DNA of 42,968 bases. Origin: a virus. A model generated the notes under the pieces. That model worked only from the letters and a program-made list of their open reading frames with translations, was not told the origin of the DNA and searched no databases. Shown here piece after piece: positions 1 through 42,968 of the stretch (the first letter of the stretch is position 1; each line of letters starts with the position of its first letter). Position numbers and translations under genes: made by a program. The stretch is taken from positions 1 to 42,968 of the IMG/VR virus record IMGVR_UViG_3300034374_006151. One strand, 5' to 3'.

Positions 1-7
1 TCCCTCC
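1..7 (-). promoter_or_regulatory. Ribosome binding site of a gene beyond the left edge
   Basis: Read leftward, these bases give GGAGGGA, the core of the ribosome-binding block used by several genes of this phage (for example at 1942-1967 and 2148-2165). The start codon it serves would lie left of position 1, so the leftward operon probably continues past the window. The right end of the window does not supply a matching start, so the two ends are not simply adjacent. Confidence 0.45.
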
Positions 8-72
8 TATGTGATTGCGTACAGTATCACCAAGCCGATGAACAGCCCAGCGAAGATGTGTGTGCGGGTCAT
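7..72 (-). CDS. 21-residue single-helix membrane peptide
   Basis: The start codon overlaps the stop of the YqaJ-like exonuclease gene as ATGA, the junction style used throughout this genome. The peptide has a short basic N-terminus (MTRTH) followed by about 15 hydrophobic residues ending in AIT, enough for one membrane-spanning helix. Stop is TAG at 7-9. It is too short to assign to a family. It could be a regulatory membrane peptide or a chance reading frame; the coupling and the hydrophobic pattern favour a real gene. Confidence 0.4.
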   Translation of the reverse strand: MTRTHIFAGLFIGLVILYAIT

Positions 73-1037
73 AATGGCGCCTGCCAGCCTGCGTCGAGGG
101 CATCGACCCGCTCTTTCAGGTCGAAGGCCTTGACCGTAACCCTCTTGTGGGCCTTGCGCGTCGAGACGCTCTCGGCGACCTCGGCCTCGCTGACGCGGAT
201 GCCGTGCTTCTTGCCCAGCCCGAGGGCGTTGTCGCCCATCGCTTGGAGGATGGCGGCCTTGAGGTCGCGCTCCTCCTTCGCGTAGGCCTTCGCCGAGATC
301 GCTGCATGCTGCCACTTCTCGATGACGTCATCGATGTCATCGCGGCGGTCGAGCAGGCGGATCGGCTCGTCGCGCTCGATCACCGGCCCACGGTCCATCA
401 CCCACTGCGGGATGTCCTGGCCGAGGATCTCGGGCTCCTTGTCGTTCCTGACCCAGCTCCAGAACTCTCGCGCGGCCTCGAGGATCCGCTCCATGACGGG
501 CTCGAGGTCGGCGCGGGTGTACTCGTACCAGCGCAGCTCGTTACCGCCCACGCAGACGGCGATGCCGCCCCAGGACGCGTCGGGGTGCAGGATCATCTGG
601 TGCGCGAGCTGGATCTGATCGTAGGCCCAGGGCGTGTCCTCTGTGTAATGGTCGCGCCAGAACAGCCAGTCACGGTTCTTACTCTCGACGATGCCCAGCT
701 CGCCCTCACGCTCGACCGTGAAGTCGACCGTCGCGCCGATGCCCAGCTCGGGGTCGCAGACGTGGGTGGTCCCCTCGATCACGTCCCAGCCCTTGTGACG
801 AGCGACGGCGCGTCCGATGATCTTCTGCATCTCCTTGCCCCACCACATGCGCTCGTCTTCGGCCTGTGGCAGGGGTGCGGGGCGTTGCTTGTCGCGCCAG
901 ATGTCCCAGATGGTCTTGCCGCTCTGGTAGCTCTCGCCGAGGATGACGGGCATCTCGGAGGATCCAAGGTGAGGGTGGCGCAGGGCGAGCCACTCCTCCT
1001 CTGGCAGGTCGTCGATGTTGGTGGTGATGATGGTCAT
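69..1037 (-). CDS. YqaJ-like viral recombination exonuclease
   Basis: A 322-residue protein of the lambda-exonuclease/YqaJ branch of PD-(D/E)XK nucleases. These resect double-stranded DNA ends and hand single strands to an annealing protein. The N-terminus has the family's arginine followed by a GSSE turn (residues about 20-28), then GATVDF with Asp105 and E118-S-K120, which match the D...ExK metal-binding core. Usual family length is 200-330. The start is chosen because AGAGGGAACCTGAC lies directly upstream. It is the last large gene of the leftward operon. A second, unrelated recombination nuclease lies at 35502-36410, so its partner could be the annealing protein at 33881-34582 or a protein outside the window. 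Confidence 0.8.
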   Translation of the reverse strand: MTIITTNIDDLPEEEWLALRHPHLGSSEMPVILGESYQSGKTIWDIWRDKQRPAPLPQAEDERMWWGKEMQKIIGRAVARHKGWDVIEGTTHVCDPELGIGATVDFTVEREGELGIVESKNRDWLFWRDHYTEDTPWAYDQIQLAHQMILHPDASWGGIAVCVGGNELRWYEYTRADLEPVMERILEAAREFWSWVRNDKEPEILGQDIPQWVMDRGPVIERDEPIRLLDRRDDIDDVIEKWQHAAISAKAYAKEERDLKAAILQAMGDNALGLGKKHGIRVSEAEVAESVSTRKAHKRVTVKAFDLKERVDALDAGWQAPL

Positions 1038-1038
1038 G

Positions 1039-1281
1039 TCAGGTTCCCTCTGGGGTTGCTACCCGGTTCTCTGGGTGGTCGATGATCTGGATGTTACGAT
1101 GCCGAGCGGGCGGGCGCCGGATGTACTTCTGCTCCTCGAGAGCGCAGAGAAAATTTGTGACGCCATCCTTCGACTTCGTACCCATCAGCTCGCACAGCTC
1201 GCGAATGGATGGGGCGCAGCCATCATGGGCAATCCTCTCTCGGATGAGGTAGAAGCACTCGGCCTGGCGTTTAGTCAGCAT
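1039..1281 (-). CDS. LexA-like winged-helix DNA-binding protein
   Basis: An 80-residue protein made of essentially one domain resembling the LexA N-terminal winged helix. MLTKRQAECF is followed by helices with PSIRELCELMG, the recognition-helix position, and a wing near YIRRPP. There is no LexA autoprotease domain, so it should bind DNA without self-cleavage. The longer open frame upstream lacks sense; the start at 1281 gives the domain exactly and overlaps the previous gene's stop by 11 bases. It is a plausible repressor or activator acting at the divergent promoters at 2148-2237, but its target is inferred. Confidence 0.72.
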   Translation of the reverse strand: MLTKRQAECFYLIRERIAHDGCAPSIRELCELMGTKSKDGVTNFLCALEEQKYIRRPPARHRNIQIIDHPENRVATPEGT

Positions 1282-1555
1282 CGTCGAGGCCCTCCCGTGC
1301 GAGGCGGATGACCTCTTCGTAGAACCAGTCCTCCGTCTCGAGGCGATCGCGCACGACCTGGTCCCATGTCTTATGGTCCCACACGAGGCAGTCGAACCTG
1401 ATGCCCTCGATCTCAAACTCAGGGGGCTCTGCCGGGTAGCAATGCTCGGGCGGGCCGCTGATGTAGGCAGGGCAGCCCAAGGATGTCACCCTGACATCGA
1501 CCTCACCCTCGAGGTCATCGTATGAAAAGGTGGTTGTCACGTTGATGGGCCGCAT
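1271..1555 (-). CDS. Hypothetical protein, 94 residues
   Basis: The start overlaps the preceding stop as TGATG, so translation is coupled within the operon. The protein begins MRPINVTTTFSYDD, has a central proline-rich segment (SGPPEH, YPAEPPEF) and ends in an acidic helical tail. The alternating pattern suggests a small beta-rich domain with a C-terminal helix. I do not recognise the family. It sits between a small unknown protein and the LexA-like regulator. Confidence 0.65.
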   Translation of the reverse strand: MRPINVTTTFSYDDLEGEVDVRVTSLGCPAYISGPPEHCYPAEPPEFEIEGIRFDCLVWDHKTWDQVVRDRLETEDWFYEEVIRLAREGLDDAD

Positions 1556-1941
1556 CACTTGATCTCCTTGAAGGCTTGGCCGTCGACGCAGGTGGCGTGG
1601 ACCCAACCGATGATCAGGCCGCTGCCGTCGATGGCCTTGAAGCGGATGGCCTTGTCGTCCCTCTCGAGAGTGACGTTTGTGGCGTAGAAGATGACGCTGG
1701 CGACCGTCTCGCCAAACTTGTAGTCGCCCATGAACTTCTCGCCCCCGACGCCCACCTCGCCGCCGTTCAGGGCGTCGAGCGAGGCCTTGTCGGTCGAGAT
1801 CGAGATCTCGGTGTAGGATCCATACTGGCCGTTGGCCTTCTTGGATCCCCAGACCGCGATGTCGATCTGCCATGTGTCGGGTGTGATGGACTTGGTGGCC
1901 CAGCGGACGTGCTGCGCTCCGGCGATATTGATCATGCTCAT
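1555..1941 (-). CDS. Hypothetical protein, 128 residues
   Basis: The start at 1941 is set by a strong ribosome-binding block (CAGGAGGGAACCTGA) immediately upstream; the extra N-terminal residues possible in the longer frame would read through that block. The protein (MSMINIAGAQ...) is rich in beta-branched residues and glycine with few predicted helices, suggesting a small beta-sandwich or barrel. No catalytic motif is visible and I do not recognise it. Its upstream block is a 23-base exact copy of the one before the replication gene at 4487. Confidence 0.7.
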   Translation of the reverse strand: MSMINIAGAQHVRWATKSITPDTWQIDIAVWGSKKANGQYGSYTEISISTDKASLDALNGGEVGVGGEKFMGDYKFGETVASVIFYATNVTLERDDKAIRFKAIDGSGLIIGWVHATCVDGQAFKEIK

Positions 1942-1967
1942 TGTCAGGTTCCCTCCTGTTTGTGTGA

Positions 1968-2147
1968 TCAAAGTGTGTCGCGGCATTCCTGCCACATGGC
2001 CGCAACGTCGGGGCAGCGGGCGTGGTAGATGGCGCGGAGTTCCGCGCTCAGACGCTTGACCTCGGCCTTGTCGTTGTCGCGCATTGCATTGAATACCTGC
2101 TTGCGCAGGGTCTTCTCTGTCTCTGTTGCGTCGTCGTAAGCGCCCAT
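1968..2147 (-). CDS. Small helical protein, first gene of the leftward operon
   Basis: A 59-residue charged protein that is almost entirely helical (ETEKTLRKQVF..., AEVKRLSAELRAIYHARCP). A ribosome-binding site AACAGGAGGGAA lies just upstream of the ATG at 2147, and the divergent promoter region precedes it. The first position after the operator and the helical, charged make-up suit a small regulator or inhibitor made early, but no family is recognisable. Confidence 0.65.
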   Translation of the reverse strand: MGAYDDATETEKTLRKQVFNAMRDNDKAEVKRLSAELRAIYHARCPDVAAMWQECRDTL

Positions 2148-2166
2148 CTGGTTTCCCTCCTGTTGC

Positions 2167-2180
2167 GGGACAAATGTCCC
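2167..2180. promoter_or_regulatory. Palindromic operator candidate
   Basis: A perfect inverted repeat GGGACA-AA-TGTCCC lies between the -10 box of the leftward promoter and the ribosome-binding site of the gene at 1968-2147. Its size and position suit a dimeric repressor such as the LexA-like protein (1039-1281) or the ribbon-helix-helix protein (2238-2438). If transcribed leftward it also forms a small hairpin in the leader. Confidence 0.45.
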
Positions 2181-2181
2181 G

Positions 2182-2210
2182 TTGACGAACATATAGCGAT
2201 GCGGTGATAC
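2182..2210 (+). promoter_or_regulatory. Rightward sigma70-type promoter candidate
   Basis: TTGACG at 2182-2187 and TGATAC at 2205-2210 are separated by 17 bases, close to the bacterial consensus. It would start the rightward transcript just before the ribbon-helix-helix gene at 2238. It overlaps the oppositely directed promoter, so the two should compete. Confidence 0.5.
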
Positions 2211-2218
2211 TGCGTCAA
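2190..2218 (-). promoter_or_regulatory. Leftward sigma70-type promoter candidate
   Basis: Read leftward, TTGACG (2218-2213), a 17-base spacer and TATATG (2195-2190) form a good sigma70-type promoter. It would drive the leftward operon starting at 2147. Together with the rightward promoter it forms a face-to-face pair whose -35 boxes are inverted copies of each other, and the GGGACA palindrome lies just downstream. Confidence 0.55.
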
Positions 2219-2237
2219 CCCATGAAAGGAGGGTATC

Positions 2238-2438
2238 GTGAAAAATGTCACTACACGTCATGTCCCCGGCAAGCGCCGGGTGACGTTCTACCTGTCGGAG
2301 GAGATCGCCAAGCGGCTCGAGGAGCGGGTCGAGGCGGTCAACAAACTGTCGGCGCCCAACAAGGCGAGCATGAGCGTGGTCGCCGACCAGCTCCTCGATC
2401 ACGCCATCGCCACGACCGGCCCAGGGGCGCAGGCATGA
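2238..2438 (+). CDS. Small ribbon-helix-helix-like DNA-binding protein
   Basis: A 66-residue protein starting at GTG, preceded at close range by AAAGGAGGG. The pattern RRVTFYLSEEIAKRLEERVEAVNK followed by SMSVVADQLLDHAI fits a ribbon-helix-helix fold: a short beta strand binds the DNA groove and two helices dimerise. It is the first gene of the rightward transcript, overlaps the GapR-like gene as ATGA, and sits beside a palindromic operator, so autoregulation is likely. Assignment is by pattern only. Confidence 0.65.
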   Translation: MKNVTTRHVPGKRRVTFYLSEEIAKRLEERVEAVNKLSAPNKASMSVVADQLLDHAIATTGPGAQA

Positions 2439-2689
2439 CCGAGGGAAGCAACACCATTGCAGGCGACAAGATCAAGAGCGTGATCGATCGCGTCGAGAAC
2501 CTGATGCAGGAGCGAAAGAACATCACCGAGGACATCCGCGAGGTGTTCATCGAGGCCAAATCGGTCGGCCTGGATCCATCCATCATCAGAGAGCTGATCA
2601 AGCTGCGGGCGATTGAGCGTGATGCACGGCAGGAGAAGGCCGCGCTGCTCGAGAGCTACTCTGTGGCAGCGCAGCTCGACCTCTTCTGA
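2435..2689 (+). CDS. GapR-like (DUF2312) DNA-binding protein
   Basis: An 84-residue protein closely matching the GapR/DUF2312 family. It has GDKIKSVIDRVENLMQE, then an acidic helix, then GLDPSIIRELIKLRA and a C-terminal coiled helix. In Caulobacter, GapR clamps overtwisted, AT-rich DNA ahead of replication forks and stimulates topoisomerases. Length agrees with the family. The start at 2435 follows from the ATGA overlap with the upstream gene. A phage copy next to a replication gene could support its own replication forks or occupy host GapR sites. This gene is the main clue to an alphaproteobacterial host. Confidence 0.85.
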   Translation: MTEGSNTIAGDKIKSVIDRVENLMQERKNITEDIREVFIEAKSVGLDPSIIRELIKLRAIERDARQEKAALLESYSVAAQLDLF

Positions 2690-3324
2690 TGCGCGTACTG
2701 GTGGGCTGCGAGATCTCGGGCCGGGTGCGCGATGCCCTCTGCAGGCTCGGCCATGACGCATGGTCCGTAGATCTGGACGGCCCGGCGCAGGAGCCGGAAC
2801 TGTTTGAGCGGCAACAGTTTCCTGATCGGCATATCCAAGGGGATGTGTTTGAGGTTATCGACAGGGGCGGCTGGGACATGATCCTAGCCTTCCCCGACTG
2901 CACATACCTGTCATCCTCTGGGCTCCACTGGAACGGGCGCGTACCGGGCCGTGCGGCAAAAACGGAGATGGCCGTGACCTTCGCCCGCATGCTGATAGAC
3001 ACGCCTGCGGCCCCACGGGTGGCCGTGGAAAACCCGATAGGCTGCCTCTCGACGCGCATCCGCAAGCCTGACCAGATCATTCAGCCCTATCACTTTGGCG
3101 AGGATGCGAGCAAGGCTACATGCCTGTGGCTCAAGGGTTTGCCCGAGCTGGCCGGGACCGAGTATGTGCCCCCCCGCATCGTCAACGGAAAAAAGCGGTG
3201 GGCGAACCAGACCGACAGCGGTCAGAACCGCCTCGGCCCATCTCCGAAACGCGCAAGAGAGCGCGGTCTCACATATCCAGGCATATCCGATGCCATGGCG
3301 CTACAATGGGGGGGTGCGCCGTGA
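2689..3324 (+). CDS. Cytosine-5 DNA methyltransferase-like phage protein
   Basis: A 211-residue protein resembling the reduced C5-methyltransferase-like proteins of phages. MRVLVGCEISGRVRDAL resembles the SAM-binding start. FPDCTYLSSSG (Cys71) stands where the catalytic loop with its Pro-Cys lies, and VAVENPIG (about residues 112-118) matches the ENV/ENP motif. The usual target-recognition domain and motifs IX and X are missing or very short; full enzymes exceed 300 residues. It may modify phage DNA against restriction or act on nucleotides. The Pro-to-Asp change before the cysteine makes activity uncertain. It is coupled to the next gene by GTGA. Confidence 0.65.
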   Translation: MRVLVGCEISGRVRDALCRLGHDAWSVDLDGPAQEPELFERQQFPDRHIQGDVFEVIDRGGWDMILAFPDCTYLSSSGLHWNGRVPGRAAKTEMAVTFARMLIDTPAAPRVAVENPIGCLSTRIRKPDQIIQPYHFGEDASKATCLWLKGLPELAGTEYVPPRIVNGKKRWANQTDSGQNRLGPSPKRARERGLTYPGISDAMALQWGGAP

Positions 3325-3671
3325 CCCCCGGCCCGCAGCGAAAACATAAGTACGGCGCCAGGGGCGTCCGCACAGAGGATGGGTTCTTCCCATCACAGCG
3401 CGAACACAGGCGCTGGGAGGAGCTGAAGCTCCTGCAGATGGCAGGCGAGATCACAGACCTCGAGCGCCAGGTGGCGATGCCCTGCGTCGTCAACGAAATC
3501 AAGGTGGCGCGACCCGTGATCGACTTCCACTACCGCAGGGTCGGTGGCGAGGAGGTGTACGAGGATGTCAAAGGCTACATCAAGAGTTCGGATCCTGTGA
3601 CGCGGATCTGGAAACTACAGCACAAGTTGCTGAAGGCCCTATACAACATAGAAGTGGAGATTGTGAAATGA
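3321..3671 (+). CDS. DUF1064-family PD-(D/E)XK endonuclease
   Basis: A 116-residue protein beginning at GTG, which overlaps the previous stop as GTGA. It shows the DUF1064 layout: FPSQREHRRWEELKLL (conserved Glu in helix 1), ITDLERQ, then VIDFHYRR and VYEDVKGY, giving the D...ExK-type core as Asp followed by ED-V-K. The family is thought to cut branched or Holliday-like DNA during phage packaging and recombination; that role is inferred. Length is typical. Confidence 0.75.
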   Translation: MTPGPQRKHKYGARGVRTEDGFFPSQREHRRWEELKLLQMAGEITDLERQVAMPCVVNEIKVARPVIDFHYRRVGGEEVYEDVKGYIKSSDPVTRIWKLQHKLLKALYNIEVEIVK

Positions 3672-3913
3672 CCAAGAAGGAAGCAGCCACCGTCGAGGAT
3701 GACGGCAAGAACGAAGTGACTACCCGCCTCACCGAGCGGCACATGGCATGGGTCGAGGCCCGCGCTCGCATGGATGGACGGACGCCCGCGCAGCAGGTCG
3801 AGAAGATCATCCGTGAGGCCTGGGCCAACGACCCCTACAAGAAGGAGGTGGTGAGCTACGGCCGGGACGTTGCCCTGGGCGGATCCATGCCTGCGGCCGA
3901 CTTCAAGCCGTGA
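3668..3913 (+). CDS. Small protein, possible ribbon-helix-helix
   Basis: An 81-residue protein coupled to the gene before it (ATGA) and to the one after it (GTGA). The centre, EVTTRLTERHMAWVEARAR followed by TPAQQVEKIIREAW, alternates like a strand and two helices, weakly recalling ribbon-helix-helix proteins. The C-terminal 25 residues look unstructured. No family assigned. Confidence 0.6.
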   Translation: MTKKEAATVEDDGKNEVTTRLTERHMAWVEARARMDGRTPAQQVEKIIREAWANDPYKKEVVSYGRDVALGGSMPAADFKP

Positions 3914-4485
3914 CGCCGCGCATCGACATCTCCGACGAGATGCTGCGCCAGAGCGAGGCCTTCGGCCGGGCTGTCGTGGCATCCTACGCGGCTGGCGCGA
4001 AGGCCCGCTCGAAGAGGATGGCGATGCACGACATCGACAAGGATCCCAGGATGCAGGCCGTCGGTCGGGTCGGGGAGGTGGCTGCGGCCATCTACCTCGG
4101 CCTCGACCCTCGGGCCGATCTCGACTGGGGATCCGTCGCCACCGACGCGGGATCCGACTTCAGCCTCCCCGTCGGGTCGGTCGATGTCAAGGCAACCAAC
4201 CACAGCCGAGCCCGGCGATTGATCTGGCCGGTGAACAAGCGGGCGATCTTTGAGGAGGCCTGCGCAGACATCCTGATCCTGGCCGTGGTCGCACCCGATC
4301 TCCGATCGGCAGAGCTGCGAGGATGGCTGCTGCGCGAGGACTTCACCAAGATGCGAAAGACGGCAGGACCGGCTGACGCGCTGATGCAGGGGACATGGTA
4401 CGTCGATCAGGACCACCTGATGCGGCTTGCAGTCCTGCGCCAGTGGGTCCACAATGCATCACCACACAAACAGGAGGGAACCTGA
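3910..4485 (+). CDS. Possible PD-(D/E)XK nuclease-fold protein, 191 residues
   Basis: Starts at GTG overlapping the preceding stop. The middle reads GRVGEVAAAIYLG, then GSDF and VDVKATN, with RLIWPVNKRAIF after it. A Glu in the first helix, an Asp before a strand and a D-x-K at the next strand form the minimal PD-(D/E)XK pattern. Related phage proteins are mostly uncharacterised. A role in DNA processing fits the neighbourhood (DUF1064 nuclease upstream, replication protein downstream), but the assignment rests on motif spacing only. Confidence 0.6.
   Translation: MTPRIDISDEMLRQSEAFGRAVVASYAAGAKARSKRMAMHDIDKDPRMQAVGRVGEVAAAIYLGLDPRADLDWGSVATDAGSDFSLPVGSVDVKATNHSRARRLIWPVNKRAIFEEACADILILAVVAPDLRSAELRGWLLREDFTKMRKTAGPADALMQGTWYVDQDHLMRLAVLRQWVHNASPHKQEGT
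4463..4485 (+). promoter_or_regulatory. Strong repeated ribosome-binding block
   Basis: This 23-base block contains CAGGAGGGAACCTGA and lies directly before the replication gene's ATG at 4487. The same 23 bases occur exactly, inverted, upstream of the gene at 1555-1941. Its last three bases are also the stop codon of the upstream gene. The length of identity beyond the Shine-Dalgarno core suggests a copied cassette rather than convergence. Confidence 0.6.
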
Positions 4486-4486
4486 T

Positions 4487-5521
4487 ATGTCTACTGGACG
4501 CCATAGCTACGTCCGTTTCTTTGCGAGCGACTGGATCGCCGGGACCGCGCGGATGACACCGATGCAGGAGCTGGTCTATCTGCGCATCTGCTGCGTGATC
4601 TGGGACAAGGCAGCGCCCTGCCCGGAGGCCGAGCTACCCCTCATGCTGGGGTCCATCGATGGCTGGGACGTCATCGTCGAGAACCTTGTCGCAGCCGGGA
4701 AGCTCGAGGTCGTGGAGGGAGGCATCGTGAACGCGCGAGCCATGGAAGAGGCAATGATTTCGCTCGAGCTGTGGGAGCGTAAGAGCGCGGGAGGTCGACG
4801 GGGCGCCAGGGCCGTCAACAAGCAACGTCGGAACGACGTCATCGATGATGTCGATGATGTCGATGATGTTGTGGAAGAATGTGGAAAGCGCGACACTCCC
4901 GACGACACTCCCGACGACACTCTCGACGAGACTGCCGTCGACACTCCCGACGAGACAGGGGGGGGTGTCTCGACGCATAACCAGAACCAGAACCAGAACC
5001 ATAACCAGAGTTACTCTTCGAGTAACACGCGCGGGCGCGAGGCGATGTTCGATCAGTTCTGGGAAGCCTATCCCCACAAGGTGGGAAAAAAAGCAGCTCG
5101 AAAGAGCTTCGACACCGCGATCAAGACAACCGACGTCGAGACAATGCTGACCGCCGTGAGGCGGTACATTTCAAACAAACCCGCCGATAGGCAATTCTGC
5201 AATCCTGCAACCTGGCTCAATCAGGGTCGCTGGGAGGATGTCCCCGCAGAAGGTGGCACCAGAGCCAACGTCTCACAGAAACCCCAAGGCCCGAAAGAGC
5301 CGCCCATCAGCATCACCTGGGAGGCGGAGCCTCGAGATTGGGCAAGGTTCAGAAACGTCGTAAAATCTCGCATCGGATCCTCCTCGTGGAAGGTGTATTG
5401 GGAGAAGCTCATGCCACACGCCCCAGGAACAGCGACAGCTCCAGAGCCTCCCCAGACGCAGGTCGCCACGGTCAAAGGCCTCGCCGATCACAACAGCATC
5501 GGGATGATGATCAATGGCTAA
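4487..5521 (+). CDS. DUF1376-type phage replication initiator
   Basis: A 344-residue protein with three parts. Residues about 5-95 match DUF1376 (YVRFFASDWIAGTARMTPMQELVY..., ending near ELWERKSAGG). Residues about 115-180 form a low-complexity linker made of DDV, DTPD/DTLDE and NQ repeats. The C-terminal domain, FDQFWEAYPHKVGKKAARKSF to FCNPATWLNQGRWED, is common in phage O- and DnaT-like initiators. Such proteins bind the phage origin and recruit helicase. The start is fixed by the strong block at 4463-4485. The repeats encoding the linker are also DNA repeats and may be the origin itself. It is followed by the small terminase gene with an 8-base overlap. Confidence 0.75.
   Translation: MSTGRHSYVRFFASDWIAGTARMTPMQELVYLRICCVIWDKAAPCPEAELPLMLGSIDGWDVIVENLVAAGKLEVVEGGIVNARAMEEAMISLELWERKSAGGRRGARAVNKQRRNDVIDDVDDVDDVVEECGKRDTPDDTPDDTLDETAVDTPDETGGGVSTHNQNQNQNHNQSYSSSNTRGREAMFDQFWEAYPHKVGKKAARKSFDTAIKTTDVETMLTAVRRYISNKPADRQFCNPATWLNQGRWEDVPAEGGTRANVSQKPQGPKEPPISITWEAEPRDWARFRNVVKSRIGSSSWKVYWEKLMPHAPGTATAPEPPQTQVATVKGLADHNSIGMMING
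4844..5025. repeat. Origin-like cluster of three tandem repeats and two hairpins
   Basis: Inside the replication gene lie three 9-base units GATGATGTC/T (4844-4870); five 12-base units based on GACACTCCCGAC (4892-4951); a perfect 7-base-pair hairpin CGAGACA/TGTCTCG with an eight-G loop (4951-4972); five 6-base units AACCAG/T (4979-5008); and a perfect hairpin TTACTC-TTC-GAGTAA (5011-5025). All units keep the reading frame. In lambdoid phages the origin iterons also lie within the initiator gene, between the DNA-binding and helicase-recruiting domains, which is the position seen here. The origin role is inferred. Confidence 0.5.
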
Positions 5522-6065
5522 TCCGAAGCCGACCGTCGAGGACATCACGCCGCTCCAGGATCTCTGGTGCAGCGCGTATGTCGGTGAGGCTCGATACAAC
5601 GCACAAGAGGCAGGTCGCATCGTGGGGATCTCCGTCGATTACGCGAAGGAGCTGCCCCACAAAACCCACATCAAAGAGCGGATCGCCCAGCTCCAGGCTG
5701 ATACGGCCAAGCGGCTGCAGGTCGCCGAGAACCGTGTCATGCGTGAGCTGCTCGCCGTCGGGTTCAGCGACATCTCCGAGATCATCGAGGTCACGCCGGA
5801 GGGTGGGCTCTCGGTCAAGGCCTTCGAGGATCTGCCCCGGTCGGTCACGTCAGCGATCAAGAAGGTGAAGCTGCGGCGGGCCAACCGAGGCGACGGTGAC
5901 TTCGACGAGATGCTCGAGATCGAGATGCATGCGAAGCAGCCCGCCCTCGACCGTCTCTTCGACTACCTGGGCCTCGACGGCAAGGGCGCTGGGTCTGATG
6001 CTGCTTCCGCGCCGACGTTCACCGGCCTGACCCTGATCGGCCCAGAGAAGGATGCTGCTGAATGA
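5514..6065 (+). CDS. terS: Terminase small subunit
   Basis: A 183-residue protein with the terminase small subunit layout. An N-terminal helix-turn-helix segment (YVGEARYNAQEAGRIVG..., for DNA recognition) is followed by an oligomerising coiled region KERIAQLQADTAKRLQVAE and a C-terminal tail that contacts the large subunit. It recognises packaging sites and loads the large subunit. The large-subunit gene follows after three small genes. A second small-terminase-like gene lies at 42484-42915. Confidence 0.8.
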   Translation: MANPKPTVEDITPLQDLWCSAYVGEARYNAQEAGRIVGISVDYAKELPHKTHIKERIAQLQADTAKRLQVAENRVMRELLAVGFSDISEIIEVTPEGGLSVKAFEDLPRSVTSAIKKVKLRRANRGDGDFDEMLEIEMHAKQPALDRLFDYLGLDGKGAGSDAASAPTFTGLTLIGPEKDAAE

Positions 6066-6166
6066 GATACACGCACTCAATGGAGACAGCCGTGACTGAC
6101 CTGATTGAACGACTTGAAGCCGCAGCCGAAGGGCCGTGGGAAATCATAGGGGAGCAACAGCCATGA
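6062..6166 (+). CDS. 34-residue hypothetical protein
   Basis: ATGA overlaps on both sides couple this short gene to the small terminase and to the next membrane protein. The sequence includes TDLIERLEAAAEGPWEI, a helix often seen in small phage proteins of unknown role. No function can be given. Confidence 0.5.
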   Translation: MRYTHSMETAVTDLIERLEAAAEGPWEIIGEQQP

Positions 6167-6333
6167 CACATGCCTTCTGGATCAACGCCGCCTGCAGGAA
6201 CGTCCGCTCCACGACAGCGCACGGAGCCCAGAGGTTCCACCCTGGCCGGCGCCGCTCGTGGGCAGCCAAACACCGAGACGTGATCTGGGTGGCGCTGGTC
6301 GTCGCGCTGATCATCGGAGGGGGCGCGGCATGA
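6163..6333 (+). CDS. Small membrane protein, 56 residues
   Basis: The N-terminal 38 residues are basic and polar. Residues about 40-55 (VIWVALVVALIIGGGAA) form one hydrophobic membrane helix at the very C-terminus. This is a tail-anchored arrangement with the basic part in the cytoplasm. The start at 6163 is chosen from the ATGA junction. Function unknown. Confidence 0.55.
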   Translation: MTHAFWINAACRNVRSTTAHGAQRFHPGRRRSWAAKHRDVIWVALVVALIIGGGAA

Positions 6334-6596
6334 CACGCGAGATGACGAGGGGGGCGATGGCCCTGCTCAGACGCAACAGCACACACTCGATGAGTTACTT
6401 CCGCTGGGTGCCTAACGAGGGCGCTCACGAGTTCACGTTCAGGGACGGGTCACAGATGCGCCTACCGCAGGTGGATCTCGACATCTTCCGCGAGAATGGC
6501 TACAGCCTGATCTGGTCCATGGGCCACAAGTCCCCAGACTTCGCCAAGCTGGCTAAATGTCCCAAAATCACGCAGCAAATGAGGGGCGTCCGCTGA
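6330..6596 (+). CDS. Hypothetical protein, 88 residues
   Basis: Starts at an ATGA junction and overlaps the large terminase gene by 40 bases in another frame. The central part (YFRWVPNEGAHEFTFRDGSQMRLP) looks like a small beta domain, followed by an aromatic helix. No family recognised. Its position between terminase subunits suggests only coexpression. Confidence 0.6.
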   Translation: MTREMTRGAMALLRRNSTHSMSYFRWVPNEGAHEFTFRDGSQMRLPQVDLDIFRENGYSLIWSMGHKSPDFAKLAKCPKITQQMRGVR

Positions 6597-8107
6597 CCGG
6601 ATACCACAAGACCTTAGACTTCTCGACGAGCCCGACGCTGTGGGACTTCCTGCAGTCTCGGGCCTTCGTGTCTATCGTGCGCGGCTCGGTCGGCTCGGGA
6701 AAGTCAACCGTCTGCTGCGCAAAGATTATGAAAGCCGCCATGGAGCAGGAGCCTGCCCCGGACGGCTGGCGCTACACCAAGGCCGCCGTCGTGCGCAACA
6801 CCTACGGCGAGCTGGCGACCACGACCGTGGCGACCTGGCGCTCAATCTTCGACGAGGAGGTGTTCGGGCCGATCAGGATGGGCGCACCGATGACGCATCA
6901 CATCCGCAACGAGGAGGGCAAGATCGACCTGCTGGTAGAGTTCCTCGCCCTCGACAAGCCAAAGGACATCAAGAAGCTCCTCTCCTGGGAGGGCAGCATC
7001 ATCTGGTTCAACGAGCTGCGCGAGATGCCCAAGCAGCTCGTCGACGCCGCCACCGCCCGCGTCGGTCGATACCCATCGAAGGCAAGCCGAGGGGTCGAGT
7101 GCAGCTATGCCGCCATCCTCGGCGACACCAACCCGCCTGACGAGGATCACTGGCTGCACGATCTAGAGATGGAGTGGCCCGATGAGTGGGAGTTCTTCGC
7201 CCAGCCACCCTCAGTGCTGACCCTCGAGGAGGCCCAGACGTCAGGTGTTGCCGTCGAGGATCGCGAGGTGATCGAGGCGTCCAACGAATTCTTCGTCGTC
7301 AACCCTGGCGCCGAGAACCTGAGCAACCTACCCGACCGCTACTATTCTCGCATGCTGCCTGGCAAGGACCGTGACTGGATCCGCGTCTATGCCCAGGGCC
7401 GCTACGGCTTCGTGTCAGACGGCAAGCCGGTGACGCCCGAGTACCGCGACGACCTCATGGCGCGGGATGACCTGCCCGTCCTTGAGGATCGACCGCTCCT
7501 GCTCGGCCTGGACATCGGCGCAGGGACACTGGCACCGGCTGCGGTGTTTGGTCAGCTCCACCAGCGTGGCGTCTGGCTGATCCACCATGAGGTGGCGAGC
7601 CTGGACATGGGGCTTGAGCGTTTCGCCACGCAGGTCAAGCAGGAGGCGGCACAGATGTTCCCAGGCCGGAGCATCGAAAGGGCGTGGGCGGATCCTGCGG
7701 GCAACGGCCGCGACGAGGTGTTCGAGGTCGCGGCCATCGACCACATGCGAAGGCGCACCGGCATCCCGACGTTCGCCGCGCCGACCAACAACATCACCGC
7801 CAGGATCCAGGCGTGGCGCTCGCCGATGTCGCGCCTGATCGATGGGCAGCCCGGCCTCCTGATTAACCGGCGATGCTCTGGCCTGCGAGCATCCCTGTCA
7901 GGCCGCTGGCGTTTCCGGCGCGTCGAGGTGTCAGGGGCCGAGCGGTATGCCGACAAGCCGGAGAAGAACGCCTATAGCCACAAGCCTGACGCCGGTGGCT
8001 ACATGCTCCTGGGCGGGGGAGAGCATCGAGAGAACAAGGGCCAGGACCGCAACCGCTCGAGGGGCGGGGGAGCCCGCGTTGCCAAGCATGACTTCAAGAT
8101 TTTCTGA
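6557..8107 (+). CDS. terL: Terminase large subunit (packaging ATPase-nuclease)
   Basis: A 516-residue two-domain packaging motor. The ATPase domain has Walker A GSVGSGKS (residues 43-50) and Walker B with catalytic glutamates in IIWFNELRE (148-156). The nuclease domain starts near residue 313 with LLLGLDIGAG, where the first metal-binding Asp lies, and ends with a degenerate HADAL-like motif, KPDAGGYMLLGGGE, near the C-terminus. It translocates DNA into the prohead at the portal and cuts concatemers. The first ATG has a weak ribosome site, so translation may depend on the overlapping upstream gene or begin slightly downstream. Confidence 0.92.
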   Translation: MSQNHAANEGRPLTGYHKTLDFSTSPTLWDFLQSRAFVSIVRGSVGSGKSTVCCAKIMKAAMEQEPAPDGWRYTKAAVVRNTYGELATTTVATWRSIFDEEVFGPIRMGAPMTHHIRNEEGKIDLLVEFLALDKPKDIKKLLSWEGSIIWFNELREMPKQLVDAATARVGRYPSKASRGVECSYAAILGDTNPPDEDHWLHDLEMEWPDEWEFFAQPPSVLTLEEAQTSGVAVEDREVIEASNEFFVVNPGAENLSNLPDRYYSRMLPGKDRDWIRVYAQGRYGFVSDGKPVTPEYRDDLMARDDLPVLEDRPLLLGLDIGAGTLAPAAVFGQLHQRGVWLIHHEVASLDMGLERFATQVKQEAAQMFPGRSIERAWADPAGNGRDEVFEVAAIDHMRRRTGIPTFAAPTNNITARIQAWRSPMSRLIDGQPGLLINRRCSGLRASLSGRWRFRRVEVSGAERYADKPEKNAYSHKPDAGGYMLLGGGEHRENKGQDRNRSRGGGARVAKHDFKIF

Positions 8108-8118
8108 GGAGGATCTCC

Positions 8119-8463
8119 ATGAACGACGACATGACGCACTACATCACCGTGCACGGCCGCTTTCCTGACACCGGCATGCGGATAACCGAGGCCATCGACC
8201 GTGCGTCGGCATGGTGGGACAAGACCGGCCGCCACCTCGTCAAGACCGAGAGCAACCTGACCGAGGTGGGCCGCCAGGTCCGCACTGGCATCGTTGTCCC
8301 CGGCGAGATGACGCCCGAGCTGGACAGCGGGATCCTCCAGGCATGGCCCTGGGCGCAGCTCAACCAGCGTGAGCAGATGGCAATCGTGATCAGGTGGCAC
8401 CATGACCACATCGCCGTGCCTGACGCCGGGGCCGCGCCCTACAACCCACGCACGGCCCGGTGA
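8119..8463 (+). CDS. Hypothetical protein, 114 residues
   Basis: GAGGAGG lies a few bases before the ATG. The protein is polar and includes a helix around ITEAIDRASAWWDKTG and a C-terminal DHIAVPDAGAAPYNP tail. It lies between the large terminase and the portal, where podoviruses often carry small uncharacterised proteins. No motif recognised. Confidence 0.65.
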   Translation: MNDDMTHYITVHGRFPDTGMRITEAIDRASAWWDKTGRHLVKTESNLTEVGRQVRTGIVVPGEMTPELDSGILQAWPWAQLNQREQMAIVIRWHHDHIAVPDAGAAPYNPRTAR

Positions 8464-8912
8464 TCAAGTACGGGATCCCCCGCTCCCGTGTTCCGGTCGC
8501 CGTCGTGTTCCAGCGCAGGATCACGCGGCGACGCTGGTGGCACCTCTTCACGGGCGACACCTGGGCTCACTGCTGGATGGTGGTGGCGTGTCCGTTCCCG
8601 GAGCCCGGCCTGATGGCCGATTACTACACGCTTAAGGTTGACCCACTGCCCTCGAGGCTGCACGTCGACATGGTCTGGGCGGCCCCCATTGATGTGCTGG
8701 CAGCCCTCCTCGAGCGTGACGAGGTGACCGACGTCGTGGAGCTGACACTCGACATCGGCGTGAACGAGATCCACTGCCCTCGAGCAAGCCTGACGTGTGT
8801 GTCTGTTGCTAAAGCGATTATGGGAGTATGGTGGCCGCTCATCATTACCCCGCGCCAGCTACATCGGAAGCTCCTGGCGCTGGGGGCAAGCTCTGTGAGG
8901 GGATATGGCTGA
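8460..8912 (+). CDS. Possible permuted papain-like protein
   Basis: A 150-residue protein starting at GTG, overlapping the previous stop as GTGA. It contains TWAHCWMVV with a candidate catalytic His near residue 38 and, later, TCVSVAKAIMG with a candidate Cys at the start of a helix, then ITPRQLHRKLL. A His before a Cys is the order found in circularly permuted NlpC/P60 enzymes such as the YiiX and LRAT types, which act on peptide or acyl bonds. The assignment rests on this arrangement alone. A role in virion maturation or cell-wall passage is possible. Confidence 0.5.
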   Translation: MIKYGIPRSRVPVAVVFQRRITRRRWWHLFTGDTWAHCWMVVACPFPEPGLMADYYTLKVDPLPSRLHVDMVWAAPIDVLAALLERDEVTDVVELTLDIGVNEIHCPRASLTCVSVAKAIMGVWWPLIITPRQLHRKLLALGASSVRGYG

Positions 8913-9129
8913 CACCGTCAAGAACATCTTTAACCCACCGAAACCGAAGGGGCCTGACCCCGAGCTGATCGCTGCGCAGCGGCGACAGCAGGAGCGCCTC
9001 GACAGCAGGGATGCGGAGGAAGAGCGCAAGCGCAAGGCTCGCGAGAAGGTTCTCGCGGCCAGGAGCCAGGGCGCACAGAACCTCTTTGACACCGAGACCG
9101 GTGTCGAGACGACCACACTGGGTGGCTGA
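8905..9129 (+). CDS. Small coiled-coil protein upstream of the portal
   Basis: A 74-residue protein: a proline-rich start (NPPKPKGPDP), a long charged helix of Arg, Glu and Lys (about residues 22-50) and a flexible Gly/Thr tail. It overlaps the previous gene by 8 bases. Similar short helical proteins precede the portal gene in other podoviruses and may be minor virion components; no function is established here. Confidence 0.6.
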   Translation: MADTVKNIFNPPKPKGPDPELIAAQRRQQERLDSRDAEEERKRKAREKVLAARSQGAQNLFDTETGVETTTLGG

Positions 9130-9130
9130 C

Positions 9131-10705
9131 ATGGCAAAGAAGAACGCTCCGGTCAATCTCAAGAAACTGATTGCCCGCGCCGAGGCGGCCTGGCAACGCA
9201 AGCTGCAGTGGCAGGGCATCCTCGACGATGCCTATGAGTTCTGCCTGCCCATGCGAAACCGCTATAGCGACAAGACCGAGGGCAGCCAGAAGCTCGACCG
9301 GGTGTTCGACGGCACGGCCATCGAGGCGGTGCAGCGTTTCGCGTCGCGGTTCCAGTCACAGCTCACGCCACCGTTCCAGACATGGGCGGTTCTGAGCGAT
9401 GGGCCTCTGGTCCCCCAGGAAAAGAAGGAGCAGGTTCGCACCCAGCTCCAGACCATCAACAAGCAGCTCTTCGCTGCGATCCACGCCAGCAACTTCGACC
9501 ACATGATCGGCGAGGTCTATCTCGAGGGAGCAATCTCGACGGCTGGCATGCTGATCCTCGAGGGCGACGACAGCTCGCCGCTCCTCATGCAGGCCGTTCC
9601 CAACTACCAGTTCGCGACCGACGACGGCCCGATGGGTTCCGTCGATGGTGCGTTCCGGCGATGGGAGGCACCGGTCAGGGAGATCGAGGAGACGTGGACA
9701 GACGCCGAGCTGCCCGAGGATCTCGCGAGGATCGGACGCGACACGCCCGAGCAGAAGGTCAAGCTCGAGGAGGGGACGTTCTACGACAGCCGGGCGAAGA
9801 AGTACGCCTACGTCGTCTGGTGGAAGGGCGGCGCGAAGGCCGAGCCCCACAAGATTGTCGAGCGGTGGTACAACGAACATCCCTGGGTGTTCTTCCGCTG
9901 GACCAAGGTGGCTGGCGAGGCGATGGCTCGAGGCCCGGCGCTCTACGTCCTGCCCGACATCAAGACGCTAAACAAGGTCAAGGAGCTGGTTCTCAAGAAC
10001 GCGTCGCTGTCTGTGGCAGGCGTGTGGACCGCCGTCGACGATGGCGTCATCAACCCCGACACGATCCAGATCACGCCCGGTGCCGTTGTCGAGATCGGGG
10101 CGCAGGGTAACCTCCAGGCGCTCCAGACCGGCGGCCGCTTCGACGTCTCGCAGTTCATCATCGATGACCTGCAGATGACGATCAAACGAGCCCTTTTCGA
10201 CAACCAGCTCCCGCCCGACGCAGGGCCGGTGCGCTCGCCGACCGAGATCATGGAGCGGGTGAAGGAGCTGCAGGAGGAAACCGGCGCACCATTCGGTCGG
10301 ATCTCGCATGAGTTCATCCGCCCACTGCTCCAGCGATGCCTCAACATCCTGGTGCGCAAGGGCATCATCCAGATCCCCGGCGCGGATCCCGCAGCCCCGA
10401 CGCCCGAGCTGAAGATCGACGGCCTGTCGGTCGCCATCGAGATCACGTCGCCGCTCGCTCGTGTGCAGCAGATGAACGACGTGGACGGCGTGGTCAACTG
10501 GCTGCAGATCTCGTCGTTCGCCGGGCAGGAGGCGGTGATGGGATCCGTCAAGGTCGAGGACATCCCGCCGTGGTTTGCCGACAAGCTGGGCATTGACCTC
10601 AAGCTCGTTCGCAGCGAAAGTGAACGGGCCGAGCTGCAGAAGGCCATGGCCCAGATGATGGCCCAGCAGCAGATGGCCCAGCAGGCTCCGCAGCAGGGGC
10701 AGTAA
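9131..10705 (+). CDS. Portal (head-tail connector) protein
   Basis: A 524-residue protein matching the T7 gp8-type head-tail connector family. Recognisable parts are YEFCLPMRN near the N-terminus, VFDGTAIEAVQRFASRFQS, a central RGPALYVLPDIKTLNKVKEL and a C-terminal tail rich in Gln and Met. Twelve copies form the ring through which DNA enters and leaves the capsid. The ATG at 9131 is chosen over an upstream extension because it follows the previous gene directly and gives the usual N-terminus and length. The gene order terminase, portal, scaffold, capsid is standard. Confidence 0.9.
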   Translation: MAKKNAPVNLKKLIARAEAAWQRKLQWQGILDDAYEFCLPMRNRYSDKTEGSQKLDRVFDGTAIEAVQRFASRFQSQLTPPFQTWAVLSDGPLVPQEKKEQVRTQLQTINKQLFAAIHASNFDHMIGEVYLEGAISTAGMLILEGDDSSPLLMQAVPNYQFATDDGPMGSVDGAFRRWEAPVREIEETWTDAELPEDLARIGRDTPEQKVKLEEGTFYDSRAKKYAYVVWWKGGAKAEPHKIVERWYNEHPWVFFRWTKVAGEAMARGPALYVLPDIKTLNKVKELVLKNASLSVAGVWTAVDDGVINPDTIQITPGAVVEIGAQGNLQALQTGGRFDVSQFIIDDLQMTIKRALFDNQLPPDAGPVRSPTEIMERVKELQEETGAPFGRISHEFIRPLLQRCLNILVRKGIIQIPGADPAAPTPELKIDGLSVAIEITSPLARVQQMNDVDGVVNWLQISSFAGQEAVMGSVKVEDIPPWFADKLGIDLKLVRSESERAELQKAMAQMMAQQQMAQQAPQQGQ

Positions 10706-10716
10706 CAGGAGGGAAC
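10706..10716 (+). promoter_or_regulatory. Ribosome binding site of the recurring type
   Basis: AGGAGGGAAC directly precedes the ATG at 10717 and, with the bases before it, matches the AACAGGAGGGAA core of the blocks at 2148-2165, 4463-4485 and 41394-41410. It gives this small virion gene strong independent translation. Confidence 0.5.
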
Positions 10717-11010
10717 ATGCCAGTTTTCAGTGAGAACGGATGGTCTGGGCTCGAGGCAGCCCGACCGGACAAAACCGACGTTGATGAACGCCGCGACCTG
10801 GACCGCGACATCCTCGGAGCCTTCACCACGCCCCGAGGTCGCCGCGTCCTGCAGTGGCTGCGCGACGTCACCATCGAAGCATCGGGGCCGCACCCCACAC
10901 TGACCGGTATCGGGCTGGAGTTTCGTGACCAGCTCGTCTACCGGGAAGGTCAGCGGGATCTGGTGCGGGACATCGAGAAGCGCATGGAACGCGCGAAGGA
11001 GGAACGATGA
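10717..11010 (+). CDS. Bbp19-like small virion-associated protein
   Basis: A 97-residue protein. ILGAFTTPRGRRVLQWLRD near the centre and LVYREGQRDLVRDIEK at the end recall the Bbp19 family found beside portal and scaffold genes in Bordetella phage BPP-1 and relatives. Its function there is not established. The strong ribosome site suggests an abundant product. The 3' end overlaps the next gene by four bases. Confidence 0.6.
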   Translation: MPVFSENGWSGLEAARPDKTDVDERRDLDRDILGAFTTPRGRRVLQWLRDVTIEASGPHPTLTGIGLEFRDQLVYREGQRDLVRDIEKRMERAKEER

Positions 11011-11405
11011 GTGCTGACCTGACTTTAGAAGAGGTGGTTGCGGGCCTGGACCCAGACGTCGAGGCGCACTGGACCAAGACCGGCCTACCCAACCTCAATG
11101 CGGTCAAGGAGATCCTCGGCCGGGCGGTGAGCCGAAAGGACATCGACGACAAGGGTCTGGCCGACTGGACGCAGGGCAAGGCCGCTGACGCAAAGCGGAA
11201 GGCGAAGGAGGAGGCCGAGGCCACCGTCCAGATCTCGAGCCCGGTGCACGAGGTGACCCCTGGGCCGGTCGAGCCCGAGCCCCTGGAGCGCACACCCCTC
11301 AAGGACGCGGTCGATATTGTGATTGCTGCGGGCGTCCCCGGATCCGAGGTCGAGCTGCGCGAGGCCGCCTCATACCTCAAGCTCTGGAGGGCAAAGCATG
11401 CCTGA
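11007..11405 (+). CDS. Hypothetical protein before the scaffold
   Basis: A 132-residue acidic protein. Helices at both ends (LEEVVAGLDPDVEAHW; PGSEVELREAASYLKLWRA) are joined by a Lys/Ala/Glu-rich helix and a proline-rich linker (TPGPVEPEPLE). It overlaps the scaffold gene by eight bases. It could be a scaffold partner or a head-assembly factor; no family recognised. Confidence 0.6.
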   Translation: MSADLTLEEVVAGLDPDVEAHWTKTGLPNLNAVKEILGRAVSRKDIDDKGLADWTQGKAADAKRKAKEEAEATVQISSPVHEVTPGPVEPEPLERTPLKDAVDIVIAAGVPGSEVELREAASYLKLWRAKHA

Positions 11406-12231
11406 CGACAACAACGACGGCCTCATGGGCGTGGCTGGCGACGAACAGCAGACGACGACGAACACCGAGCAGGAGGCCGCGTCTGAGCCGAGAGACGATG
11501 GCAAGCCGACGCGTCCCGACTGGGCGCCCGAGCAATTCTGGAACGCCGAGAAGAACGAGCTGAACGGCGAGAAGCTGGCGAAGAGCTACAACGACCTGCG
11601 GGCTGAGTTCAACAAGGGCAGGAAGGGCCTGGGCAAGACGCCCGACAGCCCTGATGGCTACCTCGAGGACTTCAAGATCGAGCGGGAGCGCGGCGAGGGT
11701 GACGACAAGAAGACCCTCGAGCGGATCCGCGAGGTGGCTGGCGACGACCCCGCACTCCTGGCGTTTGCCGAGGTTGCCCACAAGAACGGCCTGACCGACA
11801 AGCAGTTCAAGTCCCTGGTCTCCGATGCGATGTTCGCCTTCGACGGCCTCATGCCAGAGCCATTTGATCTCGACCGGGAGATCGAGGCGCTGGGCATGCC
11901 GACGATTGACGACGCCAAGAACCTGATCGCGACCAACAAGAACTGGCTCGACCGCATGCATGCCGACGGCACCCTGAACGAGGACCAGTATCTTGCCGCA
12001 CGTCAGATGGGCATGTCGGCGCTTGGCCTGCAAACCCTCAACGCCCTGCGTGAGCAGGCCGGAGAGAAGCCGATCCCGACCAACACCATGCGCTCGAACG
12101 GCGGCATGAAAACCAGGGCCGAGCTGGCGGAAATGATGAAGGATCCGCGCTACAGCGAGGACAGCCCCATCGGCGAGCAGTACCGCGACGAGGTGTCTCG
12201 CGGCTTCGTGGCTCTCACGGGAGGTCAATGA
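11398..12231 (+). CDS. Capsid assembly scaffolding protein
   Basis: A 277-residue acidic, mostly helical protein with an unstructured Gln/Thr/Glu-rich start, then RPDWAPEQFWN, KLAKSYNDLRAEF and TPDSPDGYLED, the familiar signature of podoviral scaffolds. A C-terminal helix contains MKTRAELAEMMKDPRYSEDSP, where the coat-binding segment usually lies. It guides coat assembly into proheads and then leaves. It immediately precedes the capsid gene. Confidence 0.82.
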   Translation: MPDDNNDGLMGVAGDEQQTTTNTEQEAASEPRDDGKPTRPDWAPEQFWNAEKNELNGEKLAKSYNDLRAEFNKGRKGLGKTPDSPDGYLEDFKIERERGEGDDKKTLERIREVAGDDPALLAFAEVAHKNGLTDKQFKSLVSDAMFAFDGLMPEPFDLDREIEALGMPTIDDAKNLIATNKNWLDRMHADGTLNEDQYLAARQMGMSALGLQTLNALREQAGEKPIPTNTMRSNGGMKTRAELAEMMKDPRYSEDSPIGEQYRDEVSRGFVALTGGQ

Positions 12232-12507
12232 CAATCTTGCGCCCGGCACACGTCAGGCGTATAAGCAAGGTGCTGGTGGCCCCCCAAAGGCTTTAGCACC
12301 CAGGGGGCGGGGTTTGGGTTCCCTCCTGTGCCTCGCCCCCGCCCACTGCGGCTCGCCCTTGCGCGGCAACCACCAGAAGGCCCACCAGAGCCTCTAATCT
12401 GGAGCAGACGACCCATCTGCCTCGGCAATCAGGGCGACGTCCTGACCCAGACATAGGCAACGGCAATCGTTCGGCGATGAACCCATCATCAACGGAGAGA
12501 TTGACCC
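12232..12507 (+). promoter_or_regulatory. Capsid gene leader with two inverted repeats
   Basis: The only long gap in the structural operon. It holds an inverted repeat GGTGCT (12269-12274)/AGCACC (12295-12300), then GGGCGGGG (12305-12312) paired with CCCCGCCC (12337-12344). Between the latter arms lies an orphan leftward-facing copy of the ribosome-binding motif (ACAGGAGGGAA) with no start codon after it. No U-tract follows, so this is not a classical terminator. A processing site or promoter that raises capsid expression is the likely role. Confidence 0.4.
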
Positions 12508-13356
12508 ATGTCAAAGCAACTCACCGACGCAGCGGTCGCCCAGTTCGACACCGAAGTGAAACACGAGTACCAGGGTATGGAGATGCTCCGCCCCACGGCT
12601 CGCGTTCGCACGGGTGTTGTCGGCTCGACGCACCGTTTCCCCAAAATGGGGAAGGGTATGGCAACGCCCCGCGTCCCTCAGACGGACGTCGTCCCGATGA
12701 ACATTGCCCACACGAACCGCACGGCCACCCTCGAGGACTGGAACGCCCCCGAGTACACCGACATCTTCGACCAGCAGAAGGTCAACTACAGCGAGCGCCA
12801 GCAGCTCGCCATGGTGATCGCTGGTGCGATTGGCCGTCGCTGCGATCAGCTCATCATCGATGCCCTTGATGCGGCCTCGACGAGCCTGACCGTTGCAACG
12901 TCCGTCGGCGGTTCCAACACCGGCTTGAACGTGGCGAAGCTCCGCCGCGCCAAGCAGCTCCTCGACACGAACGGCGTCCCTGCGAAGGATCGCGCCATGG
13001 TGGCTCATACCATTGGCAATGAGCAGCTCCTCGGCGAGACCGAGGTCACCAGTGCGGACTACAATTCGGTCCGCGCTCTCACGTCGGGCGAGATCAACAC
13101 GTTCCTCGGCTTCACGTTCTACTTCGTTGAAGATCGTGACGAGGGCGGCCTCACCCTGTCCACGAACACGCGTACCAACTTCGCCTTCCACGGCGGTGCC
13201 ATGGGTGCAATCGGCCTCGCGGTCGGTATCGAGTTCAGCACCAGCGTGGACTGGATCCCCGAGAAAACCTCGTGGCTGGCAAACGGCATCTTTTCTGCAG
13301 GCGCGATTGACATCGACGCAGGCGGCATCGTTGACGTTTCCACCTACGAAGCATAG
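12508..13356 (+). CDS. Major capsid protein
   Basis: A 282-residue protein matching the phage capsid family of BPP-1-like and related podoviruses. It has an N-terminal EYQGMEMLRPTARVRTGV, THRFPKMGKG, DWNAPEYTDIFDQQKVNY and a C-terminal domain with IGLAVGIEFSTSVDWIPEKTSW. Hundreds of copies form the icosahedral shell, probably with the HK97 fold. The ATG at 12508 gives the typical start. It is followed after 12 bases by a possible decoration protein. Confidence 0.85.
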   Translation: MSKQLTDAAVAQFDTEVKHEYQGMEMLRPTARVRTGVVGSTHRFPKMGKGMATPRVPQTDVVPMNIAHTNRTATLEDWNAPEYTDIFDQQKVNYSERQQLAMVIAGAIGRRCDQLIIDALDAASTSLTVATSVGGSNTGLNVAKLRRAKQLLDTNGVPAKDRAMVAHTIGNEQLLGETEVTSADYNSVRALTSGEINTFLGFTFYFVEDRDEGGLTLSTNTRTNFAFHGGAMGAIGLAVGIEFSTSVDWIPEKTSWLANGIFSAGAIDIDAGGIVDVSTYEA

Positions 13357-13368
13357 GAGGACACGCTC

Positions 13369-13947
13369 ATGGCTCTCGATAAAACCAAGCTCAATCCCGG
13401 TGGTTCGCCGGGTGGTCGTGGAGACAGCCCGGTCCTCTGGACCTATGCCTCCACGGCGGATGCCCTCGCCACAATCGCGGCGTCGGGCTATTTCAACGAC
13501 ATCGCCTACATGCTCACGTCGGGCGACGTCATCTACGTCAACGCCTCCGATGGTTCGGCCTGGTATGAAGTGACCAGCTCGGCAGGGGTCGTGACGTCTG
13601 CACCCATCGGGGCTGACACGTTCATCCTGACGGGGCAGATCACCGACATCTCGACGGCCGGTCAGGTCTACATCGTGTCGCCTGTGGCGGCCGAGGTGGT
13701 CTCGGTTTCGAGTGTGATCAACACCGCCATCACGACAGCGGATGCCACGCTGACCGTGAAGACGGCCGCAGGCACGGTCGGCACCATCACGGTTGCCTAC
13801 TCTGGCTCGGCCCCTGGTGACGTTGACACCCTGGCGGCATCGTCCAACACGGCGGTGGCGGCTGGTGCAACGGTCGAGATCGAGACGGATGGTGGATCTT
13901 CCACCGCCTCGGTCGCTCAGATCACGGTGCTGATGCGTCGCACCTGA
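13369..13947 (+). CDS. Probable head decoration protein
   Basis: A 192-residue protein preceded by TAGGAGGA. Its N-terminal half includes WTYASTADALATIAASGYFND and a short strand-rich segment often seen in phage virion proteins encoded next to the coat gene. The C-terminal half is Thr/Ala/Val-rich and almost all beta, like an immunoglobulin-type decoration domain. It probably binds the outside of the capsid. The gene ends the head operon, just before a strong terminator. Confidence 0.6.
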   Translation: MALDKTKLNPGGSPGGRGDSPVLWTYASTADALATIAASGYFNDIAYMLTSGDVIYVNASDGSAWYEVTSSAGVVTSAPIGADTFILTGQITDISTAGQVYIVSPVAAEVVSVSSVINTAITTADATLTVKTAAGTVGTITVAYSGSAPGDVDTLAASSNTAVAAGATVEIETDGGSSTASVAQITVLMRRT

Positions 13948-13969
13948 TGCTGACCGCTTGAACGGAACA

Positions 13970-14008
13970 GGGGCGGCTCGTTTCACGGCGGGTCGCCCCT
14001 TTTCTCTA
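13970..14008 (+). terminator. Rho-independent terminator after the head genes
   Basis: An 11-base-pair stem pairs 13970-13980 (GGGGCGGCTCG) with 13989-13999 (CGGGTCGCCCC), with two G-U pairs and an 8-base loop, and is followed by TTTTCTCT. This is a textbook intrinsic terminator. It lies between head and tail genes, so it should raise the ratio of capsid and decoration transcripts over tail transcripts through partial termination. Confidence 0.8.
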
Positions 14009-14018
14009 GTGAGGTGAC

Positions 14019-14630
14019 ATGGCTACTTCCGACATTGATCTTTCCTCGCAGTCCCTGCTCCGTCTCGGCGAGAAGGCCATCTCCTCGTTCAGCGATGGCA
14101 CCGACGCAGCGACGATCTGCGGCAACAACTATCCCGGCTTCAAGCTCTTCATCCTCGAGATCCACGACTGGTTCTGCGCGAAGCGTCGCTCCAAGCTGAC
14201 GCGCTCTGACACCAGCCCGATCAACGAGCATGCCTACGCCTACCACCTGCCCACCGACTTCCTGCGCATGGTGGCGGTCTATGACAGCGCCTCGACCGGC
14301 CACCCTATCCCGACCAAGGATTTTGAGCTGTTCGGTCGCACACTGGAGACGGACAAGACGGCCGTCTGGATCGAGTACATTGCCGATCTCGACGAGAGCC
14401 TCATGCCCGCCTACCTGCAGGAGCTGATCGTCACCGGCTTTGCCGCCGAGATCGCCATCCCGATCACCGACCAGGTCAACATGCAGACCAAGTTTGCGCG
14501 GGACGCCTGGGGGCCGGGTGGCGTGAAGGGCGAACACGGCGGCCTGTTCAAGCTCGCCAAGCGGACAGACCGGGTGCAGCAGCCCACCAAGGTGGTCCAG
14601 GACTACACCCTGATCACGGCGCGTGGCTGA
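14019..14630 (+). CDS. Tail tubular protein A-like adaptor
   Basis: A 203-residue protein resembling T7 gp11. It starts SSQSLLRLGEKAISSFSDGT and has EIHDWFCAKRRSKL and HLPTDFLRMVAVYD, then a C-terminal helix pair. Copies form the ring that joins the portal to the tail nozzle. It is followed by the nozzle gene with a TGATG overlap, the usual arrangement. The start is preceded by GTGAGGTGAC. Confidence 0.82.
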   Translation: MATSDIDLSSQSLLRLGEKAISSFSDGTDAATICGNNYPGFKLFILEIHDWFCAKRRSKLTRSDTSPINEHAYAYHLPTDFLRMVAVYDSASTGHPIPTKDFELFGRTLETDKTAVWIEYIADLDESLMPAYLQELIVTGFAAEIAIPITDQVNMQTKFARDAWGPGGVKGEHGGLFKLAKRTDRVQQPTKVVQDYTLITARG

Positions 14631-16867
14631 TGGCTCGCGTTCACGCAATCAAGACGGCCTTCACGACCGGTGAGCTGGATCCGCTCCTGCGTGGTCGCGT
14701 GGACTTCAAGGGCTACCGCAACGGCGCGGAGCTGATGCGCAACGTCCTGTCGCAGCCCCAGGGAGGCTTCGTTCGCAGGCCCGGCCTGGAATACGTCGGC
14801 AAGCTGCCCTACACGCTGACGACGCAATCGTTCTCCGGCTTCACGGTGACGATGCCCAACGACGTCGGCTCGACGAGTGTGGGCAACCTGACTGACGACG
14901 ACGAGACAACGAAGGCCTCGACGACACCCCCCGGCACCACCGACAACTTCATCATCTTCCAGATCGACTTCGCCACGGCTGCGGCATGCCCCGACTATCT
15001 CGACATCATCGGCCTTGGCGTTAACGCGGCGGGAACGCCCCCCATCCTGACCGAAGAGGTGCGCCTTCAAGACAGCGACGATGCATCGAGCTGGACCACG
15101 GTCGAGCATATCTTCTCGGAGATCTCGGAAAACCTGCGCGACTATCGCCTCCGCCTCAACGGCAAGCGGTATGTCCGCCTGATCCGCATCGGCACCACCG
15201 ACGCAGGCACCAACCACTTTGAGATCAACGAGCTGTATGCATGGAACGAGGGCACGTCCATCTCTGCCGTGCGCCTCGTGCCGTTCGAGTTCTCGATCAC
15301 GCAGACCTACCTCCTGGCGTTCACCGATCGCAACTGCAGGGTCTACAAGGATGGTGTGCGCCAGGCCGACGTGCCTGTGCCGTGGACATCCGCCCAGCTC
15401 TCGACCACCGACGCGGACCTGGGGATCACCTCTATCAACTGGGAGCAGGATCTCGACACCCTGCTCGTGGTGCATCCCGACGTGACCCCCACCTCGATCA
15501 CGCGCTCGGGCGATCACGACGAGTGGCAGCCCGCAGCGTGGACGTTGAGCAACATCCCGACCAAGGACTTCGGATCCGGCGCCGAGGCTGTCTGGTCCAC
15601 CACGCGCGGGTGGCCGGTGAGCTGCACGTTCTTCCAAGGACGCCTCTGGTTCGGCGGGTCCAAGTCCCGACCCCAGACGATCTGGGCGTCCAAGTCTGGC
15701 GACTTTAACGATTTCGACACCAGCTCGACCGATGACGACATGGGCATCGACGTCACGCTCGACAGCGCGGGCGTGGCTGCCATCTGGAACATCTATCCGG
15801 GGCGCCACCTCACCCTCTTCACCAGCTCGTCGGAATGGTACATCCCGATCAGCGAGAACGAGGCGGTAACGCCGACGAACATCGTTGCTCGTCGCAACAG
15901 CTCGCGTGGGTCCAAGCGCGGCCCCAGGGTGGTCGAGGCCGACGGCGGCATTATCTTCGTGCAGCGTGGCGGCAAGACCGTTCGAGAGTTCCTGTTCACC
16001 GAAACAGAGCTGGCCTACAGCGCGATCCCGATCTCACTGCTATCGTCACACCTCCTGACCGGTCCGGTGGACATGGCCCTGCGCAAGGCTATCTCGACCG
16101 ACGAGGCCGACTACGTCTGGGTCATCAACGGCGATGGCCGGATGTCAGCCCTTTGCACCCTGCGCAGCCAGGACATCGCCGGGTGGACGTCAATCCACAC
16201 CGACGGTGAGTTCAAAGCCGTGGCGGCTCTCCTCGAGGAGAGCTACTTCGCGGTCGAGCGGTCGATCAACGGGGCCGACGGCCTCTATCTCGAAAAATTC
16301 AACACATCCCTGCAGGTTGACGCGGCGAGCTATGACCTCGCCCTGAGTGTCGCCACGGGATCCCTGGCCGGAGCCACGCACCTCGCCGGGGAGGCTGTCG
16401 ACATCATCCTCGACGGTGCCATTCAGGAGCAACAGACAATGTCCGGCTCGGGAGGCGTCACGTTCACACGCGATGCCTCGACAAGCTATCAGGTGGGTCT
16501 ACCCTTCCCCGACGTGTCGCTCTACCTCGACGCCGACCACGTCGACTATGGGACGGGGATGCAGGTTATGGTCAAGACTATGCCGGTCGAGGAGGCTCTC
16601 CCCGAAGGGACGTCGGTCGGCCGCAAGAAGCGGATCGTGGACTGCACGGTCAAGGTCAAGGACAGCTCGCACCTGATTGTCAACGGCAATGAGGTGGCGT
16701 TCCGCGCGTTCGGATCCTCGCTCCTCGACGAGGCTCCTCCCGTCTATACTGGCGAGAAGAAGGTCGCCGGGATCCTCGGCTGGACCGAGGAAGCGTCGGT
16801 GACGTTTGGGCAAGACAAATCGCTGCCGCTTAATGTTCTCGCGGCGGCCTATCGGGTTGGAGTGTAG
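14630..16867 (+). CDS. Tail tubular protein B-like nozzle protein
   Basis: A 745-residue beta-rich protein with the characteristic start AFTTGELDPLLRGRVDFKGYRNGAE... and QPQGGFVRRPGLEYVG, shared by podoviral nozzle proteins of the T7 gp12 type. The middle carries many strands (WFGGSKSRPQTIWASKSGDF, a conserved stretch) and the C-terminus a further beta domain. It forms the tip of the short tail below the adaptor. Length is within the family's range. Confidence 0.85.
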   Translation: MARVHAIKTAFTTGELDPLLRGRVDFKGYRNGAELMRNVLSQPQGGFVRRPGLEYVGKLPYTLTTQSFSGFTVTMPNDVGSTSVGNLTDDDETTKASTTPPGTTDNFIIFQIDFATAAACPDYLDIIGLGVNAAGTPPILTEEVRLQDSDDASSWTTVEHIFSEISENLRDYRLRLNGKRYVRLIRIGTTDAGTNHFEINELYAWNEGTSISAVRLVPFEFSITQTYLLAFTDRNCRVYKDGVRQADVPVPWTSAQLSTTDADLGITSINWEQDLDTLLVVHPDVTPTSITRSGDHDEWQPAAWTLSNIPTKDFGSGAEAVWSTTRGWPVSCTFFQGRLWFGGSKSRPQTIWASKSGDFNDFDTSSTDDDMGIDVTLDSAGVAAIWNIYPGRHLTLFTSSSEWYIPISENEAVTPTNIVARRNSSRGSKRGPRVVEADGGIIFVQRGGKTVREFLFTETELAYSAIPISLLSSHLLTGPVDMALRKAISTDEADYVWVINGDGRMSALCTLRSQDIAGWTSIHTDGEFKAVAALLEESYFAVERSINGADGLYLEKFNTSLQVDAASYDLALSVATGSLAGATHLAGEAVDIILDGAIQEQQTMSGSGGVTFTRDASTSYQVGLPFPDVSLYLDADHVDYGTGMQVMVKTMPVEEALPEGTSVGRKKRIVDCTVKVKDSSHLIVNGNEVAFRAFGSSLLDEAPPVYTGEKKVAGILGWTEEASVTFGQDKSLPLNVLAAAYRVGV

Positions 16868-16869
16868 AG

Positions 16870-17493
16870 ATGGAACCAGTTACGGCGATGATGGCAGTGA
16901 GCGCGGCGGCCGGAACGGCCGGCGGGGCCGGTGCGGCTGCTGGTGGCCTTCTCGCGGGCGGCGGCCTGGCGGGTGGCCTGGCGGCGGGTGCAACGGCACC
17001 GGCTCTCGCACTCGCGGGATCCTCGAGCCTGTTTGGCGGCATCACCGCCCTGCAGGGACTGTCGTTTGCATCGAGCATCGCAAGCGGACTGATGGGCATG
17101 GGGCAGGCAAACGCCCAGGCTGCGTCCCTGGAAGAGAGCGCCCTGTGGTCCGACTTCGGTGCGCGGCAGGAGATCCTCAAGGGCAAGCAGGAGGCGGTCG
17201 AGCAGCGCAGGCAGCTCAACAAGGTGATGGCTGCAAACATCGCCGCAGGATACGCCTCCGGTCTCGGAGGAGAGGGATCGATCAGTCAAGCCTCCATCGA
17301 CGCCATGAACGAGGCTGACTACCAGCTCGGCATCACGCGCGACGACGCCATCATGCGCTCGGCAACACGACGGACGCAGGCGCGACAGGCGCGAAACCAG
17401 GCCAGCTCGACGCGCGACGCGGGTCTGTGGTCGGCTGTGAGCGGAGGCCTCGACGCCGGGATGAGCTACTACAACCGCGGAGGCACCACCTGA
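16870..17493 (+). CDS. Internal virion protein, gp14-like
   Basis: A 207-residue protein with a long Gly/Ala-rich hydrophobic N-terminus (about residues 5-75), able to enter membranes, followed by a charged helix with EILKGKQEAVEQRRQLN and a GLGGEGSISQAS turn. This layout matches the small internal virion proteins of T7-like phages, which are ejected into the cell envelope to build a DNA conduit. It comes first of the three internal-protein genes, the standard order. Confidence 0.75.
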   Translation: MEPVTAMMAVSAAAGTAGGAGAAAGGLLAGGGLAGGLAAGATAPALALAGSSSLFGGITALQGLSFASSIASGLMGMGQANAQAASLEESALWSDFGARQEILKGKQEAVEQRRQLNKVMAANIAAGYASGLGGEGSISQASIDAMNEADYQLGITRDDAIMRSATRRTQARQARNQASSTRDAGLWSAVSGGLDAGMSYYNRGGTT

Positions 17494-19265
17494 TGGTGAC
17501 GCGGATCAATGCCGACCAGCAGATCGTCAACCAGGGAAACATCTCGTCGGTCCCGACGCTGACCTTTGCGAGCAGCGCCGCCGACAGCCTGCGCATGATG
17601 GGCGAGATGACGCGAAAGGTGACGCTCGTCACAAACCAGCGCCTCGACGACAACGCCAGGATCGAGGGCGCACGTCGCGGCCTGGTCGACGGCTATGGTG
17701 GGACACTCGACAACCAGCAGCTCTACGCCCCGACCATCTACGGTGCGAGCTACACCGACAGCGCCCTGTCGGCTTACCAGAACCGCGTGGACCTCGACGC
17801 CCGCACGAAGATTGCCGAGCTGTCGGCGGCGCACCCCAACGACCCGGAGGGGCTGTCAACGGCGCTCGAGGCCTACAAGCTCGGAGCGGCATCGGAAATG
17901 CCCCCCGAGCTGCGTGGCGTGTTTGAGGCCCAGTATGGGATCTACGCCCAGTCGGCCATCACGAAGGCAAACTCAAACTTTCTCAGCGTAGCGCAGGCCC
18001 AGGCCGAGGCGGATGCGTACCTGCTCAACCAGCGGATCCAGCTCGACCTGCAGGAGAGCGCCACCCTCCTGACCAGCAGCGACCCTGCCGTGCGCGAGGC
18101 TGCGATGACGTCCATTGCGGCCATGCAGGGGCAGCTCTCGGCCACCTACAGCTCGACCATCCAAGATGCGTTTGGCAATGAGGTTCCGGCCTTCGATCCC
18201 CTGACACAGGCAAAGGCGCTGGAGCAGTTCCGCACCGACGTCGCCTACTACGGCTCGCTCGGGTGGTACACCGACATGGTCGCGGCCGGGCAGGGCGTGG
18301 CTGCTCTGGCTGCACTGGAGAACGGCATGGGTCCATCCATCACGGTGTCAGATCCTGATACCGGCGAGGACGTCCCGATCTACCTTGCCGATATGCTGAC
18401 CCCCGCCGACCAGCAGAAGCTCTTTACCGAGATGCGCCAGATCGAGGCAGCTCGCCGCTCGGCTATCACTTTTTCCCAGAGCCAGTTCGACCGCAATCAG
18501 GAGCAGGTCAACGACGACGCCCTGCGTCAGTTCATGCTGGCCGATGACTTCCTGGTAGGGCAGGCACTGCTCGAGGCCGCGAAGCTCAATCCGGCCATCG
18601 ACGCCGCGACCATCGACAAGATGCGCGGACGCCTCGAAAGCTGGAACGCTGGCTACACCGACCCGACCTACCTCGCGTTCTTTGAGACGACACTCGAGCT
18701 GGGCCTGGACAACCCCGACACGGGTATGCCTTGGCGGAGCGAGGATATTTTTGGCCTGCTCGATGACGAGCGGTTCAGCAGGGAGGACGTTGCCGAGCTG
18801 GCAAAACTCTTTGAGCAGACGCAGGATGCAAACCACTACCGCAACTTCGCGGTGTTTCAGGAGGGCATGACGAACCTCATGGCCGCCGCTGGCCTGCCGG
18901 ATCCATCGACGAACGCGTGGATGGCGTCCGACGACCAGAGCCAGGAGCGTTTCCGCGAGGCTCGCCTCAACGTCCTCGACAAGATCGTTGATCTCGAGGA
19001 GGCCGGTGAGCGTGTGACCCGCACCGCCGTCTCCCAGATCATCCGCGAGGAGGTCGACCGGATCCGCGACAGCCTCGCCGCTCGCACCCCTCTCTCGGAC
19101 ATGGTGTCCGCGCAGATGGCTGAACAAATGCCAGCAGACGCCCTGATCTCGTATATGAAGGGCGGCGACTACACGAACCAAGAGATCGTCAACTTTGTCG
19201 CGCAAAACAGCGCACTGTTTGGCAACAAGGCAGAACAGATCCTGCTTGACCTGGGGAACGAATAA
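17493..19265 (+). CDS. Internal virion protein, gp15-like
   Basis: A 590-residue, largely helical protein starting at ATG in a TGATG junction. Its position between the gp14-like and giant proteins, its size and its repeated Ala/Glu/Leu helices (AQAEADAYLLNQRIQLDLQE) match the middle internal virion protein of podoviruses, which lines the periplasmic part of the DNA channel. No enzymatic motif is visible. The identity comes mainly from gene order. Confidence 0.68.
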   Translation: MVTRINADQQIVNQGNISSVPTLTFASSAADSLRMMGEMTRKVTLVTNQRLDDNARIEGARRGLVDGYGGTLDNQQLYAPTIYGASYTDSALSAYQNRVDLDARTKIAELSAAHPNDPEGLSTALEAYKLGAASEMPPELRGVFEAQYGIYAQSAITKANSNFLSVAQAQAEADAYLLNQRIQLDLQESATLLTSSDPAVREAAMTSIAAMQGQLSATYSSTIQDAFGNEVPAFDPLTQAKALEQFRTDVAYYGSLGWYTDMVAAGQGVAALAALENGMGPSITVSDPDTGEDVPIYLADMLTPADQQKLFTEMRQIEAARRSAITFSQSQFDRNQEQVNDDALRQFMLADDFLVGQALLEAAKLNPAIDAATIDKMRGRLESWNAGYTDPTYLAFFETTLELGLDNPDTGMPWRSEDIFGLLDDERFSREDVAELAKLFEQTQDANHYRNFAVFQEGMTNLMAAAGLPDPSTNAWMASDDQSQERFREARLNVLDKIVDLEEAGERVTRTAVSQIIREEVDRIRDSLAARTPLSDMVSAQMAEQMPADALISYMKGGDYTNQEIVNFVAQNSALFGNKAEQILLDLGNE

Positions 19266-22200
19266 TGCCCGCCAACCCGCAAGCCATCGCCCACTACCGG
19301 AACCTGCGCGAGCAGGCCAACGCATCCATCCCCAGCGAGGCGGGGCCGGCGCGGGCTGCTGCCGCCAACCCTCCTGTGCCGAAGGCATGGGTGAACGCAG
19401 GCGACATGGACCTGCTCGTGGAGCAGCGCCCCGATGGCGTGTTTGTCACAGGCAAGCGCCTGCCCGACGGATCCTCCACGACGTTCCCGGCCATCCCTGC
19501 CGAGGGCGTTGTAGGCCTGCCCTCCACGGTCAACGCCACGACCGAGGGAAACGAGCCGACCGTTGCATGGAGCGACATGCCCAAGGTCGAGGAGCCCAGC
19601 ACCGGCGAGCTGATCGGCCAGGATCTCCAGCAGGGTTTCATCGAGCTGATGGAGGGGAGGATTGGCGACCGTGCCGCCGAGGAGGTGTTCCGCAACGGCC
19701 TTAACCTCTTCTCCGAGGCCCGTGATTTTTTGGCCTCCGGCATCCCTGACGAGACGCGCGATGCGCTCGGGATCCAGGCCGAGGTCACGCCCTATGGCGA
19801 TGCCTTCGTCGGCGCGGTGAGGGATGTTGTGGGCCGGGAGGATGGCGACAACGAGCTGGAGAGTGTCTCTGGCTCCCTGACGTCGGCGCTGGCCCAGTTC
19901 CTAATCCCGTTCGGAGCCATCTCGAAGGGTGGGCAGGCGCTCGGCGTGGTGAAGGCCGGTGGCTGGCTCGAGGCGTCGGGTCAGGCTGCAGGCTATGGCA
20001 TGCTGACCGACATCGTTGCGTGGGATGCACACGAGGGGCGTTTTGCCGACCTGGTGCAGTCTGTCCCCTGGGCGGCCAACCCGATCACCGAATGGCTCGC
20101 GACAGACGAGGACGGCGACGCCCTCTATGAGCGCCTCAAGACGTCGGTCGAGGGTCTGGCGCTGGGTGGCATCACCGAGGCAGGCCTGCGTGGTCTGGTG
20201 ACTGCCGCACGACTGATCAAGCAGGGGCGCGTCGCTCGAGGTCTGCTCGGCGAGGAAGGCCTGGCCACGCTGAAACAGCACCTTGCCGATTTCGCCGCTG
20301 ACGAGACAGGAACGGTTCGGATCCCTGGCGGCGGCGGCCCTGACGCGGGCGATGTCCAGCCCCCTGCGACACCCGAGGACGTCCGCAGCGTTGGCGCCGA
20401 TAGCGAGGTCGGCCTGATGACGCCCGATGAGGTGCGGGGCATGTTTGAGGCCGAGCCGGAGGCAACCCTGCAGGACGTGCAGCTCGCCCCATCGACCGCG
20501 ACGGATCCCGTCGTCGCCCAGGAAAACGTCCGCATCAAGCAGATGTTTGAGGACCATGTCGCAGCGCCCGCCGAGGCGCGAGACAACCAGGGACGGCTCG
20601 CCCCCTATCTGCGCATGACCGCCGACCTTGGCGATGACGTGGAGCTGCCCAAGGGGGTGCCGCAGTCGACCAACGTCGGCAACGCGCCCGCGTCCCTCGC
20701 GCAGGTGGACGAGGCTCTCGATCTTGCTCGCGGCGAGGAGCTGACGGTCGAGACGTGGGGCCGGTCGATGGCACACGTCTATGGCAGCCCCGAGGTGCCT
20801 GTCGCGCCCCACCGCCTGATCAATCAGCTCCAAAACGTGGACGCTTGGGCTGCCGATCTGGAGCGCCTGACCCCTTCGCAGCTCCGCAACGTCGAGGACG
20901 GCCTCGCCGACGCCGCCATCATGGGCGGCCTCTACAGCTCCGGCAAGGCGGCGCCGGAGGACACTGCGGGATTGCTGCTATGGTCATTCCTGTCGAAGGG
21001 CGTTGACCCGTTCACGCAGGAGGCCATGTTCCTCGACGTGTCCTCGCGAGGAGTGCGCGAAGGTATCAATGCCGAGATGGCACCGTGGATCCGGTTGGCC
21101 CTCGACGGCAACTTCACCAAAGACAAGGTTGCCGAGTTCGTTGCCTGGGCCAAGGGCGTTGCGCCCAAGGGCTCCGGCCTCGCCGGGGCCGGGACCGCGC
21201 ACAACCTGAACGCATTTGGAGACTTCCTCCAGAAAATGGGGGAGACGGGGCCGGATGGCGTCAGCCACCTGCAAACCCTGCACAACATGATTGCAGACGG
21301 CACTCCGTCTCGAGACATCCGGCGCTGGTTTCACAGCAACGTCCAGGGTGTCGGCATCGACAACAAGGTTCTGTCGTTCACCCTCTTGGCAGCGGGCCGC
21401 ACTGACGTTGTGATCCTCGACCGCGTCCAGATCCGCAATATGTTCGATGATGGCCGGTTCGCCGGGATAAACATCTACGACGGCAAGAAGGTGAAAGGAC
21501 AGGGCAGTGGTGCACTGACCGGCACGACCTTTGCCCCGGTGACCACGGGCGCTCGAGGTCTCGCCATCTACGAGATGATCGAGGAGGCCCTGCTGGGCAA
21601 GCTCGGCGAGTTGAGCGAGCGCCTCGGTCGCGAGATGACCCCCGGCCGGTTCCACTGGGAGAGCTGGGTTCTCAAGTCTGAGCAGGAGGTGGACCACGCC
21701 ACCCTGTCCGCCCTTCGTCAGGGCATCGAGGCACGTAACCGACCGAGCAACGGCGGCCCTGGGACCGGCGTCCCGGCTTGGGCCAACGTCTATGTGCGCC
21801 AGGGCAAACATGCAACGTACAACTATGGCGTCAGCTATGGTGTAGACATGGACGGCGTGCGTCACTACAAGTATGAAACATCTGACGGCACCGAGTATGT
21901 GTTCTCTCCGAGCGAGTGGACAGACGCCAGGGACGCCTTCAGCAACCCCAAGAACGGCGTCATTCCCGCCGACTTCAAGGTTTCGGAATATACGGACGCG
22001 CCATGGATTGATGCGCCGTCCGTCAACAGGGAGAAGCTCGATGGCATCATCAGACAACACGGCACCCCTCTCTCCGGCACGGGAGGTGATGGCGCGAATG
22101 TTTCGCCGGGGGATGCCGGTACATCTCGAGGCAGACGAGGGGGCGCAGCCCTCGCCGGAGGCGCAGGAGCAGCCGTCCTCGCAGGCAGCGCAGGACAAGA

Positions 22201-25200
22201 CGCCCTAGCATCGACTGGAGAGGATGGCCTGCAGACCTACTTCGATGCGGAGGGCAACGAGCGAGTGGTCGGATCAGACGCCCTTTTCGTCTTGGTGCCG
22301 CCCCGGCCCGGCGAGAGCGATCTGGGTGGTGCCGTTGACGCACCCGCCGGCGATCCTGCGACCGAGGAGTTCCAGGTCGCCGGAAACGTCACAAACACGC
22401 TCGAGGAGATCTACAAGAAGCTTGGCTGGATCCCCCCGACAATCGACGAGAGCGCGGGCAAGGTTCTCGGCGGCACCATCACCGACGAGACGTTCGACGC
22501 CCTGCGCAGCTCGCTGGGGTCGCCCTCCATGGACGACATTGATGTGGCGCTGGGGTCATTCCCGTATGCATCGCTGACCGAAACAGGACAGATCGACGAC
22601 TTCTTCGCGGCGGTGACGGATGCGTTCTCGCAGCAGATCGGTGACGTTACGGGTGCCGCCCCTCGAGCAGCCATCGCAGGCATGCGCGATGAGGTCACGG
22701 CCCTGCAGAACCAGCTCGCCGACCTGACCGCTGGCCCTCTCGCGTCGGCCGATGTCAAGGGCATGACGCAGGTTCAGCGCGACCTCCTCGAGATCGATCT
22801 GGTGCGACGCATCGAGGATCTCGAGCAGCGGATCGCCCGGTCCGGCAGGGCCGAGCAGGGCGTGATGACCGACGACACGGTCGCATGGCTGGCGAACGCC
22901 ACCGGCCTGACCGAGGACCAGCTCCTCAATCGCGCTACGGGAGAGGCATACAACGCACCCCAGCTCCGCGCAGCTCGCGCCATCGTCGAGGGCAGCCTCG
23001 ACCAGGTGCGCTCGATCCACGCCGAGACGCTCCTCAACCCCACGACCGAGAACCTGGCCCTCCTGCGTCGCCAGGCCCAGATCACGAGCGCCCTCCTGCT
23101 CCAGTTCAAGGGCGCCGTGGCCGAGGCCGGTCGCGCATTGGGGTCGCTTCGTGCCAACGCCGCAATGCCCCCCGACATGCCTGCCGGTGCGATGCCACCC
23201 AACGACCTGATGCGGGCCGTGATGCTGGCCGACTACGTCGAAACCACTGGCGGCGAAGAGGTAAACAAGCGTTTCCTCGCGATGATGACCGAGGCGCTGA
23301 AGGAGCCCAACTCTTCCCTGCTCGCCGACTACACGCGTCGAGCCAGCGGCGCGTCGACGATGGACATGCTGGTCGAGGCCTGGATCAACAGCCTGCTGGG
23401 ATCCCCGACGACGCATGCCGTCAACTTCATCGGCAACTCTGCCCTGACAACCTCCCTCCTCACCGAGCGGTGGCTGGCTCCATTCATCCCGACCGGCAAC
23501 ACCACGGGGCCGCGCCGCACGTTCGGCAGCTCGGCCGCATATACGTTCGCCCTGATGTCGTCGTTTCGCGAGGCGCTGCAACTGGCCTTCCGAGCTGGCA
23601 CCAGCAACAGCTACTCCAGCAAGTTCACGACAGCGACGCGCGGGTCTGCGCTCACCATTGAGAACATCGCCCAGCTCCGAAACCGCGACACCGGGAACTA
23701 TCTTTCGGACCTGTTCGACCGCTCGGTCGGGACCGTCCTCGAGGACGCTGGCCTCCTCCTCCCCAGAGGGACGCTCGAGCAGGGCGGCCTGACCGCCTAC
23801 CTTGCCGACGGCCTGTTTGAATACTACTACCGTGGGCCAAGCCGGGTGCTGTCGAGCGCGGACGAGTTCTTCAAGGTGATCAACTATCGCGCGGCGGTGG
23901 CCGAGTACGCCTACATGCAGGCGACGGCGGAAGGCCTCACCGGGCAGGCGTTCAAGGATCGCGTTGACGCCATCATGGCGAGCCCCGACACGCTGGCCCC
24001 CGACATCCACTTGGGTGCCATCGAACACAGCCGTTATGCGACGCTGCAGATGGACAGCACGCCGGTCATGCAGTCGTTCGCGCAGCTCCGGTCTACCGTC
24101 GCCGGCGGCAAGATCGTCGTGCCGTTTCTCAACGTCATCGCCAATATCATTCGCGTGGGGGCTCACCGCATGCCGGTCGCAGGCCTTGCCATGCCAGACA
24201 ACATCGCCCGCCTGCAGACCGGCAACGCGGCCGACAGGCAGGAGGTTGTCTCGCGCCAGGTGATGGGCGGCATGCTCCTCATGTCCGGTGCGATGCTCGC
24301 CGCGAACGGCTGCATCACCGGTCGCCTGACCGACAACTACGAGCAGCGCGAGGCGCTCGCCACGGAGGGGATCCAGCCCTACTCGTTCAACATGGGATGC
24401 TTCGGGGGCGAGGATGGACACTTTATCTCCTACGCCCGCACCGAGCCGATGTCGTCGTTCCTGGCGATGTCTGCCGACGTGTCCCAGATGCTGGCCTACA
24501 CTGACAAGGAGCAGGACGCCACGATGATCGCGGCGGCTGCGCTCTCGTCGGTGGCGAACTACACCATGGATCAGTCGTTTCTCCAGGGCGTGGTCACGGT
24601 ACTCAACGCAGCCACGCCCAATAGTCGAGACATGGAGGCGGGCCTTGACAAGGCTGGCCGGGTCGGGACCGAGATGGCAGTGGGCCTCCTGATGGGAACC
24701 TTTGGCCCCGCTGGGCCGGGATCTCCCCTCATGGCTAACCTGAACCGCACGTTCGGAGATGGCGACGTGCGCCGCGACACACGCCCCGATCCCATGGGCA
24801 ACTACCTGGAGCGCCAGCTCGAGAGCGTCCTCAACCGCTACCGATCGCGCACCCTCGGCCTGTCTGATGACGTGACCATCCTTGACTGGGAGTTCGACGC
24901 GCTGCCAGTGCGCTACAACTGGCTCGGCAAGCCGATGCCCTACGACGCGTTCGGCCCAGACGTCCTCTCGCCGTTCCCGCAGATGCAGGCCGAGCATGAC
25001 GCTGCGTTCCTGGTGGACGAGCTGGGGCTCGATCCCGAGCGGGCAGCCACACTCGACCTCACCGGCATGCGGGTCGGGCCGGACAACGAGATCCCTCTCA
25101 GCAAGTGGGGAGGCTACGTCGATGCCGTTGGGATCTCCGGGGAGTTTATCCGTCTAGGCCTCATTCCTCCGAGCGTCCCTGGGCGGCTTCTCGGCGTCGA

Positions 25201-25672
25201 GCTGACCCCAACCCAGCAGAGCCTCTTCGCCTACCTGCGCGGCCAGGGAACGTACATTCGTGGCGACGGTGGGGCTACCTACGCGGTCGATCCTGACGGC
25301 AACACGGTTCGGACTGTCGTCGGGTCGTCTGGTCTGGGCGCATCCGGGCTCTATCCTAACCTCGAGCCCGGTGAGTTCTACAACATGGAGGAGGCGCTCA
25401 ACGCCGTCATCGCCTCGGAATGGTACGCCCTCAAGTCCGACTACACCGACAGCAACCTCGGCAGCGGGGCTGACACGAAGAAGGAGGTTCTCTCCGAGAT
25501 CATCAGCCTCTACACCTCCGGCGCCAACGTGGGCGGGACGGCTCGCACGGCTCTGTTCAACCTCTTCCCCGACCTCGCGTCGGATGTTCTGGAGCGGCGT
25601 CACAACGTCCCTCCCGAGCTGCTCCCTCCTGACATGCTCGACGCCATCCTCAATTCTGGAGTAACGCCATGA
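19265..25672 (+). CDS. Giant 2135-residue DNA-ejection protein with extra domains
   Basis: The largest gene, in the place of T7 gp16. Residues about 195-290 contain hydrophobic segments (LTSALAQFLIPFG...). Residues about 535-800 form a globular domain whose GIDNKVLSF and VVILDR resemble the helix-hairpin-helix and catalytic Lys/Asp of OGG2-type DNA glycosylases (K701, D719). Residues about 960-980 form a small hydrophobic Gly/Ala helix, and about 1150-1330 are coiled coils. From about 1380 (AVNFIGNSALT) a long helical region resembles the C-terminal part of large multi-domain ejection proteins. No lytic transglycosylase motif is visible. It is likely ejected with the DNA. Starts at a TAATG junction. 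Confidence 0.75.
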   Translation: MPANPQAIAHYRNLREQANASIPSEAGPARAAAANPPVPKAWVNAGDMDLLVEQRPDGVFVTGKRLPDGSSTTFPAIPAEGVVGLPSTVNATTEGNEPTVAWSDMPKVEEPSTGELIGQDLQQGFIELMEGRIGDRAAEEVFRNGLNLFSEARDFLASGIPDETRDALGIQAEVTPYGDAFVGAVRDVVGREDGDNELESVSGSLTSALAQFLIPFGAISKGGQALGVVKAGGWLEASGQAAGYGMLTDIVAWDAHEGRFADLVQSVPWAANPITEWLATDEDGDALYERLKTSVEGLALGGITEAGLRGLVTAARLIKQGRVARGLLGEEGLATLKQHLADFAADETGTVRIPGGGGPDAGDVQPPATPEDVRSVGADSEVGLMTPDEVRGMFEAEPEATLQDVQLAPSTATDPVVAQENVRIKQMFEDHVAAPAEARDNQGRLAPYLRMTADLGDDVELPKGVPQSTNVGNAPASLAQVDEALDLARGEELTVETWGRSMAHVYGSPEVPVAPHRLINQLQNVDAWAADLERLTPSQLRNVEDGLADAAIMGGLYSSGKAAPEDTAGLLLWSFLSKGVDPFTQEAMFLDVSSRGVREGINAEMAPWIRLALDGNFTKDKVAEFVAWAKGVAPKGSGLAGAGTAHNLNAFGDFLQKMGETGPDGVSHLQTLHNMIADGTPSRDIRRWFHSNVQGVGIDNKVLSFTLLAAGRTDVVILDRVQIRNMFDDGRFAGINIYDGKKVKGQGSGALTGTTFAPVTTGARGLAIYEMIEEALLGKLGELSERLGREMTPGRFHWESWVLKSEQEVDHATLSALRQGIEARNRPSNGGPGTGVPAWANVYVRQGKHATYNYGVSYGVDMDGVRHYKYETSDGTEYVFSPSEWTDARDAFSNPKNGVIPADFKVSEYTDAPWIDAPSVNREKLDGIIRQHGTPLSGTGGDGANVSPGDAGTSRGRRGGAALAGGAGAAVLAGSAGQDALASTGEDGLQTYFDAEGNERVVGSDALFVLVPPRPGESDLGGAVDAPAGDPATEEFQVAGNVTNTLEEIYKKLGWIPPTIDESAGKVLGGTITDETFDALRSSLGSPSMDDIDVALGSFPYASLTETGQIDDFFAAVTDAFSQQIGDVTGAAPRAAIAGMRDEVTALQNQLADLTAGPLASADVKGMTQVQRDLLEIDLVRRIEDLEQRIARSGRAEQGVMTDDTVAWLANATGLTEDQLLNRATGEAYNAPQLRAARAIVEGSLDQVRSIHAETLLNPTTENLALLRRQAQITSALLLQFKGAVAEAGRALGSLRANAAMPPDMPAGAMPPNDLMRAVMLADYVETTGGEEVNKRFLAMMTEALKEPNSSLLADYTRRASGASTMDMLVEAWINSLLGSPTTHAVNFIGNSALTTSLLTERWLAPFIPTGNTTGPRRTFGSSAAYTFALMSSFREALQLAFRAGTSNSYSSKFTTATRGSALTIENIAQLRNRDTGNYLSDLFDRSVGTVLEDAGLLLPRGTLEQGGLTAYLADGLFEYYYRGPSRVLSSADEFFKVINYRAAVAEYAYMQATAEGLTGQAFKDRVDAIMASPDTLAPDIHLGAIEHSRYATLQMDSTPVMQSFAQLRSTVAGGKIVVPFLNVIANIIRVGAHRMPVAGLAMPDNIARLQTGNAADRQEVVSRQVMGGMLLMSGAMLAANGCITGRLTDNYEQREALATEGIQPYSFNMGCFGGEDGHFISYARTEPMSSFLAMSADVSQMLAYTDKEQDATMIAAAALSSVANYTMDQSFLQGVVTVLNAATPNSRDMEAGLDKAGRVGTEMAVGLLMGTFGPAGPGSPLMANLNRTFGDGDVRRDTRPDPMGNYLERQLESVLNRYRSRTLGLSDDVTILDWEFDALPVRYNWLGKPMPYDAFGPDVLSPFPQMQAEHDAAFLVDELGLDPERAATLDLTGMRVGPDNEIPLSKWGGYVDAVGISGEFIRLGLIPPSVPGRLLGVELTPTQQSLFAYLRGQGTYIRGDGGATYAVDPDGNTVRTVVGSSGLGASGLYPNLEPGEFYNMEEALNAVIASEWYALKSDYTDSNLGSGADTKKEVLSEIISLYTSGANVGGTARTALFNLFPDLASDVLERRHNVPPELLPPDMLDAILNSGVTP

Positions 25673-27210
25673 CGATCAGCAACCTCTCGAGCCGCACCGG
25701 GCATGTCGCCCTGGGCGGAGAGACGACCTTCACCTACGGCTTCGAGATCTTTGCCAGCACCGATCTCGTGGTCGAGCGCAACGGGACGGCCCTGGTCGAG
25801 GGGACCGACTACACTGTGGCGGGCGTCGGCAACGCCAGCGGCGGGACCATCACCCTGGACGGTACGCAGTTCCCATCTGGCGCGACGGTCGATGACACCT
25901 GGGTTCTCTATCGTGCGGTGACCAAGGAGCGCCTCGCGGACTACCAGACGGCCGGGGACTTCCGCGCCGTCACGGTGAACGCCGAGCTGGACAAGATGAT
26001 CGCCATCACACAGGAAATGCAGCGCGACATCGACTACGGGATCAAGTTCCCCATCGAGGACGCTCTGGCGACGGGCGACAACACCATGCCCGCAAAGGCA
26101 TCGAGGCTGGGCAAGTACCTGTACTTTGACGCCGTGACGGGTCTGCCATCGGTGGCTGCAGCCGTTGACACGTCGGCGGTCTCCTCATTCATGGCTACGG
26201 TGCTGGACGATACGACGGCAGCAGAAGCTCGCACTACTCTAGGTGCAGCAGGTACAACCGCAGCGTCCACCACGGCGGCGGGCATTGTCGAGCTTGCGAC
26301 CGAATTAGAAACTGCCGTCGGGACTGACACCACTAGAGCAGTCACCCCCAACTCGCTCAAGGGCAAACTGCCTTGGGGCGCTTCGCCCGGAGGAACAGCC
26401 GACGCAATTGAAGTTACCTATAGTCCAGCCCTTACAAGCCTTCCTGACGGCCAGCTGTGCTTTTTCCGGGCGGCAGCAGCCAACACGTCCACTACGCCAA
26501 CATTCAACCCAAACGGCTTAGGTGCATCGACCATCGTCAAGAATGGCAATCAGCCGCTAGTAGCTGGGGACATTGCTGGGCAATATCACGAGATCATTCT
26601 GCGATACGAGGCGACCAACGCGCGCTGGGAGCTGCTCAACCCTGCCGTTCCAGCGGCAGCTGCGGCCGGGAGAGTCAAGATTATTGATAACGATTGGTCA
26701 ACCGGCACTCCAAGCTCAGTGACGTTTGAGGACGCTGACGGCATGGACTGGAGCACCTACAGCTATTTCGAGATCGAGCTGCAAGGCTACATCTCGGCGA
26801 CCTGCCGACTTTTGTGCACGTTCAGCCAAGGCGGGGCTTATCAAACTGGGGGCACTGATTACTTCTACGCCAACACGGGGTTTCGGTTCACTGCTGGTTC
26901 TTCCAACGGCACCTCAGCTATTAATATTCCCAATATCTACAATGAAATCTACAAAGGCAGCGCTCAGTACAATGAGATGTTCCATATGAGGGCCACCCTA
27001 TATCCGGGCTTGTCTGATGGGACGAACATCTGTGGCCCTTACATTCACTGGAGCTTCGTATCTTCTGCGGCTCCCGGCGGAAACAGAGGTCATGCAAATG
27101 GCACTGGCTCTTTGCGAAACTTGGTTGCGACTGAGATTGACGGCATCAAGTTTGAGCAGAACACCGGCAACATGCCTAATGGATCGTTCAAGGTCTGGGG
27201 GATCGTCTGA
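25669..27210 (+). CDS. Tail fibre protein with T7 gp17-type N-terminus
   Basis: A 513-residue protein. Residues about 1-150 match the N-terminal tail-attachment domain of T7-type fibres: FTYGFEIFASTDLVVERNG, YTVAGVGNASGGTITL, and ELDKMIAITQEMQRDID. A Thr/Ala-rich shaft follows, then a receptor-binding C-terminus. Base composition changes near 26.2 kb (about residue 180): the attachment part has the GC-rich bias of the virion genes, while the shaft and tip are markedly less GC-rich. This fits exchange of the host-range module by recombination. Confidence 0.82.
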   Translation: MTISNLSSRTGHVALGGETTFTYGFEIFASTDLVVERNGTALVEGTDYTVAGVGNASGGTITLDGTQFPSGATVDDTWVLYRAVTKERLADYQTAGDFRAVTVNAELDKMIAITQEMQRDIDYGIKFPIEDALATGDNTMPAKASRLGKYLYFDAVTGLPSVAAAVDTSAVSSFMATVLDDTTAAEARTTLGAAGTTAASTTAAGIVELATELETAVGTDTTRAVTPNSLKGKLPWGASPGGTADAIEVTYSPALTSLPDGQLCFFRAAAANTSTTPTFNPNGLGASTIVKNGNQPLVAGDIAGQYHEIILRYEATNARWELLNPAVPAAAAAGRVKIIDNDWSTGTPSSVTFEDADGMDWSTYSYFEIELQGYISATCRLLCTFSQGGAYQTGGTDYFYANTGFRFTAGSSNGTSAINIPNIYNEIYKGSAQYNEMFHMRATLYPGLSDGTNICGPYIHWSFVSSAAPGGNRGHANGTGSLRNLVATEIDGIKFEQNTGNMPNGSFKVWGIV

Positions 27211-27506
27211 TGACTCGATATAATATGACGGGCCAAGGAGAGATTGTTCCTTTCACGCCTGAAGAAGAAGCTGCGGCGGACGCAATCGAAGCGGCAGATG
27301 CCGCAATCGAAGAGGCAAATGCCGCTGCCGCGCCCATGCAGGAGTGGGAAGCTGCCATGGTGGCAAGCGACTCTCTGATGACGCGGGATGTCGAAGATCT
27401 GATTGACACCCTGCTGGTGACGGAGGTGCTACTGGAAAATCAGTTGCCGACTAAGCTGGCTGAGTTCCGGATTAAGAAGAAGGCATTGCGGGACACCAAG
27501 CCATGA
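27210..27506 (+). CDS. Small acidic protein after the tail fibre
   Basis: A 98-residue protein. Its start, MTRYNMTGQGEIVPFTPEEEAAADA, recalls small tail-fibre-associated proteins. A long Ala/Glu helix (about residues 22-45) and a basic C-terminus follow. It overlaps the fibre stop by one base and the next gene by four. It may be a fibre chaperone, judged by position only. Confidence 0.55.
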   Translation: MTRYNMTGQGEIVPFTPEEEAAADAIEAADAAIEEANAAAAPMQEWEAAMVASDSLMTRDVEDLIDTLLVTEVLLENQLPTKLAEFRIKKKALRDTKP

Positions 27507-27748
27507 AAGGAATCCTCACCAGTGTCGAGGCTTCATATGGAAGTTTTATGACATACAGCGCAGCCACGGTTAACACCGTTGTGATTTCTTCACAGCCAAA
27601 AGAGGCGGCTTGGATTGATAGCTATGGGATCATCGAGTGGCTGGCAGTTGGGGACCACTGGTTCTTAATTCTATCGGCCCTAGCTGTGCTCGTCAGGCTC
27701 GGAATTGATTTGCCAAAGTTGATAAAATACGTTTCAAATAAAGATTAA
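27503..27748 (+). CDS. Possible holin, T7 type (one membrane helix)
   Basis: An 81-residue protein with one clear hydrophobic segment (WFLILSALAVLVRLGI, about residues 52-67) followed by a basic tail KLIKYVSNKD. This resembles single-helix holins that lie just after the tail fibre in T7-like phages. Another holin candidate follows the endolysin, so the two may act as holin and antiholin, or one may be a remnant of an older cassette. Confidence 0.5.
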   Translation: MKGILTSVEASYGSFMTYSAATVNTVVISSQPKEAAWIDSYGIIEWLAVGDHWFLILSALAVLVRLGIDLPKLIKYVSNKD

Positions 27749-27779
27749 AAAACCAATTCAAAGGGCGAAAAAAATAAAC

Positions 27780-27833
27780 GACCTAGAGACTCTGGCGCGT
27801 ACCATCTACGGAGAAGCGGAGACCAACGACTGA
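27780..27833 (+). pseudogene. Vestige of a SleB-type cell-wall hydrolase
   Basis: In the 139-base gap after the holin candidate, one frame reads DLETLARTIYGEAETND and then TGA at 27831-27833. This matches the conserved N-terminal motif of SleB-like hydrolases (LART-IYGEAR), the catalytic glutamate being the one in GEA. No start codon or ribosome site precedes it in this frame and the rest of the enzyme is absent. It looks like the remaining edge of a hydrolase gene displaced by the present M15 endolysin cassette. Confidence 0.5.
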
Positions 27834-27887
27834 GAGGATCAAATCGAACGCCTCTTTTTAAGGTAATTTGCAAAAAGGAAGTTTGTT

Positions 27888-28118
27888 ATGACTATAGACG
27901 CATCAAAAATTCGTAAAATTGGTTCGGGTGCCGTTCCAAATGGAACCTCTGCATTGACAGCCCAGGCTGTCGCGGCCCCTGCTGGCGGCATCGGAGCGCA
28001 CCAGGGCGCTTATGACACCGCCATCAATCGTGACGTAATGATTGCTGCGGTGAACAACAACCGCACGCGCATTGCTGAAATTGAAGCGGCTCTTCAGGCT
28101 TTCGGCATTGCTCTTTAA
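27888..28118 (+). CDS. Small protein in the lysis cassette
   Basis: A 76-residue protein preceded by AAAAAGGAAG. It has a flexible, Ala/Gly-rich N-terminal half and a C-terminal helix NNNRTRIAEIEAALQAFGIAL, a common ending of small proteins encoded beside phage endolysins. It is coupled to the endolysin by TAATG. Function unknown. Confidence 0.6.
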   Translation: MTIDASKIRKIGSGAVPNGTSALTAQAVAAPAGGIGAHQGAYDTAINRDVMIAAVNNNRTRIAEIEAALQAFGIAL

Positions 28119-28522
28119 TGCCAAGCTTTAGCAAGCATTCTTTGGCTCGTCTGGAGACGTGCGATGACCGCCTGATTGCTATCTGCAATCGGGTCATCAA
28201 GTGCATGGATTTCACGGTTGTCGAAGGGCACCGATCCAACGAGAGCCAGGAGATTATGTTTAATACGGGTCGCTCAAAGTTGCGTGCGGGAATGTCTCGC
28301 CACAATCGCGAACCGTCCATGGCCGTTGATGTTGCTCCGTATCGCAATGGGGGCATCGACTGGGACTCTCGTGAGCACTTCATCTTGCTGGCCGGCCATA
28401 TGTTTCAGGCTGCTAGGGAGCTTGGTGTCCAGCTTCGTTGGGGCGGGGACTGGGACGGAGATCTAGACTTTAGGGACCAGAGCTTCAATGATCTCCCCCA
28501 CTTTGAAATCGTAGGAGACTGA
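28118..28522 (+). CDS. M15-family endolysin (peptidoglycan endopeptidase)
   Basis: A 134-residue zinc peptidase of the VanY/M15C type. Zinc ligands are seen as H62 in SRHN, D71 in SMAVDVAP and H128 in DLPHFEI, with LRWGGDWD near residue 107 typical of phage L-alanyl-D-glutamate or D-Ala peptidases. It cuts peptide bonds in the cell wall at lysis. No signal peptide is present, so it needs a holin. Length is standard for single-domain enzymes of this group. Confidence 0.85.
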   Translation: MPSFSKHSLARLETCDDRLIAICNRVIKCMDFTVVEGHRSNESQEIMFNTGRSKLRAGMSRHNREPSMAVDVAPYRNGGIDWDSREHFILLAGHMFQAARELGVQLRWGGDWDGDLDFRDQSFNDLPHFEIVGD

Positions 28523-28524
28523 AC

Positions 28525-28710
28525 ATGATTAAAGCTTGGTACGCATCGAAGACGCTTTGGGCGAATGTGATTGCCGGAGCCGCTACAGTCGCCGGAGTAT
28601 TTGGCGTTGACGTTGGGCTCGGGCCTGAAGAGCAGGCTCAGCTCGTTGCTGGCGTAATGGTGGTTGTGAATATCATCCTGCGCTTTGTCACGGACACCAA
28701 GATCCGATGA
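28525..28710 (+). CDS. Holin (two membrane helices)
   Basis: A 61-residue protein with two hydrophobic helices: about residues 12-28 (LWANVIAGAATVAGVFG) and 38-55 (AQLVAGVMVVVNIILRFV), joined by an acidic turn and ending in a basic tail. This matches small two-helix holins encoded directly after phage endolysins. It would open the inner membrane for the M15 enzyme. It overlaps the inner spanin gene as ATGA. Confidence 0.75.
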   Translation: MIKAWYASKTLWANVIAGAATVAGVFGVDVGLGPEEQAQLVAGVMVVVNIILRFVTDTKIR

Positions 28711-28925
28711 CCCTTTGGATTGCCCTGGGAGCCCTCACAGGGCTTTTAGGCACGCTCCTGTACTTCCACCGCCAAGGAAAGGCTTCAGGGCGCTCTGACG
28801 CGCTCCTGGAGTCTTTTGAGGCTAAGAACAAGGCCATGAAGGAAGCAAGCAATGTCGAGGACTCTGTGCGCGGCATGTCTGACGGCACTGTTCACGATGA
28901 GCGGGTGCGTTGGAACCGAGATTGA
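28707..28925 (+). CDS. Inner spanin-like protein (Rz type)
   Basis: A 72-residue protein with one N-terminal membrane helix (IALGALTGLLGTLLYFH) and a periplasmic helix (RSDALLESFEAKNKAMKEA), ending GMSDGTVHDERVRWNRD, an ending common among short Rz-like proteins. It would join the outer spanin to disrupt the outer membrane. The periplasmic helix is short compared with lambda Rz. The outer spanin gene starts inside it in another frame. Confidence 0.68.
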   Translation: MTLWIALGALTGLLGTLLYFHRQGKASGRSDALLESFEAKNKAMKEASNVEDSVRGMSDGTVHDERVRWNRD

Positions 28926-29055
28926 CGAGTGCGGAGCCTTCTCTCCGATTTACACATCGTCTCGTGATACCCTGACTCCTGGTACTGAGCGCCAGATTGT
29001 AGTTCACAATCTCTCTGGTGAGATTCTTTGCGGCTGGAATGCGCTTCAAGATTAA
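28852..29055 (+). CDS. Outer spanin-like lipoprotein (Rz1 type)
   Basis: A 67-residue protein with a signal sequence ending in MSGC, where Cys19 is the likely lipidated residue, so it should sit in the outer membrane. GGAAG precedes the ATG. It begins in the +1 frame within the inner spanin gene and extends about 130 bases beyond it, the partly nested arrangement typical of Rz/Rz1 pairs. It lacks the usual proline-rich body. Confidence 0.65.
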   Translation: MSRTLCAACLTALFTMSGCVGTEIDECGAFSPIYTSSRDTLTPGTERQIVVHNLSGEILCGWNALQD

Positions 29056-29437
29056 ACGCCGCGTATGACATATCTTCGTTGCTTCTTGGGTGCCCTATAG
29101 GTGCCCTGACTGTTGGGTCCTTAGCTAAGTCACTGAAATCATTGGTGTAATTGACCCTGACCTCTGCCTTCGGAGGGCAGAGGTAAAAGACCTCTGGGAT
29201 GGGAGCCATGGAGAACAACTCCCATCCCAGAGCCTCAAGGCCCAGGGGAGGCCGACCTTGAGGAGCCTTCTGTCCTTACCGGCACAATGCGACCACTCGA
29301 CCTTGCAGGTGAGGACAAGGGATTGGTGGAGGGGAACCGGCTTAACTTCTCTTGAAGCAGGAGCAGAGTGTTTCTGAAGCAGGCTGACGGTTGCCTCAGA
29401 TCAAAGCCCCTCCTTTGCGCATCCCTGGTTGAGCTTT
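29056..29437. other. Non-coding zone between convergent operons
   Basis: These 382 bases lie between the last rightward gene (outer spanin) and the last leftward gene (vWA-like). I find no credible gene. The first part has a short direct repeat of GGTGCCCT (about 29089-29107) and a 10-base palindrome CTTAGCTAAG (29120-29129). The middle is a hairpin array, described separately. The end has a weaker stem formed by CTG/CAG and AGGC/GCCT (29374-29399). None of the hairpins is followed by a good U-tract. Confidence 0.6.
29160..29317. ncRNA. Array of four strong consecutive hairpins
   Basis: Four stems follow one another almost without gaps: ACCTCTGCC/GGCAGAGGT (29160-29184, 9 pairs), CTCTGGGATGGGAG with its exact complement (29192-29232, 14 pairs, 13-base loop), CCTCAAGG/CCTTGAGG (29233-29263, 8 pairs) and TGTCCTTACC/GGTGAGGACA (29271-29317, 10 pairs with one G-U). 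The second stem is perfect over 14 pairs. No U-tracts follow, so the element is more likely a structured RNA, an RNase-resistant 3' end for both operons, or a DNA-level site, than simple terminators. Confidence 0.45.
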
Positions 29438-30331
29438 TTAGTCATTGTTGTTCTCTTCCATTTCTTCCTGCGTTTTCTCCCACTCAGCCAGAACCGCTCT
29501 GACTGCGTTGCTCTTGTCGCCAAAAGTGGCGTCTTGACAGCCGAGAAGGCTATCAAACATCAATACCGGACCATCGGCAAGCTGAGACTTGACCTCTTTG
29601 GGCCAGCCCTTGCACGGAGTTCCATAGCCGCCGCTAAATGAGTCACAGAAATTCCCCTCAAAGCGAAATCCACTGGACTCAAGGATCGAGAAATGCAGCC
29701 GCCGCAAACAGGACGGATGCGTCAGGGCAAAGGACATCATGTCCAGATCAAGCGGCTCGCCCGCAGCCTTCAGCTCATACTCGCCCCAATAGCGAATGCC
29801 ACCAGCTTTAGAATGGTCAAAGGCAACGAGCTGGACTGAATGACCTGAGTTCTCCAGAACATCAATCAGGCCAGCAATGGCTGCGCCACGGTTTCTGATT
29901 GTCTCCGTGGAGTTGGAAGCAGACGCCGAGATGCTGACATAGACAGGAATAATATGCTTGCGTGCATTCATGTCAGGATTGTGCGTCACCATGCATTCCA
30001 TGTCACCGCCAATAAATCTTGGAACAGACGGATACATACCGGCAACATCGTATCCAAAAGAAGGAAAAACGGCCTCCATCTGCTGCACTGAACTGGCAGC
30101 GATCTCGGCAAAGTCAGCCCGCCCTTCGGGCCATCCATTTTCAGCGAGGTCGATAGCCTCTTCCAAGGATGTTGATCCTGTAAAAGAAACGCTTCCTGTT
30201 TTGGATTGCTCGTTAGAATCCCATCCACGGCTTGGTTCTTTCGCGAGTTCAATGAAATCGCTCCAGCGCCCAGATTCAAAAAGAAACCCTTTCTTGGGAT
30301 GGCCCTTGCTTCTGATTTCTTGGACGTGCAT
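29438..30331 (-). CDS. vWA-like partner of the MoxR/CobS ATPase
   Basis: A 297-residue protein coupled to the ATPase gene by TAATG with GAGGTG before the start. FIGGDMECMV and IIPVYVSISASASNSTETIRNRGAAIAGLIDVLENSGHSV resemble a degenerate von Willebrand A fold; the SASAS segment stands where the MIDAS DxSxS would be. In phages such proteins are regularly paired with MoxR-like ATPases. The pair probably acts as a chaperone or metal-insertion machine on an unknown target. The loss of the first MIDAS Asp suggests altered metal binding. Confidence 0.65.
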   Translation of the reverse strand: MHVQEIRSKGHPKKGFLFESGRWSDFIELAKEPSRGWDSNEQSKTGSVSFTGSTSLEEAIDLAENGWPEGRADFAEIAASSVQQMEAVFPSFGYDVAGMYPSVPRFIGGDMECMVTHNPDMNARKHIIPVYVSISASASNSTETIRNRGAAIAGLIDVLENSGHSVQLVAFDHSKAGGIRYWGEYELKAAGEPLDLDMMSFALTHPSCLRRLHFSILESSGFRFEGNFCDSFSGGYGTPCKGWPKEVKSQLADGPVLMFDSLLGCQDATFGDKSNAVRAVLAEWEKTQEEMEENNND

Positions 30332-31821
30332 TACATCACCTCTGCGTTGATCTTGGTGCGGGCCTCTTTGTCCATGCCTTTCCAGATGACCATCTCCTCA
30401 ACCATCTGCCGACTCATGCCCGCACGCAGCAGACGCGAGCCAAAGATCGAGGCACGAGGCGAGACAACAAACCGGAGCTTCAGTTTGAAGACAGCCTTGC
30501 GAATTGCCTGCACCCGACGGACCCAATCAATCATGTCGTCGCCAGCGAGAGCGGTCTCCAGAGCCTCATCGTAGTCAAAGTCGACAACAACGAAGCGATC
30601 CAGAGTTGCGCCATCAAGGGCGTTGCGCCCGACGTAGATACGGTCAGCTCCACGTCCGAAAGTATTGGCCGCAGCAATGCACCGGAAGTCCTTATGACGC
30701 TCGATCACGCCATCAGGGAAGTCAGCGTGTCCGTTAGCCAGGGCGGCATTGAAAGCCATCATGGCACCGGCAGAGCTCGCGTCGACCTCATCGAACAGGA
30801 ACAGGCCACCGTTCTCATAGGTCTCACGGAAGGCCGTGCGGACCGTCTTGCCGTTGGCATCAACAAAACCGGTCAGCTTGTAAGGGCTGTCAACCGCACC
30901 AGTGAAGCGGAACGGAATGGCAAGAGACTTCGCAATCTGCTCGGCAACACTCGTCTTGCCTGAGCCAGCAGGACCGATCAGCATGGCGTTCAGGTCACAC
31001 TGCACCGTCTTGAAGACCTGCGGAAACGCCTCGTGAGCAAGCTCGACCGGAGGCGTATCCCCACCCGGAGGCGGAGCAGGCTGGATCATGTGCGGCATCC
31101 GAGCCTTGACCTCCGTAGAGATCATGTCGATCACTTTCTTCTCGGTCAGCGCATCGTCCTCTGCACGGAGAGCGTCCCGAACGATGGGAACGATTGCAGA
31201 AGCAATCAGCGTCGTCATCGGGTCGGTCCCCTCGGGGATCTTCACTTCCTTGGTTGCAGGAGCAGGTTCCGGCGCAGGAGCAGGCGCAGGAGCAGGAGGC
31301 AACGTGCCATCATGCTCGATAGGCGTCTCGATAGGCGCAGGCTCTTGATCGGGATCGGGGGTATAGAGCTTTAGCCATGCCATCGGATCGGACTGATAAG
31401 GATTGCCGGGAACGTAGGCTGGCGATTCGATCTCGCCCGCATTCAGGTAATGCTCCAAGCGAATCGAATGAGACCCCTCCAAGAACATGCGCTGAGCTTT
31501 GTGGGCTCCAATCGCTGCCAAATCGCGGCGAAATTCGCGGCGGAAAACCGCAATCTCTGATTTGGAATAGCCATGGCCCTCAAGAATGCTAAAAGCATAA
31601 CCATCATTAAGGACAATCCTAATCTTATCCGTCTTGGAAAAATGCTGGCACTTTTCGGACGGAAGGCCGTAACCATTCAGCATTGAGTTCATTTCTGAAG
31701 TTGTGAGAGCCTCATGGAAAAAACAATGGTCCAGTCCTGTCGGATACCTATTAAACAACTTGGTCAGAAGCGCCCGCCTCTTCTCCGTCTTCATCTGTGT
31801 GCGTCGATTAAAGGTAGCCAT
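30331..31821 (-). CDS. MoxR/CobS-like AAA+ ATPase
   Basis: A 496-residue protein. The N-terminal helical region (1-150) is followed by a proline/alanine-rich linker (about 173-190) and then the AAA+ core: Walker A GPAGSGKT (283-290), Walker B LFLFDEVDA (340-348), a sensor segment AAANTFGRGAD and an arginine-bearing GATLDRF. This is the CobS/MoxR branch of AAA+ remodelers. The start at 31821 has GGAG at proper spacing. Together with the downstream vWA-like gene it forms a two-gene unit. Its substrate is unknown. Confidence 0.82.
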   Translation of the reverse strand: MATFNRRTQMKTEKRRALLTKLFNRYPTGLDHCFFHEALTTSEMNSMLNGYGLPSEKCQHFSKTDKIRIVLNDGYAFSILEGHGYSKSEIAVFRREFRRDLAAIGAHKAQRMFLEGSHSIRLEHYLNAGEIESPAYVPGNPYQSDPMAWLKLYTPDPDQEPAPIETPIEHDGTLPPAPAPAPAPEPAPATKEVKIPEGTDPMTTLIASAIVPIVRDALRAEDDALTEKKVIDMISTEVKARMPHMIQPAPPPGGDTPPVELAHEAFPQVFKTVQCDLNAMLIGPAGSGKTSVAEQIAKSLAIPFRFTGAVDSPYKLTGFVDANGKTVRTAFRETYENGGLFLFDEVDASSAGAMMAFNAALANGHADFPDGVIERHKDFRCIAAANTFGRGADRIYVGRNALDGATLDRFVVVDFDYDEALETALAGDDMIDWVRRVQAIRKAVFKLKLRFVVSPRASIFGSRLLRAGMSRQMVEEMVIWKGMDKEARTKINAEVM

Positions 31822-33238
31822 CGGTTTCTCCATTCTCTCTTTGTGACAGGCTTTCAAACTTGGTTGTTTCGGGGTTAAAGTGCAGGTTCACCGTCCCGAC
31901 AGGGCCATGTCTCTGCTTGGCAATAATCAGCTCTGCTACACCTGACTTCTCGCTGATTGCCTTCTCCCAATTTTCAAGTCGCTCAGAAAATGCGACCTGG
32001 GTTTCATTGGCTCGCCGTTCTGGCGCGGCCTTTGAGAGGTAATACTCCTCACGATAGAGAAACATCACCACGTCAGCGTCTTGCTCAATCGAGCCAGACT
32101 CCCTGAGATCAGATAGCAAGGGCCGCTTGTCTTCGCGCTGCTCCACTGCTCTGCTGAGCTGTGAAAGAGCAATCACTGGGACATCCAGCTCTTTTGCCAT
32201 GGCTTTCAAACCCTGGCTGATCTCAGTTACTTCCTGAACCCTGTTGTCAGAGCGTCCAGTTCCTTTCATGAGCTGTAGGTAATCAACGATCACCAGATCC
32301 AGCCCCTTCTGTCGTTTCAGTCTTCGTGCTCTTGTCCTGATGGCCGAGACCGACAGGGCAGGAGTGTCATCAAGCATGAGCGGGACATCCTTTAGTCCCT
32401 GAGAAGCTTTCACAGCGCGTTCAACTTCCTTTGCACTGACCTTGCCTCGCCTCAAGAGGTCGGATGCAACGCCTGCAATGTCTGCAATCACGCGATTTGC
32501 GAGCTGATCTGACGCCATCTCCAAAGAGAACAGCGCCACATGCTTTGGGTTTTCCTTGCTGGCAGAAGCGCTCACCGCAATGTTCGTTGCGAGCGCTGTT
32601 TTGCCCATGGCCGGACGTGCAGCCAGGATGATTAGATCACTTGGCTGGAAGCCGCCCATCATTTGATCGAGATCAATCAGGTACGATCTGACACCTGTGA
32701 TGCCGCCGCCGCCTTTGTAGGCGTTGTTGATTGTCTCAATAGCTCTCAGGGACGCATCAGAGATTGTCTCGAAGCCGCGGTCTTGCGAACCGAGCTCTGC
32801 AAGATCGAACAGGAGCTTCTCTGCCTCTTCGAGCTTATCAATGGCAGACGTGCCTGGTTCATAGTTGAACGCCTCATAGGTGATAATCTCACCAATCTCA
32901 GCCAGCTCTCTGCGGGTGTACCCGTCAACAACTGAACGAGCATAGTCAGGAACTGTTATGATGCTTGTGGCGGAAGCTACGAGCCCTGCCAGATAGGCAG
33001 GCCCGCCAACATCAGCAAGAGCGTCGTCTTGCTCAAAAAAGGGCTGCAATGTCAGCGGGTTAGCAACTGTTTCCTTGCCCATGAGAATTTCGATTGCGGC
33101 ATAGATTCTGCCGTGAACCGGAATGAAAAAGTGCTCAGGCGTCAGGCCGCTTTCGATTCTCTCCATTGCATTGTTGTTGAGAAGCAGCGCTCCCAATAGA
33201 GCCTGCTCAATCGCCTCAGCCTGGTTTGTTGTCTCCAT
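31808..33238 (-). CDS. dnaB: DnaB-like replicative helicase
   Basis: A 476-residue helicase close in size to bacterial DnaB. The N-terminal domain (QALLGALLLNNNAMERI) and the RecA-type domain with Walker A ARPAMGKT (207-214), Walker B LVIVDYLQL (about 314-322), an IALSQLSRAVEQR switch and DLRESGSIEQDADVV are all present. It unwinds DNA at the phage fork; the gene at 36728-37144 may load it. The ATG at 33238 is chosen because it gives the canonical N-terminus. It overlaps the ATPase gene by 14 bases. Confidence 0.93.
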   Translation of the reverse strand: METTNQAEAIEQALLGALLLNNNAMERIESGLTPEHFFIPVHGRIYAAIEILMGKETVANPLTLQPFFEQDDALADVGGPAYLAGLVASATSIITVPDYARSVVDGYTRRELAEIGEIITYEAFNYEPGTSAIDKLEEAEKLLFDLAELGSQDRGFETISDASLRAIETINNAYKGGGGITGVRSYLIDLDQMMGGFQPSDLIILAARPAMGKTALATNIAVSASASKENPKHVALFSLEMASDQLANRVIADIAGVASDLLRRGKVSAKEVERAVKASQGLKDVPLMLDDTPALSVSAIRTRARRLKRQKGLDLVIVDYLQLMKGTGRSDNRVQEVTEISQGLKAMAKELDVPVIALSQLSRAVEQREDKRPLLSDLRESGSIEQDADVVMFLYREEYYLSKAAPERRANETQVAFSERLENWEKAISEKSGVAELIIAKQRHGPVGTVNLHFNPETTKFESLSQRENGETDGYL

Positions 33239-33449
33239 TTTTTCGCTTTCTCTCAACCAGCTTGCGGGCATGGCGCAAACCGCCTTCAATGGCGGTCCTT
33301 GCGTAGCGCACCTTGTCCACGGTTTCCGTTCGGCACTCAGCTTCGAGGAGCAGGTCTCGGGCACGGTTTACATGCCAGAAAGCTTGCTCCAGTCGGCTGA
33401 CCCGAAGCTCTGGGTCCATGCCCAGAGACTTCTTTGGTCGGTTTCGCAT
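33216..33449 (-). CDS. Small basic helical protein between helicase and SSB
   Basis: A 77-residue protein with the pattern of two long helices (RVSRLEQAFWHVNRARDLLLEAECRTETVDKVRYARTAIE in part) and a strongly basic end RHARKLVERKRKNGD. It overlaps the SSB stop and the helicase start. No family recognised; a replication accessory role is suggested by position only. Confidence 0.6.
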   Translation of the reverse strand: MRNRPKKSLGMDPELRVSRLEQAFWHVNRARDLLLEAECRTETVDKVRYARTAIEGGLRHARKLVERKRKNGDNKPG

Positions 33450-33877
33450 CAGAACGGAACGTCGTCGTCGATGTCCTCGATGGCTCTGCCTTCATCGTAG
33501 CCGGCGTCTCCGCCATCGGAGCCGGAGCCGGACTCGCTTTTGGGCGTGAGGAACTTCACGGTGCCGTTGAAGTCGATCACGATCTCGGTCGTGTACTTGT
33601 CGTTGCCGTCCTTGTCGGTCCACTTCCGGGTCTGGAGCTTGCCTTGGACCAGGAGCATGTCGCCCTTCTTGGAGTTTCGCTCAACGGCTTCAGCAAGCTG
33701 TGCCGCAAAGATCACGACGCGATGCCACTCCGTCTTCTCCTTCATCTCGCCACTGGCCTTGTCTTTCCAGCGCTCGCTGGTAGCCATGTTGAGATTGCAG
33801 ACAGCATTGCCGTTGTTCATCCGGCGCAACTCGGGGTCACGGCCAAGTCGGCCACAGATTGTTACCTGGTTAAGCAT
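33449..33877 (-). CDS. ssb: Single-stranded DNA-binding protein
   Basis: A 142-residue SSB. The OB fold starts MLNQVTICGRLGRDPELRR and includes ERWKDKASGEMKEKTEWHRV and GKLQTRKWTD. The C-terminus is a Ser/Gly linker ending in DIDDDVPF, the acidic tip that recruits replication and recombination partners. AAGGAGGAG precedes the ATG. It sits between the annealing protein and the helicase, as usual in phage replication-recombination modules. Confidence 0.92.
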   Translation of the reverse strand: MLNQVTICGRLGRDPELRRMNNGNAVCNLNMATSERWKDKASGEMKEKTEWHRVVIFAAQLAEAVERNSKKGDMLLVQGKLQTRKWTDKDGNDKYTTEIVIDFNGTVKFLTPKSESGSGSDGGDAGYDEGRAIEDIDDDVPF

Positions 33878-33880
33878 AGA

Positions 33881-34582
33881 TTACTCCTCCTTGTTTGATG
33901 TGAGCGACCGGTTCTTGGTAGTCCAAAGAGCTGCCGCTTTGGTCACATGGCTTGCGTGGGTCTTCTTCATCTTGGACATTTCAGGTCCAAGCTCTGCATT
34001 GAGCTCGTTGAGCTGCTCAAGGCTAATTGCCGCCTCAGTCCGACGGCGATACTCAGTGATGACTTCGGGAACGCCCTCCTCGAACTTTTCCTTCATCATC
34101 TGGACGTAAGCGTTGTCGTCGAACTTGCCCAGGAACACGTCGGCATTGAAGCCAAGATGGCTCAAGCCCTTGGTCAGGCAATCAGTCATTGCCTTCTTGG
34201 GTGCGTCCTTGTCGAGCCGGCCCTTGTTGTCGAGCATCGGGCATGTGCAACGGATCGGGCCGAAAGAGTTCTCAAACTCCCCAACTGCCCAGTCCGGCGT
34301 CCCTTCAACCCGGCGCTTGACGCCCCAGTAGATCATCATGTCACACCAGACATAAGAAACGGTTCCGGCAAGTTCCTGACCGTAGGCGCAGTTGTAGCTC
34401 CAGCCGTCTCCAACAGGGCCGAAAACCTCCGTTGCACGCATGACCTGGTAGTGTGCGTCAATACTGGTGAACTTGCGGCCAAACTCAACAGCCTTTGTGT
34501 GCTTCGGGTCGGTGTAACAAACCTCCGACCAGATCGCCATGTTGTCTTTGCCCTTGGGCATGGTGTCGTTGTCATCAGGCAT
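33881..34582 (-). CDS. Single-strand annealing protein (Rad52/ERF-like)
   Basis: A 233-residue protein. WSEVCYTDPKHTKAVEFGRKFTSIDAHYQ, a beta-rich core around VWCDMMIYWGV, and KKAMTDCLTKGLSHLGFNADVFLGKFDDNAYV give the arrangement of Rad52-superfamily phage annealing proteins. A charged C-terminal tail follows. Such proteins pair complementary strands made by a phage exonuclease, here the Cas4/RecB-like or the YqaJ-like enzyme. AAAGGAG lies before the start. Placement next to ssb supports the role. Confidence 0.75.
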   Translation of the reverse strand: MPDDNDTMPKGKDNMAIWSEVCYTDPKHTKAVEFGRKFTSIDAHYQVMRATEVFGPVGDGWSYNCAYGQELAGTVSYVWCDMMIYWGVKRRVEGTPDWAVGEFENSFGPIRCTCPMLDNKGRLDKDAPKKAMTDCLTKGLSHLGFNADVFLGKFDDNAYVQMMKEKFEEGVPEVITEYRRRTEAAISLEQLNELNAELGPEMSKMKKTHASHVTKAAALWTTKNRSLTSNKEE

Positions 34583-34588
34583 AAAGCT

Positions 34589-34984
34589 TCACTCCTTTTT
34601 GGTTTCAAAGAACTTGTCGAAAAAAGCCCTGACATTTTCGGGGATGTCTTCCTGTTTCAGGGGTCCATCATAGGGCTCAGCAGGAACGTCGGCGGGAACA
34701 AAACTGCCCGAGTATCCCGTTGCTTTTGCTGCTCGGGCGGCGTCTTTCCCAATCTCGGTCGCTGCGTCGACCACCATCTTCGTGGTTTCTAAGGCCAGCT
34801 TGTACTCTGCTCCGGGGCGGCAGACGCCGAAAAGGATCGCGAAGGGCATCGCGACGGTGGATTCGGCGACCTTGGTAGGGCAAATGTCGGCATAACTGGC
34901 TGCCTCAATCAGATACATGGTGGCTGCGTCCATCGCATTCGCGAGAAACACCTGCTGTTCTTGCGTCGTCAGTTTCTTTTTCAT
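34589..34984 (-). CDS. Hypothetical protein, 131 residues
   Basis: A mostly helical protein (MKKKLTTQEQQVFLANAMDAATMYLIEAASYADI...) with a central hydrophobic stretch FAILFGVCRPG, too short to be sure of a membrane helix, and an acidic C-terminus. It lies seven bases upstream of the annealing protein gene and overlaps the winged-helix gene. No family recognised. Confidence 0.62.
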   Translation of the reverse strand: MKKKLTTQEQQVFLANAMDAATMYLIEAASYADICPTKVAESTVAMPFAILFGVCRPGAEYKLALETTKMVVDAATEIGKDAARAAKATGYSGSFVPADVPAEPYDGPLKQEDIPENVRAFFDKFFETKKE

Positions 34985-35295
34985 GAAAATAGGTTTCCCT
35001 GTTTTTCTCGCTTGATTTCATAGCAGTAAGCCTGACGCCCAGACCTGTTCTTGCGCTTTTCTCCTGTGCGCTGGATCAATCCGGCCTCTTCAAGCTCGTT
35101 CATGCGCCTCCAGACTGGATAGCCCAGGATGTCTCCCAGATTCTCTGCTGTCAGACCCATCTGGGATCTGGAGAAGATTTGCATCATAGCGCGATGCTGA
35201 CCCTCTCGACCGAGCTTGATGCTGTCTGCGGCATCGTGGCTGGTATCGACATCGGTTTGCCTTGCCAGCTTGTGAGGTTCAAAAGGTAGCTTCAT
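34981..35295 (-). CDS. Winged-helix DNA-binding protein, 104 residues
   Basis: The second half forms a winged helix: MGLTAENLGDILGYPVWRRMNELEEAGLIQRTGEKRKNRSGRQ, with two helices, a recognition helix and a basic wing. The start at 35295 has GGAG nine bases upstream; a TTG further up is possible. It overlaps its neighbours. Probably a transcription factor or replication accessory of the leftward operon. Confidence 0.68.
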   Translation of the reverse strand: MKLPFEPHKLARQTDVDTSHDAADSIKLGREGQHRAMMQIFSRSQMGLTAENLGDILGYPVWRRMNELEEAGLIQRTGEKRKNRSGRQAYCYEIKREKQGNLFS

Positions 35296-35521
35296 CCAAC
35301 ACTTCTCCAATCTTGGCCTCTATTACAGACAGAACCTCTTCCGGGCCTGCGTACATTCCAGAACGAAGCGCTTCCTCAAAGCAGGCGGCGCAAATGTTGT
35401 AGTTCGAATTACTCAGGAGCTTTCTGGCCGAGTATGGAAGAGCGTCGTAGCAATGCTCCATAAACTCTGCCCCATCATCGGCAGCCTGCAAGCAGCCAAA
35501 CTTATTCCTTGCTTCCTCCAT
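35279..35521 (-). CDS. Hypothetical protein, 80 residues
   Basis: A small helical protein with four cysteines scattered along its length (FGCLQ, EHCYD, NICAACFEE); the C-A-A-C pair could bind metal. It is translationally nested between the nuclease gene and the winged-helix gene by short overlaps. No family recognised. Confidence 0.6.
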   Translation of the reverse strand: MEEARNKFGCLQAADDGAEFMEHCYDALPYSARKLLSNSNYNICAACFEEALRSGMYAGPEEVLSVIEAKIGEVLDEATF

Positions 35522-36410
35522 TTCGAACTTCCTTCATGTACTGTTCGCAGAACGCTGCAACTGCGCAGTAGTTCTCGCATCGAATAGCTTCACCTCGGCG
35601 CGTCTCAATTGAGAACTCGCCCTTCTTGTCTCCAAGCGTCTTGCCCTGGGCCTGACACCAGTCGTAAGCCTCGTTGTGGCCTGAATGCAGGCCGCCACGC
35701 TCGGCACGCTTGTTGCCGTTTTTCATGACCGCATAGACAGGGGGCTTCATCCAGCGCTCCTCATCGGAGCACAGAGGAAGCTTTTCACGAGCGCTCATGT
35801 GTGCATCGACACGCTCAAGCACGAACTCCTCGATGGCAGGGTCAGACCAGACCGGCTGGTCAATAATTGCCACCTTTGTCTGCGGGTAGTTGGAGTCGTT
35901 CTTCGCGGTCCTCATGCTCCAGTCGCGAAGAATCATCACGTTCTGGAGCTTGGTGACTGGATAGCTGTTGTACCGAGCAAGCCATGCGAGCATGTTGAGT
36001 TGCTGTGCTCGCTCGGGCTTTGCGTCGTAGATGACTTCCCAGACACTGGCGTACTTGTAGTCCTGAAGGACGTAGTTGCCTGAGTCGTCCTTGATGAGCG
36101 CAACGCGGTCAAACTTGCCAGTCAGAGAAATGCCGGGAGAAACCTCACGGTACAGGCGTTGCTCAGCAATGCCGTCGGCCTCAGCCCGCTCCAGGACCTC
36201 ATGGATGGCCTTGCCTTCCAGAGCCCAGAGGCGGTCTGAGACATCCTCGACCAGATTGTCACCATAGAGCCGGCCAAGCTGTTTCTGCCGGGGCGGTGAA
36301 AGCAACTCAGTGACAGAGAACGTGCCTTCCTCGAATGGGCCGTCATAGATGTCCAGTGTCACAGCATCAACGATGGGCTGTGGCAGCCCGAGACGGTTCG
36401 TGAATTTCAT
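35502..36410 (-). CDS. Cas4/RecB-like PD-(D/E)XK nuclease
   Basis: A 302-residue nuclease. GKAIHEVLE (His70), GKFDRVAL (Asp101) and VLQDYKY (Asp117, Lys119) form the H...D...(D/E)xK core of RecB/Cas4 exonucleases. Near the C-terminus CENYCAVAAFC supplies clustered cysteines like the Fe-S site of Cas4 and AddB. AGGAGG precedes the ATG. With the annealing protein and SSB downstream it forms a recombination module: the nuclease exposes single strands, which the annealing protein pairs. No cas genes or CRISPR array are seen. Confidence 0.82.
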   Translation of the reverse strand: MKFTNRLGLPQPIVDAVTLDIYDGPFEEGTFSVTELLSPPRQKQLGRLYGDNLVEDVSDRLWALEGKAIHEVLERAEADGIAEQRLYREVSPGISLTGKFDRVALIKDDSGNYVLQDYKYASVWEVIYDAKPERAQQLNMLAWLARYNSYPVTKLQNVMILRDWSMRTAKNDSNYPQTKVAIIDQPVWSDPAIEEFVLERVDAHMSAREKLPLCSDEERWMKPPVYAVMKNGNKRAERGGLHSGHNEAYDWCQAQGKTLGDKKGEFSIETRRGEAIRCENYCAVAAFCEQYMKEVRNGGSKE

Positions 36411-36418
36411 GGTGCCTC

Positions 36419-36706
36419 CTACTCAACTTCCATGTACGTAATCAGCTCACCGAGCCGTCGAGCAAGCTGCTCCGACATATGCTCAGCCATCGCGACGTTC
36501 ATGGGGTTTTGGCGGTTGCCCAGAAGACCCTTGATAGTCAACGCCAAGGCATGAAGCTCACGCGCTGTGGCTCCAACCTCTGCCATGCAGTCAAGGATGT
36601 GCGGGATCTGAAGCTCAGCGGCCGCGGAGTAATCCGTTTCCTGAGCGGGGTCGTCTGCTGGCGGCAGCTTTACGCTACCGTCTGTATAAGGAATATGTGC
36701 GGGCAT
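36419..36706 (-). CDS. Hypothetical helical protein, 95 residues
   Basis: A proline-rich N-terminus (SVKLPPADDPAQ) precedes two amphipathic helices with conserved-looking leucines (LHALALTIKGLLGN; MAEHMSEQLARRLGELI). The start has AAGGA upstream. No family recognised. It lies just before the recombination nuclease in the leftward operon. Confidence 0.6.
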   Translation of the reverse strand: MPAHIPYTDGSVKLPPADDPAQETDYSAAAELQIPHILDCMAEVGATARELHALALTIKGLLGNRQNPMNVAMAEHMSEQLARRLGELITYMEVE

Positions 36707-36727
36707 CTCTCGTCCTTCGGCTTTGGA

Positions 36728-37144
36728 TTATAGGCTTTTGAGCCTCTCAATTCGAGCCAATAAAAGCTCGTACATCGACCTCTCCGATTTAAGGTCGATC
36801 CAGAACTGGGTATAGATAATCGCGTTCTGGAAATCAGCAGGCAGTGGCAAGCTACGCCACTTGTGCGTTCGCATAAGTGCTCTCGCACCAACACGGATAG
36901 CATCTTCAGGATATTCTTGTAGGAATTTCACCCATTGGGAGAGCGCATCTGCGCTCGGTACTTGTGCTTGAAACACCTCGGCCATCACATCGAGCATTCG
37001 TGCGATGAATTGTTTTGATGGTGGGGTGTTAAGGTAGTCCTCAAGCTCTCGTTGAGCCTGTCGGATGTTTTCAATCTCTTCGTCTGAGATTTGTTTTGCG
37101 TATTCCGCGTTTTCCTGCTGTGTCTTCCCCTTAAAAAGGGTCAT
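36728..37144 (-). CDS. Possible helicase-loading protein
   Basis: A 138-residue protein. The segment PPSKQFIARMLDVMAEVF, then WVKFLQEYPEDAIRVGARALMRTHKWRSLPLPADFQNAI, resembles a helical domain found in phage proteins that bridge initiator and helicase (lambda P or DnaC/DnaI functions) and lack an ATPase. The start at 37144 is preferred because AGAGG lies at proper distance; the ATG at 37150 is closer to it. It overlaps the initiator-like gene. Identity is by pattern and context. Confidence 0.55.
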   Translation of the reverse strand: MTLFKGKTQQENAEYAKQISDEEIENIRQAQRELEDYLNTPPSKQFIARMLDVMAEVFQAQVPSADALSQWVKFLQEYPEDAIRVGARALMRTHKWRSLPLPADFQNAIIYTQFWIDLKSERSMYELLLARIERLKSL

Positions 37145-37604
37145 CAGCATCCTCTCGAATTGTTGCGCGTGTAATTTCCGCGCGTTTGTCTTCTCGGGTC
37201 TGCTTGGTAGGATTTCTCGCTGCTCGCTCTGAGGCGAACTTCCTGGCGTTGAGGAGCCAGCTTTTGAAAGCGAGGTTCCAGTCTTTTCTGAGTCCACGGC
37301 TTCCTCCTACTGATTGATAGTGTATCTCGAACTTCTCAGCTTCTTCCTGAAGGTCGAGGTTGGGGCAGTTCTCTGTTGCCCATTCCAGAACCTTCGGTGA
37401 TGGCACCCAGTTTTCTGGGATGCGGTGGTTGCCTGTTGGCTTCTTATTGGCGCTCAGTGCGTCAGGAAGCCGCCTGAGTAGCTCGTTCACCATTGCCAGC
37501 AGTGTCTCTGCATCGGCAGCCGTTAGGCTGCTCTGTGATGCCCTTTCGTTCATTTCCGTGAGCGCCTGTTGGTTCGTCCGTACGACCTGCATCAACGCAT
37601 TCAT
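37131..37604 (-). CDS. DnaT/O-like replication protein
   Basis: A 157-residue protein. The N-terminal half is helical. The second half, ENWVPSPKVLEWATENCPNLDLQEEAEKFEIHYQSVGG...KDWNLAFKSWLLNARKF in part, is the DNA-binding domain found at the end of many phage O-like and DnaT-like initiators. It starts at an ATGA junction. With the loader candidate and DnaB it makes a complete second initiation set beside the DUF1376 protein at 4487. Confidence 0.68.
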   Translation of the reverse strand: MNALMQVVRTNQQALTEMNERASQSSLTAADAETLLAMVNELLRRLPDALSANKKPTGNHRIPENWVPSPKVLEWATENCPNLDLQEEAEKFEIHYQSVGGSRGLRKDWNLAFKSWLLNARKFASERAARNPTKQTREDKRAEITRATIREDADDPF

Positions 37605-37900
37605 TTGTCTCGTTCCTCCAACCATACATTGAGCGGCATAACTACCAGCCAGTCAGCTCGGTCACGACGCACAAAGAGCATGTCGTTGTCTTCGAGCCAG
37701 CTATAGAGCCGAGCAAAATCATTCGCCCGGATCTTCACTTCTGCCTTTAGTTTTTTGTCTACGGTCACATCATGACCATCGCCCTGATAGTGGGCCGCGC
37801 CGGAGAGTGGGACTCTTTCGGCGGAAACTCCCTGTGATTTCAACAGGTTAACGATTTCTCGTTCGGCGCGTGCGCCTTTATCTCTCTGACTCTTGCCCAT
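37601..37900 (-). CDS. Hjc-like Holliday junction resolvase
   Basis: A 99-residue nuclease. KGARAEREIVNLLKSQG (Glu in helix 1), RVPLSGAAHYQGDGHDVTV (Asp) and LKAEVKIRAN (E-x-K) match the archaeal Hjc fold used by several phages to cut four-way junctions before packaging. Length is near the family's minimum. It overlaps both neighbours. It may remove branched replication or recombination intermediates. Confidence 0.75.
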   Translation of the reverse strand: MGKSQRDKGARAEREIVNLLKSQGVSAERVPLSGAAHYQGDGHDVTVDKKLKAEVKIRANDFARLYSWLEDNDMLFVRRDRADWLVVMPLNVWLEERDK

Positions 37901-38126
37901 TTACACGCACCCGACATTCGAGTGCTGCGATCCAACAGGCAAGGTTCCATGCTGAGGGTCGCCTGGCCTTGGTTTCCCATTTGCCGACAAGCCCTGAAGC
38001 GCATCCAATGATTTCATCGAGGTCCCTTTGCGAGATTGATTTCTCGCGACGCCTCTTTGCGAGCTGATCTATGATCTCGTCGTAGAGGGCAAGGCTGCCG
38101 GGTGTTTCAGGATAGCAAACCTTCAC
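37878..38126 (-). CDS. XRE/Cro-type helix-turn-helix regulator
   Basis: An 82-residue protein starting at GTG with GAGGTG upstream. A basic helix (DQLAKRRREKSISQRDLDEIIGC) leads into ASGLVGKWETKARRPSAWNLACWIAAL, the five-helix Cro-like domain with its recognition helix. The promoter-and-palindrome arrangement just upstream (38166-38187) suggests it controls its own transcription and perhaps the downstream replication genes. Confidence 0.75.
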   Translation of the reverse strand: MKVCYPETPGSLALYDEIIDQLAKRRREKSISQRDLDEIIGCASGLVGKWETKARRPSAWNLACWIAALECRVRVNGQESER

Positions 38127-38165
38127 ACTGGCACCTCATCGCGCCGCTTGGACTGATGATGCTCA

Positions 38166-38187
38166 TCCATAAATGGAGAGCTGTCAA
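38166..38187 (-). promoter_or_regulatory. Possible internal promoter and operator for the HTH gene
   Basis: Read leftward, a perfect TTGACA (38187-38182) is followed by an imperfect palindrome whose core is TCCAT-AA-ATGGA on the plus strand (38166-38177). A weak -10 may lie within or just beyond it. The site is about 40 bases before the HTH regulator gene, as expected for an autoregulated repressor. The -10 is not convincing. Confidence 0.35.
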
Positions 38188-38540
38188 TCAACCGCGTCTT
38201 CCTTGAATGTGAGAACGGGAATTTCGTTCTCGTCTGCCTCTGACATCAGGATCTTATCTGATTCAGCAGCCAGAATAAGTGTTGGTCTGAATGCCTGGAC
38301 GCTATTTAGCATCCATTCTGGTCGAGCCCATTCGAGGATTTCAACGTCATGGAGGACTGACCATGCTTTCAGAGGATTGTTTGCGGTATGGACAAAGCCA
38401 AGCGCTTCGATTCCATAGACATCCACAATAGGCTGGACCATCTCTGTCATTGGCCGAGGACAAATTGCCTCGAACTCAGGAGAGATAAGGACGCGCTGAG
38501 CACGTCCTCGTTCTGGGTATCGTTCAAGATTTGCCTTCAT
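38184..38540 (-). CDS. Hypothetical protein, 118 residues
   Basis: A mixed alpha/beta protein with RVLISPEFEAICPRPMTEMVQPIV and WSVLHDVEILEWARPEWMLNSV. No motif or membrane segment is visible. It overlaps the membrane protein gene upstream by 17 bases and lies before the HTH regulator. No family recognised. Confidence 0.6.
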   Translation of the reverse strand: MKANLERYPERGRAQRVLISPEFEAICPRPMTEMVQPIVDVYGIEALGFVHTANNPLKAWSVLHDVEILEWARPEWMLNSVQAFRPTLILAAESDKILMSEADENEIPVLTFKEDAVD

Positions 38541-38817
38541 TGTGCACTCTTTCCCAATGAACTCGTCCCTTTCTCATACGCAGTCTCTCATAACCGAGAC
38601 GCTTTTTCAAAAGCCATAGCGCAATAGAAAGGACAAGACCAGCAAATACAGCGGCAATCATGCCACCAAGTGTGCCGGCGAACATGAACAGAAGTGCTCC
38701 TGTAAACATGACATCAACAATAACTTCGATCCAAAGGAAACGAAGCAAGTTGATCTTTGCCATTACAACAATGCAAGCAATGGCGGTGATTAGGCCAACA
38801 ACAAGCATCTCAATCAT
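38524..38817 (-). CDS. Membrane protein with three to four helices
   Basis: A 97-residue hydrophobic protein. Segments at about residues 3-20, 30-48 and 50-70 are strongly hydrophobic (MLVVGLITAIACIVVM; VDVMFTGALLFMFAGTLGG; AAVFAGLVLSIALWLL), followed by a basic cytoplasmic tail KKRLGYERLRMRKGR. GGAG precedes the ATG. A membrane protein among early genes might block superinfection or alter the host envelope, but nothing in the sequence proves this. Confidence 0.62.
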   Translation of the reverse strand: MIEMLVVGLITAIACIVVMAKINLLRFLWIEVIVDVMFTGALLFMFAGTLGGMIAAVFAGLVLSIALWLLKKRLGYERLRMRKGRVHWERVHNEGKS

Positions 38818-39077
38818 TTGATTGGCTCCTTTTTTATGCTGTTGGGAACAATATAGTCGATTGTTTTGACGCCCGCAGTCCTCAGTCGCACTCCATGAAG
38901 TGCCCCATCAACGCCGATGATAAGCTTTGTTTCGACACCGAGCGCATCGAGTAGCACCTGCATGGCAGCTAGACCAGAGACTATCTCGCACATGGTGTTC
39001 CAGTTTTTGTCAACCCGCTCCAAGGTCGCTGACCTTTTCAGGATTTCAGAGCGCTTGTCTTCTGGTTCGTCATTCAT
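38814..39077 (-). CDS. Hypothetical protein, 87 residues
   Basis: The start MNDEPEDK at 39077 is preferred because AGGAGG lies just before it; longer versions would place that site inside the gene. The protein has an acidic N-terminus, a helix around WNTMCEIVSGLAAMQVLLDALG and a short strand-rich end. Coupled to the membrane protein by ATGA. No family recognised. Confidence 0.58.
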   Translation of the reverse strand: MNDEPEDKRSEILKRSATLERVDKNWNTMCEIVSGLAAMQVLLDALGVETKLIIGVDGALHGVRLRTAGVKTIDYIVPNSIKKEPIK

Positions 39078-39087
39078 TGAATGCCTC

Positions 39088-39447
39088 CTATGGCTCATTA
39101 AGCCCTATGTCTTTGACGGGTAGGTATTTTCCACAAAGCTGAATTGCATAGCCCTTCTCACAGAGCTCTTTCACGACTTTGTGAGTGTGACCCAGTGAGC
39201 CGTTGCCGGCACGGGCCTGCAGCCCCCTCATGGTGATTGCATGACGCTCTTCGGCATAGTGAGCCTGGAGAGCCTCAAAGACTTTGAGCTCCACTGGTGT
39301 GAGGGGTGGTCGCGTGACCATGATTGCCCTCATGATATTGCAGATCTCACGCCTGGACGGCGTTACCATGGTTGCGGCATGGATTACCTTGCCGACACGC
39401 TCAATCTGCTCGTCATCAGGATTGATGCTCGATTGCATGTCGATCAT
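39088..39447 (-). CDS. Winged-helix-like protein, 119 residues
   Basis: The start at 39447 has GGAG seven bases upstream. The C-terminal 60 residues, LTPVELKVFEALQAHYAEERHAITMRGLQARAGNGSLGHTHK..., followed by KELCEKGYAIQLCGKYLPV, look like a LexA/MarR-type winged helix, with the wing ending the protein. The N-terminal helices may dimerise. It lies directly downstream of the nested hairpin at 39493-39561, which would be in its mRNA leader. Confidence 0.62.
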   Translation of the reverse strand: MIDMQSSINPDDEQIERVGKVIHAATMVTPSRREICNIMRAIMVTRPPLTPVELKVFEALQAHYAEERHAITMRGLQARAGNGSLGHTHKVVKELCEKGYAIQLCGKYLPVKDIGLNEP

Positions 39448-39492
39448 TTTGATCTCCGTTATGTTTATTATTGATGCCTCCTGTAAAGAGGT

Positions 39493-39561
39493 GGGAGGTC
39501 CGAGGAGCTTCGTGGCGTTGCGCCCAATCCGAAGAAGAGGCTCCACACCCCGGACCTTCCC
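39493..39561 (-). ncRNA. Nested four-part RNA hairpin in an early-operon leader
   Basis: The 161-base gap between genes contains one nested fold: GGG/CCC with a bulge plus AGGTCCG/CGGACCT (39496-39502 with 39551-39557), GGAGC/GCTCC (39504-39508 with 39540-39544), TTCG/CGAA (39509-39512 with 39530-39533) and GGCG/CGCC (39514-39517 with 39521-39524) closing a three-base loop. All arms are in perfect nesting order over 69 bases. No U-tract follows, so a processing site or protein-binding leader is more likely than a terminator. Confidence 0.5.
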
Positions 39562-39608
39562 ACATGGAGTTGGTTTGCACACTGGTTTATGCAGCCCCGA
39601 GAGATCTG

Positions 39609-39914
39609 CTACGCAGTGGGTTTTGGCCGCCTCCATTCCATTGTTACCAGATATTTCATCTGGCGAAAGATTTTGATGATCCAGCGCGGAATGAAGTACT
39701 CGTAGACTTCGCCATGCGTGTTCACATAAGCAACGTAGGGGGCCTCCTTGCGTTCACGGGTAGTGCGGCGTGCCTCACGCTTGTTCCGGTCCTTGAACAT
39801 GACGTGAATGAGCGCAATCAGCAACGCCACGGGCACCCGTGCGATCTTGGCTGCCACACGCTGTGGTGCCAAAATGAACGAAAAGATCATCAAAATTATT
39901 GCAAATGCTTCCAT
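39609..39914 (-). CDS. Small membrane-anchored basic protein, 101 residues
   Basis: The start at 39914 is preferred: GAGGAAGAA lies just before it. An N-terminal hydrophobic segment (AFAIILMIFSFILAP) and a second weaker one (VPVALLIALIHVMF) are followed by a very basic stretch KDRNKREARRTTRERKEA and a C-terminal globular part. Topology suggests a cytoplasmic, membrane-bound protein able to contact nucleic acid or lipid. No family recognised. Confidence 0.58.
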   Translation of the reverse strand: MEAFAIILMIFSFILAPQRVAAKIARVPVALLIALIHVMFKDRNKREARRTTRERKEAPYVAYVNTHGEVYEYFIPRWIIKIFRQMKYLVTMEWRRPKPTA

Positions 39915-40016
39915 TTCTTCCTCTTTTTTTCTGTTTTCGGTATGCGGCATGGTGCCCTGGCCCCCGGCCAAACCTCTCTACATACTGTGCGTTAGTATAA
40001 GAGCTGAGCCGGAGAA

Positions 40017-40040
40017 GGAGCAGGTCTTTCGACCCACTCC
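40017..40040 (-). other. Hairpin with GAAA tetraloop
   Basis: Read leftward, GGAG-TG-GGTC-GAAA-GACC-TG-CTCC folds into two stems with a symmetric internal loop and a GNRA tetraloop. It lies after the stop of the 40052-40657 gene. Just beyond it, TTATACTAACGCACAGTAT forms a shorter inverted repeat. It may stabilise or process the upstream mRNA; there is no U-tract. Confidence 0.35.
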
Positions 40041-40051
40041 CCTCCATTTGT

Positions 40052-40657
40052 TCAGCTCGCCTTTGCAGCTTTCTCCTCTCCGAGGATGGCGTCGATGCTG
40101 GCAACAAGCTTCTTCGCTGCCTCGGCCTCGACCTTGGCACCAGCCTTGCCGTAGGGCTTGTAGCGCGTGCCTGTGACGGTCTGGTAGCTGGACTTGATGT
40201 CAGCCACCATATCGTCCCAGAACTCGATACTAGCTTCACAAGTGTCGCGATACCGAACCAGACCCGCCAGGCGTGTCATGTCGATTTCCTGACCAGTCTC
40301 CGCCCTGGAGCGCGTCTGCTTCATGTAGCCGGTGTTCCGGCTGAGGTTGTTGAGATGATACTCCCGCTGCTTCTCGAAAGCCCACACCATGCGCGAGAGC
40401 AGGATGTGTGCGTCCGTGGTTTCGCGAGGCTGGATGTCTCCGTCATCCTTCGTGATGAAGCCCATTTGCTCATCTTCGATGATCGCGCTGCACAGGTCCT
40501 CCAGACCCGTGAAGAAGTCGCTGAGGATGCGGGCATCAATGCCGTGTTTCTTAAAAGCGTCGTCGCCCAAGAGGGCACCGCGCAAGTCGAAGCGGTCGTT
40601 GTCGCCCTCTTCGATAATGGGCTGGGTGAAGTCGTCGATATTCGTGATGTCAGTCAT
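40052..40657 (-). CDS. Hypothetical protein, 201 residues
   Basis: The start MTDITNIDDF at 40657 has a TGGAGA site upstream. The protein is helical, with MVWAFEKQREYHLNNLSRNTGYMKQTRSRAETGQEIDMTRL... and a C-terminal Lys/Ala/Glu-rich tail. The acidic N-terminus and coiled-coil body suggest a binding protein. No family recognised. Confidence 0.65.
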   Translation of the reverse strand: MTDITNIDDFTQPIIEEGDNDRFDLRGALLGDDAFKKHGIDARILSDFFTGLEDLCSAIIEDEQMGFITKDDGDIQPRETTDAHILLSRMVWAFEKQREYHLNNLSRNTGYMKQTRSRAETGQEIDMTRLAGLVRYRDTCEASIEFWDDMVADIKSSYQTVTGTRYKPYGKAGAKVEAEAAKKLVASIDAILGEEKAAKAS

Positions 40658-40710
40658 GATTGTTTCTCCAGTGTGGGAGCGGATGTTCCCCGCCGCCCCC
40701 TTCGGGGTCG

Positions 40711-40794
40711 CTAGTCGTTGTCCTGTCGTTTGGTCATCCACCGCCATAGCTCTTTCAGCAAGAGCCAGACGGTGAATGCTATGCCTCCTTCCAT
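40711..40794 (-). CDS. 27-residue putative membrane peptide
   Basis: ATGA overlaps the stop of the gene upstream. The peptide MEGGIAFTVWLLLKELWRWM is hydrophobic and tryptophan-rich, then ends in TKRQDND. It could lie across or along a membrane. The translational coupling and amino-acid pattern support a real gene, but it is very short. Confidence 0.42.
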   Translation of the reverse strand: MEGGIAFTVWLLLKELWRWMTKRQDND

Positions 40795-41003
40795 CAGAGC
40801 TCCTTCAGGTTGCCACGGCATGAGATTGGGGTGCTGTAATGGTGCTGCACCCAGGTCTCGAACTCCAACATGTCGTCGTACATGACTCCCAGCTTCATGC
40901 CGGTTAGCCTGTCCATCTCAGCCTCCAAGATGCACAGGTCGTCATCGTTCCCCGTTTCGCGGGCCAGATCGAGCAGTTCCGTCAGAACCTGTTCGCGTTC
41001 CAT
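40794..41003 (-). CDS. Small acidic protein, 69 residues
   Basis: The start MEREQ at 41003 has GGAG at proper spacing; the ATG twelve bases upstream does not. The protein has two acidic helices (LTELLDLARETGNDDDLCILEAEMDRL) and a C-terminal aromatic segment FETWVQHHY. Acidic early phage proteins are often inhibitors or DNA mimics, but nothing here proves it. No family recognised. Confidence 0.58.
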   Translation of the reverse strand: MEREQVLTELLDLARETGNDDDLCILEAEMDRLTGMKLGVMYDDMLEFETWVQHHYSTPISCRGNLKEL

Positions 41004-41062
41004 GTCATTCTCCATTGATTTCGATGTTAATTTCAGTTCATTTAGACCAAATTCACCCTATC

Positions 41063-41137
41063 TCACCCTATTTTACGGGGTGCCAGACCTTCACTCCGGC
41101 CTTGGTTACGATCGATGTAGGTGTTCCGAATTTTCAT
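41063..41137 (-). CDS. 24-residue possible peptide or remnant
   Basis: An ATG preceded by CTGGAGATACATC opens a 24-codon frame (MKIRNTYIDRNQG...). The neighbouring frame from the second codon on reads GTPTSIVTKAGVKVWHPVK, which looks more protein-like but has no start. Either this is a small peptide, or a short gene carrying a frameshift. A direct repeat GGGTGAGATAGGGTGA overlaps the stop. Confidence 0.28.
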   Translation of the reverse strand: MKIRNTYIDRNQGRSEGLAPRKIG

Positions 41138-41179
41138 GATGTATCTCCAGTGTAGGCGTTATGGTGATGTTGCCGTGGT

Positions 41180-41193
41180 GGGGCCGAAGCCCC
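41180..41193 (-). other. UUCG tetraloop hairpin after the 41199-41393 gene
   Basis: Read leftward, GGGGC-TTCG-GCCCC is a perfect five-pair stem closed by the very stable UUCG tetraloop, a few bases after the gene's stop codon. There is no U-tract, so it is more likely an mRNA 3'-end protector than a terminator. A similar CCCC-GAA-GGGG hairpin follows the small gene at 40711-40794. Confidence 0.45.
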
Positions 41194-41198
41194 CGGTG

Positions 41199-41393
41199 TT
41201 AGTAGCCCTCGTCTGCAATGTACCGCCGGCGCGGCCAATCACGTTCAGAAGGCGCGGGCCGGGCGTCATGCCAAGTTTCATCGGGATATTCACGTCGCGC
41301 CGCGACCAACGCCCCCAGAGATGTGTAAGCATCGACCCTTGCGCTCACCTCATATCCGTCCCAATCGATGCCCGTCACGTAAAACTCAGTCAT
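41199..41393 (-). CDS. Hypothetical protein, 64 residues
   Basis: Preceded by AACAGGAGGGAATACAG, the ribosome-binding motif also used by left-arm genes. The protein (MTEFYVTGIDWDGYEVSARVDAYTSL...) begins with strands and continues with a helix LGALVAARREYPDETW, with a basic end. Its GC-rich composition resembles the left part of the window, not the genes just downstream of it. No family recognised. Confidence 0.6.
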   Translation of the reverse strand: MTEFYVTGIDWDGYEVSARVDAYTSLGALVAARREYPDETWHDARPAPSERDWPRRRYIADEGY

Positions 41394-41462
41394 CTGTATT
41401 CCCTCCTGTTGGTCCTACCACTTAAGGCCCGCCCTCGGTGTGAGGAGCGGGCCGGTGGGGTG

Positions 41463-41624
41463 TTAGCGAGCCATCCACTCGTCGAAGGTGGGGAGCGGTG
41501 CGCCGCCGTTGGTGATGTCCCCGCCGTTGCCGTCGTCGGCGAAGGTGAGGAAGATCTCGAACTCCTGCTCGTGGGTGCCGCGCAACTTGGTCTGAAAAAA
41601 GTCGTCGGGCGTCATGTCGGTCAT
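41463..41624 (-). CDS. 53-residue hypothetical protein, first of the right leftward arm
   Basis: ATGGAGAGAAAC precedes the ATG at 41624, and a clean frame runs to TAA at 41463-41465. The protein reads MTDMTPDDFFQTKL..., then EFEIFLTFADDGNGG and ends PLPTFDEWMAR. It is acidic and compact. GC-rich like the next gene downstream. No family recognised. It is the last leftward gene before the gene-poor region. Confidence 0.58.
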   Translation of the reverse strand: MTDMTPDDFFQTKLRGTHEQEFEIFLTFADDGNGGDITNGGAPLPTFDEWMAR

Positions 41625-41732
41625 GTTTCTCTCCATCGGGCTTCATTATTTAAGCGTGCTCAGGCTATGCGTTTGTAGACGCGTGGTAGCTAGTGGTCTT
41701 CTCTAACAAAAAGACGGGTCCCCCCAACCTCA

Positions 41733-42196
41733 TCACCTGAGGGGCTGATCGAAGAGACATTGGGAGGCGGTATATTCACCGTTTGCGTTCTCGCCCCAGT
41801 CCTGTTTCGGACATTCCCTCGGGCGATGCTCCTGCTCTTCTTTGTAGTCGGCGGGTCAATGGTATGACCGCCCGCCGTTGCAGAGACGTATGGCACCAGC
41901 GCCAAGGGCTGGGGCAAGACCTTCTTCGATGGCAATCTTGTGAGACAACACAAACCGCCAGGAAAGTCGGCTCACACAGTCCCACGTGTACAGTAGTAGG
42001 GAAGAAGGTCTTGAGCCAGACCGAGCTGGTGCCAAGCGAGCGCAGCGAGCGCTAGTCGGAGCAGGCGGGTGGTCATGCCATTGACCCTGTTGACGGAGAG
42101 CTGGGGCGTTGTCTGGGGGTGGCTGGGGCAGGGCTGGGGCGAGATCCATCGAGTGACTCCGCAGCCCGATGTTTCTTCGATCAGCCCCTCAGGTGA
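41733..42196. repeat. Long imperfect inverted duplication
   Basis: Two copies of a roughly 195-base sequence face each other across a 73-base centre. Matching blocks keep mirror order: 41733-41764 with 42165-42196 (30 of 32), 41790-41799 with 42134-42143 (10 of 10), 41853-41875 with 42065-42087 (21 of 23), 41891-41900 with 42025-42034 (10 of 10) and 41915-41927 with 42001-42013 (13 of 13). The stretches between blocks have diverged and differ in length. The centre adds TGTGAG (41939-41944)/CTCACA (41971-41976). No convincing gene lies here. It may be a pair of regulatory or mobile repeats, or a replication or packaging structure. Confidence 0.6.
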
Positions 42197-42428
42197 GTGG
42201 CGGCGAAGCCGACACACTGAGCCCCATGGGGGCGACATCAGTCTAGAGCCTGACAAGGCGATATGAGCCTTTTGAGGGGTGATTGCCAAAAGCTGTCAAG
42301 TGAATAGCGACGCTGCTCTCGGATAACCTCTTTCACCAAGGCATTGATGTAAAAGGGAGATCAGCCACGCTCCCACAGGCACCGTAAATGTGATGTCGAT
42401 GACGCTTGCAACAGAGCGTCTTTTGGAC
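42197..42428. other. Gene-poor leader of the second small terminase
   Basis: I find no convincing gene here. Short palindromic pieces occur, such as GCCCCATGGGGGC near 42222. Composition is mixed and lacks the strong coding bias of the left arm. No clear promoter could be recognised, although the rightward gene at 42484 needs one in this region or in the inverted duplication. Confidence 0.4.
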
Positions 42429-42480
42429 GACCCTCCGGGGAGGGGGAAGCGAACAAAGTGAGCGAAGAGGGGGAGGGGTC
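42429..42480 (+). promoter_or_regulatory. Hairpin that may hide a ribosome binding site
   Basis: GACCCTCC (42429-42436) can pair with GGAGGGGTC (42472-42480, one bulged G), which contains the Shine-Dalgarno sequence of the gene starting at 42484. The same CCCT can instead pair with AGGG at 42441-42444, which would free the ribosome site. The two folds exclude each other, an arrangement typical of translational switches. It may also be a chance result of purine-rich sequence. Confidence 0.35.
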
Positions 42481-42483
42481 AGG

Positions 42484-42915
42484 ATGTCAGATATAGCAAA
42501 ACTATCAAGGATGAGCGCTGCTGAAGCAGGGGCTGAACTGACCCCGTTACAGAGGCGTGTTGTTGATATACTCGTAGCAGAAGGTGGCACCATCGGTGAT
42601 GCAGGCGTCAAGGCCGGCTACGCACCCAACAATCCAGAGGCAGCAAGAGTGTCAGCCTCAAACGCCCTGCGGCTTCCACACGTACAGATGTACATGTTCA
42701 AGCGTGTCGCTGAGGACATTGGTATACACGGATTTGTTGGTCTCAACGTCCTCCGTACATTGGCCCAAAGTGCAAAGAGTGAGTTCGTAAGACTGGAAGC
42801 AAGCAAGGATCTGCTTGATCGCGGTGGCTTCAAGGCACCTGAGAGGCAGCAACAGAGTGGATCACTCGATGTGAAGATCAACATTGATCTAACACAGGGT
42901 GATACGTCTGATTGA
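42484..42915 (+). CDS. Second terminase small subunit-like protein
   Basis: A 143-residue protein. LTPLQRRVVDILVAEGGTIGDAGVKAGYAPNNPEAARVSASNAL in part forms a helix-turn-helix like those of small terminases; it is followed by a helical oligomerisation part (FVRLEASKDLLDRGGFKAP) and a polar C-terminal tail (VKINIDLTQGD). This differs from the small terminase at 5514 and is less GC-rich. GAGGGG precedes the start. A large terminase would be expected to the right of the window if this belongs to a second late operon. Confidence 0.65.
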   Translation: MSDIAKLSRMSAAEAGAELTPLQRRVVDILVAEGGTIGDAGVKAGYAPNNPEAARVSASNALRLPHVQMYMFKRVAEDIGIHGFVGLNVLRTLAQSAKSEFVRLEASKDLLDRGGFKAPERQQQSGSLDVKINIDLTQGDTSD

Positions 42916-42927
42916 CGTGACGTACTG

Positions 42928-42962
42928 AGCCCGTAAGGGCTGCAGGCTCACAGTCAGGTGAG
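42928..42962 (+). other. Two small hairpins after the last gene
   Basis: AGCCC-GTAA-GGGCT (42928-42941, GNRA-type loop) and CTCAC-AGTCAG-GTGAG (42947-42962) follow the stop of the small-terminase-like gene. Neither has a U-tract within the window, which ends a few bases later. They could be part of a packaging site, since small terminases often bind near their own genes, or simply an mRNA end. Confidence 0.35.
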
Positions 42963-42968
42963 AAGAAG

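Follow-up and report, generated by a model that had tools for sequence, protein, structure and literature searches.

The locus considered here raises the question of whether a long inverted repeat, lying where leftward genes meet a rightward terminase gene in a virus contig, is the trace of an old duplication or a functional folded molecule and, if the latter, on which strand it folds and whether as RNA or DNA. According to our analysis of the window, by which we mean the whole 42,968-nucleotide stretch of IMG/VR record IMGVR_UViG_3300034374_006151, the repeat at 41733 to 42196 very probably functions in folded form, with RNA the likeliest molecule, and comparison shows such a hairpin kept in dozens of related, mostly marine phages.

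Inverted repeat upstream of the small terminase gene

The first-pass annotation described an inverted duplication with mirror-ordered blocks, and this is borne out by the arm alignments, in which four arm pairs follow each other in mirror order: the outer pair 41733-41770/42159-42196 (38 nt, 89% complementary), 41789-41804/42129-42144 (94%), 41853-41876/42064-42087 (92%), and 41906-41927/42001-42022 (86%). Global alignment of the two arms gives Watson-Crick matches at 161 of 196 aligned positions. The repeat is the sole outlier of its kind within the window, its self-complementarity score being 502 as against at most 142 elsewhere in a whole-window scan with 700-base windows. Folded as RNA, the region 41700 to 42260 reaches -341.8 kcal/mol with z = -14.5 on the + (terminase-sense) strand, compared with -278.6 kcal/mol and z = -9.5 on the - strand, and for neither strand was any of 100 shuffles as low; with DNA energy parameters, the corresponding values for the window are -166 and -139. 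In both the RNA and the DNA folding that had been proposed as a check, the + strand is thus the lower one.

In the minimum-free-energy RNA fold, a giant hairpin of approximately 460 to 530 bases is predicted just ahead of the DNA-packaging (small terminase) gene. Its pairing reaches past the limits originally noted, out to about 41712 and 42244, so that the whole predicted structure spans 41712 to 42244 on the + strand; approximately 181 base pairs, 20 of them G.U, fall inside 41733 to 42196. On the same strand, the left arm (41733 to 41935) and the right arm (42001 to 42196), both evident from the arm alignments, enclose an apical region predicted at 41936 to 42000, and the fold also shows a small hairpin, GTGGCGGCGAAGCCGACAC, to the side of the giant one at its base (42197 to 42215), which is kept in the diverged relative L008 too.

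The gene setting had been read correctly, as leftward genes meeting a rightward terminase gene. The small terminase subunit gene, which matches PHROG 2538 and 51 and served as the anchor for finding relatives, occupies 42484 to 42915 on the + strand. On the opposite side, the nearest leftward open reading frame (41463 to 41636, - strand, 57 amino acids, recognized as an ORF only) begins about 100 bases beyond the outer end of the left arm and is possibly the last gene before the junction. Because the leftward genes of the window include a DnaB-like helicase and exonucleases, we infer for them a fair label of early-type; protein family searches with the leftward genes returned no function. One of the leftward genes, at 40052 to 40747 (- strand) and about 1 kb from the hairpin, is weakly similar to the C-terminal part of the leftward gene that overlaps the arm in Pelagibacter phage Hodr (L215, 12374 to 12817).

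The window is probably a chimeric contig, judging from its composition and gene content. The GC fraction passes from about 0.64 in 1 to 26300 to about 0.54 in 26300 to 42968, with the shift near 26.3 kb, inside a tail-fibre gene; in addition, the contig L006, which is 99.8% identical to the right end of the window, runs past it into its own large terminase start, and the window has another large terminase at 6557 to 8107. This suspicion leaves the hairpin untouched, since it is supported by both L006 and the more distant L008 (75.8% identical). An assembly artefact with a single real arm, which the first-pass annotation had named as the finding that would overturn it, is likewise not obvious, both arms being present in the two contigs. 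About 65 bases of the window (41107 to 41171) are missing from the otherwise near-identical L006.

Conservation of position and pairing, and strand-specific mismatches

In L008 we identified both arms and the same rod, with fold energies of -291.4 on the + strand and -231.3 on the - strand. A 70-nt stretch of the left arm is identical in L008 and the window, whereas the right arm and an outer variable segment differ between the two and still pair with their own partners: the variable-segment duplexes formed by own arms have energies of -60.3 and -60.7, compared with -46.1 and -49.3 when the arms of the window and L008 are swapped and with about -39 +/- 4.6 when the segments are shuffled. When the window's own fold is projected onto a plain sequence alignment, 48 of its 191 predicted pairs do not hold in L008, in part because the variable segments sit out of register; counting pairs in this way was supplemented by the arm-swap energies and by larger groups of loci. 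Another contig, L007, carries a terminase 97% identical to that of the window and a different, weaker structure upstream of the position equivalent to 42257, so that the element is replaceable as a module.

Beyond these close relatives, a terminase profile brought up 291 related contigs, and 80 of these were retained. An unbranched stem of at least 60 bp lies within the 500 nt upstream of the small terminase gene in 34 of 69 contigs (a set that includes near-duplicates and forms 34 clusters at 85%), as opposed to 1 of 475 among windows two or more steps away, and the median longest unbranched stem is 55 bp upstream of the terminase gene versus medians of 26 to 32 in distant windows. A second collection, gathered through the G-tract motif described below, led to a set of 103 nonredundant loci. 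The + strand has a stem of at least 60 bp within approximately 700 nt in 69 of them, the - strand is also long-stemmed in 63, and the + strand folds better in 89; DNA energy parameters favour the + strand in 52 of 60 loci. The isolate Pelagibacter phage EXVC031P Hodr has such a repeat too, scoring 932 as against at most 130 elsewhere in its genome. A genome scan detected no such hairpin in Methylophilales phage MEP301, in which no divergent junction accompanies the terminase genes. Five group contigs (L217 to L221) are found inside marine metagenome-assembled genomes labelled Gammaproteobacteria, Rhodobiaceae, and Euryarchaeota, and the spread over such unlike labels makes the binning or the host labels doubtful.

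The pairing itself is kept while the letters change. In an alignment of six related marine loci (A5), to which the window does not belong, 27 pairs are changed on both sides compared with a mean of 13.9 in shuffled alignments, a count that none of 500 shuffles reaches, these shuffle controls leaving the relatedness of the loci in place; 95.6% of the cells of this alignment are paired, versus 36 to 45% once the partner is slid.

The types of mismatch bear on the polarity of the folded strand. Read on the + strand, the window has 18 G.U and 0 A.C mismatches and L008 has 17 and 2, respectively, while across 75 loci the 863 mismatches of these two kinds comprise 621 G.U and 242 A.C, with 468 G.U expected from base composition (z = 10.5). 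In the same loci and on the same strand, purine-purine mismatches outnumber pyrimidine-pyrimidine ones (1353 versus 515). The arms have a keto content close to neutral (0.50 and 0.53), and the repeat of Hodr shows mismatches without strand bias. Because coding windows further downstream likewise fold better on the + strand, the difference in folding energy is by itself weak evidence, and we relied on the mismatch types instead. Their preference for G.U over A.C on the terminase-sense strand argues that a folded single strand of + polarity is selected, which we hold to be highly likely on the basis of these comparisons.

The earlier proposal that the element is kept for structure is thus well supported by compensatory changes, conserved position, and strand-specific mismatches. 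Symmetric binding, the other role then suggested, finds no support, the mismatches being strongly strand-asymmetric and the arm sequences varying freely between phages. As to the blocks being functional sites, some are indeed conserved in sequence, like the 70-nt left-arm stretch that is exact in L008, but between phages the shape outlasts the letters.

In most relatives, the left arm also holds the start of a leftward reading frame. Synonymous differences within the arm and in the rest of the gene were 0.142 versus 0.307, 0.300 versus 0.444, and 0.028 versus 0.230 in three groups, which means that synonymous change is approximately 1.5 to 8 times rarer inside the arm than in the remainder of the gene. 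We regard this constraint as supporting evidence only, since gene starts may be otherwise constrained and the sequence pairs are not independent.

Internal-loop modules and the G-tract block

Within the giant hairpins, the apical domain is swapped between phages as a unit, as seen between L057 and L060, and an internal-loop module, AAC(A/C)CGG-hairpin-GTGGTGCGGGC, appears repeatedly, with flanks that covary, and is nearly confined to these structures. The viral collection searched yielded one clear case, with a real inner hairpin, outside the giant hairpins of the group: a lone AACACGG-hairpin-GTGGTGCGGGC copy at 13949 to 13985 of L264, which is a phage-like contig of another kind and has a helix-turn-helix-like gene downstream of the copy. 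The window itself contains no module of the form AACACGG...GTGGTGCGG. As for the loops, triloops are enriched and GNRA and UNCG tetraloops are not; DNA-type GNA triloops, considered as proof of single-stranded DNA, were not borne out on this loop check. Short odd-centred palindromes, such as CCAAGC-TAT-GCTTGG, occur in some relatives.

Directly right of the hairpin, the string TTGTGCGTTGACA-N18-ATAAA followed by G7-N5-G7 is strongly conserved (for example, at about -90 to -38 in L063), and TTGAC is present in 81 of the 103 loci, mostly 31 to 33 bases ahead of the G-run. By its sequence, TTGTGCGTTGACA-N18-ATAAA resembles a promoter of the sigma-70 type that would serve the terminase operon, and the G7-N5-G7 block could in principle form a G-quadruplex. 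In the window, the G-tract block GGGGAGGGGG...GGGGGAGGGG at 42437 to 42478 (+ strand), just ahead of the terminase gene, probably corresponds to the G7-N5-G7 block seen in marine relatives, in a variant with longer G-tract spacing and no clear TTGACA. Left of the hairpin, we were not able to detect a conserved sigma-70-like promoter in the 103 loci. Since the conserved promoter-like string sits right of the hairpin, the latter would not be part of a terminase mRNA started there.

Many contigs (among them L023, L055, L062, and L101) start within tens of bases of the G-tract block and not at one base. This clustering may reflect assembly dropout at the hairpin or genome ends. A genome end at the G-tract block itself, attractive from the contig ends, is at most a candidate, given that they do not fall on one base.

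Proposed role, rival explanations, and known systems

On balance, we lean towards an explanation in which the element, as a whole, is a giant + strand hairpin representing a structured RNA at a divergent gene junction. It would be a single strand in terminase sense, folded into a very long imperfect hairpin at the junction of the leftward genes and the rightward terminase operon; the strand is most likely RNA, with a length of about 0.5 kb. A rightward transcript would first read through the left arm, where in many relatives it would be antisense to the beginning of a leftward gene, then continue through the right arm and fold into a stable rod bearing internal-loop modules. Its proposed job is that of a control element of the leftward-to-rightward (early-to-late) switch, which it would exert either by blocking the leftward gene start as an antisense RNA or through a phage or host protein that it binds; this job, suggested by where the element lies and by the left arm being antisense to the leftward gene, is the weakest step and is put forward tentatively. 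That the folded molecule is RNA rather than single-stranded DNA is deemed fairly probable given the types of mismatch and the conservation of the internal loops, while the missing left promoter and the loop types keep single-stranded DNA under consideration.

The main rival, a + polarity single-stranded DNA hairpin, would serve replication or genome-end formation, as a single-strand origin or as a hairpin near a terminal repeat of the sort proposed for T7 concatemers, and the adjoining small terminase gene would then mark a packaging or replication site. Cut or pac sites are often near the small terminase gene, and such a hairpin accounts for most of the facts cited for RNA: no promoter to make an RNA is recognizable on the left, triloops are common without enrichment of GNRA or UNCG, DNA parameters favour the + strand as well (-166 versus -139 in the window and 52 of 60 loci), and contig ends cluster by the G-tract block beside the hairpin. 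These ends are, however, scattered over tens of bases and are maybe mere assembly dropout, and conserved internal-loop modules together with purine-rich mismatches are typical of RNA, which leaves the DNA hairpin, in our judgment, somewhat doubtful. If the element were instead the folded 5' leader of a leftward mRNA, controlling translation of the leftward gene from the - strand, the start codon found within the left arm in many relatives and the long - strand stem in 63 of 103 loci would be explained, but the mismatches favour pairing of the + strand and not of the - strand, and in the window the nearest leftward frame starts outside the left arm, about 100 bases away; we therefore consider such a leader quite unlikely.

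Selected structure would be dispensable altogether if an old inverted duplication had been homogenized by exchange between its arms, with strand-biased mutation mimicking the preference for G.U. By general reasoning, arm-to-arm conversion can yield paired changes, and strand-biased C-to-T and A-to-G change would make G.U on one strand. Strong bias of this kind is nevertheless a poor fit to the near-neutral keto content (0.50 and 0.53), and the recurrence of long hairpins at the same site in many phages whose arm sequences are unrelated, the synonymous constraint within the arm, and the sequence conservation of the internal loops further make this scenario unlikely. A double-stranded regulatory region with palindromic operators for divergent promoters would suit the divergent junction and the short odd-centred palindromes of some relatives; it has no need for 200-base arms, for sequence turnover that preserves pairing, or for strand asymmetry, and we consider it very improbable.

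Features by which structured non-coding RNAs are generically recognized, namely covariation (in the six marine loci) and a strand-specific mismatch pattern, were found for the giant hairpin. At the gathering threshold, Rfam, which includes GOLLD, ROOL, and OLE, gave no matches in the window or in 12 related loci; at E <= 1, it gave none for window positions 41600 to 42500 or for L264 and one chance-level NEAT1 match for L255. Neither blastn with 41640 to 42460 nor megablast with positions 1 to 25000 matched phage records, a tRNA scan found none, and no description of such an element was found in the open-licence papers searched. Possibly, the hairpins are a widespread and undescribed class of phage molecule, giant rods of RNA (or of single-stranded DNA), of which shape and position are conserved and sequence hardly at all, in which one arm often doubles as the start of a protein gene, and which may govern the leftward-to-rightward switch or packaging in a large group of phages that are mostly marine. 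If it is RNA, the element is among the longest near-continuous hairpins in phage genomes known to us and is shared by a large set of uncultured phages, most of them marine, while missing from Rfam; it would then show that a key regulatory junction of phages can hold about 0.5 kb of double-stranded-like RNA, which raises the question of how phages escape RNase III and SbcCD-type nucleases. The occurrence of such a hairpin in the isolate Hodr makes this testable now.

Two types of hairpin site were rejected as identities of the element. An intrinsic terminator is not indicated, as no U-tract follows the base on the + strand and the sole + strand site, weak and at chance level, lies inside the left arm. 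A telomere resolution site of the N15 telRL type needs a perfect palindrome, and the arms are imperfect, with internal loops and 161 of 196 positions identical.

Among known systems, the intrinsic terminators and RNase III processing hairpins of podophages likewise stand between transcription units; these are some tens of bases long, whereas approximately 180 base pairs are predicted here. Retron non-coding RNAs also contain long hairpins and are paired with a reverse transcriptase gene, and no such gene was noticed adjoining the element among the selected window proteins scanned. A hairpin end in T7 concatemer processing was reportedly described by Chung, Nardone and Hinkle in 1990 as a DNA-processing intermediate; the likeness lies in a hairpin tied to a terminase-dependent genome junction, but the T7 hairpin is an intermediate of processing, and the element described here is a conserved 0.5-kb rod. 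GOLLD and ROOL are large, highly structured phage and prophage RNAs of unknown function that were found by comparative genomics (PMC12286853), and the present element resembles them in being large, structured, phage encoded, and found by comparison. They differ from it in that GOLLD and ROOL branch elaborately, are often near tRNA genes, and constitute Rfam families (PMC12286853), whereas here one long rod precedes the small terminase gene and it is mainly the shape that is conserved.
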